Of a DNA stretch of 64,000 bases, positions 1 through 64,000 are shown piece after piece (the stretch's first letter is position 1; the number at the start of each line of letters is the position of its first letter). Source of the stretch: Oscillibacter valericigenes Sjm18-20. GTDB taxonomy: Bacteria; Bacillota; Clostridia; Oscillospirales; Oscillospiraceae. The translations under genes and the position numbers were made by a program. The DNA lies in assembly GCA_000283575.1 (NCBI GenBank), contig AP012044.1, positions 4,092,001 to 4,156,000 on the forward strand, given 5' to 3'. Under the pieces are notes generated by a model. The model did no database searches and was not told where the DNA came from. It was given only the letters and a program-made list of their open reading frames with translations.

Positions 1-31
1 TAAGCAGCAGTTCCTGTGTTCCGATACGCAT
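1..31 (-). CDS. tatA: TatA-type Sec-independent translocase subunit (5' end only)
   Basis: Only the first ten codons are inside the window (MRIGTQELLL). A strong ribosome binding site, AAAGGAG, lies upstream on the minus strand. The short N-terminus running straight into a hydrophobic helix, with the G-x-x-E-L-L pattern, is typical of TatA/TatB proteins, which form the protein-conducting part of the twin-arginine pathway in the cytoplasmic membrane. It follows a second TatA/B-like gene in the same direction, so the two are probably co-transcribed. The rest of the gene lies outside the window. Confidence 0.6.
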   Translation of the reverse strand, partial: MRIGTQELLL

Positions 32-102
32 GGCAAATGCTCCTTTTCTATAAAAAATTTCGTTAAAATTAATCAGAAAAACGTTTTCCGGTATAATGGC
101 CG

Positions 103-648
103 TCAGACGCTCACCGGGGTATTTTCTTTTGCGGTCGCAGCATTGAGCTCAGCCGGTGCGGCGGGAGTCCCAACGTTTGCCGCGGCGGACTCTGCCGCAG
201 TGACCTGCTCTGCCCCGGGGGGGACGGCGGCTTGGAGAGAGGTCTTTGAGCCCAGTTCCGTCAAAGCTGCTGCCTCTCCAGACGGAGCGGCGGGTTCTTC
301 CTGAGGAACCTCTAAGATCTCTCCGGTATACTCGTTTTTGCGAAGAACTTTTTTAGTGGGCACGACAGTGGTCGCACTGTGGAGAGAGTTTTTGATATCG
401 TTTGCGTTGTGGTCGATGTCCTCTTTGATTTCCTGCAAAGGCTCCATGGCCTCCCGCAGCGGGCGCTGGGCCTCGTTGAGCGGCTCGATTACATTTTCTC
501 GGATATCCTTGGTGGCATCACTGGTTGCATTGCGGAATTCCTTCAGCATTACGCCCAGACGGCGCGCATACTCCGGCATCTTATCAGGTCCCAGTACCAA
601 CAGAGCAACGATAAAAACCACAAGCAGTTCGCCGAAACCAATCCTCAT
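103..648 (-). CDS. TatA/TatB-like twin-arginine translocase protein, 181 aa
   Basis: The protein begins MRIGFGELLVVFIVALLVLG, a short N-terminus and one hydrophobic helix, then the F/L-G-P-D-K-M-P hinge (GPDKMPEYARRLG) that marks the TatA/TatB family. An amphipathic helix and a long charged, Ala/Pro/Glu-rich tail follow. The length fits TatB better than the usual 60-90 aa TatA. The open frame extends 58 codons further upstream, but the start chosen here has AAAGGAGG eight bases before it and is where homology begins. It lies between the NagA-like gene and tatA, in the direction of the poly-gamma-glutamate operon. The exact TatA versus TatB role cannot be settled from sequence alone. Confidence 0.85.
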   Translation of the reverse strand: MRIGFGELLVVFIVALLVLGPDKMPEYARRLGVMLKEFRNATSDATKDIRENVIEPLNEAQRPLREAMEPLQEIKEDIDHNANDIKNSLHSATTVVPTKKVLRKNEYTGEILEVPQEEPAAPSGEAAALTELGSKTSLQAAVPPGAEQVTAAESAAANVGTPAAPAELNAATAKENTPVSV

Positions 649-879
649 GGGCTGTTCCTCCTTTGCGGTCACAAATTTCGCCACCACCGCGGGATGCGGC
701 GGTGCGGCCTCCCTTGTGTTTATGGTATCACAGGGGACTGCATAGAAAAAACTTATTCTCTTTTTTCTCTTATTTTTCTGCATAAACATGAAGCAATACG
801 AAGGGTGCCTTTTAAAAAGCAAAGTTTATGCATCACCTCTCACCATTTTCAAACTGCCGAAAACTGCTTTTTAAACAGT

Positions 880-1944
880 TCAGCCGCCCAACCTCATACG
901 TTCGCCCTTGTCATAAAGAATTTCTCCCCTCCTGATGACGGTGCGCAACGACAGATCGTGCAGGTCCAGAATCAGGATATCAGCGCACTTACCCACTGCG
1001 ATGCTGCCCGTTTGCTCCTCAACGCCCAGCACTTTGGCCGGGTTTAGGGTGGCGGCCCGCACCGCAAAGGAGAATGGCACCCCAAACCAGGCGGCGCTGC
1101 GTACGCAGTCGGTCAGACTGTACCGCTCCCGGACGCAGCCGGGACCCCGGCTCACCAGACAGATGCGCTCCGGTCCAAAGATCTGAAAAGCCAGACGCAG
1201 GGCTGCGGGGTGCAGGCCGTCGTCCTGGGGAGAGATATCCACCATGCAGTCGCACTCGCAGGCGGCGCCCAAAAGGCCCGGGTCCCGGGGGGAAAGCCGC
1301 TCCAGCGCCGCTGGCAGCCCGCTCATATGACGGGCGCCGCTGGCAAAGCCGATGCGGGCCTGGTCGTACCCCGCCGCTCCGTCCAGACTCACCCGGCAGC
1401 GGGGAGCAGCCCGCCGCACCAGTGTGGTTGCGCCGGGCTGCTCCGGCGAAACATCCAGTATTTTGAGGGAAGCACCCGCCTGTTCCGCAATTTTTTCGAA
1501 AAGGTCTGGGTCCAGGGACTGCCGTTGGGCCTGCGCCTGCGGCGAGGCGCAGAAGGGTCCCTCCAGCCGCAATCCCGCGAGGATTGCTCCGCCGCACTCC
1601 GCTTCCCGCCCGTGGCGGGCGGCTTTCAGCTCCCGGTCAAAGCTCTCTTCCTCCTGCCAGCGCAGCACCCCCAGATAACGGGCGACGCCCTGACGTGCCA
1701 GCCAGGCAGAGAGCGCGTCGTTTTGGGCCGAGTCGCCGGAGGCAAATTCCATTCCCTCCCCACCCCGCACACAAAGATCGATGAGGCCGGGCAGCACATA
1801 GCCGCCCTCCGCGTCGATGAGAATCTCTTCTCCACTTTCAAAATAGGGGCCGGTAATTTTTTCGATTCTGTCCCCCTTCAGGATCAGGTCGTGCCGTTGA
1901 AATGTGGAATCCTCGGTGAGGATTCTGCCGTTTGCGATCTGCAT
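880..1944 (-). CDS. NagA-like amidohydrolase, probably catalytically altered, 354 aa
   Basis: The fold is that of N-acetylglucosamine-6-phosphate deacetylase: an N-terminal beta-sandwich part, a GLID segment after residue 53, LEGPF at 128-131, ARHMSG around residue 206, GLHPAA around 245, and a C-terminal NPAKVLG/GSIAVGKCADILILD region typical of amidohydrolases. Against the known NagA pattern it keeps the Glu of LEGP (E128), the His of the ATH-type motif (H206) and the substrate His (H245). The metal His of the usual GH(S/T) motif is replaced (SLDGAAG), and the catalytic Asp of VTDA is replaced by Arg (VSRG, R266). It may be inactive or act on something else. It starts 27 bases after the response regulator, with AAGGAGG before the ATG, so it belongs to the same transcript. 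Confidence 0.75.
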   Translation of the reverse strand: MQIANGRILTEDSTFQRHDLILKGDRIEKITGPYFESGEEILIDAEGGYVLPGLIDLCVRGGEGMEFASGDSAQNDALSAWLARQGVARYLGVLRWQEEESFDRELKAARHGREAECGGAILAGLRLEGPFCASPQAQAQRQSLDPDLFEKIAEQAGASLKILDVSPEQPGATTLVRRAAPRCRVSLDGAAGYDQARIGFASGARHMSGLPAALERLSPRDPGLLGAACECDCMVDISPQDDGLHPAALRLAFQIFGPERICLVSRGPGCVRERYSLTDCVRSAAWFGVPFSFAVRAATLNPAKVLGVEEQTGSIAVGKCADILILDLHDLSLRTVIRRGEILYDKGERMRLGG

Positions 1945-1971
1945 GGGAATCCCTCCTTACCGGTGTTTGGC

Positions 1972-2613
1972 TTACTGCCGTTTGCTGAGCCGATAGCTTT
2001 GTCGGGGCCGTCCGATCTTGCCGTAGCAGGTCTGCACCTCCACCTGCTTTTCCTTGACCAGATATTGCAGGTAACGATAGACCGTCTGATAGGCCAGGCC
2101 CGTTCCTTTGGCGATGGCATCTGCGGATAAAAAGTCCCTGTGTTGATGGAAATATTCCTTGATGAGGTCCAGGGTAGGTTCGCCGATGCCCTTGTTGACA
2201 AAGGGTGAAGCCTCCGGGGAGCTGTTTTCCCTGCTCTGAGCCACAAGCCGCAGGTGCAGATTGATGCGGCTGATAAGATCCGGGGCTCTGATGGGCTTCA
2301 GAGCAAAATCGCTGGCGCCAGCCAGCAAAAAATCGTCGGCCACGCTCTGGCTTTCATCGATGGTAAACACAATGATGGGCACCTGGGTGTCCAAGGCCCG
2401 CAGCATCTGCACACCCCAGATGCCGTTGATGTCCGGCATGTGGTAGTCGATAAGCACCACATCGGGCCGATGCTGGCTGAACAGCCGCAGCCCTTCCTTC
2501 ATATCGCCGGCGTCTAGTGTCTCCCAATGCTGGGTAGCAAAAAGTGCCCCCAGCGAATAGCGGATTTGCTCGTCGTCGTCGATGGACAAAATAGCGGTCT
2601 TCTCAGTTTTCAT
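1972..2613 (-). CDS. CitB/DcuR-type response regulator, 213 aa
   Basis: The N-terminal receiver domain shows the acidic DDDE cluster, the phospho-acceptor Asp in VVLIDYHMPDINGI, and the KPI lysine motif. A linker is followed by a C-terminal helix-turn-helix near DFLSADAIAKGTGLAYQTVYRYL, as in regulators of the CitB/DcuR/DctR group. The ATG at 2613 is preferred to the upstream in-frame start because GGAGGGGGAGCGG sits before it. It overlaps the 3' end of the sensor kinase gene by a few bases, so the pair is translationally coupled. It probably controls the poly-gamma-glutamate operon it lies in; that target is inferred from position. Confidence 0.9.
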   Translation of the reverse strand: MKTEKTAILSIDDDEQIRYSLGALFATQHWETLDAGDMKEGLRLFSQHRPDVVLIDYHMPDINGIWGVQMLRALDTQVPIIVFTIDESQSVADDFLLAGASDFALKPIRAPDLISRINLHLRLVAQSRENSSPEASPFVNKGIGEPTLDLIKEYFHQHRDFLSADAIAKGTGLAYQTVYRYLQYLVKEKQVEVQTCYGKIGRPRQSYRLSKRQ

Positions 2614-4018
2614 TTTCCGCTCCCCCTCCTTCAGGCAAATCAATGGTTACGACCGTGCCCGCTTCCTCCTGGCTCGCAATGGACACCCTGCCGTCGGAAG
2701 ATTCCACGATGCTTTTTACATAAATGAGTCCCAGCCCATGGCTGCCATGGCTGGAATAGCCCCGTTTCCAGATAAACGGCAGTGTCCCGGCGGGGATACC
2801 TTTGCCGTCGTCCGCCACCTCCAGCCGCACCACGGGTACATCCTGGATCCGGTTCCTGGAAATGGTTAGATGAATGGTCCCTTCCCCCTCCGGCAAAGCG
2901 GTATAGGCATTGTTGAGCAGATTGATAATGGCACGTGCCATGCGGATACGGTTAACCCGAATCTGAGCGTCCGGGGCCTGATTTTCCACAATGACCTGCT
3001 GGGCATAGGGAGAGACGCTTACCTGAGAACGCACCACGCTCAGCAGCGTCGCCGTGGTGAGAAGAGTCTGGGAGTCCTGATAGAGAATCTCCGAGATCAT
3101 CTGGCTCATATTGGAGACGAGATTTTCCATGGCCGTGAGATACTCCCGCTCCTTTTCCTGCTCGGGGCCGGCACAGCAGTACTGCATTACCCCCACCAGA
3201 TTCTGAATGGCCGTAAGGGGGGATTTCAGGTCATGTACCAGGTGCTGCATCTCCTGATAGGCACGGTTTTCCTGTTCCTGCACCAGAGCGGTTGTCTTGA
3301 TCTCCTCGCTCTGTTCTTTCAAGGCAGCAATCTGGCGCAGGTGGTTTTCATCCCGCAATGTGAGCAGCAGCATCAGACCCATCAGCAAAAACAGGGTAAA
3401 GAACAGCAGGCACATACCGTCGAGAAGCTGCATCACAGCCAAAACGCCAGCCGCCTGCTTGACAAATTGACTGGTCTCTCCGCGGCCGAAGGGCAGGCTG
3501 TTAAGTGCCGGCATCACGTCCAAAAACTGGAACGCCGTAATAAAGCACATTTGCATGGCCATTTTTTTGATGGGAGAAATATAGGTGTAGTTGACGCCCC
3601 ACAGCACCACCTGCAATGTCACCAGAATCAGGGCCGGCACACCGAAATCGTAGTGGATGTGATGTACAATGTCGATACAGCGATAGACGCAGACAATGAG
3701 CCCCGCCACCAGAAGCGCGCTGAGCCATCGTTGACTTTTCCCCCTGAGGCTGATGCACACGGACTCCCCCACAAAAAAAGCTCCGATGTAGTGGGGAAAG
3801 CACCGAATAGCGTTGAGACCGGCCAGACGAAGGGCCGCCACCAGCAGGTAGCTGTTGTCTTTCATGTGAAGAGCCATAATCAGGCTGTCAATAACCTTGA
3901 AATTGAATACGGTGAGCAGAGCAGGCAGCCAAATTCCGGAAAACACCAGCAGCATCCCGATACAGAATTTTTTTCTGTCCGTGATTTCAAAAGTGACAGT
4001 CTTTGTTTTTCTTGTCAT
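2603..4018 (-). CDS. Membrane sensor histidine kinase, 471 aa
   Basis: The N-terminal 220 residues hold about six hydrophobic segments with only short loops, so the sensor is the membrane domain itself. A coiled region leads to the H-box HLVHDLKSPLTAIQ with the phospho-accepting His at 262. A HATPase domain follows, with N-box LLNNAYTALP, G1 box DDGKGIP and G2 box HGLGLIYVKSI. Its start overlaps the end of pgsW by four bases (ATGA), and AGAGGGG lies before it. Its 3' end overlaps the response regulator. The signal is unknown; position suggests it monitors envelope or polymer status. Confidence 0.9.
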   Translation of the reverse strand: MTRKTKTVTFEITDRKKFCIGMLLVFSGIWLPALLTVFNFKVIDSLIMALHMKDNSYLLVAALRLAGLNAIRCFPHYIGAFFVGESVCISLRGKSQRWLSALLVAGLIVCVYRCIDIVHHIHYDFGVPALILVTLQVVLWGVNYTYISPIKKMAMQMCFITAFQFLDVMPALNSLPFGRGETSQFVKQAAGVLAVMQLLDGMCLLFFTLFLLMGLMLLLTLRDENHLRQIAALKEQSEEIKTTALVQEQENRAYQEMQHLVHDLKSPLTAIQNLVGVMQYCCAGPEQEKEREYLTAMENLVSNMSQMISEILYQDSQTLLTTATLLSVVRSQVSVSPYAQQVIVENQAPDAQIRVNRIRMARAIINLLNNAYTALPEGEGTIHLTISRNRIQDVPVVRLEVADDGKGIPAGTLPFIWKRGYSSHGSHGLGLIYVKSIVESSDGRVSIASQEEAGTVVTIDLPEGGGAENEN

Positions 4019-5088
4019 GTGGCCCCTCTTTTTTGGCGTCGGCTTTCTCTGACAAAAAGTGCAAGACAGCCAAAGCAGGCAGTAAGCCCCGCCAGCGCGG
4101 GTAGCCGGGGCCGGGTTGTGGTGTAATAAATTGCACTGGTGCCGGGAGCTGGCAAGGTTTGGGGGTCGTAAGGCAGATCATAGTCCGCCACCAGTTTTTT
4201 CACATTCAGCAGCTCGATAACCGGTAGGCCGGCGGCGCTGTACCGCTCGAGCAGGCCGCTTTTGTCGGTGATGAGGCCCACCCGGTCAGGCCGCAAGACC
4301 CCCTGCCCCAGTTGGGCATCCGCCCGGCCGGAGGTGACCAGGCCGCCGCCCACCGCCACAAAGCAGGAGACAGGGCCATCCGCCTCATAGAGCTGGGTGC
4401 GCAGACGCAGGTTTTGCGGATAATCGCCCTCTTCGATCTTTGCCAGCGACCAGACCTCAAGCTGCCGCCAGACATCATTCAGAGCCTGTGGGTCCATATC
4501 CTGGCCCAGATCGTTCTGGCCGCCCGCCGAAACCGCCAGAGGACGGCTGGAAATAAGCCCCTCGTCCGCCAGACGGCAGGCCATCTCCGGGAAGGTGAGC
4601 TGAGGCTGATTGGCCCCATAGGAGGAAGCGCCGATGGAAGTAATATACCGGCACTCCACGCCCATGGCGTCACAGGCGCAGAGCAGTGCCAGGTTGAGAG
4701 ACGGAAAAGAGCCGGAGCACCCCGCCCCAATGCTCTGCCCCGGCGGCACGCCCGCCTGCTCCAGCAGCTGCACCGCCAGGGCAGCCATATCGCTATTGGC
4801 GGTAGTGCGTTTGGCCTCCAGCACGCCCAAGGTGGTGGTGATGCCGCTGAGACGGTCGCCCAGCATACCGGTGTTGAACCAGTCCTCCCCATTGAGGGCC
4901 AGCCCCTCTTCGGCCTTGCAGCGCTTCAGCTCCTCCATGCATGCCTGCATCCGGGCGGCGGCGTCCGCCTTGAGAGCATAGTCCTTCGCGGGTACCGAAG
5001 CCCCGAGATGCAGGGTAGCCGTGATGCCCAGAGCCGCGCAGCAGACTGCGGCGACCAGCCACAAAAGCGGAGGAACATGCTTTCTCAT
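4015..5088 (-). CDS. pgsW: Poly-gamma-glutamate system protein (PgsW family), 357 aa
   Basis: This is the membrane-anchored protein found beside pgsBC in many Clostridia. One N-terminal transmembrane helix (about residues 5-25) and one near the C-terminus (about 330-345) flank an extracytoplasmic domain with Gly-rich motifs such as GAGCSGSFPSLN and AVGGGLVTSG. The domain is thought to stand in for other polymer-export partners; its biochemical role is not established. The ATG at 5088 is chosen over an in-frame GTG at 5103 because GGAGGCGAGCC precedes it. It sits directly after pgsC and overlaps the kinase gene. Confidence 0.85.
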   Translation of the reverse strand: MRKHVPPLLWLVAAVCCAALGITATLHLGASVPAKDYALKADAAARMQACMEELKRCKAEEGLALNGEDWFNTGMLGDRLSGITTTLGVLEAKRTTANSDMAALAVQLLEQAGVPPGQSIGAGCSGSFPSLNLALLCACDAMGVECRYITSIGASSYGANQPQLTFPEMACRLADEGLISSRPLAVSAGGQNDLGQDMDPQALNDVWRQLEVWSLAKIEEGDYPQNLRLRTQLYEADGPVSCFVAVGGGLVTSGRADAQLGQGVLRPDRVGLITDKSGLLERYSAAGLPVIELLNVKKLVADYDLPYDPQTLPAPGTSAIYYTTTRPRLPALAGLTACFGCLALFVRESRRQKRGAT

Positions 5089-5099
5089 GGCTCGCCTCC

Positions 5100-5534
5100 T
5101 CACAGTCCCGCCACGGGCCAGCCGCAGACAAACAATATCAGCACCAGTACCCCTGTGACTGCGGCCAGAGACAGAAGGGTCTTAACCACGCCCTGACGGT
5201 CGAATTCCCGGGCGATGATACCGGGGATAAGGCAGCCGATGACATCGGTGGAAAAGGGCAGGATACCCACCGTCCGAATACCGGCGCTGAGCAGGAAGGC
5301 GATGAGGATGGCAGCTGCAAACTGCCGCCGTCCATACAGAATAACCGCCTGCCCCAGCAGACGGCAGAGCAGCATGGCTGAGGCGGCGATGCAGAGCGTG
5401 TAAACCACCCGCACCGGCGAGTGGAGGCTGAGGGCAATGTAGCCGGGCACGATAAGGCCCGCCGGGGAAAGCCCCGTGAGCTCGCTGAACAGGATGCTCA
5501 CCACAACGCCCAGGATGACGGTCTGACTATACAA
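5100..5534 (-). CDS. pgsC: Poly-gamma-glutamate synthesis membrane protein PgsC/CapC, 144 aa
   Basis: A short, very hydrophobic protein close to the usual 149 aa of PgsC/CapC. It has several membrane helices and the family signatures GVVVSILFSELTGLSPAGLI and PGYIAL near the N-terminus. PgsC works with PgsB in the membrane to polymerise glutamate. The start is TTG, with GGAGGG eight bases upstream. Its first codons overlap the pgsB stop by eight bases, and its stop lies next to the pgsW start, so the three are coupled. Confidence 0.9.
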   Translation of the reverse strand: MYSQTVILGVVVSILFSELTGLSPAGLIVPGYIALSLHSPVRVVYTLCIAASAMLLCRLLGQAVILYGRRQFAAAILIAFLLSAGIRTVGILPFSTDVIGCLIPGIIAREFDRQGVVKTLLSLAAVTGVLVLILFVCGWPVAGL

Positions 5535-6663
5535 GCGCCTTTCCCTCCTTTGTCACGGATGCGATCAGGGTCCGTCCGCCGCCGGCGATGTTGCCGGCGG
5601 CAAAGCAGAGGCTCCCCCGGGGCAGGTCGCCCACAGGAGGCAGCGTACCCTTTGAATATTTTTTGACCGGCACGCCCAGAAGCTGCTTGGCCAGTCCTCG
5701 GGTAAAATAGCTCTGCTGCGCCCCCATGAGCCAGACCTCGTCCGGAGCCAGTTCCACGGCCAGCCGCAGCATATCCCGGGCGCGGGCGCCCCGGTCGGCC
5801 CGGTTGTTCAACAGCAGCACCCGGTGGGGATATTCCGCCCCAAAGCGCTCCGCCATGCGCCGGTAGATGAGAAGTGTGGACTGGATGTCGTTGGCCGAGA
5901 GGGCGTTGACGAAGAGCACCTGCCCATCTTCTCCCACCCGATGCACCGAGAGGGCATAGGGGTCGGGATGATACTGCCGCATACCCGCAAGAGCGGTCTG
6001 CCTGTCCACTCCCAGCTCCGCGCAGACGGCCAGAGCCAAGGCAACATTGTCGGCAAAATCCAGTCCCTCCGGCTCGGTTCCGTCCGGGCATACCTGTACA
6101 AAGCGGGTTCCCAGTCGCCGGGCCGTCTCCCGCAGAGGGCCGGCGTTGTCCCATTCGGTGGTAAAAAGCACGCCCTTTTGGGGTACGGTGGCGCTGAGGG
6201 AATGGGCAATCTCAGTCAGCGTCCCGCCCATCACATCGGTGTGATCCAACCGCACGTTGGTAAGTACCCCGATATCAGCTTTGAGCATTTTATGCTGGGC
6301 CACCCGCTGCAGATCCGGCCGCACGGCCATACACTCCACCACCAGCACCTGTGCGCCCTGAGCGGCGGCCCGGTGCAGGATGCGCAGCTGCTCCCGGATG
6401 TTAGTGCAGCCCACCCGGCGGATGGGCTCTTCGCGGCCCTCGCAGTCAATGGTGAGAGGGTCCGTTCCGGTAGTCTTGCACCAGGTGGGGATGCCCCCCG
6501 CCGCCAACCCCGCGGCGATGAGTCGGACCGTGGAGGATTTTCCCCGGATTCCGTTTATGTGGATAATATGGGCCAGCCGGGCCCTGTCCCGCTGGGCGCG
6601 AAGGGCCTCTGCCAGCAGCAGCGCCAGATACGCCGCGGCCAACAGACAGATCCAAAGCATCAC
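5527..6663 (-). CDS. pgsB: Poly-gamma-glutamate synthase PgsB/CapB, 378 aa
   Basis: An N-terminal membrane helix (residues 2-18) is followed by the Mur-ligase-like nucleotide-binding motif NGIRGKSSTVRLIAAGL (about 38-54). Further family motifs are CKTTGTDP, RVGCTNIREQ, LTNVRLDHTDVMG and NALSANDIQSTLLIYRRM. PgsB is the ATP-dependent amide ligase that adds glutamate to the growing chain. It is the first gene of the operon. The start may be this GTG or the ATG three bases later; GGGAG is present upstream. Upstream DNA has no gene for about 450 bases, so the operon promoter probably lies there. Confidence 0.93.
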   Translation of the reverse strand: MMLWICLLAAAYLALLLAEALRAQRDRARLAHIIHINGIRGKSSTVRLIAAGLAAGGIPTWCKTTGTDPLTIDCEGREEPIRRVGCTNIREQLRILHRAAAQGAQVLVVECMAVRPDLQRVAQHKMLKADIGVLTNVRLDHTDVMGGTLTEIAHSLSATVPQKGVLFTTEWDNAGPLRETARRLGTRFVQVCPDGTEPEGLDFADNVALALAVCAELGVDRQTALAGMRQYHPDPYALSVHRVGEDGQVLFVNALSANDIQSTLLIYRRMAERFGAEYPHRVLLLNNRADRGARARDMLRLAVELAPDEVWLMGAQQSYFTRGLAKQLLGVPVKKYSKGTLPPVGDLPRGSLCFAAGNIAGGGRTLIASVTKEGKALV

Positions 6664-7115
6664 TTTGTACCGCTCCCTTGTCTTTATGTGTGTCTAGTGC
6701 CGTTCTCTGATATAGCAAAATATACCAAGCAATAGTATAACGCCGATCGTTCTTTCGCGCAATGTGTCGGGCTGAGAGAGAAAAGAGAGAAACTCCGCTC
6801 TGGAAAGAAGCGGCTGCCCAACCCCCGACAAAGCGCAGCACGGGTAACAAGGTGGGACGCCGCAGGAGGGCAAAAAATTAATTAAAGATGATACCGATTA
6901 ATTTTCCGCTCTACACGGGTCTCCCCTTAAAAAATGGCGGAAATGCCTGCTCATGTAATAACAAATGTTAAGCCCCATAGGTACACAATGTGACCTATGG
7001 GGCTCTGACAAAGTATCGGACAATTTATAGATTTCACCAATATTGAGATTTATACAAACCAGAACAAAAAGGTGCTGGAGGGAGATTTGACGACGCAACG
7101 TTCAAACCTTCGCCA
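6664..7115. other. Gene-free region upstream of pgsB
   Basis: No convincing reading frame is present. It should hold the pgsB promoter; a well-spaced pair of promoter boxes could not be picked with confidence. The part nearer 7,000 carries the terminator of the CheY/FapA unit, listed separately. Confidence 0.5.
6972..7005 (-). terminator. Stem-loop terminator after the cheY-like gene
   Basis: AGCCCCATAGGT and ACCTATGGGGCT form a perfect 12-bp stem about 110 bases downstream of the cheY-like stop codon. On the minus strand it is followed by a T-rich stretch. It probably ends the fapA-cheY transcript. Confidence 0.65.
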
Positions 7116-7478
7116 TCACTTCAGCGCATAGAAAAGGCTATTCAGAAGCTGTGTCCGGTCAAACGGCTTGAAAACGAACCCCTTTGCACCGAGCTTTACT
7201 GCCTCATCCACCAGATCGTCATACGCCAATGAGGATATCAGTAAAATCCGCGCGTCGTGATCCATCTCCAGAATTTTGCCCGCTGTATTCAGCCCGTCCG
7301 CCCCTGGCATTACAATATCCATTGTAACTACGTCCGGACGGTATTCCTGATAATGGTCAATCGCCTCCTCGCCGCTGCGGCAAAAGCAAACGATCTCAAA
7401 GTCCGAATCCTGAAGGAGCTCCGCTATCTTTCTATGGACGATCCGGGAATCATCCACAACCATGACTTTCTTCCCCAA
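7116..7478 (-). CDS. Single-domain CheY-like response regulator, 120 aa
   Basis: The whole protein is one receiver domain: acidic pocket VVDDSR (residues 7-12), phospho-acceptor Asp in VVTMDIVMPGADGL, and KPF near the C-terminus. There is no output domain, so it must act through a protein partner, as CheY does. The TTG start has AAAGGGG upstream; an in-frame ATG five codons in is an alternative. It follows the fapA-like gene on the same strand about 115 bases later, with a terminator behind it. No kinase or flagellar gene is adjacent. Confidence 0.88.
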   Translation of the reverse strand: MGKKVMVVDDSRIVHRKIAELLQDSDFEIVCFCRSGEEAIDHYQEYRPDVVTMDIVMPGADGLNTAGKILEMDHDARILLISSLAYDDLVDEAVKLGAKGFVFKPFDRTQLLNSLFYALK

Positions 7479-7594
7479 GCTTATTATCCCCTTTCACTTT
7501 GTTGAATGCTTCCACCGAAGGGATTTTCACGAAATTCATTCCAGTTATCCAATCTGTACCATCCATTCTCTTATCGCGCACTGCTTCTCGGCTC

Positions 7595-9367
7595 TTAGTT
7601 TCCATAGGCACGGATGTTTTTCCCCACAAGTCTGAAGGTGCAGCGCGACAGAGTCTCCGCGGTACAGAAGCTGCCCGGTCCTATGGTGACAACTGTTTTC
7701 GGGTAGACGGTGTCGCTGCGCAGATAACAGACGGAACAATCGCTGAGCTGCAACTCAATCGCCGTCAGCTGCTTTTCCAACCGCTGCTCCTTAATGGCAA
7801 GCCCCGTCAGGCGCAGACGGTACTTGGACTGAGTAATCATTCTGAGAAATTCATCCATCTGCCCCTCATTGCGGGATAGTATCTCCCGCAGCGACTTCAT
7901 TTCCTCCCGAATATTATTCTGACGGAGTTCGATCTCCAGACGAGATTCCCTGCGGCAGGGATATTCACCCAGAGTAATCTGTGTACTGCGCTCAGACTTG
8001 CTGCCGATAATCTTTGCTTCGATGTAACGGGCGGCCACTATACCACCGCCCACTATTACGCCCCGCCCGTTGGTTATGCTTATGTGATCGTCGCTGTACA
8101 AATAGGCGCAGATAGCGCACTCCGATGTAATTGCCTTACCGGCATACACGATGCAGTGCTCCAGATATTTTGCGCTCACGCTTTCCCCCGCTCGGATCGT
8201 GGCCTCGTCCTCTCCCACAACTCCGGCAAGAATAATCACGTTTTTATCCGCCTGAATGTAGGAGTTTTCCACGGAGCCCCAAATAACCACCGAGCCGGAG
8301 GCTCGGATTACATTCAGACGCAGCACATCGCCCATAATCCACACATCCCCGTCAAAGTCGATGGTATCCGCGTCCTCGTCCAGCCCATCCTCCACAGTGT
8401 ACGTCTGCTGCACATGAAAACAGCCGTCTTCGAAATAAAGATATCCTTCCGTCGCGGCAACCAGCGTCTCCCCGTCGGTCATCGTGGTGTTCTTTCCAGC
8501 CAGAAGGACGCCCTCCTCCACTGGAGTCGACGGCAGCACCATACCCTGAACATCCCTGCCGGGAGCACCGGGACGGGCAGGCGTTTTGTGGCAAATCGGC
8601 GTTCCTTTGCTGATCTTGTCGAGGTATTCCGGATTCAGCATGGCCGCAATCCGCATTTCTTCATTTTGCGGCATATGAGGCTCCCTCGAAAAAAGCTCCT
8701 GAACGAAACCGTCCCGGCTTTTTCCGGGCAGGGTTCCGCAGGCCACCAGTATAATCTGGAAATAAACCTGCTCATCCGCAATGCGCTTAAGCGCCTCCGT
8801 ATCAACTCCGGAGTTCACCATGTATGCGTCCAGCAGTTCCCATAGCTCCTGCATCTCCACTGGTTTACCGCCGCCCACCGGAGGAAACACCATAAGCCAC
8901 GCGGCCATACGGTTCTGCGCAAGATAGAGGATGGGCTTTGCATTTGATTGGAGCTTCCGCTTTCCATCTTCAGCGTGACTGGTTCGGTAGTGTTCATTTG
9001 CCGCCGTGAGTAAGCGGACCGTACACCGCATGGATTCGGAGGTCAACTGCTTGGGATCCAGCGGAGGCGCATAATTTTCATCAGCGAGGGACAGCTTCGG
9101 CGACCGCGCCGGCGTCTTTCGTCCGGTCTGCCACTCCCGCCAGAGATCCATCAGGCGCGTATTGGGCGGAGGGTAAATGCCCCCCGGAACGCGTTCCTCC
9201 GGCTCCGGCAACGGGGTTGGTTCAGCCGGTTCGACCATTGGAACCGGATATCCCCCGTCAGAGGCGTCCGGTTTTCCCTGATAAGGGTCTGTGGGCACTG
9301 ATTCCTCTTGCCGGGAACCGGATCTTCTCTGCTCTTTCATGCGCAGCCACTTTTCCGCATAATCCAT
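7595..9367 (-). CDS. FapA/DUF342 family protein, 590 aa
   Basis: The N-terminal 100 residues are Pro/charged and low in complexity. The FapA core follows: the GTPICHKTPARPGAPGRDVQG segment area (about 275-300), then a right-handed beta-helix of short repeats (DFDGDVWIMGDV, GSVVIWGSV, NVIILAGVVG). A C-terminal coiled coil with long charged helices precedes a final hydrophilic beta part. FapA proteins are polymerising or membrane-associated, and some inhibit flagellar assembly, but many Clostridia have copies without flagella. Here the neighbour is a lone CheY-like protein, so a signalling or surface role is possible but unproven. Confidence 0.85.
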   Translation of the reverse strand: MDYAEKWLRMKEQRRSGSRQEESVPTDPYQGKPDASDGGYPVPMVEPAEPTPLPEPEERVPGGIYPPPNTRLMDLWREWQTGRKTPARSPKLSLADENYAPPLDPKQLTSESMRCTVRLLTAANEHYRTSHAEDGKRKLQSNAKPILYLAQNRMAAWLMVFPPVGGGKPVEMQELWELLDAYMVNSGVDTEALKRIADEQVYFQIILVACGTLPGKSRDGFVQELFSREPHMPQNEEMRIAAMLNPEYLDKISKGTPICHKTPARPGAPGRDVQGMVLPSTPVEEGVLLAGKNTTMTDGETLVAATEGYLYFEDGCFHVQQTYTVEDGLDEDADTIDFDGDVWIMGDVLRLNVIRASGSVVIWGSVENSYIQADKNVIILAGVVGEDEATIRAGESVSAKYLEHCIVYAGKAITSECAICAYLYSDDHISITNGRGVIVGGGIVAARYIEAKIIGSKSERSTQITLGEYPCRRESRLEIELRQNNIREEMKSLREILSRNEGQMDEFLRMITQSKYRLRLTGLAIKEQRLEKQLTAIELQLSDCSVCYLRSDTVYPKTVVTIGPGSFCTAETLSRCTFRLVGKNIRAYGN

Positions 9368-9996
9368 TCCAGCTCACATCCTCTGCATAATTTTTACCGG
9401 CGGACAGCCGCACGTGGTTAAGGGGCCGATGTGGAAGGTCCGTTCGCGTGTACCTGCCAGAGCAGCAGTTATTTAAAATCCATTTTTCTATAATTAATAT
9501 ATCATTTGATTTCAAAAGAAACAATCCTTTTTAAACGCATTGTAATTGCGCTGTTATCAATTGCAGGCGGCTCAACCCATTTTGGTATGTTTCAATACAC
9601 ACCTGTCTTGGATATATTGCAAGCTGATGCGCATTTATTGTATATGGAAAACAAAAATATAAACCATCGTCTGTACTTCCGTTAGCTTTTCTACCCTGAA
9701 AAATTTTTTTAATGTACGCGCCCATACATCTTCTCCCAATACTGCGCTTAGTAACGTAGACGCATCTGTCGTCGGAGCAAAGTCCGTTTCGCTCGTAAAC
9801 GCCCTGCGGGCTTTTCCCGCTCCGTTCCCTTGCTCCTCCTTTTTCCGCCGCAAACGCTTCGCTGGTTTCCGGCGGAGGGGGACGGGGAATGCAAGCAAAG
9901 TCCGCTTCGCTTGTATACGCCAGACGCGACCGCAAAAACGACTCCCGTGGGCGGCTTTCTCCCCTCCGCCCGCGGGAGACAGGGGAGGAATTTATT
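9368..9996. other. Gene-poor stretch with a GC-rich direct repeat
   Basis: The left half is AT-rich and should carry the fapA promoter on the minus strand. From about 9,770 the composition turns GC-rich with purine/pyrimidine bias and holds two copies of a 27-base repeat, listed separately. The frames running through it on either strand have no recognisable product and show no ribosome binding site. Confidence 0.5.
9777..9920. repeat. Two direct copies of a 27-base GC-rich motif
   Basis: GCAAAGTCCGTTTCGCTCGT followed by AAACGCC (near 9777-9803) recurs as GCAAAGTCCGCTTCGCTTGT followed by ATACGCC (near 9894-9920), about 117 bases apart in the same orientation. The intervening DNA is a low-complexity, pyrimidine/purine-skewed block. 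It looks like a dispersed intergenic repeat rather than coding sequence. Confidence 0.6.
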
Positions 9997-10569
9997 TTGA
10001 AAAAAACAACCGACTATGAACTGAATCAATGGGAAAAAACAGACCGCATCCTGATGGACGACTTCAACGCCGATAACGCCAAGATTGAACAGGCATTGGC
10101 GGGTCTGAACAATCAGCACCTTGTGCAGCTGCGCTGCGCGGAGTTTGCAAAGGGCGCCACCGGTTTTTCCGGCATTGAATTTGACCTGAGCGACTTTGAC
10201 CAGACGCAGTGGACGGCGCTTCTGCTGGAGGTGGGCGCCAATGTAAACGGCAACCTGTACCTCCATCTCAACGACAGCAGTTCCCTGGAAAGCCATTGTT
10301 ATTACAGCTATTCCTCGGACAACGTCATCGTCCACAACACCGTCAAAAATTCTCTGGCGACCATCTACAATCGGACGGGCACGCTGATCGTCATGGTGCT
10401 GGGCCATGCCCTTGTATCCACCGTCCCGGTGTTTGCAATCAGTCCCACCATCGCCTACGGAAGCATGTACCCGGGGTCGGCGGGGGTCAAAAAGCTGACG
10501 CTGACGGCAAGCTCCACACCCCTCACGTTTTCGCAGGCCAGCCACATTGCGCTGTGGGGGGTGAGATGA
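9997..10569 (+). CDS. Phage-tail-like protein, 190 aa, orphan
   Basis: The N-terminus (KKTTDYELNQWEKTDRILM then DDFNADNAKIEQAL) is the pattern seen at the start of tail-fibre or baseplate-associated proteins of Firmicutes prophages. The rest is a beta-rich domain rich in Ser/Thr/Asn with no motif I can name. The start is a TTG seven bases after AGGGGAGGAA, the point where the phage-like N-terminus begins; an upstream in-frame ATG lies in the repeat and has no such site. No capsid, portal, lysis or integrase gene is nearby, so this is a remnant or a domesticated tail-type gene. It overlaps the next small gene by four bases. Confidence 0.65.
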   Translation: MKKTTDYELNQWEKTDRILMDDFNADNAKIEQALAGLNNQHLVQLRCAEFAKGATGFSGIEFDLSDFDQTQWTALLLEVGANVNGNLYLHLNDSSSLESHCYYSYSSDNVIVHNTVKNSLATIYNRTGTLIVMVLGHALVSTVPVFAISPTIAYGSMYPGSAGVKKLTLTASSTPLTFSQASHIALWGVR

Positions 10570-10682
10570 TGGAAATTCAGGTGCTGGTGGTGCATCCCGA
10601 CAACTCCCGCACGGTGGAGTCCCGGGAGGCGCCGGACGACTGGTTCGACGCCTCTTCCGAGACGGAGCAGGACGCGGAATAA
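10566..10682 (+). CDS. Small acidic protein, 38 aa, unknown
   Basis: An ATG overlaps the stop of the phage-tail-like gene (ATGATGG), and the frame runs 38 codons to a TAA just before a strong terminator. The product begins MMEIQVLVVHP and ends in a strongly acidic tail (SSETEQDAE). Tight coupling to the upstream gene and the terminator directly behind it support translation. No family recognised; a tail-assembly accessory is one possibility. Confidence 0.5.
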   Translation: MMEIQVLVVHPDNSRTVESREAPDDWFDASSETEQDAE

Positions 10683-10721
10683 AAAAAGGTTCCCCCGGCG
10701 AAAGCCGGGGGAACCTTTTTT
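10681..10721. terminator. Bidirectional rho-independent terminator
   Basis: GGTTCCCCCGGC and GCCGGGGGAACC form a 12-bp GC-rich stem with a GAAA loop, followed by six T on the plus strand and preceded by seven A (T on the minus strand). It separates the convergent phage-tail-like unit and the S-layer gene and can stop both. Confidence 0.93.
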
Positions 10722-10765
10722 GATTTGTTTGATACCGTGTCAAATCACACGATCAGCCGTCGCGA

Positions 10766-13700
10766 TTAAGCGAGAGTCAGAGTGTAGTTGAAGCTGCTCG
10801 CATTATCGGCGTTCGCAATCGTGGCCGACAGATTAGCTGCAGGAGACGTCACACCAGAGGTGGCATCCACGATCAGCGTTGCGGGAACGGTCAGGGTACC
10901 GTCGCCGGTGGTAGGAGCAGTAGTAACTTTGATGGTCACAGAGGTGTTGGAGCTGTTCCAGACCCACTTGTCAGCCGCTTCAATTGCAAAGCTGCTAGCG
11001 GTCGCGGTGGGAACAAACGTAGCTTTCACAACAGGAGCGGAGAAGTTGAAGGTGATGGTATCGCCAGCGCTCCACTTGGCATCATTGTCAGCATCCACGG
11101 TCTGGATGTTGCTGATCTCCACAGGATCGGTGTCGGTAATGGAGGTCACGTTGGCGGGTTTCACCTCAACGCTCTTGTCCAGAGTGATCGTCGCGGTAGC
11201 AGTGGCCTTGGTAGCAGCGGTGTTCGCGAAGTAGAAGGTGACAGCCTGACCGTCGATATTGGCGTTGACCTTCAAGCCCTTGGTCAGGGCAGTACCCAGA
11301 GCGTTGTCCAGTTCCGCAGTCAGCGTGACGACGGCGTTCTTGGGCAGAGTCAGCTGGGTGTTAAGAGCGTTGGCCGTAATAGACAGCTGATAATCGCCGA
11401 TGGTAGCCTTGTTGTCGCCGGTGTAGCCCAGAGCCGTCAGGCTGGTGGTCGCAGCAGCAGCCATGCCATCGAAGGTGTACTGCTCGGTCAGCTTGCTCAG
11501 GCCGGTGATCTCAACGACCACAGCGCTGTTACCCGCAGGAACGGAGGCAGTAATATCATTATCATCAAGCACAAACTTATTCGGATTCTTGGTATAAGTT
11601 GCAAGGGTAGAGGGGACAACCGTGTTCTTAGTATCAGTGCCGCTCTTATTGGCAGTGTAGTCAAAGACATCCGCAGACAGAACCGTGCTGTGATCAGAGC
11701 TCTTGACATAGAACGTCAATGCGGTATCGGATGCGGTTCTGCTGATCGTGGTGGGAGCCGCGGTAGTGAAAGCACTATCAGCATACAGCACGCCGTCAGA
11801 CACATACACGGTCTTGCCAGCGGCAGTAGAGGCATCCTTATCAACGTACAGGACATTGACATCGGAGACAGAGGTTCCAGTGACGTCGATGGTCACAGTA
11901 TCGCCAGCCTCAATGCCAATAACAGCCTTGGTATCTCTGTACGTAGTCTTGCCGGCGCCCACATTGGTAGTCGCATTCACAGCCGCAACAACACCATTCA
12001 CAAGGATATCATAGGTAACGGTGACAGCTGCAGTGGTGGGAACGAAGCTGGCGCGAGCCACGGTCAGATTCACGATGGCATTATTGGCAACTGCAGAAGC
12101 AGTGTACGTAACGGTGGCATTGGTGCCAGCATAGTTACCGCTGCTGGAGCCGCCGCCGGCCTTGTTAGCGGTGATGAACAGGTAGGAAATGGAGCCGGAA
12201 CCGGAGTTGTCGGAGCCATTGTAGATGTAGGACACGGTGAAGCCGGAGACAACGTTGTCATTCAGGGCGTCCTTCATTTCCTTCAGGGTGCTGTAGGTCA
12301 CGCCGTCGTCGGTGTACAGATCGATGACCTGAGCGTTCTTGGCGTTCAGCTCAGCACCGGTCGCACCACCGTTGACGGAGGTAGCGCTGGTGAAGTAGGT
12401 GTCGCTGATGATGTCGCCCTTCACCAGAGAGTCCCCGCTGTAGACGGAGGTGATCTTGTTGGTCTTGATGTACTTGCTCAGGGTGTACACACCAGTGGAC
12501 TCGTTCTTGCTGTAGGTGAAGAAGCAATCGTTGTAGGAGGTGTCAGTCACATCCTTGCTCAGCTGGCAATCGGTCAGCTTCTCGCCGTTGATATAAGCGG
12601 TGAACATAGCCACGCGCTTGCTGTCGGCGTTGTTGACGTGATTGGTAACCTTCTGGAAGTACAGCAGGTTCGCGGTGTTGGCAGCATCGTCGTCGTTGGG
12701 GATAACCACAGCGAGGATCTTGTCGCCGTCTTTGTTCACGATGTAGCTCAGGGGATACTGCTTGGTAGAATCGGTCTTGCTTCCGACCTCGGTGACGCCG
12801 TTGTTCACGGTGATGCCGGTCACGTCGCCGTCGTCGTCCTTGGAGACGAAGATGAACTTGACGTTGGCGTCAAAGTAGACCTTATTCCGGCCGGTGCCGA
12901 TCAGAGCGGAGGAAGCGCCGGACAGAACGTACTTGTCTGCGGTCTCAGTAGCAGCATAAACGTGGACGTTCTTGTTCTGGGTCAGAACGGTCTTGTTGGC
13001 GACCAGCTTGTAGTCTGCGCTGTTGGAGGTGCTGGTCTCATATTCATAGACCTTGCCCTGCTGAGCAGACTCATCGCCAACGGGATAGGTGGGGTTGGTA
13101 CCCAGGTTCAGGGACAGCTCGTTGCCGTTGGAATCCCAGCCCTTGGCGTACTTGACGATCTTGCCGTCAGACAGAGAGCTGTAGATCTCGTCAATGATGA
13201 TCGCGCTGTTGGAAGCGGTCACGTCCTTGACATAGATGGCATAGCCATAAGCGTCCAGATAGACAGTGGTATCGGTAGAGGAGTTGATCTTCGTGGAACC
13301 GGTCAGTTCCTTGTCCTCAGAAGTCCACAGTTTGGACATCTTATAGGCGGTACCGGCGACGGTGATGCCGTTGACGGTCGTGTTGTCGCTCTTCACCTTG
13401 ATGTTGCTCAGGCTGCCGGTGGCGGTCTGAGGAGCAGCGGCGGAGAACACGCGATAGCTGCTGCCGTCCTTCACGGGAACGATCAGCACGTAATCGTCGG
13501 CCTTCAGATCTTTCACAGAGGTCCACGCATCGTCGTCGTCCTTCACGGAAGTGACGGAGGAGACATTGGGATAGTTGGACTTGACACTGGTGCCCAGGAA
13601 GGTGTCTTCCACGGTCTTCAGAGTCACTTCGGTGCTCTTGACCGTGTTGATCTTCATGAGCTGAGTGTACACCAGGACGAAGGATTCAATGGTATCCGCA

Positions 13701-14800
13701 TTGTCGTCGTCCAGATAAGCCTCGACCAGAACGCCGTTGGCGGTCAGATCAGCGATCTCTTCCAGCTTGCCGGCATTGGTAGTGGCAGTGAAAGCCACGT
13801 CCTTGCCGTTCACGGTGTAGTAAGAAGAGGAGACCTTGAAGTCCTTCAGGCCCATATCCTTCACCTTGTCGGCCTTGGTGTCGCCATTGGCCTCGGTGGT
13901 GTAGGAATAATCGGGAGTCAGGGCATAGGTGCCGATCTTCACGTTCTTGTAGCTCCACTGGTTGGAGGGACGGCCGAAATCGTCGGTCGCAGTTCCGTCA
14001 GCGGTCAGCTTCAGATCGGTGAAGTGCTCCTCGCCGAACTGCAGGGTCAGATAAGCGCTGTTGTTGCCCGCATCCTGGCCCTTGATGTTGGCGTTGATCT
14101 TGGAGTTGTTGTTGGTGACATAGCTGTAGGAAGTGTTGCCAACGGTGACCTGAGCATCGCCGGTCTTGACGTTCACGGTGGAGCCGGTGTACTCGACCTC
14201 GGTGGCCTTCAGGGTGTTCAGAGCCAGCAGGCAGGCGGACTCACGGTCCACGGTGTCGTTGGGCTTGAAAGCGGTGGCGAAGTCATTGAACAGGCCAGCC
14301 TTCTGGCTCAGCTTGGCCACGTTCATGGTCCAGCCGGAACCGGTGAAGTGTTCGATGCTGCCGTCATAACCCAGAGCGCCCAGCAGCATCTTGCTGAAAG
14401 CGGAGCCGGACAGGGCGGCGGTAGGACGGAAGGTACCGTCGGTGTAGCCGTCAATGTAGTGGGCGGTCTTGCAGTAGCTGATGACTGCAGCAAAGGTGTT
14501 GGTCACGGCAACGTCCTTATAGGGGGCGGCGGTGGCCGACAGGTTGGCGGCGGCATCGGCGCCGATCATCAGGGAAACGATGATCTTGGCGGCAGCACCG
14601 CGGGTCAGAGCCCCGGTGGGCTTAAAGGAACCGTCCTCATAGCCGGTGATAATGCCCAGCTTGTTGAGGACTGCGACTGCTTCCTCGTACTGGACCTCAC
14701 CCTTATCGGTGAGATCGTCGTAGTCGGTGGCGCTGGCGCTGATGGTGACCAAAGAAAGGGTCATCGCCAGAGACAGTACCAGGGAAAGGAACTTCTTCAT
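10766..14800 (-). CDS. S-layer protein with SLH domains, 1344 aa
   Basis: A signal peptide (MKKFLSLVLSLAMTLSLVTI, cleaved after ASA near residue 24) precedes three S-layer-homology domains (about 34-80, 92-146, 155-200; motifs GIITGYEDGSFKP, YIDGYTDGTFRP). SLH domains anchor proteins to cell-wall polymers. The remaining 1,100 residues are a Ser/Thr/Asn/Asp-rich, almost cysteine-free beta protein with acidic DDDD-type clusters that may bind calcium, and Ig-like repeats toward the C-terminus. Codon use is strongly biased, as in very highly expressed genes. AAGGAGGAAAATCC precedes the ATG. It is probably the main S-layer subunit of the cell. Confidence 0.9.
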   Translation of the reverse strand: MKKFLSLVLSLAMTLSLVTISASATDYDDLTDKGEVQYEEAVAVLNKLGIITGYEDGSFKPTGALTRGAAAKIIVSLMIGADAAANLSATAAPYKDVAVTNTFAAVISYCKTAHYIDGYTDGTFRPTAALSGSAFSKMLLGALGYDGSIEHFTGSGWTMNVAKLSQKAGLFNDFATAFKPNDTVDRESACLLALNTLKATEVEYTGSTVNVKTGDAQVTVGNTSYSYVTNNNSKINANIKGQDAGNNSAYLTLQFGEEHFTDLKLTADGTATDDFGRPSNQWSYKNVKIGTYALTPDYSYTTEANGDTKADKVKDMGLKDFKVSSSYYTVNGKDVAFTATTNAGKLEEIADLTANGVLVEAYLDDDNADTIESFVLVYTQLMKINTVKSTEVTLKTVEDTFLGTSVKSNYPNVSSVTSVKDDDDAWTSVKDLKADDYVLIVPVKDGSSYRVFSAAAPQTATGSLSNIKVKSDNTTVNGITVAGTAYKMSKLWTSEDKELTGSTKINSSTDTTVYLDAYGYAIYVKDVTASNSAIIIDEIYSSLSDGKIVKYAKGWDSNGNELSLNLGTNPTYPVGDESAQQGKVYEYETSTSNSADYKLVANKTVLTQNKNVHVYAATETADKYVLSGASSALIGTGRNKVYFDANVKFIFVSKDDDGDVTGITVNNGVTEVGSKTDSTKQYPLSYIVNKDGDKILAVVIPNDDDAANTANLLYFQKVTNHVNNADSKRVAMFTAYINGEKLTDCQLSKDVTDTSYNDCFFTYSKNESTGVYTLSKYIKTNKITSVYSGDSLVKGDIISDTYFTSATSVNGGATGAELNAKNAQVIDLYTDDGVTYSTLKEMKDALNDNVVSGFTVSYIYNGSDNSGSGSISYLFITANKAGGGSSSGNYAGTNATVTYTASAVANNAIVNLTVARASFVPTTAAVTVTYDILVNGVVAAVNATTNVGAGKTTYRDTKAVIGIEAGDTVTIDVTGTSVSDVNVLYVDKDASTAAGKTVYVSDGVLYADSAFTTAAPTTISRTASDTALTFYVKSSDHSTVLSADVFDYTANKSGTDTKNTVVPSTLATYTKNPNKFVLDDNDITASVPAGNSAVVVEITGLSKLTEQYTFDGMAAAATTSLTALGYTGDNKATIGDYQLSITANALNTQLTLPKNAVVTLTAELDNALGTALTKGLKVNANIDGQAVTFYFANTAATKATATATITLDKSVEVKPANVTSITDTDPVEISNIQTVDADNDAKWSAGDTITFNFSAPVVKATFVPTATASSFAIEAADKWVWNSSNTSVTIKVTTAPTTGDGTLTVPATLIVDATSGVTSPAANLSATIANADNASSFNYTLTLA

Positions 14801-15037
14801 GGATTTTCCTCCTTAAAGATTTACCGTTTTCGCCCAACCGCATCGGTTTGAGACATATGCTTTCCTCTTGACCGTCGTTTTGGGGAATCGCACGGGCCTT
14901 TCTGCGCTTTGATCCGGCTTCCACGGTATTAATTTGAACATCCAAGGAGGCTTCTCGTTGCCCGGCGCACATACCGTGGCTAGCCGGTCCCGTATCTGCT
15001 CCGGGAAAAAATGGGCCCCTTCTTCTGTTCATTCTGG
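14801..15037 (-). promoter_or_regulatory. Long 5' leader of the S-layer gene
   Basis: From the predicted promoter (minus 10 box at 15038-15043) to the ATG the leader is about 230 nt and holds no gene. Long, stable leaders are common for S-layer mRNAs. No known riboswitch motif was recognised. Confidence 0.45.
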
Positions 15038-15066
15038 ATTCTAGCAGATTGAAAACTGGAAAGCAA
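15038..15066 (-). promoter_or_regulatory. Predicted sigma-A promoter of the S-layer gene
   Basis: On the minus strand TTGCTT (15061-15066) and TAGAAT (15038-15043) are separated by exactly 17 bases, a good vegetative promoter, facing the S-layer gene. Confidence 0.6.
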
Positions 15067-15296
15067 TAGCAGGAAGACGGATGTAACATAAACGTAATAT
15101 TGTGAGAATCTGTTCTAGCAGGCGAGACAGCAATTTAAATTGCGCGGTTTCTGCTTCCACCAGAAAATTACAAGACTGCCCCGATAAAAAACATTGTATG
15201 TTCTCCGGAAATTGCCGTAAAGATTGCAGTCTGTCTACAAGTGCACCGGTTAACCGGACAGAACACCTGCTCCCAAAATGCGTAAACAGCGCAGCA

Positions 15297-15331
15297 AAAA
15301 GCCGACGGGTTAAGAGTATCCGTCGGCTTTC
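15297..15331 (-). terminator. Terminator after the zinc-ribbon gene
   Basis: AAAGCCGACGG and CCGTCGGCTTT pair around a short loop; on the minus strand a run of T follows. It lies about 30 bases past the zinc-ribbon stop codon and insulates it from the S-layer promoter region. Confidence 0.8.
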
Positions 15332-15360
15332 AAGTGCCATTTATCATGGTCGCTCAAGCA

Positions 15361-15654
15361 TCAGTGCCGCTCGGCCTGTATTTCCGCGAAACATTCGCTG
15401 CAATAAACGGGGCGATCTCCACTGGGCTTAAAGGGGACCTTGCACGGTTTTCCGCAGCGGGCACATACCGCGTCATACATGACACGCTCACCATTTTGCG
15501 CACCGTTCCGCTGCGCCTTGCGGGCTCTCCTGCACTCTGGGCAACGCTTTGGTTCGTTTTGAAATCCTTTCTCAGCATAGAATTCCTGTTCGTCGGCAGT
15601 CCAGATAAATTCCTTTCCGCATTCAGCACAGATCAGCACTTTGTCTTGAAACAT
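15361..15654 (-). CDS. Zinc-ribbon domain protein, 97 aa
   Basis: Four pairs of cysteines are arranged as zinc ribbons: CAEC (9-12), CPEC (38-41), CARC and CSEC. This matches the small CxxC-x17-CxxC proteins widespread in Clostridia, whose function is unknown but which are proposed to bind zinc and nucleic acid or protein. It is a single-gene unit with its own promoter, an inverted repeat over the start of transcription, and a terminator. A good ribosome binding site (GGAGG in CTGGAGGATA) precedes the ATG. Confidence 0.85.
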   Translation of the reverse strand: MFQDKVLICAECGKEFIWTADEQEFYAEKGFQNEPKRCPECRRARKAQRNGAQNGERVMYDAVCARCGKPCKVPFKPSGDRPVYCSECFAEIQAERH

Positions 15655-15677
15655 TTATTGTATCCTCCAGTTCAGCT

Positions 15678-15704
15678 CTAATATGCAACTAATTTGCATA
15701 TTAG
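15678..15704 (-). promoter_or_regulatory. Operator-like inverted repeat upstream of the zinc-ribbon gene
   Basis: CTAATATGCAA and TTGCATATTAG are perfect 11-bp arms around a 5-base spacer. It begins directly after the minus 10 box, covering the predicted transcription start, the classic place for a repressor site. Confidence 0.65.
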
Positions 15705-15705
15705 A

Positions 15706-15734
15706 ATAATAGCACGCAATTGAGTGTATGTCAA
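15706..15734 (-). promoter_or_regulatory. Sigma-A promoter of the zinc-ribbon gene
   Basis: On the minus strand a perfect TTGACA (15729-15734) and TATTAT (15706-15711) are spaced by 17 bases. Confidence 0.75.
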
Positions 15735-15768
15735 TACCATATCGGCCGGTACCTTCAGGGAATCGATA

Positions 15769-17070
15769 TCATCCGCAGGAATTGCCGCTCATGCAAAATC
15801 TGCGCTTCTCCATACTGTTGACCTGCTTTTCCAGCCCACCCGCCTTTTGGGTAAGCCGAATCTCTATCCGGCATCCACACCGCCGCCCGATTTCCTCCTG
15901 AATTTTTTGGGACATTTTGTCCCGTGTCTCCTGAAATGGTATCCCGCTCAATAATACGACCTCTATTCGCAGCACATTTTCGCGTTCCAGCCAGACTTTG
16001 TAATCCAGCAGTTCCGGAAAAGACAGCATCCACTCGTCCAGTTGGCAAAAGTGCAGAAACGCGTCGCCGCAAATCCGCACTTTATTCTCCCGGCGTCCAT
16101 AGACTCTGCTCATCGTTCTTAAAAAAGTGCCGCAGGGACACGGGACCGGCGAAAAGGCAGCCAGGTCTCCCGTCCTGTACCGGATCAACGGCATGGCCTG
16201 CCGGGTGAGTGTGGTAAACGTCACCTCACCCACCCGGCCGTCCTGCACCGGCCGTCCGGTAAGCGGGTCGAGAATTTCGATATACAGGTCGCCCTCCCGC
16301 ATATGATATCCATTCAGCGCCTGACACTCCACGCCGCCGCCGTATCCCATCTCGGTCATGCCATAGTGGGTAAAAACACGGCACCCGCATCGTTCGGTCA
16401 GATCCCGAATTAGGACTGTCGGAACATAGTCGGCGCTGAGGAGCACTTTCCTGATACATTTTTGATAAATTTCTGCCTTTATCCGGCTGAGTTGCAAAAT
16501 CTGTATCGGTATTCCGGCCAGACAGGTGATGCCGTTTTCGACAATACATCTGGCGGTTTCCTCCATGTCCGTTATGACTCCTCGCCTGAAGCAGGCTATG
16601 CCGGATCTTTTTAATGCCTTTTCCAGCAAATCTCCAACACTGCCGTAAGAGGCACCGGGGAAGAGAATCAAAACCCGGTCGCTTTGATCGGTCAGACCGC
16701 TCATTCCATACTCAAAAAAATCAACCGTTGCGTCCAGATCTTTTTGGGAGAAAAAGATTCTCTTTTTCTCCCCCTCCGTACCAGAGCTTCTCAGCGTGAC
16801 AATCCGTCTGATTTCCCGCTGGGGAATGCACAGGAAGCCGTCCGGATTCCGGCGGATTTGATTTGGAAACGTAAAAGGAAGCGCCCGGACATCTCTCCAT
16901 GAATTTACAGAGACATCTGCCAGCTGATCTTTGTAAAAGCGGCTGTGTGTCCGGGCAAACTGCACCGTTTCCATGATCTTTTTCAGCTGGTATTTCTCCA
17001 GCGCCTCCCGGCTGCACGAGGAAATGCCGGTTCTCTCCACAATCCAGTTTTCAAGCGGCGTCCGCTCCAT
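15769..17070 (-). CDS. DVU_1553-family AMP-dependent CoA ligase (phenylacetate-CoA ligase-like), 433 aa
   Basis: The adenylate-forming enzyme signatures are present: TLRSSGTEGEKKRI (about 91-104), the YGMTEMGYGGG motif (about 229-239), and RYRTGDLAAF (about 293-302) with its C-terminal lid domain. This is the phenylacetate-CoA ligase (PaaK) branch, which activates a carboxylate as an acyl-AMP and passes it to a thiol. Because it sits last in a radical SAM/methyltransferase/C-GCAxxG/aldehyde-oxidoreductase cluster, it matches the family named after Desulfovibrio DVU_1553. Its true substrate is unknown. It starts ten bases after the radical SAM gene. Confidence 0.8.
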   Translation of the reverse strand: MERTPLENWIVERTGISSCSREALEKYQLKKIMETVQFARTHSRFYKDQLADVSVNSWRDVRALPFTFPNQIRRNPDGFLCIPQREIRRIVTLRSSGTEGEKKRIFFSQKDLDATVDFFEYGMSGLTDQSDRVLILFPGASYGSVGDLLEKALKRSGIACFRRGVITDMEETARCIVENGITCLAGIPIQILQLSRIKAEIYQKCIRKVLLSADYVPTVLIRDLTERCGCRVFTHYGMTEMGYGGGVECQALNGYHMREGDLYIEILDPLTGRPVQDGRVGEVTFTTLTRQAMPLIRYRTGDLAAFSPVPCPCGTFLRTMSRVYGRRENKVRICGDAFLHFCQLDEWMLSFPELLDYKVWLERENVLRIEVVLLSGIPFQETRDKMSQKIQEEIGRRCGCRIEIRLTQKAGGLEKQVNSMEKRRFCMSGNSCG

Positions 17071-17080
17071 TTTTTACTTC

Positions 17081-18421
17081 TCACTCCCTGTCCCTGTACA
17101 AAGGCCTCCCCGCAGTATCCGTAAGGTTATACATACAAAACGGAATCAGTTTTCCCTGTGGGGTTGTCACGTGGATGCAGCAATCCCGGATTCTGTCCAG
17201 ATCGACATTCCAAGCGTCCTGAAATGCCATAGCTGAGATGCTGAAGGAGTCGCTGCGGATCTGATTGATAATCTCATCCCAGTCGGACAGCGGCTCCGTC
17301 TCCTGACGGATAGGCTGACGGGATGACCAGTTTCCGGCAACAAATTCCACGGCCTTTTTTGCACCTTCCTCCGCGGTGTTTTTACAGCAGCAACTCGTTT
17401 TCGGCGCGGTCGGTACAAGGTTTCCGTCCGAACGGCATATAAAATTACCATGGAAAGAGCAGAGGGCGTTTTCGCAGGCGGCGGGCTTGAAATCCGCCGC
17501 CTTCACTTTTCCCCCCGTCTGCCGCTCCAGCTCGTCCATCACTTCCGGAAGTGTCACCCGGTCGCCGTCCGCCGGGGCGTGGGGCATCCTGCCGAAATAG
17601 CTGACCGGCTGAAAATGTACGCCGCGCACCGCCCGGATGTGATCCAGCGCAAAGCGGACGATGGCCCCGACGTTGTCCACATTGACGCCCGGAACCAGAG
17701 TTGGAACCAGCACCACCCCGATGTGGTATTTTTCACAGTTCCCAATCGCTTTTTCTTTGAGCACCAGCAGCTCCCGCCCGCGAAGCTTCCGGTAGATGTC
17801 GTCTTTTGTACCGTCAAACTGCAAAAAGACGGAATCCAGTCCCGCATGCTTCAGGGCCCAGACGAATTCTTCGTCCTGTGCCAGACGAATTCCGTTCGTA
17901 TTCACCTGAATAAAGGGGAACCCCAGATCCTTCCCCATCTTTACAATCCGGGCTAGATCGTCCCGTACGGTGGGCTCGCCCCCGGAAAGCTGAATATTGC
18001 ATGTCCCGGACACGCTGAGAATTGCTTTATACATGGTTTTGATCTGCCCCAGCGACAAATCCGTATTTTTTGAAGCACTGGAATCCGCAAAGCAGAACCT
18101 GCAGTGAAGGTTGCACCGCTGGGTCACCTCAATCAGCGCCGTGCAGGTGTGCTGGCGGTGCGCTTCGCACAAGCCGCAATCGTACGGGCAGCCTTTTTGG
18201 ACCTTGGTGACGGTCTTTTCCAGATGCGCCCCTTCCCGGTGTCGCATCCACTTCTCCATCGGAATACCCCCCCGCCAAATCACCGCGGAAAAATCGCCGT
18301 GCTCCGGACAGGTTTTCTGCAAATAACAGTCGGTGCCATCCGTTACAATGAAAGCCTCCGTTTTTCTTAGACAAACGGGGCACAAACTCTCCGTTCGGGT
18401 GATGATTCGATTCTCTTTCAA
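17081..18421 (-). CDS. trsS: TrsS-type radical SAM protein, 446 aa (cysteine form)
   Basis: An N-terminal zinc-type section (CPVC, CPEHGDF) and CPYDCGLCEAH precede the radical SAM cluster motif CNLHCRFCF (CxxxCxxC, about residue 103). The SAM-binding GGEPT motif follows, then a C-terminal Cys-rich part (CENALCSFHGNFIC, SCCC, RDCCIH). This layout matches TrsS, a radical SAM protein found in selenoprotein and cysteine versions next to aldehyde-oxidoreductase clusters. Here the frame is continuous without an internal TGA, so it is the cysteine version. The start is TTG, overlapping the stop of the upstream C-GCAxxG gene. Its reaction is not known. Confidence 0.8.
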   Translation of the reverse strand: MKENRIITRTESLCPVCLRKTEAFIVTDGTDCYLQKTCPEHGDFSAVIWRGGIPMEKWMRHREGAHLEKTVTKVQKGCPYDCGLCEAHRQHTCTALIEVTQRCNLHCRFCFADSSASKNTDLSLGQIKTMYKAILSVSGTCNIQLSGGEPTVRDDLARIVKMGKDLGFPFIQVNTNGIRLAQDEEFVWALKHAGLDSVFLQFDGTKDDIYRKLRGRELLVLKEKAIGNCEKYHIGVVLVPTLVPGVNVDNVGAIVRFALDHIRAVRGVHFQPVSYFGRMPHAPADGDRVTLPEVMDELERQTGGKVKAADFKPAACENALCSFHGNFICRSDGNLVPTAPKTSCCCKNTAEEGAKKAVEFVAGNWSSRQPIRQETEPLSDWDEIINQIRSDSFSISAMAFQDAWNVDLDRIRDCCIHVTTPQGKLIPFCMYNLTDTAGRPLYRDRE

Positions 18422-18876
18422 TCCGATTCCCTGCTTCCCCAGGTGAAATCATGTTCCCGCAGAATTTCCCGAATTTTTTCAAAGCTTTTGATCAGCGTGT
18501 CGCCGCATTTGAGCCGGTACTCCTGATTTGTCTTATAATCCATTAAGCTGCACACGCCAATCAGATCGGCGCATTCCGTGCCGCCAAACTCCTGGCGGAA
18601 CCATCCGGTAAACTCATCCACCATTCCGGTATAGCTGGGGGCCGGGCATTCCCGATCATTCCCCTTTCCCGCATACAGGCCCAAAACCGCAATCCCTCCC
18701 GTGAGGACACCACAGGTCTTCTGTTCGCTTCCAATTCCCATGCAAAGGCCGTTTAAGGCCCGGATTAAATCCTTATTTTCCGTCTCTTCGTCTTCCAGCG
18801 CCATTTTCATCATGATCTGGGCGCAGCAATAGCCCGCACTGGAAAGCCGGAACATCCGAAAGCCGGTTTCATCCAC
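18418..18876 (-). CDS. C-GCAxxG-C-C family protein (DVU_1555-like), 152 aa
   Basis: The spaced cysteines of the family are visible: SSAGYCCAQIM near the N-terminus, the CGVLTGGIAVLGLY motif (the GCA/CG-LTGG core), a Cys before ADLIG and in GVCSL, and a last Cys in LKCGDTL. These proteins are presumed redox or metal-binding partners. The GTG start with GGAGGGG just before it is preferred to an upstream TTG. It overlaps the methyltransferase gene's stop by eight bases and the radical SAM start by four, so all three are translated together. Confidence 0.8.
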   Translation of the reverse strand: MDETGFRMFRLSSAGYCCAQIMMKMALEDEETENKDLIRALNGLCMGIGSEQKTCGVLTGGIAVLGLYAGKGNDRECPAPSYTGMVDEFTGWFRQEFGGTECADLIGVCSLMDYKTNQEYRLKCGDTLIKSFEKIREILREHDFTWGSRESD

Positions 18877-19603
18877 AGCTTGTCCCCTCCTTTTCCGCAA
18901 TCATCAGAAAGTACCCCGGTTTACACTTTTTAAGCGCCTCCTGATACCTCCAGCCGTCCACGCAGTTCCCCGACGTCACATTCCAGAACTCCGCCATGGA
19001 ACCAAAGGTAAAAACGGTCTGCACCATCAGCTCTTTTAAAAGGTCGCTGCAATCCTCCCGATAGGAAACAGCAAATCCGGTTTCTCTCAGCGTTTTCTCG
19101 AGCTTTGTCAGATCGTGAAGTCCTCTCAGGCAGCTGTTCATGGCAAACGGGTGCAGTCCGTCCACCTCCTGGGGGTTTTTGGCGTAGACGTCTGTCACAA
19201 CCAGCTTCCCCCCGCCTTTCAAAACCCGGAACGTCTCTTTCAGCGCAGCATTCAGATCCTCCATCAGGGACAACGTGCACTCCGCAAAAACGCACGTAAA
19301 GTGTTCGCTCTGAAACGGGAGCTTTTCCCCCCTGTCCGTCACAAAATCGGCAAATTCGTACCGCTTCCTTGCATCCCCGATCAGTTTTTCGGAGGGGTCA
19401 ATTCCAATTGACCGAATCCGGTGGGTTTTATAAAGGTAGTTCACGGTGGCTCCACGTCCGCAGCCCAGGTCCAATACGGTGTCCCCAGAGGAGAGTCCGC
19501 ACAGTCGGACCGCCTTTTCGGTCAGGCGAAAGCCGCCGGGTCGCAGGGTTTCCCCCGTGACCTCCGTCATGCGTTTACTCTCATAGGCGTTGCAGCCTCC
19601 CAC
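18869..19603 (-). CDS. DVU_1556-family class I SAM methyltransferase, 244 aa
   Basis: The Rossmann methyltransferase motifs are clear: VLDLGCGRGATVNYL (motif I, about residue 43), SIGIDPSEKLI (motif II), FTCVFAECTLSLM (motif IV) and RVLKGGGKLVVTDVY (motif V/VI). The C-terminal Cys-rich stretch fits this family, found beside TrsS. The GTG start overlaps the preceding TAG stop (TAGTG). It may modify a product or protein handled by the radical SAM enzyme; this is inference from the shared cluster. Confidence 0.8.
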   Translation of the reverse strand: MGGCNAYESKRMTEVTGETLRPGGFRLTEKAVRLCGLSSGDTVLDLGCGRGATVNYLYKTHRIRSIGIDPSEKLIGDARKRYEFADFVTDRGEKLPFQSEHFTCVFAECTLSLMEDLNAALKETFRVLKGGGKLVVTDVYAKNPQEVDGLHPFAMNSCLRGLHDLTKLEKTLRETGFAVSYREDCSDLLKELMVQTVFTFGSMAEFWNVTSGNCVDGWRYQEALKKCKPGYFLMIAEKEGTSCG

Positions 19604-19809
19604 TACTTATCCTCCAATCCCTTTTCCACTTCCAGCATTTTGCCCTCCGCCAGCTCCTCCCCGATAAAAACTGCCTTACACCGGGGGCACTGCATCAGCT
19701 CCACCTCAAAATTCCCGCTGAGATAGCTGACTTTCACTTTGCGGGGCTCCAGTTTCTTTTTGCACCTGTCACAAATCCACGAAAAATCCCGCTCTCCGGT
19801 TTCTTTCAT
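19603..19809 (-). CDS. DVU_1557-family small redox protein, 68 aa
   Basis: Two CxxC pairs, CDRC (12-15 region) and CPRC (about 41-44), make a small zinc-ribbon or rubredoxin-like fold. The family is the small redox member of the TrsS cluster. GAGGGGGAAGC lies before the ATG. Its stop overlaps the methyltransferase start, and it follows the dicluster oxidoreductase gene after about 50 bases. Confidence 0.75.
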   Translation of the reverse strand: MKETGERDFSWICDRCKKKLEPRKVKVSYLSGNFEVELMQCPRCKAVFIGEELAEGKMLEVEKGLEDK

Positions 19810-19858
19810 GTGCTTCCCCCTCTTCTCTTTTCAAAAGCCGGTCAAACTCAGCGCAGGA

Positions 19859-22162
19859 CTATTCTCTCACGATTTCCATGCGGTGGCTGTACACGCCGGC
19901 CACCTGAATGTCTCCGTCCCCCTCCCGATAACGCACCCAGTACGTGACGTCGCCAATCCGCAGGCTGGCGGAATAGCAGGCGCTTTCGGGATTGAAGAAA
20001 CGCTCCCCCGTTTTTTGCGCATGGGAGATCACCTGTTCCACGTCCTCCAGCAGAATATACCGTTTTTCCATACTCTCCCGGACTTCGGGCGGGATGACCA
20101 GCCCCAGAGAATTCTCATCTTTCCGTTCCGCGTCCAATTCCTCTCCCCACAATTCCCGCAGGAGCCTGCGTTTGAGCTCCGCCCGGTTTTTTTGCCGCTG
20201 GGAGAGGTTTGGCATTCTCCGGCTTCCGGCCTGCTCCCGATCCTCTGCAAAAATCAGGTCCAGAATGTGATAGGTCCGTTTTCCCCCGCTTACAAACAGA
20301 TCCTTGCACATGGCGCAGTATACCAGAAGATCGTTCCCGCTCTCCCCGATCCGGTCCTTAATAAAAGCCTCGGCCTGTTCCCGGTTGGCGTAATAGACCA
20401 AACCGCCGTATCCGCAGCATTTTGTCTTTTCCCGGGAGTAGTTCAATTCGTCGATCTCATAGCCCAGCTTTCGGACAATCCTCCGGATGCCGGACTGGAG
20501 CGGCTCATTGTATCGGGAGGTGCAGGCATCGTGAATGCTCAGAGTGTGTCCCGCTCCGCGGGCCGCGCAATCCGGCAAGCCATACCGGTCCATGACCTCC
20601 CAGAGGGAGACAATCGAAATTTCCGGCAGATAATTTTGAAACACCTGACCGCAGCTGGAACAGGCCAGAATGAACGTGGGACGCCCCATGGTTTCCCATG
20701 CGCTTTTTAGCCGCTCCACATTTTCCCGCATCAGATCCTGCCGCCCCGCCCAGTCCGCAGGCGCGCCGCAGCAGCCCAGCATTAGTCCCACGCCCTCCTT
20801 TATATGGGAGAGCAGGTAGCGGTAAGATGCCTCCACGGACTCCGGCGCGGATGCGGAGAGCTGGCACCCCGGGTAAAACAGATACCGTGCGGGTCTTCCC
20901 TCCGGCCCGGAGCCGTTTTCCGAGCCAAACCGCGGAGGGGATTTCACCAGGAAAAAACGGTCGCTGTTGCTGAACTGCATATCCCGCAGGGCAAAGTCGT
21001 GGGCGGATGGCGGCATCTTCCCCTTTTCCACCATGCTTTTTCTGGTCTCATGCACCATGTCCCTGAGGTGAACGCCATAGGGACACTGCTCGTCGCATAG
21101 TCCGCACAGAGTACAGGAATTAATCATTTTATTGGCGTAGTGGGCGCCCATAATGACACTTTCGTTGGTTCCAATCTGCCGGGCATAGTCTCTGGGTGCA
21201 ATCTGAAAGCTCTTGAGATGGCTGCAGCATTTCACGCATTGGACACACCGGCAGTGCAGGCACCTTCGGGCCTCCTTTGCGGCGGCTTCCCTCCCGTAGC
21301 CATCGGGAGGACAGGAAACCCGTTCCTCCGGTTCCGCGTCCTCCAAATTGAAGTGCAGCGGGGTGTCAAACGCGCCCTCCCGCTCCCGGGCGGCGGTCAT
21401 GGACACCTTTTTTAAAAACCGTTCAATAGAGACAGCCGCCCGTTTCCCGGTGCTCACCGAGCCGATCACGGACGCCATTTGAGTAACCAGCCGGCCTCCT
21501 GCAAACAGCGAATCTTGCACCTGAAACGTCTGTGGATCGGCTTTAAGCTCTTTTTCCCACGTGCCCGTGGCGAGATAAACGGCGTCAAATTGTTTTAAAA
21601 GCGCAGATAACCCGTCCGAGTCGATTTTCTGATGGCAATGTACGGTGATCCCCCGCTTTTCAAAGACCCGCAGTTCCTCGGCAATGGCCGCCGGGTCAAG
21701 CCGGCTGCCCGCAAAGTCCCAAAGCCGTCCGCCCAGGCGCGGCGACTGTTCATAGACGGTAACCTGCGCTCCTTTTTTGTCCAGCTCTGCGGCGGCGGTC
21801 AAGCCGCTGAGTCCTCCGCCGACGACGGCTACCTTGCCAAGGGTTTTGGGGACGGAAAGCGACTTTTTCGGCAGTGCATATCCGTATTCCACCGCCGCCC
21901 GCTCCAATTCGGCAATATTCAGCGCGCAGTCCGTCTTTTCCCGCACGCAGGCAAACTGGCAGGGATGATCGCAGATTCTGCCGATCAGTCCGGGGAACGG
22001 CATTTTCTTTTCCAGAATCCGATAGGCCCTTTGAAAATCCCCCGCGCCCACCGCATTAAGAAGCGCCGAGACATCCACATGGATGGGACACGCTGCCGCG
22101 CAGGCCGGCGGCTCGTCATGGATACACTGTTCTCCGCTTCCCAGCAGCTTTTGTAAATCCAT
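19859..22162 (-). CDS. Pyridine nucleotide-disulfide oxidoreductase / dicluster-binding protein, 767 aa
   Basis: Domains in order: an N-terminal Cys-rich [4Fe-4S]-type part (ACAAACPIHVDV), an FAD/NAD Rossmann site (GKVAVVGGGLSGLTAAAELD), a dicluster ferredoxin part (CLHCRCVQCVKCC; CTLCGLCDEQCPYG), then a CCG-domain heterodisulfide-reductase-like half (GCCGAPADW, LACSSCGQVFQNY, KCCGYGG). It should move electrons between NAD(P)H, Fe-S clusters and a thiol/disulfide centre, presumably for the aldehyde oxidoreductase encoded just upstream. The ATG at 22162 is used because GGAGG lies before it. A long hairpin separates it from the upstream gene. Confidence 0.88.
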   Translation of the reverse strand: MDLQKLLGSGEQCIHDEPPACAAACPIHVDVSALLNAVGAGDFQRAYRILEKKMPFPGLIGRICDHPCQFACVREKTDCALNIAELERAAVEYGYALPKKSLSVPKTLGKVAVVGGGLSGLTAAAELDKKGAQVTVYEQSPRLGGRLWDFAGSRLDPAAIAEELRVFEKRGITVHCHQKIDSDGLSALLKQFDAVYLATGTWEKELKADPQTFQVQDSLFAGGRLVTQMASVIGSVSTGKRAAVSIERFLKKVSMTAAREREGAFDTPLHFNLEDAEPEERVSCPPDGYGREAAAKEARRCLHCRCVQCVKCCSHLKSFQIAPRDYARQIGTNESVIMGAHYANKMINSCTLCGLCDEQCPYGVHLRDMVHETRKSMVEKGKMPPSAHDFALRDMQFSNSDRFFLVKSPPRFGSENGSGPEGRPARYLFYPGCQLSASAPESVEASYRYLLSHIKEGVGLMLGCCGAPADWAGRQDLMRENVERLKSAWETMGRPTFILACSSCGQVFQNYLPEISIVSLWEVMDRYGLPDCAARGAGHTLSIHDACTSRYNEPLQSGIRRIVRKLGYEIDELNYSREKTKCCGYGGLVYYANREQAEAFIKDRIGESGNDLLVYCAMCKDLFVSGGKRTYHILDLIFAEDREQAGSRRMPNLSQRQKNRAELKRRLLRELWGEELDAERKDENSLGLVIPPEVRESMEKRYILLEDVEQVISHAQKTGERFFNPESACYSASLRIGDVTYWVRYREGDGDIQVAGVYSHRMEIVRE

Positions 22163-22173
22163 CCTTACCTCCA

Positions 22174-22207
22174 GTGGGCAAAACCGGGTAAACCCGGTTT
22201 TGCCCAC
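22174..22207 (-). other. Intercistronic 15-bp perfect hairpin
   Basis: GTGGGCAAAACCGGG and CCCGGTTTTGCCCAC pair perfectly around TAAA. It lies between the aldehyde-oxidoreductase stop and the next gene's ribosome binding site. The minus-strand transcript has no T run after it, so it is more likely a stabilising or processing element than a full terminator. Confidence 0.7.
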
Positions 22208-22214
22208 TTTTCAA

Positions 22215-24953
22215 TCAATGTGAAACGGTTTGTAACCCCTGTCTGATCTTCTCCGGATAAGCGGGCAGCTTTGTGATACGAACACCGCACGCGTTGTAAA
22301 TTGCGTTGATAATGGCCGCGTGGGGAGCGGAAAGCGGCATCTCGCCCGCGCCGGACATGCCAAACGGCCCGTTCGGTCTCTTCGTCTCCTGATGGATGAG
22401 ACGGATGTCGTCCGGGACATCCCGGACCTGCGGAATTCCGCAGCCGGTCAGCGTCGTATTCTTTTTCAAATCCTCGAAATCCTCGGACAGCGCCAGACCG
22501 ATGCCCTGGGCCAGTCCGCCCAGCAGCTGACCGTCCAGAATGGTCTGATTCATGACCGGGCCGCAGTCGGAGACCAGGGTAAGCTTGTCCACTTTGGCCT
22601 TTCCGCTGGTCAGATTGACCGATACCTCGGCCAAAAGCACACCGTACATATAAGCGGGGAACGGGTTTCCCTGTCCCGTTTCCACACTGCACTCCGTACA
22701 GGGCGCCGTCCATTTTCCGGGGTATCTGACAGGAAGGTTCTCCGCGACAGCCTCGTCGTACGTGCGGAAGGTTCCCTCCTCCTTCTTGAGGGCCGCCATC
22801 ATGTTTTCGCAGGCCACCCGGATGGCATTGCCCGTCAAAACATTGGATCGGCTTCCGCCGGCAGGACCGCTGTTAGGGGTAAACTCCATGTCGTTCATCA
22901 CCAGTTTGATCTGCTCGGGCCGGATGTGCATGGGCTTGAGGGATTCGTGGGCGATTGTCTGCGCGCCCATATCGGCGCCCTGTCCATGATCTTCCCAAGA
23001 GCAGCCCACGGTGACGCCGGTTTTTGTGAGCTCCACCCAGGCCTCCGAGGAATCGGCGCCGTCCAGGCCCGAACCGTAGGTGAGGAGCGAAATGCCAACG
23101 CCGTACTTCGTGTCGCTGCTCTCGGCGTTTTTGGCGGCGGAATTCTCCTTTGCCTGCCGGTAAAGCGGCCGAAGCTTGTCCAGCGCCTGCGGATACGCAA
23201 TCACGTCCGGGTGGCAGCCGGTGGGAGTGGTATCCCCCTCCCGATATACATTCAGATAGCGAAATTCCAGCGGATCCATGCCCATCTTTTCGGCGAGTTC
23301 ATCCACCAGCACTTCGGAGGGGAACATGCTCTGGGGAGAGCCATAGCCCCGGAACGCTGCGCCCCATGCGTGATTGGTCGCAACCGTGCGGCCCTCGCCG
23401 CGGATATTGGGGATCATATAGCCCGCGCCGATAAACTGACTGCCCCGCATCGTCACCAGATCGCCGAACTCACAGTACGGGCCGTGATCCACCGTCCAGT
23501 CGGATTTCATGGCGACGAGCTTTCCGTCCTCGTCGGCGCCCAGCTTCAGGTTGACAAAAAACGGCGCCCGTTTTCCGGTATAAGTGATCTGCTGGAACAT
23601 ATTGAACTGAAGATAAACCGGCTTTTTTGTAACCAGCGCGGCCACGCCCAACAGCCCCTCCATGGTGGGGCTGAACTTATAGCCGAACGTGCCGCCGGTG
23701 GGGTTTTGCACGATAATCAACTTTTCCAGCGGAATACCGATGCCCTCCGCCACCATCAGCGCGTGCAGATGCAGTCCGACGCTCTTGGTGTGAACAATCA
23801 GCTTCCCATCTTCGTCCAGATAGGCAAAACCGACGTCCGGCTCCAGAGGGAGGTGGGGCTGGCGCTGCACATAGAAGTCGTCCTCGACGACATACGGAAG
23901 TTTTTCAAGCAGCGGGTCAACCTCTTCTCCCTTTACAACGTGCGTTTCAAAATAGACGTTGGGCGTTCCCGGATGGATCTCAATGGCATCCTCGGCCATG
24001 GCCGCGGGTGCGCTCATATAAGCCGGCAGCTCCTCGATCTCCACCTTGACCTTTTTGGCAGCCTCCTCCGCAATGGACGGACGATAGGCCAGCACCATGG
24101 CAATGGCGTCACCAAACTGAAAAATCTTCTTGTCATTCAGAATTGGCCGTTCCTTGCCGCTGCCCTTATTGGAGGGGAACGCAAGGCCGTTGATTCGGTT
24201 GGTGCCGGGGACATCCTTATAGGTGAGGACCCTGTAAACGCCCGGCATCTTTTCCGCTTCCGACGTATCGATGGAGAGGATGTTCGCATGGGATACCTGG
24301 GCTTGGACCAGTTTGATATGCAGCGTGTCCTCGGGAAGGTGCAGTCCCAAATCCGCGCCAAACTCCCATTTCCCTGTAACCTTGGCCAGGGCGGATGGGC
24401 GGGGCAGGCTGGAGCCCAGCATGGTGTCGCCGTTTTTCAGTTTCGGCCACAGCTCTTCCCTGGTCACTTCGCCGCGCATCATCCTGGCCGCGTCCATAAC
24501 AGCGTCCACCAGGGGCTGATAGCCGGTGCAGCGGCAGACATTCCGATTTTTCTGGAACCAGTCTCTGACCTCCTGTCTGGTGGGATTCGCATTCTCATCA
24601 AGCAGCGCCTTGGCGGAGACGATAAAACCCGGCGTGCAAAACCCGCACTGCGCCGCTCCGTGAATCATCCACGAAAGCTGCAGCGGATGGAGGCTCTCTC
24701 TGGTCCCCACACCTTCAATCGTAATAATCTGCGCCTCATCCGGTACCCTTTTCATTTTAATAATGCAGGATCTGACCACTTTGCCGTTCAGAATTACACT
24801 ACACGCCCCACACTCGCCTTTCCCACATCCAACTTTTGTCCCGGTGAGAAGCAGCCGCTCTCTCAGTACGCTGGCCAAAGTTGCGTCGGGGTCTACTACC
24901 AGGCGGGTTTCATTTCCATTGATAAACACCGTTTTCTTAAGCATGGACAGCAC
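22215..24953 (-). CDS. mop: Molybdenum-dependent aldehyde oxidoreductase (Mop/xanthine-oxidase family), 912 aa
   Basis: The N-terminal 150 residues hold two [2Fe-2S] clusters: the plant-type CGKGECGACS with a later Cys, and CGFCTPGF with CRCTGYQ. The rest is the molybdopterin domain pair, with GGTFGYK, GSQF, AFRGYGSPQS, DHGQGADMG and the active-site Glu motif GAGEMPLSAPHAA. This single-chain layout matches the Desulfovibrio-type Mop enzyme (molybdopterin cytosine dinucleotide cofactor), which oxidises aldehydes to acids. It leads the operon and has AAAGGAG before the ATG. No FAD subunit or cofactor-maturation gene is present here; the dicluster protein is the probable electron acceptor. Confidence 0.93.
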   Translation of the reverse strand: MLSMLKKTVFINGNETRLVVDPDATLASVLRERLLLTGTKVGCGKGECGACSVILNGKVVRSCIIKMKRVPDEAQIITIEGVGTRESLHPLQLSWMIHGAAQCGFCTPGFIVSAKALLDENANPTRQEVRDWFQKNRNVCRCTGYQPLVDAVMDAARMMRGEVTREELWPKLKNGDTMLGSSLPRPSALAKVTGKWEFGADLGLHLPEDTLHIKLVQAQVSHANILSIDTSEAEKMPGVYRVLTYKDVPGTNRINGLAFPSNKGSGKERPILNDKKIFQFGDAIAMVLAYRPSIAEEAAKKVKVEIEELPAYMSAPAAMAEDAIEIHPGTPNVYFETHVVKGEEVDPLLEKLPYVVEDDFYVQRQPHLPLEPDVGFAYLDEDGKLIVHTKSVGLHLHALMVAEGIGIPLEKLIIVQNPTGGTFGYKFSPTMEGLLGVAALVTKKPVYLQFNMFQQITYTGKRAPFFVNLKLGADEDGKLVAMKSDWTVDHGPYCEFGDLVTMRGSQFIGAGYMIPNIRGEGRTVATNHAWGAAFRGYGSPQSMFPSEVLVDELAEKMGMDPLEFRYLNVYREGDTTPTGCHPDVIAYPQALDKLRPLYRQAKENSAAKNAESSDTKYGVGISLLTYGSGLDGADSSEAWVELTKTGVTVGCSWEDHGQGADMGAQTIAHESLKPMHIRPEQIKLVMNDMEFTPNSGPAGGSRSNVLTGNAIRVACENMMAALKKEEGTFRTYDEAVAENLPVRYPGKWTAPCTECSVETGQGNPFPAYMYGVLLAEVSVNLTSGKAKVDKLTLVSDCGPVMNQTILDGQLLGGLAQGIGLALSEDFEDLKKNTTLTGCGIPQVRDVPDDIRLIHQETKRPNGPFGMSGAGEMPLSAPHAAIINAIYNACGVRITKLPAYPEKIRQGLQTVSH

Positions 24954-25260
24954 TCCTTTAATAGCAAACCTTGCATATTTGTTTATAGTTGGCTAATAAT
25001 TAAATAACAGCTGTATTGTTGAACAATATGCAAAATTTAATACATCCGGGAGCTTTGAGCTGGTCCCCGGTTTTATTACCTCTTTTTTATACAAAATAGC
25101 AATATTTTATCGATTTTATTAATTTTTCTTGACAAGTATTATAAGTCCTGATAATTTAGCAACACAGGAAAAAATGCGCTGCCGCGCCACCAATACGCAG
25201 TTCATGTGCTTCCTGTGAGCGCGAATTCAAAAAAATGCAGAAATAAATGGAGGTAATTCT
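24954..25260. other. Divergent intergenic region between mop and the alcohol dehydrogenase
   Basis: This AT-rich 307-base region contains the promoter for the plus-strand alcohol dehydrogenase, listed separately, and should carry the one for the minus-strand aldehyde oxidoreductase. Short inverted repeats (GCTGTATTGTTGAAC area near 25010) could be regulator sites. No gene is present. Confidence 0.6.
25129..25157 (+). promoter_or_regulatory. Sigma-A promoter of the alcohol dehydrogenase
   Basis: A perfect TTGACA (25129-25134) and TAATTT (25152-25157) are spaced by 17 bases, about 100 bases before the dehydrogenase start. Confidence 0.6.
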
Positions 25261-26478
25261 ATGGCAAGATTTACTTTACCCAGAGATCTGTATCACGGCA
25301 AAGGCGCTCTTGAGGCGCTGAAGACTTTTGAGGGAAAACGCGCAATGATCTGTGTCGGCGGCGGCAGCATGAAGAAATTCGGTTTTCTGGACCGCGCGGT
25401 TTCCTATCTGAAGGAAGCCGGTATGGAAGTGGAGCTGTTTGAGGGGATTGAACCCGATCCATCGGTGGAAACGGTCATGAAGGGCGCCGAGGTCATGCAG
25501 AAATTTCAGCCCGACTGGATTGTCGCCATGGGCGGCGGCTCCCCCATCGACGCGGCAAAAGCCATGTGGATCAAGTACGAATATCCCGATGTCACCTTTG
25601 AAGATATGTGCAAGGTGTTTGGCCTTCCCAAGCTCCGCAAAAAAGCCCACTTCTGTGCCATCTCCTCAACATCCGGCACAGCTACCGAGGTGACGTCCTT
25701 CTCCATCATCACCGACTACGCCAAGGGGATCAAATATCCCATCGCGGATTTTGAAATCACCCCGGACGTGGCCATTGTGGACCCCGACCTGGCGGAAACC
25801 ATGCCCAAAAAGCTGGTGGCCCACACCGGAATGGATGCCATAACCCATGCCATCGAGGCCTATGTATCCACCGCCCACTGTGATTTCACCGATCCGCTTG
25901 CCATCTTCGCCATCAAGATGGTTCAGAGCAATCTTATCGACTCCTACAACGGCGATATGTCCAAGCGCGACAGCATGCACAACGCCCAGTGTCTGGCGGG
26001 CATGGCTTTCTCCAACGCGCTGCTGGGCATTGTTCACTCCATGGCCCACAAGACCGGCGCGGCATTTGCCGACTGCGGCGCCCACATTATCCACGGCGCG
26101 GCCAACGCGATGTATCTGCCGAAAGTGATCGCATTCAACGCCAGAGACGAAGAGGCAAAAAAACGCTACGGCCAGATAGCGGACTATATGAATCTGGGCG
26201 GGAAGAACGATGATGAAAAGGTCGCCCTGCTTATCGCCCACCTGCGCGGCATGAACGACGCGCTGAATATCCCCCACTGCATCCAACACTATGGCCCGGA
26301 CAGCTATCCCGCCGAGAACGGTTTTGTTTCCGAGCGTGTTTTTCTGGAGCGTCTGCCGGAGATCGCGAAGAACGCAATTGGCGACGCCTGCACCGGTTCC
26401 AATCCGCGCCAGCCCAGCCAGGAGGAGATGGAAAAGCTGTTAAAGTGCTGCTACTACGATACAGAAGTTGATTTTTGA
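25261..26478 (+). CDS. Iron-containing alcohol dehydrogenase, 405 aa
   Basis: This is a group III dehydrogenase. The NAD-binding GGGS motif (GGGSPIDAAKAMW, about 93-105), ISSTSGTATEVTSFSIITD (about 138) and the metal-ligand helices (HTGMDAITHAIEAYVS and HSMAHKTGAAF) are all present. The ribosome binding site is GGAGG (ATGGAGGTAATTCT). It interconverts an alcohol and an aldehyde, so with the divergent aldehyde oxidoreductase it could feed or drain aldehydes. It runs into the NUDIX gene 64 bases later. Confidence 0.92.
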   Translation: MARFTLPRDLYHGKGALEALKTFEGKRAMICVGGGSMKKFGFLDRAVSYLKEAGMEVELFEGIEPDPSVETVMKGAEVMQKFQPDWIVAMGGGSPIDAAKAMWIKYEYPDVTFEDMCKVFGLPKLRKKAHFCAISSTSGTATEVTSFSIITDYAKGIKYPIADFEITPDVAIVDPDLAETMPKKLVAHTGMDAITHAIEAYVSTAHCDFTDPLAIFAIKMVQSNLIDSYNGDMSKRDSMHNAQCLAGMAFSNALLGIVHSMAHKTGAAFADCGAHIIHGAANAMYLPKVIAFNARDEEAKKRYGQIADYMNLGGKNDDEKVALLIAHLRGMNDALNIPHCIQHYGPDSYPAENGFVSERVFLERLPEIAKNAIGDACTGSNPRQPSQEEMEKLLKCCYYDTEVDF

Positions 26479-26542
26479 CCTAAAAATGCGGGGCTGCCGT
26501 CCTGAAAGACGGCGGCCCTGTCCGCAAATTGGGGGAAAGCAT

Positions 26543-27148
26543 ATGGAATTGAGAGATAAAAACGGACTGACGGAGGCAGAATATCTCGCTCAGTATCGGC
26601 CAAAAAACTACAATCGCCCCTCTGTTACCGCCGATATCGTCGTCCTGTGTACAGTGCCCACTGGCTGCGAGCTGTTGCTGATCCGTCGGGGCGGGCACCC
26701 GTATCTGGGGAAATGGGCGCTTCCGGGCGGGTTTTCCAGAGAATCGGAGCCGGTGAGTGAAACCGCCCGGCGGGAGTTGAATGAGGAAACCCGCCTTGCC
26801 GGAATCCCGCTGGAGCCGGTGGGCCTTTTCAGTACGCCAGGACGGGACCCCCGCATGTGGGTCATGTCGGAAGCGTATGTCACAAAGCTCAGTGGGAGAG
26901 CCGAAGCATCTGCCGGAGATGACGCCGCCGACCTTGCATGGTTTGCGGTCAGGGCGGAAAACAGCCCGCAGGTACTGACTCTTTCCTTTTCCGGCGCGGG
27001 AGAAAATTTCCGCGCCGTGCTGCAAAAGCATATGGCCGCCGGTATTTCAGGCCCGCGTGTGGAATATGCAATTCAGGACAGCGGCGGTCTGGCCTTCGAC
27101 CATGCCGCGATCATCGCCTCCGCCCTGGGGAAGGCCGGGCTGATCTGA
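26543..27148 (+). CDS. NUDIX hydrolase, 201 aa
   Basis: The NUDIX box is present: GGFSRESEPVSETARREL followed by NEETRL, close to Gx5Ex7REUxEExGU except that the last Gly is Arg. Upstream, IVVLCTVPTGCELLLIRRG and LGKWALPGGF mark the NUDIX fold, followed by a C-terminal winged-helix-like part typical of the larger NrtR/ADP-ribose-type members. The ATG at 26543 has GGGGGAAAGC before it; an upstream in-frame start overlaps the dehydrogenase. The substrate is unknown. Confidence 0.85.
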   Translation: MELRDKNGLTEAEYLAQYRPKNYNRPSVTADIVVLCTVPTGCELLLIRRGGHPYLGKWALPGGFSRESEPVSETARRELNEETRLAGIPLEPVGLFSTPGRDPRMWVMSEAYVTKLSGRAEASAGDDAADLAWFAVRAENSPQVLTLSFSGAGENFRAVLQKHMAAGISGPRVEYAIQDSGGLAFDHAAIIASALGKAGLI

Positions 27149-27655
27149 CCGCCTGATCCTTTACTCCCGCCATGACGCGGCAGGTTTACGTAACTAGAGG
27201 CTGGAACTCAAGAGTTCCAGCCTCCAGCTTGTTTAAAAGTCTCCGGGCAGAAAACAGTAGGTTCCTGCCCTGTTTTACGTTTTGTCAGCAGGCCCAATTT
27301 CCCGCCAAGCCCGATCGCAGGCCATTGCGCAGATCAAGGATAGGCCTCCATTTCCTCCGCCGAAGGCATACTCTCCATATACCGCTGTTTCGCGAGGCCC
27401 GCCTCAAAACTCTCTACAATGGCCCTGACATGATTTTTTCCATTTCTCAGAGGTATAAGCAATCCACGCAAAAATCCCGGCAGGGACAACGCAGTTCTTA
27501 TACGGATGAGTATTCCATCGTAACTTTGTACAACAATAAAGGCAGCGGCAGCCAAAGACGAGATTGGCCACAGCGCCGCCTCCCCTATAATCAACCGTAT
27601 TTACACAGGTTTTAATCAAGCGCTGCTGACATCTTGAGCAGAAAATTTCACATAC
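27149..27655. other. Gene-poor region between convergent units
   Basis: After the NUDIX gene lies a terminator hairpin (listed). Further on, a minus-strand frame at 27334-27594 encodes 86 aa with a hydrophobic start and the tail AGLAKQRYMESMPSAEEM. It has no recognised family and no convincing ribosome binding site, and may be a degraded gene. Confidence 0.45.
27197..27224 (+). terminator. Terminator after the NUDIX gene
   Basis: GAGGCTGGAACT and AGTTCCAGCCTC form a perfect 12-bp stem with a four-base loop, 48 bases after the NUDIX stop. The T content behind it is modest. Confidence 0.7.
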
Positions 27656-28696
27656 TCAAAATACGTACTCAACACCATACGTCTCAGACATTGCCCGGAA
27701 ATCCTTAAGGGTTGCTTCAGAAAGATCAATTCCTTCCTCCAGGCTCTTTTGGGTCATATTGACCTCTAGTTCACCCGGAATCAGGACTTTACTGAATCCA
27801 ACAGCCGGGCGGCTGTTTTTGATCACGTCGAACATCCGGTCCACTCGGGACTTAAATACATCCACTGGACAGAATTTGGAGATATCAATTGCCCCCATAA
27901 AATAGCCCACGTTTGTAATCTTCTCCGTCTCTTCGAAAAAGCGGGGTATATCAATATCCATGTCCGCGCCGCTCAGGGCAAATGACAACAGGGATACAAT
28001 CAAACACAGTGCATACCCCTTGTGCTGTCCGAACGGCACCAGCGCGCCTACGTTTGCAGCGGCAGGATCCGTCGTGGGTGCCCCGTCCTTATCCAAGGCC
28101 CAGCCCTCTGGAATTGTCTTTCCTTCCTTCAGGGCCAAAGAAATTTTTCCCTTGGCTACCACGCTGGTTGCCATGTCCAAAACCAGATCCGGGTAACGCC
28201 CGGCCGGGATAACAATTGAAATGGGGTTTGTCCCCAGAAGGGGTTCCGCGCTTCCGAATGGCGCCACCAGAGGAGGAGTATTGGCAAAGGAAAAGCCAAT
28301 CATTCCTTCCTCTGCGGCCTTCATTGGAAAATAGGCACCCAGGCCATAATGACAGCCATTGTGAACCGCCGCTACACAGGTTCCCGTTTTTTTTGCGTTC
28401 TCGATACACCGGCGCATTACCTTTAGCCCGGTAGCCATACCAATGGTGTGCTTGGCATCCACCGTCAGTGTGGAAGGCGCGGTCTCCACAATCTCAGGCT
28501 CAACTCCGACAGCCGTCGTACCAATTGACACGCGTCGGCAATAGTCTTTCATATGTGTCGTACCATGTGTACGCATTCCCCGCAGGTCCGCCATAAGCAG
28601 GCAGTCCATGCTCACAGCCGCATCTTCCGGAGAAAGGCCGGCTTTTTCAAAAATCTGAGAACCGAATTTTCGAATTGTTTCCACAGGATATCTCAT
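27656..28696 (-). CDS. Malate/L-lactate dehydrogenase family oxidoreductase (Ldh/ureidoglycolate type), 346 aa
   Basis: Family hallmarks of the Ldh2/MdhB group are present: DLRGMRTHGTTHM with the catalytic His (about 44), NGCHYGLGAYFPMKAAEEGMIGF region, LGTNPISIVIPAG, DMATSVVAKGKI and GQHKGYAL. These NAD(P)-dependent enzymes reduce 2-keto acids (malate, sulfolactate, ureidoglycolate and related compounds); the substrate cannot be fixed here. The ATG at 28696 follows AAAGGAGCG; the longer frame upstream has no such site. It stands alone, with decayed DNA upstream. Confidence 0.88.
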   Translation of the reverse strand: MRYPVETIRKFGSQIFEKAGLSPEDAAVSMDCLLMADLRGMRTHGTTHMKDYCRRVSIGTTAVGVEPEIVETAPSTLTVDAKHTIGMATGLKVMRRCIENAKKTGTCVAAVHNGCHYGLGAYFPMKAAEEGMIGFSFANTPPLVAPFGSAEPLLGTNPISIVIPAGRYPDLVLDMATSVVAKGKISLALKEGKTIPEGWALDKDGAPTTDPAAANVGALVPFGQHKGYALCLIVSLLSFALSGADMDIDIPRFFEETEKITNVGYFMGAIDISKFCPVDVFKSRVDRMFDVIKNSRPAVGFSKVLIPGELEVNMTQKSLEEGIDLSEATLKDFRAMSETYGVEYVF

Positions 28697-28971
28697 ATTG
28701 ACGCTCCTTTTTATTTTCTTGCATACACGGCTGCTCCCGGGCGGTCCGGTGCGCTTCATTCAGTTCATCCACAATTTCTTTCCGGGTCACTCCGAGCTCT
28801 TTATAAACTCACCGGGTATACAATTTATCCGTCTTTTAATGTTAGGATGAAGTACGTGCCGGCGCAAAATCTTGCCACAATCCCGCAGCGTCTTTAAAAT
28901 CCGGCTGAGCCGGGATTTGCTTGCGAAAAATTCTTCAGGCCGGTTTTCCAGGGAAATATTGCTGTTGTATT

Positions 28972-29125
28972 CCGCCGCGCGGGCCATGGACGGTACAATT
29001 TTATCACAGCTGGCTAAAAAAACCAAGCCGTCAAACCGGTGTGCCTGCACGATAACTTCTACGGAATCGCCAATCACTCTTACGTTGTTATCTTTCTCTA
29101 ATCCATATCTGCTACATACCTTCAT
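28972..29125 (-). pseudogene. Fragment of an IlvD/Edd-family dehydratase
   Basis: A short minus-strand stretch reads [20 protein letters not shown] then [15 protein letters not shown], the well-known CDK-P-G-M-type region of dihydroxyacid dehydratases around a cluster cysteine. Sequence on both sides does not continue the family. It is a broken leftover of roughly 50 codons. Confidence 0.6.
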
Positions 29126-29153
29126 GCTAAGATAAAAACGGTGGTGATGTATT

Positions 29154-29260
29154 TTGAAGCTTCTTGTTGTTGAAGATGACCGGGACACAAATGAAGGAAT
29201 CTGTGAATATTTCAAAGAGGCGGGATATGAAGTTACTCCCTCCTATGATGGTGAAAATGC
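29154..29260 (+). pseudogene. 5' fragment of an OmpR-type response regulator
   Basis: From the TTG at 29154 the frame reads [20 protein letters not shown] and goes on to SYDGENAL, the first beta-alpha-beta part of a receiver domain including the acidic EDD pocket. It stops resembling a regulator at about codon 36, before the phospho-acceptor Asp. From there the DNA continues in another frame as a histidine kinase (next entry), so a deletion joins the two. Confidence 0.7.
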
Positions 29261-30238
29261 GTTGGGACGCTGGCTCCGGTTGAAGATGCCGTGGGCGTCA
29301 TCGTGTCGCTGCTGCCTATATCCATGATACTGTGCATCGTGATCGCCATTGTGTTTTCTCTTTTATATGCCCGTGAAATAACCCGCCCAATCCGGGCAAT
29401 TTCCGACGAAACCCACAGCATGACATTGCTGGAGCGGAATGCGCGCTGCAAAATACAATCAAAGGATGAATTCGGTGAACTCGCCGTAAACATTAATGGG
29501 CTTTATGAGAACCCGCTGAGTACCATAGACAATCTTGAGGCTGAGTTGAAAAAGGTCTCGGCCACGGAACAGGCAAAACCCGATTTTATGCGAGCGGCAT
29601 CCCATGAACTGAAAACGCCGGTTACCGCCATGAGCATTATCATAGATAACATGATTCTCAAAGTAGGCAAATATAAAAATTATGAAGAATGGCTTCCGAA
29701 ATGCAAGGAACTTGTGGACAGGCTTTCGGGCATGCTGCGTGAAATTCTGGACACCTCGCATCTAAACGATGGAAAGGAAGCCGGCACCACCGAGAGTATA
29801 GAGAAAATTTGCGCAGAAATTATCGAACCATATATTATGATTGCCCGTGCTAAGGGCCTGTCGCTCTATATTGACTGGAGTGCCGCGTTTGCGGTTACGG
29901 TTCCCCAAAAGCTGCTTGGTAAGGCGCTCTCAAATATATTTTCAAATACCGTCCAATACACAGCGTCGGGTGAAAGGCTGGCGGTCTATTGCAGAGGGCG
30001 CAGTCTGTTCGTGGAAAACGAATGCGAACCGATCACCAAAGATCAGCTGCCTCTTCTCTATGAACCGTTCTATCGGCCGGACGAATCCCGAAACCGCGAT
30101 ACGGGCGGCAACGGCCTTGGCCTGTATATTACGGACACTGTTTTGCGTCTGCTTGAGCTGGATTACAGCTTTGAGCCGATGACGTCCCCGGACGGGATGC
30201 GTTTACCATTCATTTCTGAATTTCATATCCCTTTGTAG
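29261..30238 (+). pseudogene. VanS-like histidine kinase lacking its N-terminus
   Basis: The kinase reads from about GTLAPVEDAVGVIVSLLP (end of an extracellular domain and the second membrane helix), through a HAMP region (ITRPIRAISDETHSM, KDEFGELAVNINGLYE), the H-box ASHELKTPVTAM, and an N-box SNIFSNTVQYT, to a GGNGLGLYITD ATP lid. The first membrane helix, sensor domain and own start are missing, so it cannot sense as a normal VanS-type kinase. It looks like the second half of a regulator-kinase pair whose middle was deleted. The last nucleotide-binding part is intact and in frame. Confidence 0.75.
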
Positions 30239-30684
30239 CCGGACGGATTGTGTTTGTGTTTATCGGCATCGCATGTATAATTCTGTCACTGCGGTTACCT
30301 CAAAAACAGATAAGTATCGCATTTATAGTCTGCCTTTAGAACGCCTTGCGGATTAACCGGGAAATTGCTATTAAGCTGGCAAAGAAGCCCTTCATCCGAT
30401 CATTAGCCTGTACCGCTCATACTTTGGAGCGCACCGTACCGGGCCTGCGCATTTTGAAAACCAGAACTGGTAAACTGGTTGCCCAGGTCACTGTGAAGAA
30501 TTATACCGTATTCGCCTTGTGACTATGTCCCCCGCGGTGTACGGTGTATAATGTGCTGAATATTGGATGAAGCGGCATGGGCGCAGCAGGCAATACTCAA
30601 TCCGCCAAAAGAGTACTGCATGCTCTTTTGGCGGATTTGCATTCGATTGATCAAAAGCCCGGGTCCAGACTTAACTTAACGCAT
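30239..30684. other. Decayed, gene-free region
   Basis: No complete gene. Near 30240-30338 a short frame (RIVFVFIGIACIILSLRLP) resembles a membrane-transporter fragment. The remainder holds only short frames; the terminator for the YesN-like gene lies at 30601-30635. Confidence 0.4.
30601..30635 (-). terminator. Terminator after the YesN-like regulator
   Basis: TCCGCCAAAAGAG and CTCTTTTGGCGGA form a perfect 13-bp stem with a nine-base loop, about 50 bases beyond the regulator stop codon on the minus strand. Confidence 0.75.
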
Positions 30685-31446
30685 CTATTTCGCGGTTGAA
30701 AGAATCTTATTGGGAGAGTAGCCCACATATTTTTTATAGACCTTATTAAAATACTTATAGTCCGAAAAGCCAACCAGCTCCGCAATTTCATATAGTTTGA
30801 ATTCTCCGGCTTTCTGCAGTTCCACCGCACGGTTAATGCGGTAGTAATTCAGAAAGTCATGAAACGTATAGCCTGTTTCCGCTTTGAATTTTGCATTCAG
30901 ATGCGTACAGGACACATTCAGCTCCTGGCTGAGGTCCGTCAGTAAAATACGCTCTGCATAATGCTCCTGAATAAATTGAAGCATCAGCTTGGCATATTTA
31001 TTTTGAACTTTCCGAAAATCCGGCAATTGGGACACAGGCCCGTTTACATCAAAAGTCACCTGCGATTCCTGGTGGCGGAGATTGATTATTTTCAGGATAC
31101 AGGTTTTCAGTTCGTCAAAATCAATGGGTTTCAGAATGTATTCTGTAACGCCCAGATGAATAGCTTGCTGGGCGTATTCAAACTCGCTGTAGCCGGAGAG
31201 GATAATCGCATGGAAAGGATACAATTCCAGCCCGCGGCGCAGCATTTCCAAACCGTTCATGCTCTGCATCCGTATGTCCGTAATGACGATGTCGGGGTGA
31301 AGCTGTTCTATTTTTTTTAATCCCTCTTCTCCGCTGGCAGCCTCGCCTGCTACCACACAGCCAACTGCCGTCCAATTCATTTTGAACTCCAAGCCGCGGC
31401 GAATCAAATCTTCATCTTCCACCAGCAGAATTTTGAACATGCTCAT
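30685..31446 (-). CDS. YesN-type response regulator with AraC DNA-binding domain, 253 aa
   Basis: Receiver domain with VEDEDLI pocket, phospho-acceptor Asp in IVITDIRMQSMNGLEM, and KPIDFDEL. A short linker leads to an AraC-type helix-turn-helix pair near the C-terminus (LTDLSQELNVSCTHLNAKF and IAELVGFSDYKYFNKVYKKY). Such proteins pair with YesM/LytS-type kinases, as here: the gene overlaps the kinase stop by four bases. The likely target is the ABC importer operon next to it. Confidence 0.93.
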   Translation of the reverse strand: MSMFKILLVEDEDLIRRGLEFKMNWTAVGCVVAGEAASGEEGLKKIEQLHPDIVITDIRMQSMNGLEMLRRGLELYPFHAIILSGYSEFEYAQQAIHLGVTEYILKPIDFDELKTCILKIINLRHQESQVTFDVNGPVSQLPDFRKVQNKYAKLMLQFIQEHYAERILLTDLSQELNVSCTHLNAKFKAETGYTFHDFLNYYRINRAVELQKAGEFKLYEIAELVGFSDYKYFNKVYKKYVGYSPNKILSTAK

Positions 31447-33164
31447 TCCTCCATTTCGCAGGGCATTGTCAGAATCACGCGGGTTCCCTGCCCAAGCGTA
31501 CTCTCAATTCGGATTCCATATTCCGATCCGTACATGAGAGGCAGCATTTTCTGAATATTATAGAGTCCGATGTGTTTCACAGACTGATGATCCAGTTCCA
31601 TAGCAAAGGACTTGTTGATTGCATTCAAGCATTCCGGTGAAATCCCGGCCCCGTTGTCCCATACCGTAAAGCGGAGCCGATTCCCTTCGCGCCTGGCCTC
31701 CACCGTGATCTCCAGTGTTTTTCCCTGCTGATAACCGTGTTTGATGCTGTTTTCGATCACCGGCTGCAACAGCAGTTTGGGAATCTGACAGTCCAGCAAT
31801 TCATCGGGGATGTCAAATTCATAGTGCAGACAGTTGTTGTATCTGATTTTTTGCAAAAGCAGGAAATCGTTGATGTACTGTACATCCGTTTCGAGGGAAA
31901 CCTTGGTATGTCCGTAGTTGATGCTATACCGCATCAGGTTTGCAAAGGATACCAGCATTTCCGATGCAGTTTCCGGGTTCTCGGAGATTTGATAGCGCAC
32001 GGTCTCCATTATGTTAAACACGAAATGCGGGTTGAACTGCTCTTCCAGCTGCTTGACCTCCATCTGCCGGCGACGCTCCTGTAACTCGCTGTTGTGCCGC
32101 ATCAGTTCGCGCAGCCGAATTGTCATCCGCCTGAAGGAGTCATACAAGTCCTGAAACTCTTTGGAAATTCTTGGAGAAAGCTGGTAATCTGTATTCCCAC
32201 GTCCAAGCTCCTCCACAGCAGTCGTCAATTCACCGATCTCACGGGCATTGGTCTGGGCAAATGCCCCGGTCATGACCACTACGATCAGAAACAGGATCAG
32301 GATTAATACCAGAAACAGGATAAATCCATGCCATAACATCTGAATCTGTGTTTCCAGAGAGGTCAGCGTATAAAAGTGAATGCCCTCAGGGCGCATCGTC
32401 CGTGTCTGCACATAATAATAGGTGTTGTCATATTTCGCAATGCCGCTCCGTTCAACACTGAGAGCATTTTTTCCGGAGGGCAATTTATCCTGTGGGTCCG
32501 TCTCCTGATCCATGGTCATGTAGATGATATTGTCGTATGAATCGGTTATCAGGATATCCTCGGACATCGTGCGGGCATAGGCCTGAAAGCTCGCCTGCCG
32601 CAGATTGAAAAACAGATAACCGGAAACGGCCCCATCCCCGCTGCTCAGCGGCCTGCAAAATGAATAACAACACTCCTGGGAGCTGGTGACCGGAGCACTG
32701 CAAATGAAGCACTGCAATTCCGATGGGGCTTTATTCAAACGGGAGATCACACTTTCAACAAAAGTGGACTCCGAGAATGTTTTCTGATTGTTTTCATTGA
32801 AGTTGGAGCAGATCACGTTCTTTTCTACGCTCATCAGCACAAAGTAAGGGCGAAAGGTCTGGGCATTGGAAAAATCGTAGAGCAGTTGATTCGCTGCGGA
32901 TCGGTTTTCGACCGTATCTTCCATCAGAGCCGTTTGCAGTTCCCGGCTGGAGGACAGAAATTCGATCTCCGCTGCGTAAGCATCGTACTGGGCGGAGAAA
33001 TCAGAAGCCAGACGACCGTTATTCCTCTCATTTTTCCGAATTACCGCTGTATATAAGTTTAAAGCAAAACTACCCACATACAGCAGCACCACCACCACCA
33101 AAATTGCGCAGACATAGCGTATAAACGATTGACGAAGATGGTCCTGATATTTGATCTGCTTCAT
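31443..33164 (-). CDS. YesM-type sensor histidine kinase, 573 aa
   Basis: Two membrane helices (about 14-36 and 280-305) enclose an extracellular sensor domain of about 240 residues. A HAMP segment and the short histidine-kinase motif QFNPHFVFNIMETVRYQI follow, then HATPase boxes VIENSIKHGYQQGK and DNGAGISPE with GLYNIQKML. This is the YesM family, which senses extracellular nutrients and controls ABC importers. It is separated from the permease gene upstream by a terminator, so it probably has its own promoter in the 115-base gap. Confidence 0.93.
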   Translation of the reverse strand: MKQIKYQDHLRQSFIRYVCAILVVVVLLYVGSFALNLYTAVIRKNERNNGRLASDFSAQYDAYAAEIEFLSSSRELQTALMEDTVENRSAANQLLYDFSNAQTFRPYFVLMSVEKNVICSNFNENNQKTFSESTFVESVISRLNKAPSELQCFICSAPVTSSQECCYSFCRPLSSGDGAVSGYLFFNLRQASFQAYARTMSEDILITDSYDNIIYMTMDQETDPQDKLPSGKNALSVERSGIAKYDNTYYYVQTRTMRPEGIHFYTLTSLETQIQMLWHGFILFLVLILILFLIVVVMTGAFAQTNAREIGELTTAVEELGRGNTDYQLSPRISKEFQDLYDSFRRMTIRLRELMRHNSELQERRRQMEVKQLEEQFNPHFVFNIMETVRYQISENPETASEMLVSFANLMRYSINYGHTKVSLETDVQYINDFLLLQKIRYNNCLHYEFDIPDELLDCQIPKLLLQPVIENSIKHGYQQGKTLEITVEARREGNRLRFTVWDNGAGISPECLNAINKSFAMELDHQSVKHIGLYNIQKMLPLMYGSEYGIRIESTLGQGTRVILTMPCEMEE

Positions 33165-33235
33165 GTGATGTTCCCCTTTTGCAGTAATTCCGGTACCAAT
33201 CCATCGTTATTATAGCACGGTTTTACCATGTGGAC

Positions 33236-33268
33236 AAAAGCGGCGCACCGATCCGGTGTGCCGCTTTT
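33236..33268 (-). terminator. Terminator between the permease gene and the sensor kinase
   Basis: AAAAGCGGCGCACCG and CGGTGTGCCGCTTTT pair as a GC-rich stem (one G-T pair) right after the permease stop on the minus strand. It should end the importer transcript before the two-component pair. Confidence 0.8.
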
Positions 33269-33278
33269 AAGGTTTGTA

Positions 33279-34937
33279 TCAGACACTGAGATCCTTGCTG
33301 CCAGTGAGTTTGAAAAACAGCAGCAGCGACAGGATGGACGTCAGTGTCAGAATGGTGGAATAGACTGCGGCATTGCCAAAATTGCTGCGGATGACCTCCG
33401 AGTAGATGGCAACAGTCAGCGTCATTGTTTTATTCGTATACAAAATAACCGAGGAGCTCAGTTCACTGATAAGGGTAATCCAGCTCATAATGGCGCCGGA
33501 CAGAACCCCGGGAAGCATCATGGGGATCGTAATTTTCAGAAAGGTCTTCATCTGGGAGGCTCCCAAGCTGATGGATGCTTCTTCAATACTGGGGCTGATC
33601 TGCCCGATGATGGCCGTGCTGGAGCGAATCGTATAGGGCATTCTGCGGATCGACAGGGAGATAATGATAATCACTGCCGTGCCGCCCAGCATGAACGGCT
33701 TGCCATTGAACGCATACAGGAACGAAATACCCAACACAGAGCCGGGAACGATGTACGGGAACATGGTCAGCGTATCCAGTACCGCCGTCAGGGGGTTCTT
33801 CTTCCGGACGCTTAGATAGGAGATTAAAATACCGCAGATCACGACTATTATAATGGCCGCCACGCCGAAGAGGTAGGTGTTGCGGATTGCGATTGTGTTA
33901 CCCTTTGCAAAGATATTCCGGTAGTTATCCAACGTAAACTTACCGTTAAACAAAGAGCCGTTGATGGTTCCGATGAAGGACGTCACGATAACGGTCAGCT
34001 GTGGCAGTGCGGCTACAAAGGTAATGAGATAGGAGAAGAGATAGGCCGCAACCCGCTTACCGCCCTTTGCATACTGAGCCTGAATGGGTTTCAGCGCTGT
34101 CATGGAATAAGTAAATTTCCGGCCGAGGAGCTTTTGGATGAAAAAAAACATCAGGGCGATCAGAATCACAATGACGCACATGGAGGCGGCAAAGCTATCA
34201 TTGGTGCCCACCTCTCCCATGAACTGGGTGTACAGTGTCACAGGGAAAGTCTTGTAGCCCTCGCCGATAATCATCGGTGTACCGAAATCGGAGAACACCC
34301 GCATGAACACCAGCAGCATTCCTGCAAGCAGGGAGGGCATTACCAGAGGGAAGATAACCTTCGTAACCCTCTCAAATGCATTGCAGCCCAGCATTTCTGC
34401 AGCTTCGTTCAGGGAGTTGTCGAGATTTTTCAGCGCACCGGAAACGTACATGTAGATCAACGGGAACGACTGGAGAGAAAACACCAGAACAATACCTGAA
34501 AAGCCGTAAATTCCGCTGAGCTTTACATGGAACAGCATATTGATCATCCGGGTGATAAAGCCGTTGCGGCCCAGCAGCTGAATCCAGGCATAGGCGCCGA
34601 TAAACGGAGGGGACAGATAAGAGATGACAATCAGGATATTCAAAAATTCCGAACCCGGGATTTTAATGCTGCGCAGCACATAGGCCATAGGCACACCGAT
34701 GATGCAGGCAATCAATGTGGAAACAATCGTCACCTTGAAGCTGTTTACCAGTGTGCTCCAGTAATATTTGCGCATAAAGAACTTGGCGAAGTAGCTCAGA
34801 TTCACCTGTCCTCCGGTAAACAGGCTCTTTATCAGCAGCAATGCAATGGGGAAAATGACGAACATCAGAAAACACGCCAACAGGATCAGGGTCAGCACGG
34901 TCCAGATATTGAACTTTTTTTCTCCGGCATATCTCAT
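33279..34937 (-). CDS. ABC importer permease, FbpB-like fused double permease, 552 aa
   Basis: About twelve hydrophobic segments in two homologous halves, each with the BPD permease EAA-type loop (LNEAAEMLGCNAFERVTKVIF about residue 210; IEEASISLGASQMKTFLKI about 475). This fused form is usual for iron(III)/sugar-phosphate type importers. The ATG at 34937 overlaps the ATPase stop (ATGA) with GGGAGGAA before it; a longer frame lies inside the ATPase gene and is ignored. Confidence 0.92.
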   Translation of the reverse strand: MRYAGEKKFNIWTVLTLILLACFLMFVIFPIALLLIKSLFTGGQVNLSYFAKFFMRKYYWSTLVNSFKVTIVSTLIACIIGVPMAYVLRSIKIPGSEFLNILIVISYLSPPFIGAYAWIQLLGRNGFITRMINMLFHVKLSGIYGFSGIVLVFSLQSFPLIYMYVSGALKNLDNSLNEAAEMLGCNAFERVTKVIFPLVMPSLLAGMLLVFMRVFSDFGTPMIIGEGYKTFPVTLYTQFMGEVGTNDSFAASMCVIVILIALMFFFIQKLLGRKFTYSMTALKPIQAQYAKGGKRVAAYLFSYLITFVAALPQLTVIVTSFIGTINGSLFNGKFTLDNYRNIFAKGNTIAIRNTYLFGVAAIIIVVICGILISYLSVRKKNPLTAVLDTLTMFPYIVPGSVLGISFLYAFNGKPFMLGGTAVIIIISLSIRRMPYTIRSSTAIIGQISPSIEEASISLGASQMKTFLKITIPMMLPGVLSGAIMSWITLISELSSSVILYTNKTMTLTVAIYSEVIRSNFGNAAVYSTILTLTSILSLLLFFKLTGSKDLSV

Positions 34938-36040
34938 AGGTTTTCCTCCCGGACGATCAATGCCTGGGAGCCGTCCTCTGTAAAGACGTTTATTTTCCGA
35001 GCTTTTACACGCAGGCATACCATGGTCCCATTGGGGATCTGCTCCCAAACGTCCGCGCTTTGAATCGCCTCGATCTCTGCGCCGTCTTCCAGTTTCAAAA
35101 AGTAATGGGTGGCAGTTCCCAGAAAGACGCTGCTCTGCACGGTAGCCTTCAGGCCTTCTTCGCCGCTCGCGTGAATGACGAATTCCTCCGGTCGGATAGC
35201 GGTCAGAACGATCTGTCCGTCCTGCACATCAGGGCTCAGATTTTTTATGGAAATCCGGTATCCGCCATTCCGGTGGAATCTCAAAGATGTTTCCCCGCCT
35301 TTGTGCACCTGCGCCGGCAGAAAATTGGAAAGGCCGATAAAGTTGGAGACGAATCGGTTGGCAGGGCGCTGATACACCCGCGCGGGGGTATCAATCTGCT
35401 GAATTACGCCGCCGTTCATAACCGCAATCCGGTCGGAAACCGCCAGAGCTTCTTCCTGGTCGTGCGTCACATATACGGTGGTGATACCAATTTGCTTTTG
35501 AATGCGTTTGATGGCATTCCTCATTTCCACGCGCAGTTTCGCGTCCAGATTAGAAAGCGGCTCATCCATCAGCAACACTTCGGGCTGGATGACAATTGCC
35601 CGGGCCAGAGCCACGCGCTGCTGTTGGCCGCCGGATAGCTTTGCGGGCATTCGATCCTTCAGGTGGTCGATTTTGACAATCTTGAGAATCTCATCCACCT
35701 TTCTGTCAATCTCTTCCTTTGACATTTTCCGGTTCTTCAAACCAAAGGCCACATTGTCAAACACAGACATATGCGGAAAAACCGCATAGTTTTGAAACAC
35801 CATGCCGATGTTGCGTTTATTGGTCGGAATGTTGTTGATAATCCGGTCATTGATTCTGAATGTGCCGCCCTCAATGGAGTTAAAACCGATAATCATCCGA
35901 AGCAGTGTAGTCTTGCCGCAGCCTGAAGGGCCCAGCAGAGTAAAAAATTCTCCCGGCTGGATGTCCAGTGACAGGCCGTTGATGATGGTATCCTTGCCGT
36001 ACCGCTTGACAGCATTTTGAATGGTAATAGATGCACCCAT
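34934..36040 (-). CDS. ABC importer ATPase, FbpC-like, 368 aa
   Basis: Walker A GPSGCGKTTLLRM (about 38-50), Q-loop FQNYAVFPHM, signature LSGGQQQRVALARA (about 136-149), Walker B VLLMDEPLSNLDA and switch His in VTHDQEEALAVSD. The C-terminal third is the TOBE-type domain of the sugar/iron/spermidine branch. It lies between the binding protein and the permease. Confidence 0.93.
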   Translation of the reverse strand: MGASITIQNAVKRYGKDTIINGLSLDIQPGEFFTLLGPSGCGKTTLLRMIIGFNSIEGGTFRINDRIINNIPTNKRNIGMVFQNYAVFPHMSVFDNVAFGLKNRKMSKEEIDRKVDEILKIVKIDHLKDRMPAKLSGGQQQRVALARAIVIQPEVLLMDEPLSNLDAKLRVEMRNAIKRIQKQIGITTVYVTHDQEEALAVSDRIAVMNGGVIQQIDTPARVYQRPANRFVSNFIGLSNFLPAQVHKGGETSLRFHRNGGYRISIKNLSPDVQDGQIVLTAIRPEEFVIHASGEEGLKATVQSSVFLGTATHYFLKLEDGAEIEAIQSADVWEQIPNGTMVCLRVKARKINVFTEDGSQALIVREENL

Positions 36041-36094
36041 AATTTCCGCCTTCCCTATAACCCCGATATGATTTGTGAGGGGATTTTCTGATAA

Positions 36095-36126
36095 GATGGG
36101 CCTGCGATGAAAACCGCAGGCCCATC
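36095..36126 (-). terminator. Hairpin between the binding-protein and ATPase genes
   Basis: GATGGGCCTGCG and CGCAGGCCCATC pair perfectly (12 bp) about 20 bases after the binding-protein stop; a short T-rich stretch follows on the minus strand. It is probably a partial terminator that keeps the binding protein in excess over the rest of the importer. Confidence 0.65.
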
Positions 36127-36145
36127 CTCATTTCTCGATGTAGGT

Positions 36146-37216
36146 TTAACCCATGGATGCTTCCATGTGCTCTGTATAAGTCTCGGTGATTGTGCCCTTG
36201 TTTTCAGCAACCCAGTTGCCATCGTAGCTCTTGATTGAAGTTATTTCATTCCATGGAGTCAGGTACTCACTGAGTGTAGCGTCCTTACGTAGCGGACGTA
36301 CAGTCAGATTCTGTCCGACATAGTTTTGACAATCTTCGCTGAGCATATAGTCTACGAATTTCTTAGCATTGTTCATGTGGGCACAGCCTTTAATAATGGA
36401 GACAGACTCGCCGGGGAGAATAGCGCCCTCTTCCGGGAACACGACCTTTACTGCCACCCCGTCCCGCACATAGGCCGCCGCAGGATCTTCCCAGGTAAGG
36501 CCAACCACATACTCGCCCTCTGCAACTCCCTTATAAACCTGAGAGGAGCTGTCCAGGCAGACGCCGTCCAGATTCTGAATGAACGAATCAACCCATTTCC
36601 ATGCAGGATCCGACATGGGGTCGCCATTGCCCATATCATACAGGCCGGCCATCAGGCACTGGAAAGCAGAGCTGGAGTTCACCGGATCACCAAAGGCGAT
36701 TTTACCCTTCAGCTCCGGATTCAGCAGATCTTCAAAACCATTGATCTCCATGTCTCCGGCCAGATCCGTGTTCACGATGAACACGGTGGGATCCGAGAAA
36801 GCCGCGGAGAAGTATCCGCTAGTATTCGTGTAGCCATCCATCATGTTGGCATCTTCCGGAGAAGTATAGGCCTCCAACAGGTCCGTGTAGGAGGACAGCA
36901 TGGATTCATCAGCCGCCCAGAGGATGTCGCCCTGTGGATTCTCGGCCTCAGACTGAACGCGCTTAAGCAGTTCGCCCGTGCCGCCGGTGACGACCTCAAC
37001 CTTAATGCCGGTATCCGCTTCGAAGTTTTCTATGACAGCATTGTTCAGGCTTTCACTGCGTGCCGTGTACACGACCAGCACATTGTCTGCATCCGCCGAT
37101 GTGGACGCTCCTGCCGAAGCAGAAGCTGCGCTGCTGCTTGCCCCGGAGCTGCCGCAACCGGACAAGAGGCCCTGCACCATTACCAACGCGACTGCAAGAG
37201 ATAGCATCTTTTTCAT
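36146..37216 (-). CDS. Fbp/Afu-type ABC substrate-binding lipoprotein, 356 aa
   Basis: A lipoprotein signal (MKKMLSLAVALVMVQGLLSG ending in a Cys lipobox) and a Ser/Ala-rich linker lead to a family 1 binding-protein fold: VVYTARSESLNNAVIENFEA, DILWAADE, FIVNTDL, GKIAFGDPVNSSSA, KGVAEGEYVVGLTWEDP. It resembles FbpA/AfuA proteins. The paired C-lobe tyrosines that hold iron in FbpA are not visible near NLTVRPLRKD, so iron is doubtful and a sugar-phosphate or other small anion is possible. The ATG at 37216 has AGGGGG upstream; a longer frame upstream lacks a signal sequence. Confidence 0.85.
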   Translation of the reverse strand: MKKMLSLAVALVMVQGLLSGCGSSGASSSAASASAGASTSADADNVLVVYTARSESLNNAVIENFEADTGIKVEVVTGGTGELLKRVQSEAENPQGDILWAADESMLSSYTDLLEAYTSPEDANMMDGYTNTSGYFSAAFSDPTVFIVNTDLAGDMEINGFEDLLNPELKGKIAFGDPVNSSSAFQCLMAGLYDMGNGDPMSDPAWKWVDSFIQNLDGVCLDSSSQVYKGVAEGEYVVGLTWEDPAAAYVRDGVAVKVVFPEEGAILPGESVSIIKGCAHMNNAKKFVDYMLSEDCQNYVGQNLTVRPLRKDATLSEYLTPWNEITSIKSYDGNWVAENKGTITETYTEHMEASMG

Positions 37217-37651
37217 TGTGAAACCCCCTAAATTATTTTCGAATCTCCACAATTGAATTGTACGCTTTAAGCAATTTAATATAAATCCCAAAAAAGCAAA
37301 CTTTAGTAGTAAAATATAAAACGTAAACGTTAAACACGAGTTGCCTAACGTAACGTTTAAGGACACGCAGCAAAGTCCCAGCGGACAAAACGCGGATCAG
37401 AAGCCCCATTTCATCCTCCCACTCGTACCATAATAGCAGTCTTCTGGAGAAACATATTGACCTCGCCAGTGTCCCTCATTCGAAGGGGGAAGCTCTTCCA
37501 GCGCAAATTGTCGACGGCATGCGGATATCAAAACGCGCATATAAGCGATTAAAAAAGGGCCCTCACATTCTGATGGTATCTGCCCGAAGTAATGTTTGGC
37601 GGAAAGTTCCAAATGCAAAAAAGCCATTAATTTTGGAGGGATATCATAGAA
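37217..37651. other. Promoter region of the importer operon and IS3 flank
   Basis: The stretch upstream of the binding protein holds AACGTT-type repeats at 37321-37360 (listed). The part near 37400-37630 contains a short minus-strand frame without a ribosome binding site or recognisable product, adjoining the IS3 left end. Confidence 0.4.
37321..37360. promoter_or_regulatory. Operator-like AACGTT inverted repeats
   Basis: ACGTAAACGTTAAAC and TAACGTAACGTTTA are related inverted copies within 40 bases, about 105-145 bases upstream of the binding-protein start. They suit a dimeric regulator such as the YesN-like protein; this assignment is inference. Confidence 0.35.
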
Positions 37652-37712
37652 GTGCAGAGGGCAAACACCCCAAAAGTGATAGAATCAAAGGAAGAACAAG
37701 GTGGTGTTTGCA

Positions 37713-38000
37713 ATGCGCAAATATGACAAGGAATTCAAAGAAGAAGCGGTCAAGCTGTCCGATGAAATCGGCGTGAAGCAGGCGGCGGCACAACTGGGCA
37801 TTCCGTACTACTCTCTGGCGGAGCGGCGGCAAAAGCGAAAGGCCTTCGGAGACCACGCCTTCGTCGGCAGCGGCATTCGCCGCGACGCGCCGCTTTCCGA
37901 GAACGAGCGCTGGCTGATGAAGGAAATCACGGAACAGCGGAAAGCCAATGAGATTCTCAAGGATGCGCTGGGCTTTTTCGCCAAAGACCGGAAACGGTAA
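37713..38000 (+). CDS. IS3-family transposase OrfA, 95 aa
   Basis: A helix-turn-helix protein beginning MRKYDKEFKEEAVKLSDEIG, with the typical RYSxEFK-type start and IGVKQAAAQLGIPYYSLAE helix-turn-helix, and a C-terminal leucine zipper (NEILKDALGFFAKDRKR). It binds the element ends. The frame could also start at an upstream GTG. OrfB follows in the minus 1 frame, as usual for programmed frameshifting. Confidence 0.85.
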   Translation: MRKYDKEFKEEAVKLSDEIGVKQAAAQLGIPYYSLAERRQKRKAFGDHAFVGSGIRRDAPLSENERWLMKEITEQRKANEILKDALGFFAKDRKR

Positions 38001-38011
38001 AGCCGGAGCGG

Positions 38012-38856
38012 TTGTATGAGTACATCACGCTGCGTCGTGAGCGGTTCTGCATTCATACCATGTGTCGGGTTGTGAAAGTCAGTGAATCCGGGTACTACCG
38101 CTCTTTGCAGTCGGCCGGCAAGCCAAAACCGTGGCAGCTGCTTCCGGTCAAAATACGAGAGATTTATAATGAAAACCCGGACAATGACAATTATGGTGTT
38201 GGCCGAATTCTTCTGGCGCTTACACAGCGCGGTATTGCGGTAAGCCGCAGCAGCGTACGGCGGGCCATGAAGCGTGAAGGCCTGCCATCGCGCTCCTCGG
38301 CACCCCTGCGCAGAAGGCGGAGAACCTGATTCACCGGGATTTTACCGCAGACGCTCCCAACCGGAAGTGGCTGACGGATATCACGCAGATCCAGTGTCAG
38401 GACGGCAAGCTGTACCTGGCGGCAGTTCTGGACTGCTACAACGGAGAGATCGTCGGTCTTGCCATGGATGACAACATGAAGAAGGAGCTGTGTATCCGGG
38501 CGTTTCGGTCTGCCTGCCAGGCGCAGGGAGCCTGTGGAATGACCCTGCACAGCGACCGCGGCAGCCAATTTACCAGTTCCTCATTTCGGAAGGTGCTGGC
38601 GCAATACGGCGCGGTTCAAAGCATGAGCGGTACGGGACACTGCTACGACAACGCCAGGATGGAGAGCTTTTTTGCTACGCTGAAGAAAGAAAAACTCTAT
38701 CGAATCCGGACGGAGCGGATGCCCATGGCACAGGTTAAGAGCATCGTGTTCCGGTACATCATGACCTACTATAACCGCCGGCGAATCTATACTGCCAACC
38801 CCGGCGGCCTGCCGCCGGCCACATATCGTCAGGCCGCCCGAGGCCTGGCCGCATAA
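38012..38856 (+). pseudogene. IS3-family transposase OrfB, disrupted by a frameshift
   Basis: The first part (EYITLRRERFCIHTMCRVV then SESGYYRSLQ, HTH_21-type region) and the second (RDFTADAPNRKWLTDITQI then LHSDRGSQFTS and MSGTGHCYDNARMESFFATL) together make the DDE integrase domain of IS3 transposases (D of TDIT, D of HSDRG, E of MESF). They lie in two different frames; the change happens near 38281-38290. A full-length product cannot be made without a slip. Confidence 0.85.
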
Positions 38857-38935
38857 GCCCCGGATTTTGGGTGTTCACATTCTGCACGGTTCTTGACTGC
38901 TCCAATTTTTCTTGCTTCAGATCGGGATATACTAT

Positions 38936-38965
38936 GAAACCCCGGGGCTTTCTCCCCGGGGTTTC
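38936..38965. terminator. Strong GC-rich stem-loop
   Basis: GAAACCCCGGGG and CCCCGGGGTTTC form a 12-bp stem with a CTTTCT loop, followed by T residues on the plus strand. Confidence 0.75.
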
Positions 38966-38984
38966 TTTCACCTTAAAAGTGACA

Positions 38985-39153
38985 GCGCTTGAATAGTCCT
39001 CGGTAACAACCGCGTTGGCCCCAGAGTATCCGGCTGCATGCAACCCCTTGAATGCCATTTAAGAATGCTGCCACTCTCAGCCCTCCTGCCGGGCTTGTAT
39101 TCATATACAGAATAATCGGATGCCCGGCATCGCCGCTGGTCCTCTACAGCCAT
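38985..39153 (-). pseudogene. IS66-family transposase remnant
   Basis: On the minus strand a broken frame reads VYEYKPGRRAES followed in another frame by FKGLHAAGYSGANAV, resembling the YxYxPxR and GYLHTDGYSGYN-type region before the catalytic part of IS66 transposases. Frame changes and missing flanks show it is dead. Confidence 0.45.
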
Positions 39154-39321
39154 ATATAACTTCTTCTTACCTCCGACTGGTGTTAACCTAGCTCACGAGT
39201 ATGCCGAGGATCGGTCTGTTTCCAGATCGTGTCTGAGTTCTAAGTCTATTCAGGCTCTGCTACTCAGCGCAGCTTCATTCATTGTTCGAAGTTCCAAAAT
39301 TGTGGCTTTCCTCTATACGGC

Positions 39322-40416
39322 TTATAGTTTACATAATGGTCTGTTCCTTGCAAAGGAACTTGCGTAAGAAATTGCATTGGATAGGCTTAACTCATTCGCA
39401 TTTCCATTTCCGGCGTGACCAAAACCGGTTCCGTGGTCTACGCTGGCACGGATAATGGGCAGCCCCAAGGTCACATTCACACCGGCGACGGCATCCCAGC
39501 GTTTTTTCTCTTGGTTGTAGACAAAACCCTTTACTTTCAGGGGGATGTGACCCTGGTCATGATACATGGCAACCACAATATCATACCATCCGCCGATGGC
39601 CTTGCTGAACACGGTATCCGGCGGAGTGGGTTTGCCGTCGGGAATTTGGATTCCCTCAGCAATAGCCGCATCCACCGCAGGCTGAATCTCCTCAATTTCC
39701 TCCCGTCCGAACAGTCCGTTTTCACCGCAGTGGGGATTCAAGCCAGCCACAGCAACTTTAGGCTTTTCAATTCCCAAAGCCCTGCATGCGGAATCCGCAA
39801 TCCGGATACAATCCAGCACGCGCTCCTTTTTTACCCGGTCACAGGCCTCCCGCAAAGAAACGTGGGTGGATACATGGACAACCCGCAGATTCTCATGAGC
39901 AAGCATCATGGTGTATTTTTTTGTATGGGTATAGTCCGCATAGATCTCTGTGTGTCCCGAGTAATGGTGCCCTGCCAAATTAATGGCCTCCTTGCTCAGC
40001 GCATTGGTGACAGTGGCGTCAACTTCCTTTAACAGCGCCAATTCGATGACTTTTACAACATACTGAAACGCTGCCTCGCCGCCCAGTTTTGTCGCGCCCA
40101 GCCCGAAAGGCTGTGAAATGCCGTCCTGCTCTCTGTGGGGAATTTCATCCGGGGAAATCAGGCCCATATCCAGAATGTCGATGACTCCGTACTGGAATTT
40201 CGCCTCCGCCACACTTTTTACTCTGTGCAGTGCAAGCCGAACACCTCGAAGCCTTTCGGCAACCTGCAGCGCATATTCCATACAGGATGCGTCCCCGACC
40301 ACAAGTGGCCGGCAATGATCATACACGGATTGCTGGCTGAGGGCTCGGACTGTAATTTCCGCTCCGTTTCCAAATGGATCACCCATGGTGATTCCCACAA
40401 TCGGTCGATTGCTCAT
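39322..40416 (-). CDS. pdxA2: PdxA2-type 4-phosphoerythronate/threonate dehydrogenase, 364 aa
   Basis: PdxA-family motifs are all present: GITMGDPFGNGAEI at the N-terminus, HHYSGHTEIYADYT and NPHCGENGLFGREE with metal His residues, MYHDQGHIPLK, and RASVDHGTGFGHAG. The direct neighbour upstream is the C-terminal end of a four-carbon acid sugar kinase (DtnK), the usual partner of PdxA2 in D-threonate/erythronate-type catabolism, so this role is more likely than vitamin B6 synthesis. AAAAGGAG precedes the ATG at 40416. With the kinase broken, the pathway may no longer work. Confidence 0.88.
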   Translation of the reverse strand: MSNRPIVGITMGDPFGNGAEITVRALSQQSVYDHCRPLVVGDASCMEYALQVAERLRGVRLALHRVKSVAEAKFQYGVIDILDMGLISPDEIPHREQDGISQPFGLGATKLGGEAAFQYVVKVIELALLKEVDATVTNALSKEAINLAGHHYSGHTEIYADYTHTKKYTMMLAHENLRVVHVSTHVSLREACDRVKKERVLDCIRIADSACRALGIEKPKVAVAGLNPHCGENGLFGREEIEEIQPAVDAAIAEGIQIPDGKPTPPDTVFSKAIGGWYDIVVAMYHDQGHIPLKVKGFVYNQEKKRWDAVAGVNVTLGLPIIRASVDHGTGFGHAGNGNANELSLSNAISYASSFARNRPLCKL

Positions 40417-40429
40417 AATTCTCTCCTTT

Positions 40430-40585
40430 TTACTTTTGACCCAGCACACGCTTAGTCAGGTCGGCTATAAGCGTTTTTTCTCCGAAGCCGCCCGACTTTG
40501 AGATAACGGGATAGGCTTCTCCGCCAATATGCACCATAGACAAAACGGAACCGGGAACCAGTTCACAGACGGGACTGATTTCGGA
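40430..40585 (-). pseudogene. C-terminal fragment of a four-carbon acid sugar kinase (DtnK/OtnK)
   Basis: The minus strand reads SEISPVCELVPGSVLSM, HIGGEAYPVISKSGGFGEK, then LIADLTKRVLG and a stop at 40430, fourteen bases before the pdxA2 start. The KSGGFG-type motif is the conserved end of the DtnK/OtnK family. Only about 50 of more than 400 codons remain; its upstream side runs directly into the truncated regulator gene on the opposite strand. Confidence 0.75.
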
Positions 40586-40599
40586 CACCCGCAAGCACC

Positions 40600-42345
40600 A
40601 TGATCCGTGTTGCAAATGAACGGAATGATATTGAACTGACTGTGGAGGTGGGCGATATCGAGGAGGGTGCCAGAATCGCCAAACGTTATGAGGATGAGGA
40701 TTTCGACGCCATCCTGTCCCGCGGCGGTACAAAATTGGAGATTCAGAAAGTGACATCGAAGCCCGTTTTCGAAATTCCGATCTCTCATTTTGATCTGCTC
40801 AACATCATCAAACTTTTAGAAAACTATACCGGCAAGGTCGGGATCATTGCATATGAGAACATTGCGAAATCCACGCGGGTGCTCTGTGAGATTCTGCACT
40901 ATAATTATAGTATTTTTGTGATTGATTCATGGAATGATGCCCGGAAAAAAGTGCAGATGCTCAAGGACAGCGGCTATTCACTGATTGTAGGGGACACTGT
41001 CTCCGTGGCATATGCAGAGCAGCTAGGCATTCAGTCCATGTTGTTGATCTCCGGGGCGGAGAGCATCAGCCAGGCATTTGACAATGTCGTGACCGTCTGT
41101 AACTACTACTCACGGCTGAAAATTGAGGACGCATTTTTTCAGGCATATATTCACGGCAGAGAAGCCACAATACTTGCAATGGATGAAAGCGGAAACGTGG
41201 CTTTCTCCACCTACAGCGATGAAAAAAAGTCTCTGCTCGGCGTTTGCCGGAATATGATTCCCGCCATTCGGGTTGGAGAAACCGCAGTTGCCCACAAGAA
41301 ACTGGCCGGGGGACTTTTTATGATTTCCGGGAATAAGAGCCGCCTGATGGGAACGACATACTATTTTTTCAATATTCAAAGGAACAGGCTGGGCCTGTCC
41401 TATCTTTCCGGCTTTAAAAGCGTCGAGGTCTACAATTATGACGATTTTCAGACACAGAATTGGGATAACTTATTTCTCAGCCGCAGCAGTTGGCAGGGGA
41501 TGCTGAAGCGCTGCGATACCATCGCAAAGTCCCAGACCCCCGTCCTGATTATCGGTGAACCAGGCTCAGAAAAGGAGAAGGTGGCCGCTAAAATCTATCG
41601 GGACAGTACGGGAGGACACAACCCATTTTATGTAGTTAACTGTGCAACACTGGCGGAGCGGGAACTGGGCAGTCTGCTCAACAATGAGAATTCCCCCATC
41701 TATGCACTTCACGGCACCGTTCATTTTAAGGGTATCCATATGCTGGACCCAGGCCTTTTTGAAAAGCTGCTGGACGGCTTGCAACGCATGATGCAAATGC
41801 TGCGCAGCAGGATGATTTTCACCTATGAGATACGCTCTTCCCACACGGAGGAAAAGCAGGATGTCTATCGGTGTGACACGGTCAAAACCCGGATTGGCTG
41901 TGTGGAGATTCATCTCCCCCCACTCCGGGAATGTACCGGGGATATTCCCAATCTGTCCGTCCTTTATATCCACCGGCAAAACCGGGTCAATGGGATGCAG
42001 ATTGTAGGTCTGGAACCGGAGGCTATCAGTATTCTGGAGAATTATTCCTGGCCACAGAATATCAACCAGCTCCAGCGAGTGCTTAACGAGGCAATGCTCC
42101 TGACAGACTCGCCCTGGATTACGGCAAAGAGTATCCGACAAATCCTATCGGAGGAAAAAGTGTCCAGTGCAGCTTCCTCAGGAGGAACGCAGATCAACAT
42201 CAAACAGCCTCTATCCGGAATTATATACGACGCAGCGATGATGGTTCTTGCGGAAGAGAATATGAATCAGGTGAAGACTGCCAAACGTCTTGGGATTAGC
42301 CGGACAACACTGTGGCGCCTGCTGCACAAGAATCCGGGCGGCTAA
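40600..42345 (+). CDS. PrpR-type regulator with degenerate AAA domain, 5'-truncated, 581 aa
   Basis: It opens in the middle of the PrpR N-terminal sensor domain (ERNDIELTVEVGDIEEGA and SRGGTKLEIQ) and lacks the first 20-30 residues normal for the family; an in-frame TGA lies 21 bases before the first ATG. A PAS-like middle, an AAA domain with an altered Walker A (IGEPGSEKEKV), no GAFTGA loop, and a C-terminal Fis-type helix-turn-helix (NQVKTAKRLGISRTTLWRLL) follow. Missing GAFTGA means it should not activate sigma-54 in the usual way. It may be a damaged regulator of the pdxA2/dtnK pathway. Confidence 0.85.
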   Translation: MIRVANERNDIELTVEVGDIEEGARIAKRYEDEDFDAILSRGGTKLEIQKVTSKPVFEIPISHFDLLNIIKLLENYTGKVGIIAYENIAKSTRVLCEILHYNYSIFVIDSWNDARKKVQMLKDSGYSLIVGDTVSVAYAEQLGIQSMLLISGAESISQAFDNVVTVCNYYSRLKIEDAFFQAYIHGREATILAMDESGNVAFSTYSDEKKSLLGVCRNMIPAIRVGETAVAHKKLAGGLFMISGNKSRLMGTTYYFFNIQRNRLGLSYLSGFKSVEVYNYDDFQTQNWDNLFLSRSSWQGMLKRCDTIAKSQTPVLIIGEPGSEKEKVAAKIYRDSTGGHNPFYVVNCATLAERELGSLLNNENSPIYALHGTVHFKGIHMLDPGLFEKLLDGLQRMMQMLRSRMIFTYEIRSSHTEEKQDVYRCDTVKTRIGCVEIHLPPLRECTGDIPNLSVLYIHRQNRVNGMQIVGLEPEAISILENYSWPQNINQLQRVLNEAMLLTDSPWITAKSIRQILSEEKVSSAASSGGTQINIKQPLSGIIYDAAMMVLAEENMNQVKTAKRLGISRTTLWRLLHKNPGG

Positions 42346-42571
42346 GTTAAATTGGCCAAATCGTCTGTGAAATCTACACAATCGAAATATTCCCTGACGC
42401 TGTGATGGGTAGCCTTATAAAGCGTCATCTTGTAGCGTGCTTTTTACCTGAAACTCAGGGGTTTCAGACAAGCTGCCACCAGATATAATTACCCGGCCAC
42501 ATTGTTTTTGGCCTTCGCACCTCAATTTCTACGGATGATTGCAAATACTGCAAATTTATGATAATCCGGTA
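42346..42571. other. Intergenic region before the trp leader
   Basis: No gene recognised; a short imperfect inverted repeat near 42460 (CTGAAACTCAGGGGTTTCAG) may help end the upstream regulator transcript. Confidence 0.4.
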
Positions 42572-42599
42572 TTGACAAATGAGAAAAAGGTGCTAAAAT
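42572..42599 (+). promoter_or_regulatory. Sigma-A promoter of the trp operon
   Basis: TTGACA (42572-42577) and TAAAAT (42594-42599) are 16 bases apart directly before the T-box leader. Confidence 0.75.
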
Positions 42600-42605
42600 G
42601 ATCAA

Positions 42606-42880
42606 AATAAAACCGTTGAGGCGGAGATAACGTTGGCGATGCTCTCACAGAGAGTCCGGGATACTGAGAACCGGGCAGAAAACAAACCATCAAATGGACC
42701 GCTGAGGGCGCAGTTAAAGGTTTTTGCCGAGTATTCTGCGACGTGAAGGCATACGTTAGTTGTCAGGGATATGTTGGTATCCCATAAAGTGCGCGGCTGT
42801 ATGCCGCGAATCAAGGTGGCACCACGAATAGGTTTATTCGTCCTTGACAGAACGCAATCGTTCTGTCAAGGATTTTTTTA
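42606..42880 (+). promoter_or_regulatory. Tryptophan T-box leader with terminator
   Basis: The leader carries the T-box GGTGGCACCACG (42815-42826) just before a strong terminator (TCCTTGACAGAACG with its complement and seven T, 42841-42879). A UGG tryptophan specifier candidate at 42695-42697 lies in the usual context before GCTGAGGG. Uncharged tRNA-Trp should bind it and block the terminator, turning on the trp genes. The gene start follows 20 bases later. Confidence 0.9.
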
Positions 42881-42899
42881 TGTTCAGGGAGGGTTTCAA

Positions 42900-44363
42900 A
42901 TGGTAAAGCCAAATTTGTCTGAAGTCTGCAAATACGCCAAAACAGAAGCGTACAAGGTACTTCCGGTCAGCGCGGAACTTCTTTCCGACTTCATCACCCC
43001 GGTGGAAGTCATGCGGATTCTGAAAAATATATCCGGCCACTGCTATATGCTGGAGAGCGTCGCGGAAAATGAGCAGTGGGGGCACTACACCTTTCTCGGT
43101 TATGCACCAAAGCTGGAGCTGACCTGTGTCGACGGACATATGAAGGTCGGCGATATGCACTTTGAAACAGATGACCCCGGGCAGTATATCCGCCAACTGC
43201 TTTTGGAATACAAAAGTCCCGTGCTTCCCGGACTCCCGCCCTTTACCGGCGGACTGGTGGGCTACTTTGCCTACGATTATATCAAGTATGCCGAGCCGGA
43301 GCTTTCACTGGACGCCAAGGACACGGAGGGCTTCAACGACGTGGATCTGATGCTGTTTGACAAGGTGATCGTGTTTGACAACTTCAGGCAGAAGATCATT
43401 CTGATCGTCAATATCCGCCTTGACGATCCGGAAGCGGAGTACAACCGCGCGAAGCTGGAACTAAAACAGATGGCGGAGCTTCTGCATAACGACCGGCCCA
43501 AAATGGAGCTGCACGGCAAACTGAAAAGCGAGATAACACCATGTTTTACACTGGATGCGTACCGCGAAATCGTGGAAAAAGCAAAGCATTATATCCGGGA
43601 GGGCGACATTTTTCAGGTGGTTCCATCCAACCGTCTGGAAGCAGAGTTTGAGGGCAGTCTGTTTGACACCTACCGTGTGCTGCGGACTGTAAATCCTTCG
43701 CCGTATATGTTCTATTTCTCCGGCGAAAACATCGAGGTGGCGGGTGCCTCGCCGGAAACCTTGGTAAAGCTGGAAAAAGGCATCCTGCACACGTTTCCCA
43801 TTGCCGGCTCACGGCCCCGCGGTGCAACGCCGGAAGAAGATGCGGCGCTGGAAAAGGAGCTGCTTGCCGACCCGAAGGAATGTGCGGAGCACAATATGCT
43901 TGTGGATCTCGGGCGAAATGATCTGGGCCGCATCAGCAAGTTCGGAACGGTGGAGGTAGAGGAATATATGTCGGTCCTGCGCTTTTCCCACATTATGCAC
44001 ATCGGCTCCTCCATCCGCGGCGAGCTGAAGGAAAACAAGGACGCTCTCGACGCGATAGCCGCCGTACTTCCCGCCGGAACGCTTTCCGGCGCGCCAAAAA
44101 TCCGCGCCTGTGAAATCATCAACGAACTGGAGCAAAACAAGCGCGGCATCTATGGCGGAGCCATTGGATACATCGATTTTACAGGCAATATGGATACCTG
44201 CATTGCGATCCGCATCGCTTATAAGGTGGGCGGAAAGGTGTATGTCCGCAGCGGAGGAGGCATCGTTGCCGATTCCGTTCCGGAAACCGAATATCAGGAA
44301 ACCATCAACAAGGCGGCAGCGGTGGTGAAGGCGCTGCTGTTGGCGCAGGAGGAAAACCTATGA
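42900..44363 (+). CDS. trpE: Anthranilate synthase component I, 487 aa
   Basis: TrpE/chorismate-binding motifs: GGLVGYFAYD, FQVVPSNRLEAEFEGS, SPSPYMFYF-type region (NPSPYMFYFSGENIEVAGASPE), PIAGSRPRGAT, DLGRNDLGRIS, SGAPKIRACEII and IRIAYKVGGKVYVRSGGGI. It makes anthranilate from chorismate with TrpG. The ATG at 42900 has AGGGAGG upstream and is where homology starts. Its stop overlaps the trpG start (ATGA). Confidence 0.96.
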   Translation: MVKPNLSEVCKYAKTEAYKVLPVSAELLSDFITPVEVMRILKNISGHCYMLESVAENEQWGHYTFLGYAPKLELTCVDGHMKVGDMHFETDDPGQYIRQLLLEYKSPVLPGLPPFTGGLVGYFAYDYIKYAEPELSLDAKDTEGFNDVDLMLFDKVIVFDNFRQKIILIVNIRLDDPEAEYNRAKLELKQMAELLHNDRPKMELHGKLKSEITPCFTLDAYREIVEKAKHYIREGDIFQVVPSNRLEAEFEGSLFDTYRVLRTVNPSPYMFYFSGENIEVAGASPETLVKLEKGILHTFPIAGSRPRGATPEEDAALEKELLADPKECAEHNMLVDLGRNDLGRISKFGTVEVEEYMSVLRFSHIMHIGSSIRGELKENKDALDAIAAVLPAGTLSGAPKIRACEIINELEQNKRGIYGGAIGYIDFTGNMDTCIAIRIAYKVGGKVYVRSGGGIVADSVPETEYQETINKAAAVVKALLLAQEENL

Positions 44364-44950
44364 TTTTGCTGATCGATAATTACGACAGTTTTTCCTATAA
44401 CCTCTATCAGCTTTTGGGAGCAATCGATCCGGACATCCGCGTCATACGGAACGACGCCCTGTCTGCCCAGGAGATCCGTGCGCTGGACCCGGCCGGTATT
44501 ATTTTGTCCCCCGGCCCGGGAAGGCCGGAGGACGCAGGCGTGTGCATGGATGTGATCCATACGCTGGGAGACCGCATCCCGATTCTGGGCGTCTGTCTCG
44601 GGCATCAGGCAATTTGCGCCGCTTACGGTGCAACCGTCTCCTACGCAAAGCAGTTGATGCACGGCAAGCAGTCCGCGGCAACGGTAGACACCGCCTGTCC
44701 GCTGTTTGCCGGCTGCTCGGCAAACATCCATGTCGCGCGCTATCACTCACTGGCCGCAGTGGAGGAAACGTTACCGGCGGAGTTGGCCGTTACCGCCCGC
44801 ACGGATGACGGTGAAATTATGGCCGTCATGCACCAAAAGTACCCGGTATTCGGCGTGCAGTTCCATCCGGAATCGATTTTGACTCCGGATGGAAAACAAA
44901 TTTTGAACAATTATATTCAAATTACAAAGGGGTGCAATCATCATGATTAA
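44360..44950 (+). CDS. trpG: Anthranilate synthase glutamine amidotransferase, 196 aa
   Basis: Class I glutamine amidotransferase: [27 protein letters not shown], catalytic Cys in GVCLGHQAI (about residue 79) and His/Glu in GVQFHPESI near the C-terminus. It supplies ammonia to TrpE. It overlaps both trpE and trpD. Confidence 0.96.
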
Positions 44951-45962
44951 AGAGGCAATTGCAAAAATTGTCGGCAAGGGAGATCTCTCTTACGAGGAAG
45001 CTTATACCGTTATGAATGAAATCATGAACGGCGAGACAACCCAGACACAAAACGCCGCATTCCTCGCGGCACTTTCCACCAAGAGCACCAAGGCGGAGAC
45101 CATTGACGAAATCTCCGGCTGCGCCGCCGCCATGCGGGAGCATGCGATACCGGTGGAGCACCCCGGCATGGAGGTGCTTGACATTGTCGGCACTGGCGGA
45201 GACGATGCTCACAGCTTCAATATCTCCACCACTGCCGCCATGGTAATTGCCGCCGCAGGGGTCAAAGTTGCAAAGCACGGAAACCGCGCAGCCTCCTCTT
45301 CCTGTGGGACAGCCGACTGTCTGGAGGCGCTGGGCGTCCATATTTCGCTGGAGGCAGAAACGTGCACAAGTCTTTTGAACAGCGTCGGCATCTGCTTCAT
45401 CTTTGCGCAGAAGTATCACGCTTCTATGAAGTATGTGGGCGCCATACGCCGGGAACTGGGCTTCCGCACGGTGTTCAACATTCTCGGGCCGCTGACCAAT
45501 CCGGCAAAGCCGTCCATGATGCTGTTGGGCGTGTATGACGAATATCTGGTGGAACCGATCGCCAAGGTTCTGACTGCGCTGGGCGTCAGACGCGGGCTTG
45601 TCGTTTACGGGCAGGACAAACTGGATGAAATCTCACTGAGCGCCCCTACCACAGTCTGCGAGATCAAGGACGGGTATTATCGCACCATGGTCATTGCCCC
45701 GGAAGATTTTGGACTGACCCGCTGTGAAAAATCCGCGCTTGTGGGCGGTTCACCCGAAGAAAACGCGGCCATCACCCGCGCAATCCTCTCCGGAGAACAG
45801 GGCCCCCGGCGCAGCACCGTTGTTCTCAACGCAGGCGCGGCACTGTATATTGCAGGAAAGGCGGACAGCGTCGCCGACGGCGTCAGGCTTGCCGGACAGC
45901 TGATTGACTCCGGGGCGGCTTTAAAAACGTTGGAGGCGCTCCGGGAAGCGTCAAACGCATGA
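44943..45962 (+). CDS. trpD: Anthranilate phosphoribosyltransferase, 339 aa
   Basis: Motifs: [68 protein letters not shown] and GDE-like [10 protein letters not shown]. It joins anthranilate to phosphoribosyl diphosphate. It overlaps trpG at the start and trpC at the end. Confidence 0.96.
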
Positions 45963-46756
45963 GTACGATTCAAGATACCATCGCCGCTTATGCCCGTCTG
46001 CGGGTCGACGCGGATAAGGCCGAATGTTCGCTGGAACGTCTTCGGGCCGAATGCCGCGGACTGGAGTCAAGCAACAGGAGTTTTTATGCGGCCCTGAAAA
46101 AACCGGAAATTTCCTTCATCTGCGAGGTGAAAAAGGCCAGTCCCTCCAAGGGTGTGATCTCCGAATCTTTTCCATATCTTAAAATCGCGCGCGCCTACGA
46201 AGCTGCCGGTACCGATGCCATCTCCTGTCTCACGGAGCCCAAGTGGTTTCTGGGCTCGGATGCGATTTTCCGGGAAATTCGAGCCGCGGTCAAAGCGCCC
46301 ATGCTTCGCAAGGATTTTGTGGTGGACGAATACCAGCTCTATCAGGCAAAGGCCATGGGCGCGGATGCGGTTTTATTGATCTGCTCCCTCCTGGACACAA
46401 AGACCCTCGAATCCCATCTCGGGCTCTGCGAGGAACTGGGTCTTGACGCTATGGTGGAGGCTCACGATGAGACGGAAATCGATTCCGCCGCCGCCGCCGG
46501 CGCGAAGATCATCGGTGTGAACAACCGCAATCTGAAGGACTTCTCAGTGGACTTTTCCAACGCCGTGCGGCTGCGCAGCCGCATTCCGGACGGGGCGCTC
46601 TACGTGGCAGAGTCCGGAGTGACCGGGCCAGAAAGCCTGAACGTGCTGAAAAGCATCGGTGCCAACGCGGTATTGGTGGGCGAAGCGTTAATGCGCGCTG
46701 ACGATCCGCGCGCGCTGCTCGGCGCTATGAGGAGAGCTGTTCGTGACGAAAATTAA
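45959..46756 (+). CDS. trpC: Indole-3-glycerol-phosphate synthase, 265 aa
   Basis: A TIM-barrel enzyme with [61 protein letters not shown] and ESGVTGPE motifs, including the catalytic Lys, Glu and Asn residues. It closes the indole ring. Overlaps trpD by four bases and trpF by fourteen. Confidence 0.96.
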
Positions 46757-47345
46757 AATCTGCGGCCTGCGGCGCCCCTGCGACATTGCGTATGCAAATG
46801 AATTGCGGCCGGATTACATCGGATTTGTGTTTGCAAAAAAAAGCCGCCGCTGTGTTTCGTCAGAAACAGCCGCAGCGCTTCGATCCAATCTTGACCGCGC
46901 AATCTGCCCGGTGGGCGTTTTTGTGAATGAGCCGCCGGAAAATATCGCGAGACTTCTGAATGACGGTACCATAGAAATGGCTCAGCTGCATGGGCAGGAG
47001 GATGAGACTTATATCCAAACGCTGCGAGGCTACACGAAAAAGCCGCTAATCAAGGCGTTTTCCATCCGTCGTGCGGCGGATGCGGCGGCCGCGGCGCTCT
47101 CGTCGGCGGACTATATCCTGCTGGACAATGGCAGCGGCGGAACCGGAAAAGCTTTCGACTGGTCGCTGACCTCGGGGGTCGCGCGCAGCTATTTTCTCGC
47201 CGGCGGACTGTCCGCCGACAATGTGGCGCAGGCGATTGATAAGGCGCATCCCTATGCCGTGGACGTCAGCTCCGGTGTGGAGTCGGATAAAGTCAAGAAT
47301 CCGGAGAAAATGCGCCGCTTTATTCTGGCGGTGAGGAAAGAATAA
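46743..47345 (+). CDS. trpF: Phosphoribosylanthranilate isomerase, 200 aa
   Basis: Barrel motifs [54 protein letters not shown] and LAGGLSADNVAQAI with VDVSSGVESD. The start is a GTG within the trpC end. Genes trpB and trpA do not follow; broken DNA does. Confidence 0.93.
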   Translation: MTKIKICGLRRPCDIAYANELRPDYIGFVFAKKSRRCVSSETAAALRSNLDRAICPVGVFVNEPPENIARLLNDGTIEMAQLHGQEDETYIQTLRGYTKKPLIKAFSIRRAADAAAAALSSADYILLDNGSGGTGKAFDWSLTSGVARSYFLAGGLSADNVAQAIDKAHPYAVDVSSGVESDKVKNPEKMRRFILAVRKE

Positions 47346-48073
47346 ACTTGCTTTTTTTAAGAAAGGCGTTTTACAATACGCGGTTAAAATTTAGAAACGG
47401 CTGGGAGAGCAACGGTTTTCAACAATCTGGGCGTCCGATGCCGATTATGACGCCGTATGCTCGACCGGCAATACAGCCTCCGTGGGTACGGAGGCTGTGG
47501 CGCCTACCAATCCCGTTGCGGCGTATGCCCGCCGCGTTACAGGGCAGTAAAAAGCCGCCGACCGCACGGTGCACGAGGATGGCACGGTGATTACGGTCGG
47601 CGGCGGTTTTACCGTTATTGCCGGGCCATGTTCAATTGAAACAGAAGAGCGGATTACAAACGGCGCAAAATCCTGCGGGGCGGCGCATTCAAACTGCGCA
47701 CGTCCCTATACTCCTTCCAAGGGCTTGTTATAAAAAGGTCTTGCACTTCTTTCAGCGGAGAAGGCGGCCGGGTGCTTAGGGCCGGACTGTTTCCATGTTA
47801 TAACTAAACTTAAAATTGCAAGTCCGGCGGTGACTGCTCTGCACGAACGAGCGCTTTGCGGTGCCTTCGGTCACGCCCAGTCAGCGAACCATGGGGCTGG
47901 CGGATTCCTCCGGCTGAGTCCGCCGTTGCCCTTCAAGGTTACGGCCATTCAGCTTTCCTGACTGGCCCCCACGTTACAGGTGATAAAGGTCGCCGGCAAG
48001 GAATCCACACAAGCGGTCGATACCAGCCACCTGAGGCATAACCTATTCCAACCGCACATTCCAACGGTTTGCC
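47346..48073. other. Degraded region after trpF
   Basis: No complete gene. It contains an aroF fragment (47569-47730), and a frame near 47430-47549 reading TASVGTEAVAPTNPVAAYARR without a known family. It should also hold the end signal of the trp transcript, not identified. Confidence 0.5.
47569..47730 (+). pseudogene. Fragment of DAHP synthase (AroF type) with internal deletion
   Basis: The strand reads VHEDGTVITVGGGFTVIAGP then CSIETEERI, the start of the DAHP synthase barrel, then jumps with a frame change to KILRGGAFKLRTSLYSFQGL, the next conserved strand. The intervening about 15-20 residues and all later parts are missing. In related bacteria aroF often closes the trp operon; here it is dead. 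Confidence 0.75.
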
Positions 48074-49156
48074 TCAGTCTTCCGACGTGAGGGCTTTCCG
48101 AATCAGGCGGCCCATCTTCCGGCACCCGACCGGCCGCTCTCCACTCCGGGCGATATCGCCGCAGCGGTAGCCCGCCTCCAGCACACGCTCCACGGCCCGC
48201 TCCACCGCGTCGGCTTCGGCAGGCAGTCCAAAGCTATGCCGCAGCATCATGGCTGCCGCCAGAATAGTGCCGATGGGATTAGCCTTGTCCTGCCCGGCAA
48301 TGTCCGGGGCGGAACCGTGAATTGGCTCGTAGAGTCCCCGGCTGCCTTCACCCAGACTGGCGGAGGGGATCATACCGATGGAGCCCGTAATCTGGCTGGC
48401 TTCATCGGACAAGATATCTCCGAACAGATTTTCCGTCACAATCACGTCAAACTGAGAGGGGTCGCGAATCAGCTGCATGGAGCAGTTGTCCACGTACATG
48501 TGGCGCAGCTCTACCTCCGGGTATTCAGCCGCCGTCTCCTCGATGATTCTGCGCCAAAGCCGGGATGTATCCAGTACGTTGGCTTTGTCCACCGATGTGA
48601 CGCGGCGACGGCGCTCCCGGGCCAGTCGGAACGCCACACGGGCAATGCGGCGGATCTCATGCTCACTGTATGACATCACGTCCGTCGCAGTCTGTTCGCC
48701 GTCCCGCAGTTCCGTAGAATGGTTTCCGAAATAAACTCCCCCGATCAGCTCCCGTACCATGAGAAAATCAATGCCCTTGGCAGCGATATCCTCCCGCAGG
48801 GGGCAGGCCGAAAACAGCTGGGGAAAGATGCGGGCGGGACGCAGGTTGGCATAAAGTTTCATCGCGCCGCGCAGCCGCAGCAAACCGCGCTCCGGCCGAA
48901 TCTCAGGCGGCACGCCGTCCCATTTAGGGCCGCCTACCGCGCCCAGCAGGACGCTGTCGGCGGCGAGACAGGTCTTAAGACTCTCCTCCGGCAGCGGCAC
49001 GCCGGAGGCGTCAATGGCGCAGCCGCCCATGGGCGTTTCGCGGTAGAAAAAGGTGTGGCCGAACCGAAGCGCCACGGCGTCCAGCACGCCAATGGCCTCC
49101 TCCACGATTTCCGGGCCTATGCCGTCTCCCCGGATCACGGCGATGGTTTTTTTCAT
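48074..49156 (-). CDS. leuB: 3-isopropylmalate dehydrogenase, 360 aa
   Basis: Typical motifs: [39 protein letters not shown], the [17 protein letters not shown] region, [11 protein letters not shown] and [18 protein letters not shown]. It oxidises and decarboxylates 3-isopropylmalate. Overlaps leuD by four bases. It is the last gene of the leu operon. Confidence 0.96.
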
Positions 49157-49653
49157 GACTGCCCCTCCTTTTGCGCGCGGAGGGTGGCCATCAGCCCGCC
49201 TTGGCGGATCATGTCCCGAATAAACGGAGGAAACGGCTCCGCCTGGTATTGCTCGCCCTTGGTGAGATTCCTGATGACACCTGTGTCAAAATCCACTTCC
49301 ACCTCGTCCCCGTCCGCAATGCCGTCACTGGCGGCGGGGCACTCCAGAATAGCCAGTCCGATGTTGATGGCGTTGCGGTAGAAAATGCGGGCGAAGGTCT
49401 TGGCGATCACGCAGGTGATCGCCGACGCCCGGATGGCGATGGGGGCGTGCTCCCGGGACGAGCCGCAGCCGAAGTTCCAGCCGGCGACCATCAGATCACC
49501 GGGGCGAATCTTGCGGGCGAAGTCCGGGTCGATGTCCTCCATGCAGTGAGAAGCCAGTTCCTTTGGGTCCTGTGACGCAAGATACCGGGCCGGAATGATG
49601 ACGTCGGTATCCACATGGTCCCCATACTTATGTGCAGTTCCGTGTGCGTTCAT
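49153..49653 (-). CDS. leuD: 3-isopropylmalate dehydratase small subunit, 166 aa
   Basis: The swivelling domain motifs [29 protein letters not shown] and [14 protein letters not shown] are present. It forms the isomerase with LeuC. Overlaps leuC and leuB by four bases. Confidence 0.95.
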
Positions 49654-50918
49654 GAATGCATAACCTCCTCCGGGTGACAGATGAATCCGGCTATGCCGGA
49701 GGCCGCGGCAACGGCGGGCGAAGCCAGATAGACCTCACTCTCCACATGGCCCATGCGGCCAACGAAGTTGCGGTTGGTGGTGGATACGGCGCGCTCTCCG
49801 GCGGCCAGGCAGCCCATATGCCCGCCCAGACAGGGGCCGCAGGTGGGCGTGGAAACGATGCAGCCCGCGTCCAGGAAAACTTCGGTATACCCCATGCGGA
49901 TGCAGTCCCGGTATACCTGCTGGGTCGCCGGGATGACGATGCCCCGAACGCCGTCGGCCAGATGGCGGCCCCGGAGTATTCCGGCGGCTGCGGCCATGTC
50001 GGCCAGCGTCCCGTTGGTGCACGATCCGATGACGATCTGGTCGATGGCTACCCCGTGTCCATCCCGGGCGGGGCGGGCATTTTCCGGAAGATGGGGATAG
50101 GCCACCGTACAGTCGATTTCGAATAGGTCGAGGTCGATGGTACGCTCATATTCTGCGTCGGGATCGGCCTCAAAGGCCGTCCAGTCCCGGTCTACGCGCT
50201 CCGCCAGATAAGACCGGGTAATCTCGTCCACGGGGAAAATGCCGTTTTTCGCCCCGGCCTCGATGGCCATGTTGGCAATGGTCAGCCGGTCGGCCATGGA
50301 GAGGGCCGAAAGTCCGCTGCCGGTGAATTCGAGGGACTGATACCGCGCGCCGTCCACACCGATCAGGCCGATCAGGGTCAAAATAACATCCTTACCGGTG
50401 ACATAGGGCCGCAACTCCCCCATAAGATTGACGCGGAGCGCGGAGGGAACTTTGAACCAAAGCTCTCCGGTCGCCATGGCCGCAGCCAGGTCTGTGGACC
50501 CCACGCCGGTGGAGAATGCGCCCAGCGCGCCGTAGGTACAGGTGTGGGAATCGGCGCCAATCACCGCCTCGCCCGGAGCGACCAGCCCCTGCTCCGGGAG
50601 CAGGGCGTGCTCGATTCCCATAGCACCCACGTCATAATAGTGCGTCAGGCCGAACCGGCGGGCGAACGTCCGGCACTGCTTGCACTGTGTGGCCGCCTTG
50701 ATGTCCTTGTTGGGGGTGAAATGGTCCATTACCAGGGCAATGCGCTCCGGGTCGAACACCCCTTCAAAGCCGGCAGCCTCAAATTCGTTAATGGCCACGG
50801 GGGAGGTGATATCATTGCCCAGCGCCAGATCCAGCTTCGCCTGAATCAGCTGCCCCGGCCGCACCGAGGAAAGTCCCGCGTGCCGGGCAAGAATTTTCTG
50901 CGTCATGGTCATGCCCAT
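49650..50918 (-). CDS. leuC: 3-isopropylmalate dehydratase large subunit, 422 aa
   Basis: Aconitase-type large subunit with [28 protein letters not shown], the Fe-S cysteines in VIGSCTNG and [12 protein letters not shown], and [10 protein letters not shown]. This short form of about 420 aa is usual in anaerobes. Lies three bases after leuA. Confidence 0.96.
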
Positions 50919-50921
50919 AAA

Positions 50922-52451
50922 TTAACTCCTCTCTGCGGCGGGGGCCGCCGCCTCCATCAGCTTGTTGACCCCATTGAGGTAGGCGCGAATGGAAGATTCG
51001 ATGATGTCGGTAGAAAGGCCGGTCCCTGTATAGACGATGCCGTCGCCAGAAGCCAGCTTCACTACCGCTTCCCCGATGGCGTCCTCCCCGTCGGTGACGG
51101 CGTTGAGGCTGAAGCTGTCCAGTTTAATGTTCAGGCCCAGCATCCGGTTGATTGCCTTGAAAGAGGCGTCCAGCGGCCCCGAGCCGATGGCGACCTCCTC
51201 CATTTCCTTGCCGCTTCGGCGCAGCTTGATGCAGGAGGTGTTGGGAACGCCGTACCCGGCGTTGACCACATGGCTTACCAACTGGCACCCCGCCGTGTTC
51301 AGGTGGATGCGGTTTAAGGTGAGTGCCTCCAGATCGGAGCCGGTGATGACCTTCTTCTTATCTGCCAGGGCTTTGAACCGCGCAAATACCTCATCCAGCT
51401 CCCCGTCGCTGAGCGAATATCCCATGGAACTGAGCTTTTCCCGCAGGGCATGCTTGCCGGAGTGCTTTCCCAAAACCATGGTGTTCTGTGGTATGCCCAC
51501 GTCGGTAGAGTTCATGATCTCATAGGTTCGGGCGTTGGCAATGACGCCGTGTTGATGGATGCCGGACTCGTGAGCGAAGGCATTCGCGCCCACGATGGCC
51601 TTGCTGGGGGGAATGGGTACGCCGGTGATGCTGGAGAGCAGCTTGCTGCTCCGGTAAATCTGCCCGGTGCAGACGGCGGTTTCGGCCTGGTAAAAATCCT
51701 TCCGCGTCTTCAGAGCCATGACGATCTCCTCGAGACTTGCGTTTCCGGCCCGCTCCCCGATGCCGTTAACCGTGCACTCCACCTGAGTGGCACCGGCCCG
51801 GACACAGGCGAGGGAATTGGACACGGCCATTCCCAGATCATCGTGGCAGTGGACGGAAATTTCCGCACCCTCGATACCTGGAACGTGCTGGCGGAGGAAG
51901 GTAATCAAGCCGCTCATCTCCTCGGGCGTAGAATAGCCCACGGTATCGGGAACATTGATCACCGTGGCACCCGATGCGATGGCCGCAGAGTAGCACTCTG
52001 CCAGGAAAGGCGGATCGGACCGGGATGCGTCTTCCGCGGAAAACTCCACATCGGCACACAGGGAACGGGCATAGGCAACCATTTCGGAAATGGTCGAAAC
52101 CACCTGCTCCCTTGTCATTTTCAATTTGTATTCCATGTGGATGTCACTGGTGGCCAGGAACACGTGGATGCGCGGATGCTTCGCGCATTTCACGGCTTCC
52201 CAGGCGGCGTCAATGTCACCCTTTGTGCAGCGGGCGAGGCTGGCGACCGTACAACCTGTGACCATTTCCGCAATGGACTGTACGCTCCGAAAATCCATGG
52301 GGGAGGCGATGGCAAACCCAGCCTCGATGACGTCCACACCAAGCTGCTCCAGCTGCCGCGCCATCTCAATTTTTTCCTTCAGGTTCATATTGCAGCCCGG
52401 CGATTGCTCCCCGTCCCGCAGCGTCGTGTCAAAAATCTTAATTCTGTTCAT
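50922..52451 (-). CDS. leuA: 2-isopropylmalate synthase, 509 aa
   Basis: The barrel shows FDTTLRDGEQSPGCNMN, GADVEF-type FSAEDASRSD, SVHCHDDLGMAVSNSLA and NGIGERAGNASLEEIVMAL; the C-terminal LeuA dimer domain (about 385-500) gives leucine feedback control. First gene of leuACDB. GAAAGGACC precedes its start. Confidence 0.96.
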   Translation of the reverse strand: MNRIKIFDTTLRDGEQSPGCNMNLKEKIEMARQLEQLGVDVIEAGFAIASPMDFRSVQSIAEMVTGCTVASLARCTKGDIDAAWEAVKCAKHPRIHVFLATSDIHMEYKLKMTREQVVSTISEMVAYARSLCADVEFSAEDASRSDPPFLAECYSAAIASGATVINVPDTVGYSTPEEMSGLITFLRQHVPGIEGAEISVHCHDDLGMAVSNSLACVRAGATQVECTVNGIGERAGNASLEEIVMALKTRKDFYQAETAVCTGQIYRSSKLLSSITGVPIPPSKAIVGANAFAHESGIHQHGVIANARTYEIMNSTDVGIPQNTMVLGKHSGKHALREKLSSMGYSLSDGELDEVFARFKALADKKKVITGSDLEALTLNRIHLNTAGCQLVSHVVNAGYGVPNTSCIKLRRSGKEMEEVAIGSGPLDASFKAINRMLGLNIKLDSFSLNAVTDGEDAIGEAVVKLASGDGIVYTGTGLSTDIIESSIRAYLNGVNKLMEAAAPAAERS

Positions 52452-52489
52452 TTCGGAAAGGACCTCCTGCTTTTAAAGTTTCGCAAAGA

Positions 52490-52813
52490 ACAGGCGCAGC
52501 CGGAAAAAGTCGAAAAAAACAAGGCTTTCGTCTCTGCTTAAAGAGACGAAAGCCTTGTAACTTCCGCGGTACCACTCTCGTTGGCATGCGTCAGCATGCC
52601 CACTTTCAAAATCGGCCCGGTTTGCCGGGTGAATTTCGCCTCTCTGGTAACGGTGAGGAAACCCGTTCAGGCCTAAATCCAATAAAGGGCTCAGCCTGAA
52701 TGCTCAAGGGCCAGTGACATCCCATCGCTCCGCATTGCCTCGCACCGTCCGGCAACTCTCTGAAGCATCCCAATGGGACTTTTTCCCCGTCATCGCATCT
52801 GTTCGTTGTGTTA
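52490..52813 (-). promoter_or_regulatory. T-box leader of the leu operon
   Basis: On the minus strand the T-box AGAGTGGTACCGCGG (52564-52578) is followed by a strong terminator (ACAAGGCTTTCGTCTCT and its complement, then seven T, 52513-52558) just before leuA. Leucine tRNA is expected from the operon; the specifier codon could not be resolved by eye. Confidence 0.9.
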
Positions 52814-52819
52814 GATGCA

Positions 52820-52848
52820 ACGATATCGTGTTTTTTTCAAATTGTCAA
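52820..52848 (-). promoter_or_regulatory. Sigma-A promoter of the leu operon
   Basis: On the minus strand TTGACA (52843-52848) and TATCGT (52820-52825) are spaced by 17 bases, leading into the T-box leader. Confidence 0.7.
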
Positions 52849-52980
52849 TAGAATTTGTAAAAAAATTTTACAACAGGATGCGGCCCGAGGCATTTACAAA
52901 CCGGCAATCGTATGTACCGCAATGAATAGCGGATGTTAAATTTTGAATTTGGCCGGCGATAAATCGTCCTTTAATCCAAA
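52849..52980. other. Short intergenic DNA before the IS30 element
   Basis: No gene or known motif; AT-rich. Its right end carries one copy of the 12-base repeat CTTTAATCCAAA that recurs on the other side of the element. Confidence 0.5.
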
Positions 52981-53220
52981 GGGTTAAGTGCAGAAGCAAC
53001 TTCTACCCTTGAGCCAAAAATTGATATGCAAAAGAAAAACTCGTATAATAAGCATTGCCAATGTGCGACGGGCAACCTGAATAGGTGTTTTGTAGTTAAT
53101 TTTTCACGCAAGAGCGTGAAAAACAGCACAGCAAAGCCGACGATTGGGATTTTGTGTGCAAGGCTAAATTCCAGTCGCCCTGAAAAGCGGTATGGAGGTG
53201 TCAGCCTGCACAAGGTGTGA

Positions 53221-53262
53221 TACAAGGGGCAGCGATTAAGGCGCTGTCCCTTGTCGATTTTT
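53221..53262. terminator. Terminator inside the IS30 element
   Basis: ACAAGGGGCAGCG and CGCTGTCCCTTGT pair as a near-perfect stem followed by T residues on the plus strand; it lies just past the transposase stop. Confidence 0.7.
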
Positions 53263-54577
53263 AGGTATTAGCTAGCTTAAACAAGCTCGGCTTGAGTATG
53301 ACATCATCTCGCGGGACTGGCTTGAGATGTAGCTTCCGATGTGCCTTTGGATCAAGAGTAAAGATGGAAGCCTCATAGGGCGTCATGCCGCGTAGGCTGT
53401 CTCTGGCCAGACTGTTTATGTGGTTAATCATCAGCGTCACGTCAGATTGGCTCAGATGATCGAAGCTCCGCCCTTTCGGGATGACATAGCGGATGAATTC
53501 ATGATTTCGCTCAAGCTGACCTTTTTGCCAGGATGCGTTGGGATCACAAAAATAGATCTTCGTTCGAAGCTCTCCCCGTCGGGTACATTCCATGAATTCC
53601 GGAGAATGGAATTCGGCGCCGTTGTCTGTCAGTATGACAGGAAACGTCTTTTGAAAAATCTCGGTCCCAAGAGCGGTTTCAAGCCATTCAAACACTACCA
53701 GCACATTCTCCCGCGTCGCGCCGTTCATAAGAAAAGCCAGCATTAGACTGCTGTTTCGGAAGAACATAGTCAGCATAACCTTGCCGCCCATCTTACCGTG
53801 AACAGTATCCATCTCGACGACGCTCACGTCCGGATTTTCCTTTAGGTACTTCTGGAAGTCTATATACGTACGCCCAAGCCGGTCGTTCGGGACGGCCCTA
53901 GTGATCTTTGCATTCTTCCTCTTCGGCTTGTAGCGCATCTTCCTAGGAAGATCTATGCTTTTGGCGGTGAGCTTTCCATCGCCGAGATAGTTGTACAGCG
54001 TTCGCTTCGAACAGGTTATCTCATCTTTGTGCTTCGTAAAAATATGGCTTACCGATTGCCCCTTCTTAATGAGCGGTGATACAAGCTTATCCAGATGGTC
54101 AAACTCCTCTGGGGTCATATCGATACCCTTGCGGCTTTCGCAGAGAATGGCGATATAGCTGTCATCAGCAAATTTTGCGCGGTAATAATACTTTCCCAAA
54201 CGGCAGTATTGGCGTCGCTCACATCCGTTACAAACATACGGCGGTTTGCTCAGTTTGTCGCAGGCAGTTGGAATGTAATCTCCGCATCGCTTGTCACAGC
54301 GATATCGGCTACAGGTTGCACAATAGTAGTGACAGCCTGACTTTAAGCATATATTCTGCTTCTGACACGTCGGTGACAAACGGCAATCAGTGAAGCCCCG
54401 CCCGCCTTTGCTGCTGGAAATAATCCGGTGTTTTCTGATTTCTTTTGAAATCGTCGATGGATCTTTTTCGAGTTCCTCTGCAATCTGACGGAAGTTCATG
54501 TCGGCTTCCAAGGACTGTTCTATGAACGCCCTATCCATATAGGTGAGATGTTTTTGGTTGCCCTTCTTGGTATCCAT
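53261..54577 (-). CDS. IS30-family transposase, 438 aa
   Basis: An N-terminal helix-turn-helix (YMDRAFIEQSLEADMNFRQI then AEELEKDPSTISKEIRKH) and a Cys-rich zinc-like region are followed by a DDE integrase core: VVEMDTVHGKMGGKV (first D), ILTDNGAEFHSPEF (second D) and QLERNHEFIRYVIPKG (E). The ATG at 54577 is preceded by GGAGAGGAGC, better than the upstream in-frame start. The reading frame is intact. Confidence 0.9.
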   Translation of the reverse strand: MDTKKGNQKHLTYMDRAFIEQSLEADMNFRQIAEELEKDPSTISKEIRKHRIISSSKGGRGFTDCRLSPTCQKQNICLKSGCHYYCATCSRYRCDKRCGDYIPTACDKLSKPPYVCNGCERRQYCRLGKYYYRAKFADDSYIAILCESRKGIDMTPEEFDHLDKLVSPLIKKGQSVSHIFTKHKDEITCSKRTLYNYLGDGKLTAKSIDLPRKMRYKPKRKNAKITRAVPNDRLGRTYIDFQKYLKENPDVSVVEMDTVHGKMGGKVMLTMFFRNSSLMLAFLMNGATRENVLVVFEWLETALGTEIFQKTFPVILTDNGAEFHSPEFMECTRRGELRTKIYFCDPNASWQKGQLERNHEFIRYVIPKGRSFDHLSQSDVTLMINHINSLARDSLRGMTPYEASIFTLDPKAHRKLHLKPVPRDDVILKPSLFKLANT

Positions 54578-54705
54578 AACAGCTCCTCTCCGTGCAGGCA
54601 GGCAACCACTTCCTGTATTGTACTCCGAACTGTCGTGCAACGCTTAATTCAGTTTTTCATGTAAAACTGGTATTTAGAATTTCATTTGACCCCTTTAATC
54701 CAAAG

Positions 54706-55247
54706 CAGTGCAAAGAATTCCTGTGTATTTTGGTTGAGCTGGCAATTGACAGGATGCGAAAAAGTGACGTAGAATGCAACTAATTTTACAATTTAAAACG
54801 TGCTGATGGAAACGAGTAGTCTTTATAACAAATTCAGCGATCCGCCCCACGGTGCCATGCGGTGTCGGGGTGAAGAGAAAACATCCTCACTGAGCAATCC
54901 GCTGAGAGCAGAGGTCTTTGCCTGTGTATGTGAAAGCGGGTGCAGCTGTTAGAGCGTCGGATATTTGTTGAATGTTCCCTGGAGTCCTTCGCGATCTGGG
55001 TCTGTATTGCAGCGCAACAATAAGAGCGGTACCGCAGCGAACGCAGAACAGCGCCTTTGTCTCTTTTCTGTTGGAAGAGGCAAAGGCGCTGTTTTTGACC
55101 GGTAAAACCCCGCCGCCTCCTTTCCCGCGCGGGTTTTCTTCTTTCAGTGAAATGATCCCCGCACACACGCATACGGATCGACCGGCCCAGGCTGTAAAGG
55201 ATGGCTTTTATGCGGCGTGGGATATCACCGTCTCCGCTAACTTAACG
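54706..55247. other. Intergenic region between IS30 and the LysR gene
   Basis: No convincing gene; several frames overlap without ribosome binding sites. It contains the terminator for the LysR gene (listed). Confidence 0.5.
55049..55096. terminator. Bidirectional terminator after the LysR gene
   Basis: CAGCGCCTTTG and CAAAGGCGCTG form the base of a stem extended by CTCTT/AAGAG, followed by five T on the plus strand. Confidence 0.8.
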
Positions 55248-56132
55248 TTATTCGTTCGCAGAGGAATAATATTCTGCAATTTCATCCATGAAGTTTCGCA
55301 CCATGATTTCTTTGTTTTCTTTTTTACAAACAGCGTAGAAATTTCTGGGATGATACGGCGGCTCCAAATCACGGCAGATAACATTTGGATAGCTGCAAGT
55401 GTCAACAAAAGCAGGGATCAATCCAACTCCCACATTAGCGTTTACCAGAGTCAGTTTGCTGTCGCAGGAATTTACGCTGTTGACGTTACGAAGATTAAAA
55501 TACCGATGGTAATAGGACCGTACATCCAAGGTGCTGCCGGTATTCATCGTAATGAGCACCTCGTCAGACAATTGGTCGGAATGAATAATCCGGCTTTCTG
55601 AAAGAGCATTTTCCCGGCTTAAACACAGCTCCCAGTTTCCCGTATAAATGGGGACTTTTTTATAGAGGTCCTCCGGCTCAAGAAGTAAAAACTGATCGCT
55701 GGTAAGAATCACGTCCATCATGTTGCGGTTGAACTTATCCAAGAGATCATAATAGCAATATTGGAGGCATGCAATATGTATTTCCGGATACTTGCGCAGA
55801 AATCTCTGTAAAAAGGGCGCCAGCAAGTATTGCTCATACGAACCAATTCCCACGCAAAAATGCCGCTGTCCAGTCGCTGCATTGTGCGTCTGAATGACGC
55901 TGTTATGGTAATTTTCCAACAGCCTGGGCGCAGTCTGGAAGAATTCACGGCCTGCCACAGTCAAAGCCACATGGTGCTTACTCCGTTTAAACAACTGCAC
56001 ATTCAGTTCCTCTTCCATTTTGCTGATGCGGCGGGTCATGGTCGTTTGGGAAATATGTACTTTTTCCGCCGCTTTGGTAAAATTCAGGCAATTCGCCAGA
56101 TGAATGAAGCATTCAATATCCTCAAATGTCAT
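55248..56132 (-). CDS. LysR-family transcriptional regulator, 294 aa
   Basis: The N-terminal winged helix is classic: FEDIECFIHLANCLNFTKAA and HISQTTMTRRISKMEEEL (about residues 3-45), followed by a periplasmic-binding-like effector domain. The ATG at 56132 has AAAGGGGG upstream. It is divergent from the creatininase/TRAP operon, and such regulators normally control their divergent neighbour in response to a pathway compound. Confidence 0.93.
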   Translation of the reverse strand: MTFEDIECFIHLANCLNFTKAAEKVHISQTTMTRRISKMEEELNVQLFKRSKHHVALTVAGREFFQTAPRLLENYHNSVIQTHNAATGQRHFCVGIGSYEQYLLAPFLQRFLRKYPEIHIACLQYCYYDLLDKFNRNMMDVILTSDQFLLLEPEDLYKKVPIYTGNWELCLSRENALSESRIIHSDQLSDEVLITMNTGSTLDVRSYYHRYFNLRNVNSVNSCDSKLTLVNANVGVGLIPAFVDTCSYPNVICRDLEPPYHPRNFYAVCKKENKEIMVRNFMDEIAEYYSSANE

Positions 56133-56260
56133 TTCATACGCCCCCTTTAATCCGCTGGTCAAGGTTAATCGTTCTCATTGCCCGGGTGTAATTTTGTGCA
56201 TTGTATACAAAAAATTGCTCGTTCCAATGGAAATATATTATTTGGTGCTGATATCTCTAT

Positions 56261-56289
56261 GCAATAATTCACAAACCGAATTATGCAAT
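56261..56289. promoter_or_regulatory. Inverted repeat in the LysR-operon divergent region
   Basis: GCAATAATTC and GAATTATGCA face each other across seven bases, about 120 bases before the creatininase start and 130 before LysR. It fits a LysR-type site. Confidence 0.45.
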
Positions 56290-56409
56290 GCGATAAATTC
56301 AGCACGGCATCAGGCTGAATATGTTAAAATTCTATTAAACATCTTACAAAATATTATAGAGTAATTACGCATCCTATGCAATTCAAATAGATAAGGAAGA
56401 TGAAAGAAT

Positions 56410-57132
56410 ATGACAAATTACATTCGGAAAATGAGCGGAAAAAAATATCTGGAGCGGGTAAAACAAAATCCAACCGTGATCATTCCGACAGGCGCCTGTG
56501 AAATTTACGGGCCGCATCTCCCCATGGGAACGGATCTGCTTGTGGCAAAAGCGATTGCCGAACGTGTGGCTGATCGGACCGGCGCCCTCATTGCCCCCAC
56601 TCTGGAAATGGGAGAGTCCAGCGCGCTGGCTGCATTTCCATGCACTTTTGCAGCGCCCCGCAAGTTGGTGGAAGATTACGTGAATGCCCTGATGCAGATG
56701 CTGATCGACGACGGCCTGAAAAATTTCGCGTTCATTACTGGACATGCCGGTAATGTGGATACCATTAGTTATCTGGTCAAGGTCTATCAGCAGAAATATG
56801 GAATTAAAGCGTTTCAGATTGACTGGTGGCGTTTTACACAGAATCATTGCCCGGAACTCCAGTATACAGGGGCGATGGCACACGGGCACGCCAGCGAGTG
56901 CGGCACCAGCGTTATGAAGTATTTATTCCCGGATCTGATCGACGAGAACGAGATTGCCTGTGTAGAGGCTATTCCAAACGAATATCCCGACATTTTGCAA
57001 TATGCTCCTTTTACAGAGAAAACAGCCATCGGTATGATCGGTGACGCTCAGGTTGCCACAGCGGAGAAAGGCAAGTCAATTGTAGACCGCTGCGTGGATC
57101 GCATTGTGGAATTCATGAAAAAAAGTCTTTAA
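56410..57132 (+). CDS. Creatininase-family amidohydrolase, 240 aa
   Basis: Creatininase-fold metal-site motifs are present: IIPTGACEIYGPHLPMGTD (Glu and His ligands, about 24-42), ITGHAGNVD (about 108) and AHGHASECGTSVM with the Asp/His/Glu set. Such enzymes open cyclic or linear amides (creatinine, N-formyl compounds, mycofactocin-type peptides). First gene of the operon leading to the TRAP transporter and an M20 amidohydrolase, so an amide substrate is likely. Confidence 0.88.
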   Translation: MTNYIRKMSGKKYLERVKQNPTVIIPTGACEIYGPHLPMGTDLLVAKAIAERVADRTGALIAPTLEMGESSALAAFPCTFAAPRKLVEDYVNALMQMLIDDGLKNFAFITGHAGNVDTISYLVKVYQQKYGIKAFQIDWWRFTQNHCPELQYTGAMAHGHASECGTSVMKYLFPDLIDENEIACVEAIPNEYPDILQYAPFTEKTAIGMIGDAQVATAEKGKSIVDRCVDRIVEFMKKSL

Positions 57133-57149
57133 AAAGGAGGAGGGATCTA

Positions 57150-57644
57150 TTGAAGCGAAGACTTGATTATGCGGCCCCCTTGCGGCATGCTGTCGGGCTG
57201 ATGTTTCTACTGATCATTCTGGTAACGTGTTTGCAGGTGTTTTGCCGGTATGTGCTGAACGACTCTTTGGTCTGGAGTGAAGAGTTGGTTCGTTTTACGG
57301 TAATCTGGATGTGTTTTTTCGGGGCTGCAGTCTCCTGTTACGATGACAGTAACATGATGCTCAATACCGTAATTGAAAAGTTACCCACAAAAGCACAGTT
57401 TGCAGTTTATCTGCTCCGCCAGCTTGTGATTATTGTCTTTTGCCTGATCTGTTCCTATCGGGGGATGGCTGTCGTACGCGCGGCATGGTATACCCGCTCT
57501 GCGGCGCTGCATATTCCTAACGGTGTCTGGCGGTTGGCCGGCGTAGTGGGCTTGGTACTGATGGCTATATACACTCTTCTGAGGGTAATCACCGATTTCA
57601 GGCGTTTTCGGAATGGTGAATTTTCATTGAAAGACGGGGGATGA
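57150..57644 (+). CDS. dctQ: TRAP transporter small permease (DctQ), 164 aa
   Basis: Four hydrophobic segments and the DctQ signature WSEELVRFTVIWMCFFGAAV. GGAGGAGGG is the ribosome binding site before the TTG start. It is the small membrane subunit of a tripartite, sodium-driven organic-acid importer. Confidence 0.93.
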   Translation: MKRRLDYAAPLRHAVGLMFLLIILVTCLQVFCRYVLNDSLVWSEELVRFTVIWMCFFGAAVSCYDDSNMMLNTVIEKLPTKAQFAVYLLRQLVIIVFCLICSYRGMAVVRAAWYTRSAALHIPNGVWRLAGVVGLVLMAIYTLLRVITDFRRFRNGEFSLKDGG

Positions 57645-57647
57645 ACC

Positions 57648-58928
57648 ATGTCACTTGGAATTTTCTTTTTGGCATTGATCCTTCTGATGCTGGTTGGCGT
57701 ACCAGTGGCCTTTTCCATGGCGCTGGCTTCCGCGGGATATATGATCGCGATGGGGACGGATCTTTCCATGGTCGTTCAACGCATGGTGAGCGGAGCCGAC
57801 AGCTTTACAATGCTTGCCATTCCCTTTTTCTTCATGGCCGGCGAGCTGATGAATATCAGCGGTGTAACAGACAAAATCATTCGACTGGCAAAGGTTCTGG
57901 TGGGCCATTTTAAGGGCGGCCTGGCACAGGTGAATATTGTGGCCTCCGTGTTTTTTGCCGGTGTCTCCGGCTCGGCCACAGCGGATACCGCCGCCTTGGG
58001 CAGCGCTCTGATCCCGGCCATGGTAAAAGAGGGCTATTCCCTGGACTTTTCCGCCGCAATCACAGTGGCATCCTCCTGCGTGGGTCCGATTATTCCGCCC
58101 AGCATTACTCTGGTGCTTTACGGAATTCTGGCTCAGGCGGATGTAGGCCGTCTGTTAATTGCAGGAATCTTGCCAGGACTCTTAATTGCACTTTTTCAGA
58201 TGGGCTATACCTACTTTTATTCAAAGAAAATGGGCTATCCTTCCGATCCCCGCGCGACCCGCAAAGAAGCCTGGGCAGCCACTAAGGGCGGTGTCACCGC
58301 CCTGATGATGCCCATTATTATTATCGGCGGTACGATGAGCGGTGTCTTTACCCCGACGGAATCTGCTGCGATTGCAGTTGCCTATGGTATTATAATTGGC
58401 TTTTTTGTATATCGCAACCTGACGGTTAAGCAGTTTTACTCATCTTTGAAGAAGGTGGGGGTAGACAGCATGAATAACTTGTTTATTCTGGCTGCAGCCG
58501 CCTGCTTTTCCTGGGTAATGACTATGTCCAAGGCCCCGGAGCATCTGGTAGTTGCCATGACCTCTCTGACCAGCAACCGGACTTTGCTGATCCTGCTCAT
58601 CTTGCTGATTCTGATCATCATCGGATTTTTTATGCAGGCCAGCCAGGCGTTGATGGTACTGGCGCCGATTCTCGTTCCGGTAGCCACGGCAATTGGTATC
58701 GATCCCGTTCATTTTGGCCTGATTATGGTAGTCACTCTGACCTTTGGCGGCTGTACTCCCCCCGTGGGAAGTATGCTCTTTGTGGTCAACAGCATTACTA
58801 AAATGGGGTTCTCCCGTCTGACAAAAGCAATGCTGCCGCTGTATCTTCCATTGATTCTGGCCATTCTTATCATCACTTTTATTCCTCAGCTGAGCCTGTT
58901 TCTCCCCAATCTTGTTTTCGGTTCCTGA
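57648..58928 (+). CDS. dctM: TRAP transporter large permease (DctM), 426 aa
   Basis: About twelve membrane helices; typical DctM motifs VPVAFSMALASAGY, FFMAGELMNISG, SGSATADTAALGS, IPPSITLVLYG and TPPVGSMLFV. It carries substrate across the membrane with the small subunit and the binding protein. It begins just four bases after dctQ. Confidence 0.95.
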   Translation: MSLGIFFLALILLMLVGVPVAFSMALASAGYMIAMGTDLSMVVQRMVSGADSFTMLAIPFFFMAGELMNISGVTDKIIRLAKVLVGHFKGGLAQVNIVASVFFAGVSGSATADTAALGSALIPAMVKEGYSLDFSAAITVASSCVGPIIPPSITLVLYGILAQADVGRLLIAGILPGLLIALFQMGYTYFYSKKMGYPSDPRATRKEAWAATKGGVTALMMPIIIIGGTMSGVFTPTESAAIAVAYGIIIGFFVYRNLTVKQFYSSLKKVGVDSMNNLFILAAAACFSWVMTMSKAPEHLVVAMTSLTSNRTLLILLILLILIIIGFFMQASQALMVLAPILVPVATAIGIDPVHFGLIMVVTLTFGGCTPPVGSMLFVVNSITKMGFSRLTKAMLPLYLPLILAILIITFIPQLSLFLPNLVFGS

Positions 58929-58986
58929 TTTCCAGCTATCTATAGCCCGTATGGGCAAAGGATAATATAAAAAAGGAGAAGAAAAA

Positions 58987-60024
58987 ATGAAAAAAATTGT
59001 ATGTCTCGCTCTTTCCGCAATTCTGGCACTCGGTTTAACCGCCTGCGGCAGCTCTGGAACCAACTCCGGTTCCGGATCAAATTCGAGCAGCAGCGCCTCA
59101 TCCAGTCAGGCAGCCAAGGGAAGTATCAGCATAAAATACAGCACGTGGGCCACCGATGGCGAAGCTGCCTATGAGGGTATGAAGAAGTTTAAGGAATTGG
59201 TGGAAGACGGAAGTGACGGCGTCATTACGGTGGACTTGTATCCCAGCAATACAGCCGGAGCTACCGACGAGCAAGTGGAGCAGGTTTCCATGAATCAGCT
59301 GCAGATGATGTCCTCCGGCGACCCCGGCATTACGGAGATTGAATATTTGTGCCTGCCCTATCTGTTCAGTGATCTTGGCCAGTATGAGGAATTTTTGTCT
59401 TCCGATTTGGGCAAGCAGTACATTCAGCAGAGCATCGACACCCGTAATACCCGCATTTTGGGTCTGCTGCCCCGCAGTCCCCGTATTATCTCCTGCAATA
59501 CTCCGATCAACTCTTTGGCAGACATGAAGGGCCTAAAAATCCGTGTCCCGACCAAAGATTATTATGTGGACACATTCACCGCTTTTGGAGCCAACCCCAC
59601 CCCCATTGATATGGGCGATGTATACAGTTCAATCCAGACCGGTGTGGTAGATGGTCAGGAGAACCCCATCGAAACGATTGTCTCCTACGGTTTCCAGAAC
59701 ATCTGCAAATACCTGGTCATTACCGATCACATTGTCAAGCCTGCTTTTGTGATGATTAACAACGACTTCTACACCGGGTTGTCCGATGAATATCAGAAGC
59801 TGATTGACAGCGCGGTTGAGGAATCCTGCAGCTATGCAGAAGATTATCTGGAAACCGCTATGGAGAAGGATATGAAAACCTGCACGGATGCGGGCATGAC
59901 CGTGCTGGAACCTGATTTGACGGGATTTAAAGAAGCCACGCAATCCGTCCGCGATAAGCTGGGCGTTCAGACTTGGGGCGAAGACGGGTACAAGCAAGTT
60001 CTGGAGATTGCCAACAACGGCTAA
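58987..60024 (+). CDS. dctP: TRAP transporter substrate-binding protein (DctP), 345 aa
   Basis: Lipoprotein signal (MKKIVCLALSAILALGLTAC) and Ser-rich linker lead to a DctP fold: KIRVPTKDYYVDTF (the conserved Arg binding the carboxylate), ANPTPIDMGDVYSSIQTGVVDGQENP and VMINNDFY. The conserved Arg points to a substrate with a carboxylate group. A hairpin follows. Confidence 0.94.
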   Translation: MKKIVCLALSAILALGLTACGSSGTNSGSGSNSSSSASSSQAAKGSISIKYSTWATDGEAAYEGMKKFKELVEDGSDGVITVDLYPSNTAGATDEQVEQVSMNQLQMMSSGDPGITEIEYLCLPYLFSDLGQYEEFLSSDLGKQYIQQSIDTRNTRILGLLPRSPRIISCNTPINSLADMKGLKIRVPTKDYYVDTFTAFGANPTPIDMGDVYSSIQTGVVDGQENPIETIVSYGFQNICKYLVITDHIVKPAFVMINNDFYTGLSDEYQKLIDSAVEESCSYAEDYLETAMEKDMKTCTDAGMTVLEPDLTGFKEATQSVRDKLGVQTWGEDGYKQVLEIANNG

Positions 60025-60057
60025 TTGCATCTCACATCAGTCCGGCAGTAAACTTGG

Positions 60058-60083
60058 GGGGCGGAGTCTGCAAGGCTCCGCCC
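60058..60083 (+). terminator. Hairpin between dctP and the M20 gene
   Basis: GGGCGGAG and CTCCGCCC form an 8-9 bp GC stem with a short loop; a weak terminator likely limits expression of the hydrolase relative to dctP. Confidence 0.6.
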
Positions 60084-60109
60084 TCTTACCAGATGGAAAG
60101 GAAACAATT

Positions 60110-61288
60110 ATGAATGTTCATGAACTTATTGCAGAGTATCGTACTCACGCAATTGAAGTGCGGCGGCAGTTACACCAGCGTCCGGAACTCAGCGGCAAAG
60201 AATTTAAAACGACCGCATTTATCAGCAAAGAGCTGATGGATTATGGCTTGGAAATCGAAAAATCAGGATTGCCTACCGGCGTCATTTCCATCCTGCACGG
60301 AAAAAAAGATGGTGCCGGGAAGGTTCTGGCCCTGCGGTGCGATATTGACGCGCTTCCATTGGCGGAAAATTCAAAGCTGTCTTTTTGTTCGCAGAATCCG
60401 GGGGTCTGCCACGCCTGCGGACACGATCTGCATACATCCGCATTACTGCTCTGTGCCCGCACTCTGAAAGCCTTGGAAAACGAATTTTCAGGTACAGTAA
60501 AGTTCCTTTTTCAACCCGCAGAGGAAATTGGAAGCGGAGCTCAGGCCATGCTTGCTCATGGCGCCATGACCAATCCCACCCCGGATCTGATTGTGGCGGC
60601 TCATACCTGGCCGGATACTCCGGCTGGGAAAATCGGTTATTTCAGAGGTGGAGCCATGGCATCTTCCGACGCGGTCACTATCACCATTCACGGGAAAGGT
60701 GGTCATGGGGCCCATCCCTACCGCTGCATCGATCCCGTCACCATATCTGCCTATCTCGTCACACAGCTACAGGCCATGGTATCCCGTCAAGTGCCCGCGC
60801 TGGAGTCTGTGGTCCTGAGTTTTGGGGTTGTTGAAGCAGCTTCCGCGCCGAACATCATCCCGGATCAAGTTGTTCTGAAAGGAACCCTGCGAACATTAAA
60901 TCCGGTTTGGCGAACCAAAGCCGCCGAATCCATTCGCCGTATATCCGCTTCAGTCTGCGAGGCCATGGGAGCACAGGCGGAAGTAATCATTCAGGAGGGT
61001 ATGCCTGTCCTGATTAATAACGATACCGCCATTAATTTGATTTTAGCGGCCGCTGAAACGGTTCTTGGACCCAATGGTGCAGTCGAACTTCCCAGCGCCT
61101 CTATGGGGTCGGAAGACTTTTCTCATTATTTGGAATATGCTCCGGGAGCACTTTTCCGTATGGGAACTGGCAGCAGTGACCCGTCCACACATCAGGGCCT
61201 TCATAGCAGTAATATCCGCTTTGATGAGGACGGCATTCCCACATCGGCCGCTGTGATGACACAGTTGGCTCTGAATTTTTGCCAGTAA
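60110..61288 (+). CDS. M20-family amidohydrolase (IAA-amino-acid hydrolase type), 392 aa
   Basis: M20D motifs: LRCDIDALPLAE, CHACGHDLHTSALLLCA, FLFQPAEEIGSGAQAM, AHTWPDTPAGKIGY, HGKGGHGAHPYRCIDP (dimer domain) and GSEDFSHY near the C-terminus. Such enzymes cut N-acyl or N-carbamoyl bonds of amino acids. The ATG at 60110 is preferred: GGAAAGGAAAC precedes it. With creatininase and the TRAP importer it could form a route for an imported amide. Confidence 0.93.
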   Translation: MNVHELIAEYRTHAIEVRRQLHQRPELSGKEFKTTAFISKELMDYGLEIEKSGLPTGVISILHGKKDGAGKVLALRCDIDALPLAENSKLSFCSQNPGVCHACGHDLHTSALLLCARTLKALENEFSGTVKFLFQPAEEIGSGAQAMLAHGAMTNPTPDLIVAAHTWPDTPAGKIGYFRGGAMASSDAVTITIHGKGGHGAHPYRCIDPVTISAYLVTQLQAMVSRQVPALESVVLSFGVVEAASAPNIIPDQVVLKGTLRTLNPVWRTKAAESIRRISASVCEAMGAQAEVIIQEGMPVLINNDTAINLILAAAETVLGPNGAVELPSASMGSEDFSHYLEYAPGALFRMGTGSSDPSTHQGLHSSNIRFDEDGIPTSAAVMTQLALNFCQ

Positions 61289-61436
61289 ATTTGCGAAATC
61301 CGATAATAATAGGAACAAGACATGTTTCATGACGATAGCCTGGTGAATAAAAACCGCACTGTACCGCACAAAATGACAAAGTAAGGCACCGGGCCGGAAC
61401 CAGAGGCGCTCCGATGCATTTCATATAGAACGCGAG

Positions 61437-62009
61437 GTGGCGCTTTCTCTGGAAGAACTGCTGATAAAATATTGTTCTCCGACGCTGGCCGGACTAAAAA
61501 CCGGAAGTCTTGTCTCTTGCCTGTATTCCACCAGGGAGGAGATTATCCGCGAGATACGCCTGCTGAACCAGGCTCTTAAACCAAAGGGATTATGCGCAAT
61601 GCCACTGCGGTATATGAATGGACGCGCATTGATCTACCTGTTCCGCCCGGATCAACTGAAAAGGGATTTGTCCAACATGGACGCGGTCAGTATTCTGTTG
61701 GCTTCCGGGTATCAAAACACAAAACCCGTAGAATGTCTCTCGGAGTTGATACGAAGGCTGAACGGAGGCGGGGAATTCCCACATGAAATCGGACTGTTTC
61801 TCGGCTATCCTCCGGAGGATGTGCGGGGATTCATTGAGAATCGAGCCAGGAATTTCAAGTGCGTTGGCTGCTGGAAGGTATATGGAGATGCGGGGGCGGC
61901 AAAAAAGCGCTTCGCGCAGTATAAGAAATGCACGGACATTTACTGCCGGTGCTGGAAAAACGGCAGATCCATTACACAGCTTGCCGTGCCAGCTCTGCGA
62001 CCGCTTTAA
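61437..62009 (+). CDS. DUF3793 family protein, 190 aa
   Basis: The DUF3793 pattern is evident: LLIKYCSPTLAGLKTGSLVS, then YLFRPDQL, ASGY, GEFPHEIGLFLGYPPEDVRG and CVGCWKVYGD with a Cys-rich tail (YKKCTDIYCRCW). These proteins are found in Clostridia and are of unknown function, sometimes beside flavodoxin or metal-transport genes. The GTG start is supported by similarity of the N-terminus; no strong ribosome binding site is seen. Confidence 0.75.
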   Translation: MALSLEELLIKYCSPTLAGLKTGSLVSCLYSTREEIIREIRLLNQALKPKGLCAMPLRYMNGRALIYLFRPDQLKRDLSNMDAVSILLASGYQNTKPVECLSELIRRLNGGGEFPHEIGLFLGYPPEDVRGFIENRARNFKCVGCWKVYGDAGAAKKRFAQYKKCTDIYCRCWKNGRSITQLAVPALRPL

Positions 62010-62010
62010 T

Positions 62011-62038
62011 GCGCAGCTTATCAACCGATAAGCTGCGC
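62011..62038 (+). terminator. Terminator after the DUF3793 gene
   Basis: GCGCAGCTTATC and GATAAGCTGCGC pair perfectly (12 bp) with an AACC loop directly behind the stop codon; T content after it is low. Confidence 0.7.
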
Positions 62039-62135
62039 AAGCTCTTTGGCTTAAAGCTTCCAAATTGTGATCCCGGCATTTTGGAAGTACCTCAATACCG
62101 ACCAGCATGCCCTAAAAAATCCGACGGAACTTTTT

Positions 62136-62771
62136 TTACTGTGTGAAGTAAGCTAATCCGCCGTTCATCCGCGTGCTCAGATACCACAGCCGCAAGTCGA
62201 ACTCGCGCAAAACCCCTTCGTCGGATGCGCGCGCTGTTAGTTGGTCAGTTTCGAAATCCGCCGAGATAATCGAGATCCAGTGCCAATCTTGCAGATTTTT
62301 TTCACGGCCCCGTGATAAATTGAGAAACCCCAGCGGACAGTCGGCGGCAAGTCCGGCCCGGACGAATTCCATAAGCGCGGAAACTGGCGGGCGATCTGGG
62401 TTGCGATTGCCCGAAACAGCGAATACATGGGGGATCAATAAAATATTCCGGCTGGCGGCAAAAGCAACCACGCCTTCCGAAAATAATTCCACTCGGTTGA
62501 GGCCCATAGGTCCAGGTGCAACAAAGGGAAAAATTTTCTCCATATGCCGGAGAAACTCCATGCGGTCTGTGTCCTTGCCATGGTATAAAGCCCGCAGTGT
62601 CGGGCGGGTCAGCGCCAGATAGGCAGTTAGATTTGCGGCACAAGTGGGGCCACAGCCGGCTTTGCGTCCCCATTCAGACGCATACCATTCCTGTGCGCCT
62701 CCAAGATAAGATTGATGCGTCTGCAAATCCGTAACTTTCAGAAATTCCGGATGAGCTACTGAAATGAACAT
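62136..62771 (-). CDS. Uncharacterised protein with a possible Cys-His peptidase-like site, 211 aa
   Basis: The motif GCGPTCAANLTAYL near residue 39 resembles the catalytic cysteine helix of C39/papain-like peptidases (usually GCGPTS), and DWHWISI near residue 163 would supply the His. No signal peptide. The ATG at 62771 is preferred because GAGG lies before it; an ATG five codons upstream is an alternative. Convergent with the DUF3793 gene. Function unknown; the peptidase idea is inference from two short motifs. Confidence 0.65.
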   Translation of the reverse strand: MFISVAHPEFLKVTDLQTHQSYLGGAQEWYASEWGRKAGCGPTCAANLTAYLALTRPTLRALYHGKDTDRMEFLRHMEKIFPFVAPGPMGLNRVELFSEGVVAFAASRNILLIPHVFAVSGNRNPDRPPVSALMEFVRAGLAADCPLGFLNLSRGREKNLQDWHWISIISADFETDQLTARASDEGVLREFDLRLWYLSTRMNGGLAYFTQ

Positions 62772-62893
62772 GATTTTATACCTCATTACGGATATAGAGT
62801 TTCATTGTAATAAACATAGGTCACCATGCTGACCTCATGCGCCAGCTTCATATTTCCACCGACACGGTTTTTTCAACCAATGAATTCACCTCG

Positions 62894-63073
62894 CTAAATT
62901 AACTTGGTCGGGTGATAAATCTCTTTACAGGAGGGGCACATATACTCCACGTTCTGATTTTTGTAGGTGTAGCGAGAACGCAGCGTTTCTTTTCCGCAAT
63001 TCGGGCATATTACCTCTTGCTTTTTAATGAGTTGAACAGCCATCTCTCGCGTAAGATTTGTATTAGAAGCCAT
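62894..63073 (-). CDS. Small zinc-ribbon protein, 59 aa
   Basis: Two CxxC motifs, VICPNCGKETL and YMCPSCKEIY, separated by about 20 residues form a single zinc ribbon. The ATG at 63073 follows GAGGT in TTCGAGGTAATCACT; the longer upstream frame has no such support. Such proteins are often nucleic-acid binding; role here unknown. Confidence 0.7.
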   Translation of the reverse strand: MASNTNLTREMAVQLIKKQEVICPNCGKETLRSRYTYKNQNVEYMCPSCKEIYHPTKLI

Positions 63074-63195
63074 AGTGATTACCTCGAAAAAATTTCTGCT
63101 TATCTGCGTATTATATCGGGTCCTGGAGCTTGAACATATCATAAACAAACTGCTTGAAATAAAGAAATCGTCCCCAAACTGAGGTAAATCAGCAA

Positions 63196-63981
63196 TTATC
63201 GGAAATCATGCCACCCATCACTGACTTGACCCTGTCTTATAATTGTAAAATGCTGATCGCCGTCTTTGGTAACCAGGTATAATGAAGTTGGATCGGTTTT
63301 GCATAAATGTAAATAATAATCCGATGAAGTCGCTCCCTTAATTTTTTCTGATTGATGAAAATTGCCATTGAAGAGGTGTTCATAGACCGTATTCACGTGC
63401 CTTGCCTCAACATTTTCCATTCCTCTAACGCATATTCTTGATTTATACATATCATGAGCCGTATACCCTTCACGTGGATCTGGCAGCACAGTTTCAGTTT
63501 TTGGGGAGGCAGCGGCAGGGCGTTCTTCTCTCGTTTTCACTTTCCATTTTGGTTTTTTAGGTTCCTTTTTGTGATACTTTTCTTTTGTGCCACCTTCTTT
63601 GGAATGGGGTGCTTTCAATAAATCCGGTGATTGAGCAGGTAGTTTTACCGGGCTTTCTGAAAGTTCCTGTTGCGGGGCAAAAAAGCTTGGAGACAGCTCT
63701 TGAGGGTGTCCCTCACTTGTATGGGAGAGACTTCTTGAAAGGCTTTCTCCGGAAACAGCTTTTATTGGCTCAGATAGTTGAATCTGGCTTAATGGTTTTT
63801 CCTCCTGAAGGAGTGGAGCAGATGTCTCTCTCGTTGCCGAAAGTGGCTTTTGGGTTTCTGGTTCCTCCTGACGCTGTGCGGATGTCTGTTGATCTGGCGT
63901 ACTCCATAAAAAGCTTTTTAAGGCATCCCAGATATAGCCGAAAAAGCCTCTATTCTCCTTATCAGGTGGCGGTGCTTTCAT
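63196..63981 (-). CDS. Uncharacterised proline-rich protein with a C-terminal domain, 261 aa
   Basis: An N-terminal segment (RGFFGYIWDALKSFLW) may associate with membranes. A central part of about 130 residues is rich in Pro, Ser, Glu and Lys, with no order expected. The C-terminal 100 residues form a compact domain (YKSRICVRGMENVEARHVNT then KTDPTSLYLVTKDGDQHFTI) with no named family. The start is near the window end; no confident ribosome binding site is visible. Composition and gene neighbourhood suggest accessory or mobile origin. Confidence 0.6.
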   Translation of the reverse strand: MKAPPPDKENRGFFGYIWDALKSFLWSTPDQQTSAQRQEEPETQKPLSATRETSAPLLQEEKPLSQIQLSEPIKAVSGESLSRSLSHTSEGHPQELSPSFFAPQQELSESPVKLPAQSPDLLKAPHSKEGGTKEKYHKKEPKKPKWKVKTREERPAAASPKTETVLPDPREGYTAHDMYKSRICVRGMENVEARHVNTVYEHLFNGNFHQSEKIKGATSSDYYLHLCKTDPTSLYLVTKDGDQHFTIIRQGQVSDGWHDFR

Positions 63982-64000
63982 GAATTGTGTGACGGCACCA

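Follow-up and report, generated by a model that had tools for sequence, protein, structure and literature searches.

The gene set described here ties a well-known molybdenum aldehyde enzyme, the Mop of Desulfovibrio, to TrsS, a radical SAM enzyme similar to the tetraether synthase Tes, which joins the tails of archaeal membrane lipids. Desulfovibrio Mop (aldehyde oxidoreductase, AOR; 1dgj, 1sij) has long been studied; flavodoxin has been called its putative physiological partner (PMC10223205), and in pyruvate-fermenting Sulfurospirillum multivorans (S. multivorans) Mop was reported to be 142-fold upregulated and one of the top ten proteins by abundance (PMC6242987). Bacterial homologues of Tes, including those of Chloroflexota and Desulfobacterota, have been interpreted as possibly indicating membrane-spanning lipids (PMC8941075, PMC11868695). 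A first-pass annotation of the locus had called its chemistry essentially undescribed, which holds in that no function for the cluster was found in the searchable literature, but not for the cluster as such, which is already recognised by NCBI curators and catalogued in NCBIfam as the DVU_1551-1559 / TrsS cluster (NF045645, NF045646, NF045663-NF045669). TrsS is also listed in a 2026 selenoprotein review, and PMC13188914 cites for it Haft and Tolstoy 2025 (mSystems), a paper that may describe the cluster.

The window, the whole stretch of 64,000 nucleotides from Oscillibacter valericigenes Sjm18-20 that was analysed, carries seven open reading frames at positions 15769-24953, all on the minus strand. 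They are transcribed in the order Mop, D, z (DVU_1557), methyltransferase, C-GCAxxG-C-C protein (CGA), TrsS and ligase, and each protein exceeds the curated cut-off of its own dedicated NCBIfam model, as in the catalogued cluster:

22215..24953, minus strand: Mop, molybdopterin aldehyde oxidoreductase, 912 residues, GTG start (NF045668, 1592.6 bits, cut-off 1100)
19859..22207, minus strand: D, flavo-dicluster protein, 782 residues (NF045663, 1011.7 bits, cut-off 530)
19603..19809, minus strand: z, DVU_1557 protein, 68 residues (NF045645, 98.9 bits, cut-off 60)
18869..19603, minus strand: SAM methyltransferase, DVU_1556 family, 244 residues (NF045667, 250.8 bits, cut-off 155)
18418..18900, minus strand: CGA, C-GCAxxG-C-C protein, DVU_1555 family, TTG start uncertain (NF045669, 160.9 bits, cut-off 103)
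17081..18421, minus strand: TrsS, Tes-like radical SAM protein, 446 residues, TTG start (NF045646, 682.4 bits, cut-off 490)
15769..17070, minus strand: PaaK-type acyl-adenylating (CoA) ligase, DVU_1553 family, 433 residues (NF045666, 442.5 bits, cut-off 300)
25261..26478, plus strand: iron-containing alcohol dehydrogenase (Fe-ADH), divergent from the set (PF00465)

The gene order given in the first-pass annotation follows plus-strand coordinates; transcription runs from Mop to the ligase. The overlapping stops and starts noted there are found at three of the six junctions (z/methyltransferase, 1 nt; methyltransferase/CGA, 32 nt if the TTG start of CGA is right; CGA/TrsS, 4 nt), whereas the other three are gaps of 7, 49 and 10 nt. 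All seven genes of what was termed a complete cluster are present, but the XdhC-like factor (NF045664) and NTP transferase (NF045665) that adjoin the set in about half of the related loci are not adjacent to it in this genome. In the relatives these DVU_1551-like NTP transferase and XdhC-like reading frames, counted in 38/80 and 43/80 loci, typically lie right after the ligase; one representative of each was named by model, that of the XdhC-like group scoring below the model cut-off. A search for an RNA element close to Mop found none, the Rfam threshold being reached in the window only by two T-boxes located elsewhere, and a promoter-site scan of the genome itself returned fewer sites than shuffles.

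The seven genes form a real unit that occurs in many anaerobic bacteria and is seldom split. In a wider sample of 80 related loci, 52 have room for the seven genes; 46 of these 52 carry all of them and 38 of the 52 have them in the exact order, which makes the association more than chance and bears out the expectation that the set recurs in other genomes. Among loci of this sample with room for them, D is present in 54/56 and z in 62/67. The six-gene neighbourhood used to recognise TrsS is a pattern seen in relatives, not a curated rule, and all six partners are present at this locus. Across 299 genomes of the phylum, 20 have TrsS and 23 have Mop above the respective cut-off, with 19 carrying the pair; in a sample of 120 genomes of the Desulfovibrio class each is found in 88, and the two occur together in 87 of the 89 carriers of either. 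The methyltransferase exceeds its cut-off in all 20 TrsS carriers among 69 chosen genomes, in a further two with Mop and a sub-cut-off TrsS (G288, G068) and in none of the remaining 47. Distance correlations over 40 rows, highest for D and TrsS (0.88; 0.74 for Mop and D), fit joint inheritance and single out no partners; gene order and distance correlation can arise from joint transfer alone.

By phmmer, Mop matches two aldehyde oxidoreductases over nearly its whole length, 1dgj with 1290 bits and 1sij with 1262 bits. Its eight Fe-S cysteines (C43, C48, C51 and C63; C103, C106, C140 and C142), each conserved in 46/46, make up two [2Fe-2S] sites, and no FAD domain is detected in it by Pfam. With a score above the NF045668 cut-off, it has the sequence features of a D. 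gigas-type aldehyde oxidoreductase and is predicted to be an MCD-binding, aldehyde-oxidising enzyme. The comparison with Desulfovibrio Mop reveals no large sequence difference; as judged from sequence, what is added to the picture is the partner genes TrsS, D and z rather than Mop itself, and the association makes the role of Mop testable.

D begins with a GltD-type Fe-S region and FAD fold, matching the N-terminal part of GltD/NfnA-type proteins, and contains two 4Fe-4S motifs and two CCG motifs as in HdrB-type proteins (Pfam Fer4_20, Fer4_17 and CCG). The ten cysteines of the CCG motifs, five per motif, are each conserved in 55/55 rows, and both motifs (C-x(n)-CC-x(n)-CxxC) were found by pattern in at least 50/55, a count based on the ten commonest patterns. 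NCBIfam names D an NAD(P)H-dependent pyridine-nucleotide oxidoreductase, but an NAD(P)H-binding Rossmann domain is not seen in the sequence: the GltD-type matches stop near residue 220, and residues 211-238 align to only 12-43 residues in 53/55 rows, leaving no room there for a second, NAD(P)H domain. D looks like a GltD-type flavoprotein that lacks the NAD(P)H domain and carries two HdrB-type CCG motifs, a new detail that sets it apart from both families by joining them in one chain.

The small protein z has the motif CxxC-x24-CxxC, whose four cysteines are conserved in 69/69. Its C terminus is exactly LEDK in 86 of 89 distinct sequences, although the codons vary and all three stop codons are used, and in three cases (L098, L101, G190) z is fused in frame with D; both the fusions and the tail are new details. 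A Shine-Dalgarno site of the next gene was rejected as the cause of the tail, since 89 z genes encode it with 50 different 15-mers and the tail is also present where no methyltransferase follows within a set distance (31/89, for example L123), a count in which some cases are artefacts of this distance or of locus ends. Another possibility is that the tail is a substrate modified by TrsS, the ligase and the methyltransferase, as in peptide-derived cofactor systems such as PQQ and mycofactocin, which combine a precursor peptide with a peptidase. The nearly invariant tail with its varied codons and stops, and the adjacency of a small protein to enzymes of the radical SAM and adenylating kinds, would suit this. 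No peptidase was seen, however, among the families present in at least 5/80 loci, most of which were named by eye, and the idea is lowered further by one genome (G190; 96% complete, 310 contigs) that keeps Mop, D and two z, both ending in LEDK, with no TrsS, methyltransferase or ligase above the cut-off. Modification of the tail is considered very unlikely.

The predicted structure of TrsS (pLDDT 89.0) matches Tes end to end (Foldseek to 7tom, TM 0.82/0.73, rmsd 6 Å; phmmer to 7tol, E 4.6e-91). Residues C14/C17/C38/H41, C78/C82/C85/H88, C103/C107/C110 and M398 align with the Tes ligands of the rubredoxin-like iron, [Fe4S4]N, the radical SAM cluster and the labile methionine of [Fe4S4]C (PMC9433317), a comparison that covers these sites and not the cysteines of [Fe4S4]C. 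TrsS nevertheless differs from Tes / GDGT-MAS (MJ0619) in scoring below the cut-off of the Tes model NF045702 (378.3 of 450 bits), in a shorter stretch of unaligned residues ahead of its C-terminal cluster region (71 instead of 115, a difference of about 44), in forming one separate group in a quick tree (39 rows, SH-aLRT 97) and in its Mop context. Fold and ligands are what would favour TrsS as a bacterial membrane-spanning-lipid synthase, the role suggested for bacterial Tes homologues; the sub-threshold score, the shortened stretch, the separate grouping and the link to Mop rather than to lipid genes speak against it, as do separate Tes-like genes with lipid-like neighbours, recognised by eye (L112, L113, L114, L116). 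Joining of lipid tails by TrsS is a putative activity only, and the least probable of the readings considered. The strength of the match to Tes means that some of the bacterial Tes homologues in print are probably TrsS, which matters for lipid biomarkers because Tes homologues are used as lipid signs. None of the examined loci encodes a selenocysteine TrsS; an in-frame TGA in L017 is the second-last codon of the match and likely the end stop, and tblastn of the TrsS loci found a single further stop, which in L024 lies close to the end.

The ligase is not a plain PaaK, as the first-pass annotation had allowed that it might be: it scores 116 bits on TIGR02155 (cut-off 646.3) against 442.5 on NF045666 (cut-off 300), although its best solved-structure match is the phenylacetate-CoA ligase 4r1l. 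Its conserved residues include the C-terminal K422-R423 and C249, H256, C311 and C313, whose roles can be assigned only tentatively. The methyltransferase has a cysteine, C109, present in 66/66. CGA has four conserved cysteines and an all-helical predicted model, with no fold match (best E 1.3); its sequence resembles split-Soret cytochrome c only weakly (E 0.014).

TrsS is single in all 88 carriers of the 120-genome sample, while Mop occurs in two or three copies in six of its 88 carriers, a pattern that an enzyme serving several Mop copies in maturation or cofactor supply should show. In L052, L055, L161 and G190, members of the Mop, D and z group occur in extra copy while the remaining four genes are not duplicated alongside. 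The explanation tentatively preferred here, held at somewhat less than an even chance, is that Mop, D and z are an aldehyde-oxidising electron chain and that a cofactor or carrier serving this chain is the product of the remaining four genes. It builds on the observed gene content, co-occurrence, fold and ligand conservation, the CCG motifs and short FAD region of D, and the tail and fusions of z. Mop, having no flavin of its own, would oxidise an aldehyde to the acid, and D, contributing FAD along with four [4Fe-4S] and two HdrB-type CCG sites, would forward the electrons, a path that we infer; z may act as a small metal-binding domain of D that can be detached, with the LEDK tail as its means of docking on a partner. 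The methyltransferase-CGA-TrsS-ligase module would be a dedicated accessory pathway, in which TrsS may perform Tes-type radical chemistry, taking a hydrogen atom from an unactivated carbon and making a bond there, with a carbon-sulfur intermediate on the C-terminal cluster as the probable route, while the ligase would activate a carboxylate and the methyltransferase would methylate. The product would be a small cofactor or electron carrier used by Mop, D and z. Among the roles first suggested for the set, building a cofactor fits best, given the copy numbers and the operon of the relatives often running into XdhC-/MocA-type genes; activation of an aldehyde-derived acid is a less likely role, and repair of a cofactor found no support. 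Alpha-ribazole-phosphatase-like genes, found in 28/80 related loci, are among the neighbours that favour the two-module explanation. A bolder version, quite unlikely at present, is that the product of the four genes is a novel redox cofactor of wide distribution, for example a thiol carrier, formed by C-S/C-C chemistry on an unactivated chain, and that the HdrB-like CCG sites of D use it as the electron acceptor of Mop; if true, this would give bacteria their own version of the heterodisulfide system, encoded next to a textbook molybdenum enzyme.

Some observations count against the two-module explanation. G190, and a second genome (G328) that has Mop but neither TrsS nor z and no labelled gene next to Mop, keep Mop without TrsS; the second module is therefore no strict requirement. 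Nor does TrsS always occur in one copy: it is present twice in one genome (G038), as is Mop, and in Desulfosporosinus fructosivorans each of two TrsS loci (L056, L072) has its own Mop. Finally, D. gigas Mop has been purified and its structure solved, and we know of no unexplained cofactor in it.

These TrsS-Mop pairs instead suit a catabolic or assimilatory pathway from an alcohol through the aldehyde (Fe-ADH) and the acid (Mop) to an acyl-CoA (ligase), with TrsS and the methyltransferase acting on the substrate skeleton, as do the conserved residues of the ligase family. The divergent Fe-ADH, a possible aldehyde source loosely associated with the set, is present in 5/80 related loci and lies directly behind a second Mop in L161, and a sigma-54-activator-like gene, recognised by eye, is found in 13/80. 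Against such a pathway, TrsS fails to duplicate with Mop in the 120-genome sample, and no other catabolic-looking family, as named mostly by eye, recurs in at least 5/80 loci apart from a tungsten-AOR-like gene (5/80), of which (PF02730) this genome has no match. We regard the pathway as unlikely, though the most probable of the alternatives.

It is highly improbable that the molybdenum cofactor itself is what TrsS and the methyltransferase modify: the XdhC-/MocA-type genes near relatives and two TrsS-like proteins beside DMSO-reductase-family genes (L115, L117) point that way, but the solved Desulfovibrio Mop carries ordinary MCD, and G190 and G328 have Mop without TrsS. This genome has one XdhC_C match (C1:3363099-3363521), together with a MocA-like gene that scores 129.5 bits (cut-off 186.45) and adjoins another xanthine-dehydrogenase-type locus (L137).

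The minus strand of the window at 15769–24953 is filled by seven ORFs, whose products each score above the curated cut-off of their own NCBIfam model. In the direction of transcription they encode the molybdenum aldehyde oxidoreductase Mop (A), a flavo-dicluster protein (D), the DVU_1557 protein (z), a methyltransferase (M, DVU_1556), a C-GCAxxG-C-C protein (C, DVU_1555), the radical SAM protein TrsS (T) and a PaaK-type ligase (L, DVU_1553), with three of the six junctions overlapping. The locus exemplifies well a system that is already catalogued. A scan of 15600–25300 found 3 sigma-70-like sites, fewer than in shuffled sequence (mean 5.0), and is therefore uninformative on the cluster's promoter. 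The window also has an iron alcohol dehydrogenase gene divergent from Mop; among 80 related loci, only 5 have one close to the cluster.

These loci are the best 80 of at least 590 candidate stretches, holding at least 567 relatives, found by scanning genome contigs with a TrsS alignment; the sample is biased toward close relatives, and the taxa in its record titles are Bacillota, Campylobacterota, Chloroflexota, Desulfobacterota-type lineages and a few more. Genes were counted with profiles built up from the seven proteins of the window, only in loci with room for them.

Gene presence in loci with room, among the best 80 related loci
Ligase (L): 67 of 72
C-GCAxxG-C-C protein (C): 65 of 70
Methyltransferase (M): 62 of 69
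DVU_1557 protein (z): 62 of 67
Flavo-dicluster protein (D): 54 of 56
Mop (A): 50 of 54

Among 52 loci long enough to hold the whole cluster, 46 have the complete set and 38 have it in exactly the window's order; C precedes M in Desulfosporosinus loci, for example. Several cluster genes are missing from loci L066, L070, L073, L078 and L101. Whole-genome searches in ten genomes of related loci found Mop over the cut-off in seven, including those of L066, L073, L078 and L044; the L070 genome gave two matches, one full-length (766 bits) and one a fragment (727 bits), the L071 genome a fragment of 504 bits and the L101 genome nothing above 318 bits.

Across 299 genomes of the window's phylum, TrsS exceeded its cut-off in 20 and Mop in 23, with both in 19 (Fisher p 3.5e-25, relatedness ignored). 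The single TrsS-only genome, G071, has a truncated Mop match (952.7 bits, positions 2–626) on the same contig as TrsS. Among the four Mop-only genomes, G288, G068 and G078 carry TrsS-like matches below the cut-off (456, 470 and 332 bits), and the phylum search found nothing comparable in the fourth, G190. In 120 genomes of the class of the L083 genome (titled Desulfovibrio sp.), TrsS and Mop each occurred in 88 and together in 87 (p 2.1e-26), the exceptions being G328 (Mop without TrsS) and G399 (TrsS without Mop). M, D and L were searched in 69 chosen genomes (the 20 TrsS carriers, 10 borderline, 39 others). M exceeded its cut-off in all 20 carriers, G288 and G068, but in neither G078 nor G190; D exceeded its cut-off in 23 genomes (19 of the 20 carriers, G288, G068, G190 and, barely, G043), and L in 19 (18 of the 20 carriers and G288). 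That a Tes-like enzyme accompanies Mop almost one to one is an addition of the present analysis.

Copy numbers differ between the two. In the class sample each of the 88 carriers has one TrsS, in four as split pieces of one frame, and 6 of these genomes have two or three Mop copies over the cut-off. In the phylum sample, both genes are present twice in G038; Mop is also present twice in G267, with one TrsS, and in G190, with no TrsS over the cut-off. Desulfosporosinus fructosivorans has two TrsS–Mop loci (L056 and L072), and no second M-C-T-L accompanies the additional copies of A, D or z in L052, L055 and G190. At L161, a second Mop lies 55 bases upstream of a gene for an iron alcohol dehydrogenase that reads in the same direction. 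Taken together, these patterns suggest that A-D-z forms a catalytic module and M-C-T-L a separable one, which probably serves A-D-z in nearly all carriers. The lower copy number of M-C-T-L is somewhat more in keeping with a cofactor or maturation task than with a step of a pathway bound to a single Mop.

The structure model of TrsS (pLDDT 89.0, from a 45-row alignment) matches the archaeal tetraether synthase Tes (7tom, 7tol) end to end, with TM 0.82 by query and 0.73–0.74 by target, rmsd about 6 Å and E 3.5e-44; the next-best structure reaches TM 0.40 by query. The ligands given for Tes in passages of PMC9433317 recur at the same spacing in TrsS (C14-x2-C17-x20-C38-x2-H41, C78/C82/C85/H88 and C103-x3-C107-x2-C110), and M398 takes the position of the labile Met439; of 81 sequences, 80 or all 81 have each of these residues. 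The paper reports a carbon–sulfur intermediate on the C-terminal cluster of Tes, and by analogy TrsS may form the same one. TrsS scores 378.3 bits against the Tes model, below its cut-off of 450, and hence is not classed as Tes. A quick 48-row tree, in which several long branches are flagged and the deeper order is unsure, places TrsS in a single group of 39 rows (SH-aLRT 97). A pair of DMSO-reductase-linked proteins (100) and a set of six from other contexts (99) stand outside it. The window's TrsS (17081–18421, minus strand) is equally close, at 61%, to Campylobacterota and Clostridia, which suggests transfer between phyla. A list of selenoprotein families in PMC13188914 includes TrsS.

In D, matches to GltD- and NfnA-type proteins stop near residue 220. 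Between a YLATG motif (211) and the next motif, FAGG (235), stand 19 residues, and by eye the halves of the FAD fold appear to rejoin across 211–235 without an NAD(P)H domain; residues 211–238 correspond to 12–43 residues in family rows (53 of 55 rows displayed). Two 4Fe-4S motifs follow downstream, along with two CCG motifs whose ten cysteines are each present in 55 of 55 rows. D may be the flavin partner absent from Mop itself; its electrons would go to an acceptor other than NAD(P), disulfide-like or of another kind. This reading of D and the observation of the z tail are additions of this analysis.

The z set comprises 95 ORFs from 91 loci (89 distinct sequences), found with a profile that contains the tail, so that divergent tails could be missed; 86 of the 89 end in exactly LEDK and the remainder in LEEK or MEDK, with a mean pairwise identity of 46% outside the tail. 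Codons and stop codons vary at LEDK, so selection acts at the protein level. When 12 genomes were searched for z, 11 yielded a total of 17 genes, some of them already in the 91-locus set; 15 end in LEDK and 2 in LEEK. z and the end of D share one reading frame in L098, L101 and G190; in G190 this frame is at L157, 6625–9123. Both z proteins of G190 keep LEDK in a genome without TrsS over the cut-off, which speaks more for a tail that docks to D or Mop than for one that TrsS modifies. The TrsS–Mop tie, the interpretation of D and the tail of z together make function directly testable.

Published passages offer clues to Mop. When Sulfurospirillum multivorans ferments pyruvate, Mop is up 142-fold and ranks among its ten most abundant proteins; aldehyde formation is termed obscure (PMC6242987). 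For Desulfovibrio vulgaris, one proteomic table groups Mop with ethanol metabolism (PMC10920352), and a table from an adhesin-mutant study gives it a negative fold change (PMC11784015).

Related proteins occur in other contexts. TrsS-like radical SAM proteins of about 395 bits, below the cut-off, adjoin DMSO-reductase-family genes at L115 (9145–12647) and L117 (3399–7098), a second molybdenum link for the superfamily; L115 also has genes resembling, by eye, Moco synthesis. At L111 (8403–10919) a TrsS-like protein (363 bits) adjoins a DVU_1556-like methyltransferase, itself below cut-off (134 bits with the profile built in this analysis, 127 in the 69-genome search); a Mop search of this genome gave no match, and a stand-alone TrsS–methyltransferase pair is possible. 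By eye, Tes/TrsS-like proteins lie near prolipoprotein diacylglyceryl transferase-like genes at L112 (8794–10197), L113 (9770–11224) and L116 (9252–10691), and as a tandem pair within a fatty-acid synthesis-like gene set at L114 (8008–10817).

Other features of the window, with the nature of the genes judged by eye:
10766–14800, minus strand: cluster neighbour, a large protein that looks secreted and has S-layer homology repeat-like sequence at its start
42607–42848, plus strand, and 52539–52802, minus strand: T-box leaders, the latter apparently before leucine- and the former before tryptophan-synthesis-like genes
57150–60024, plus strand: TRAP transporter-like genes
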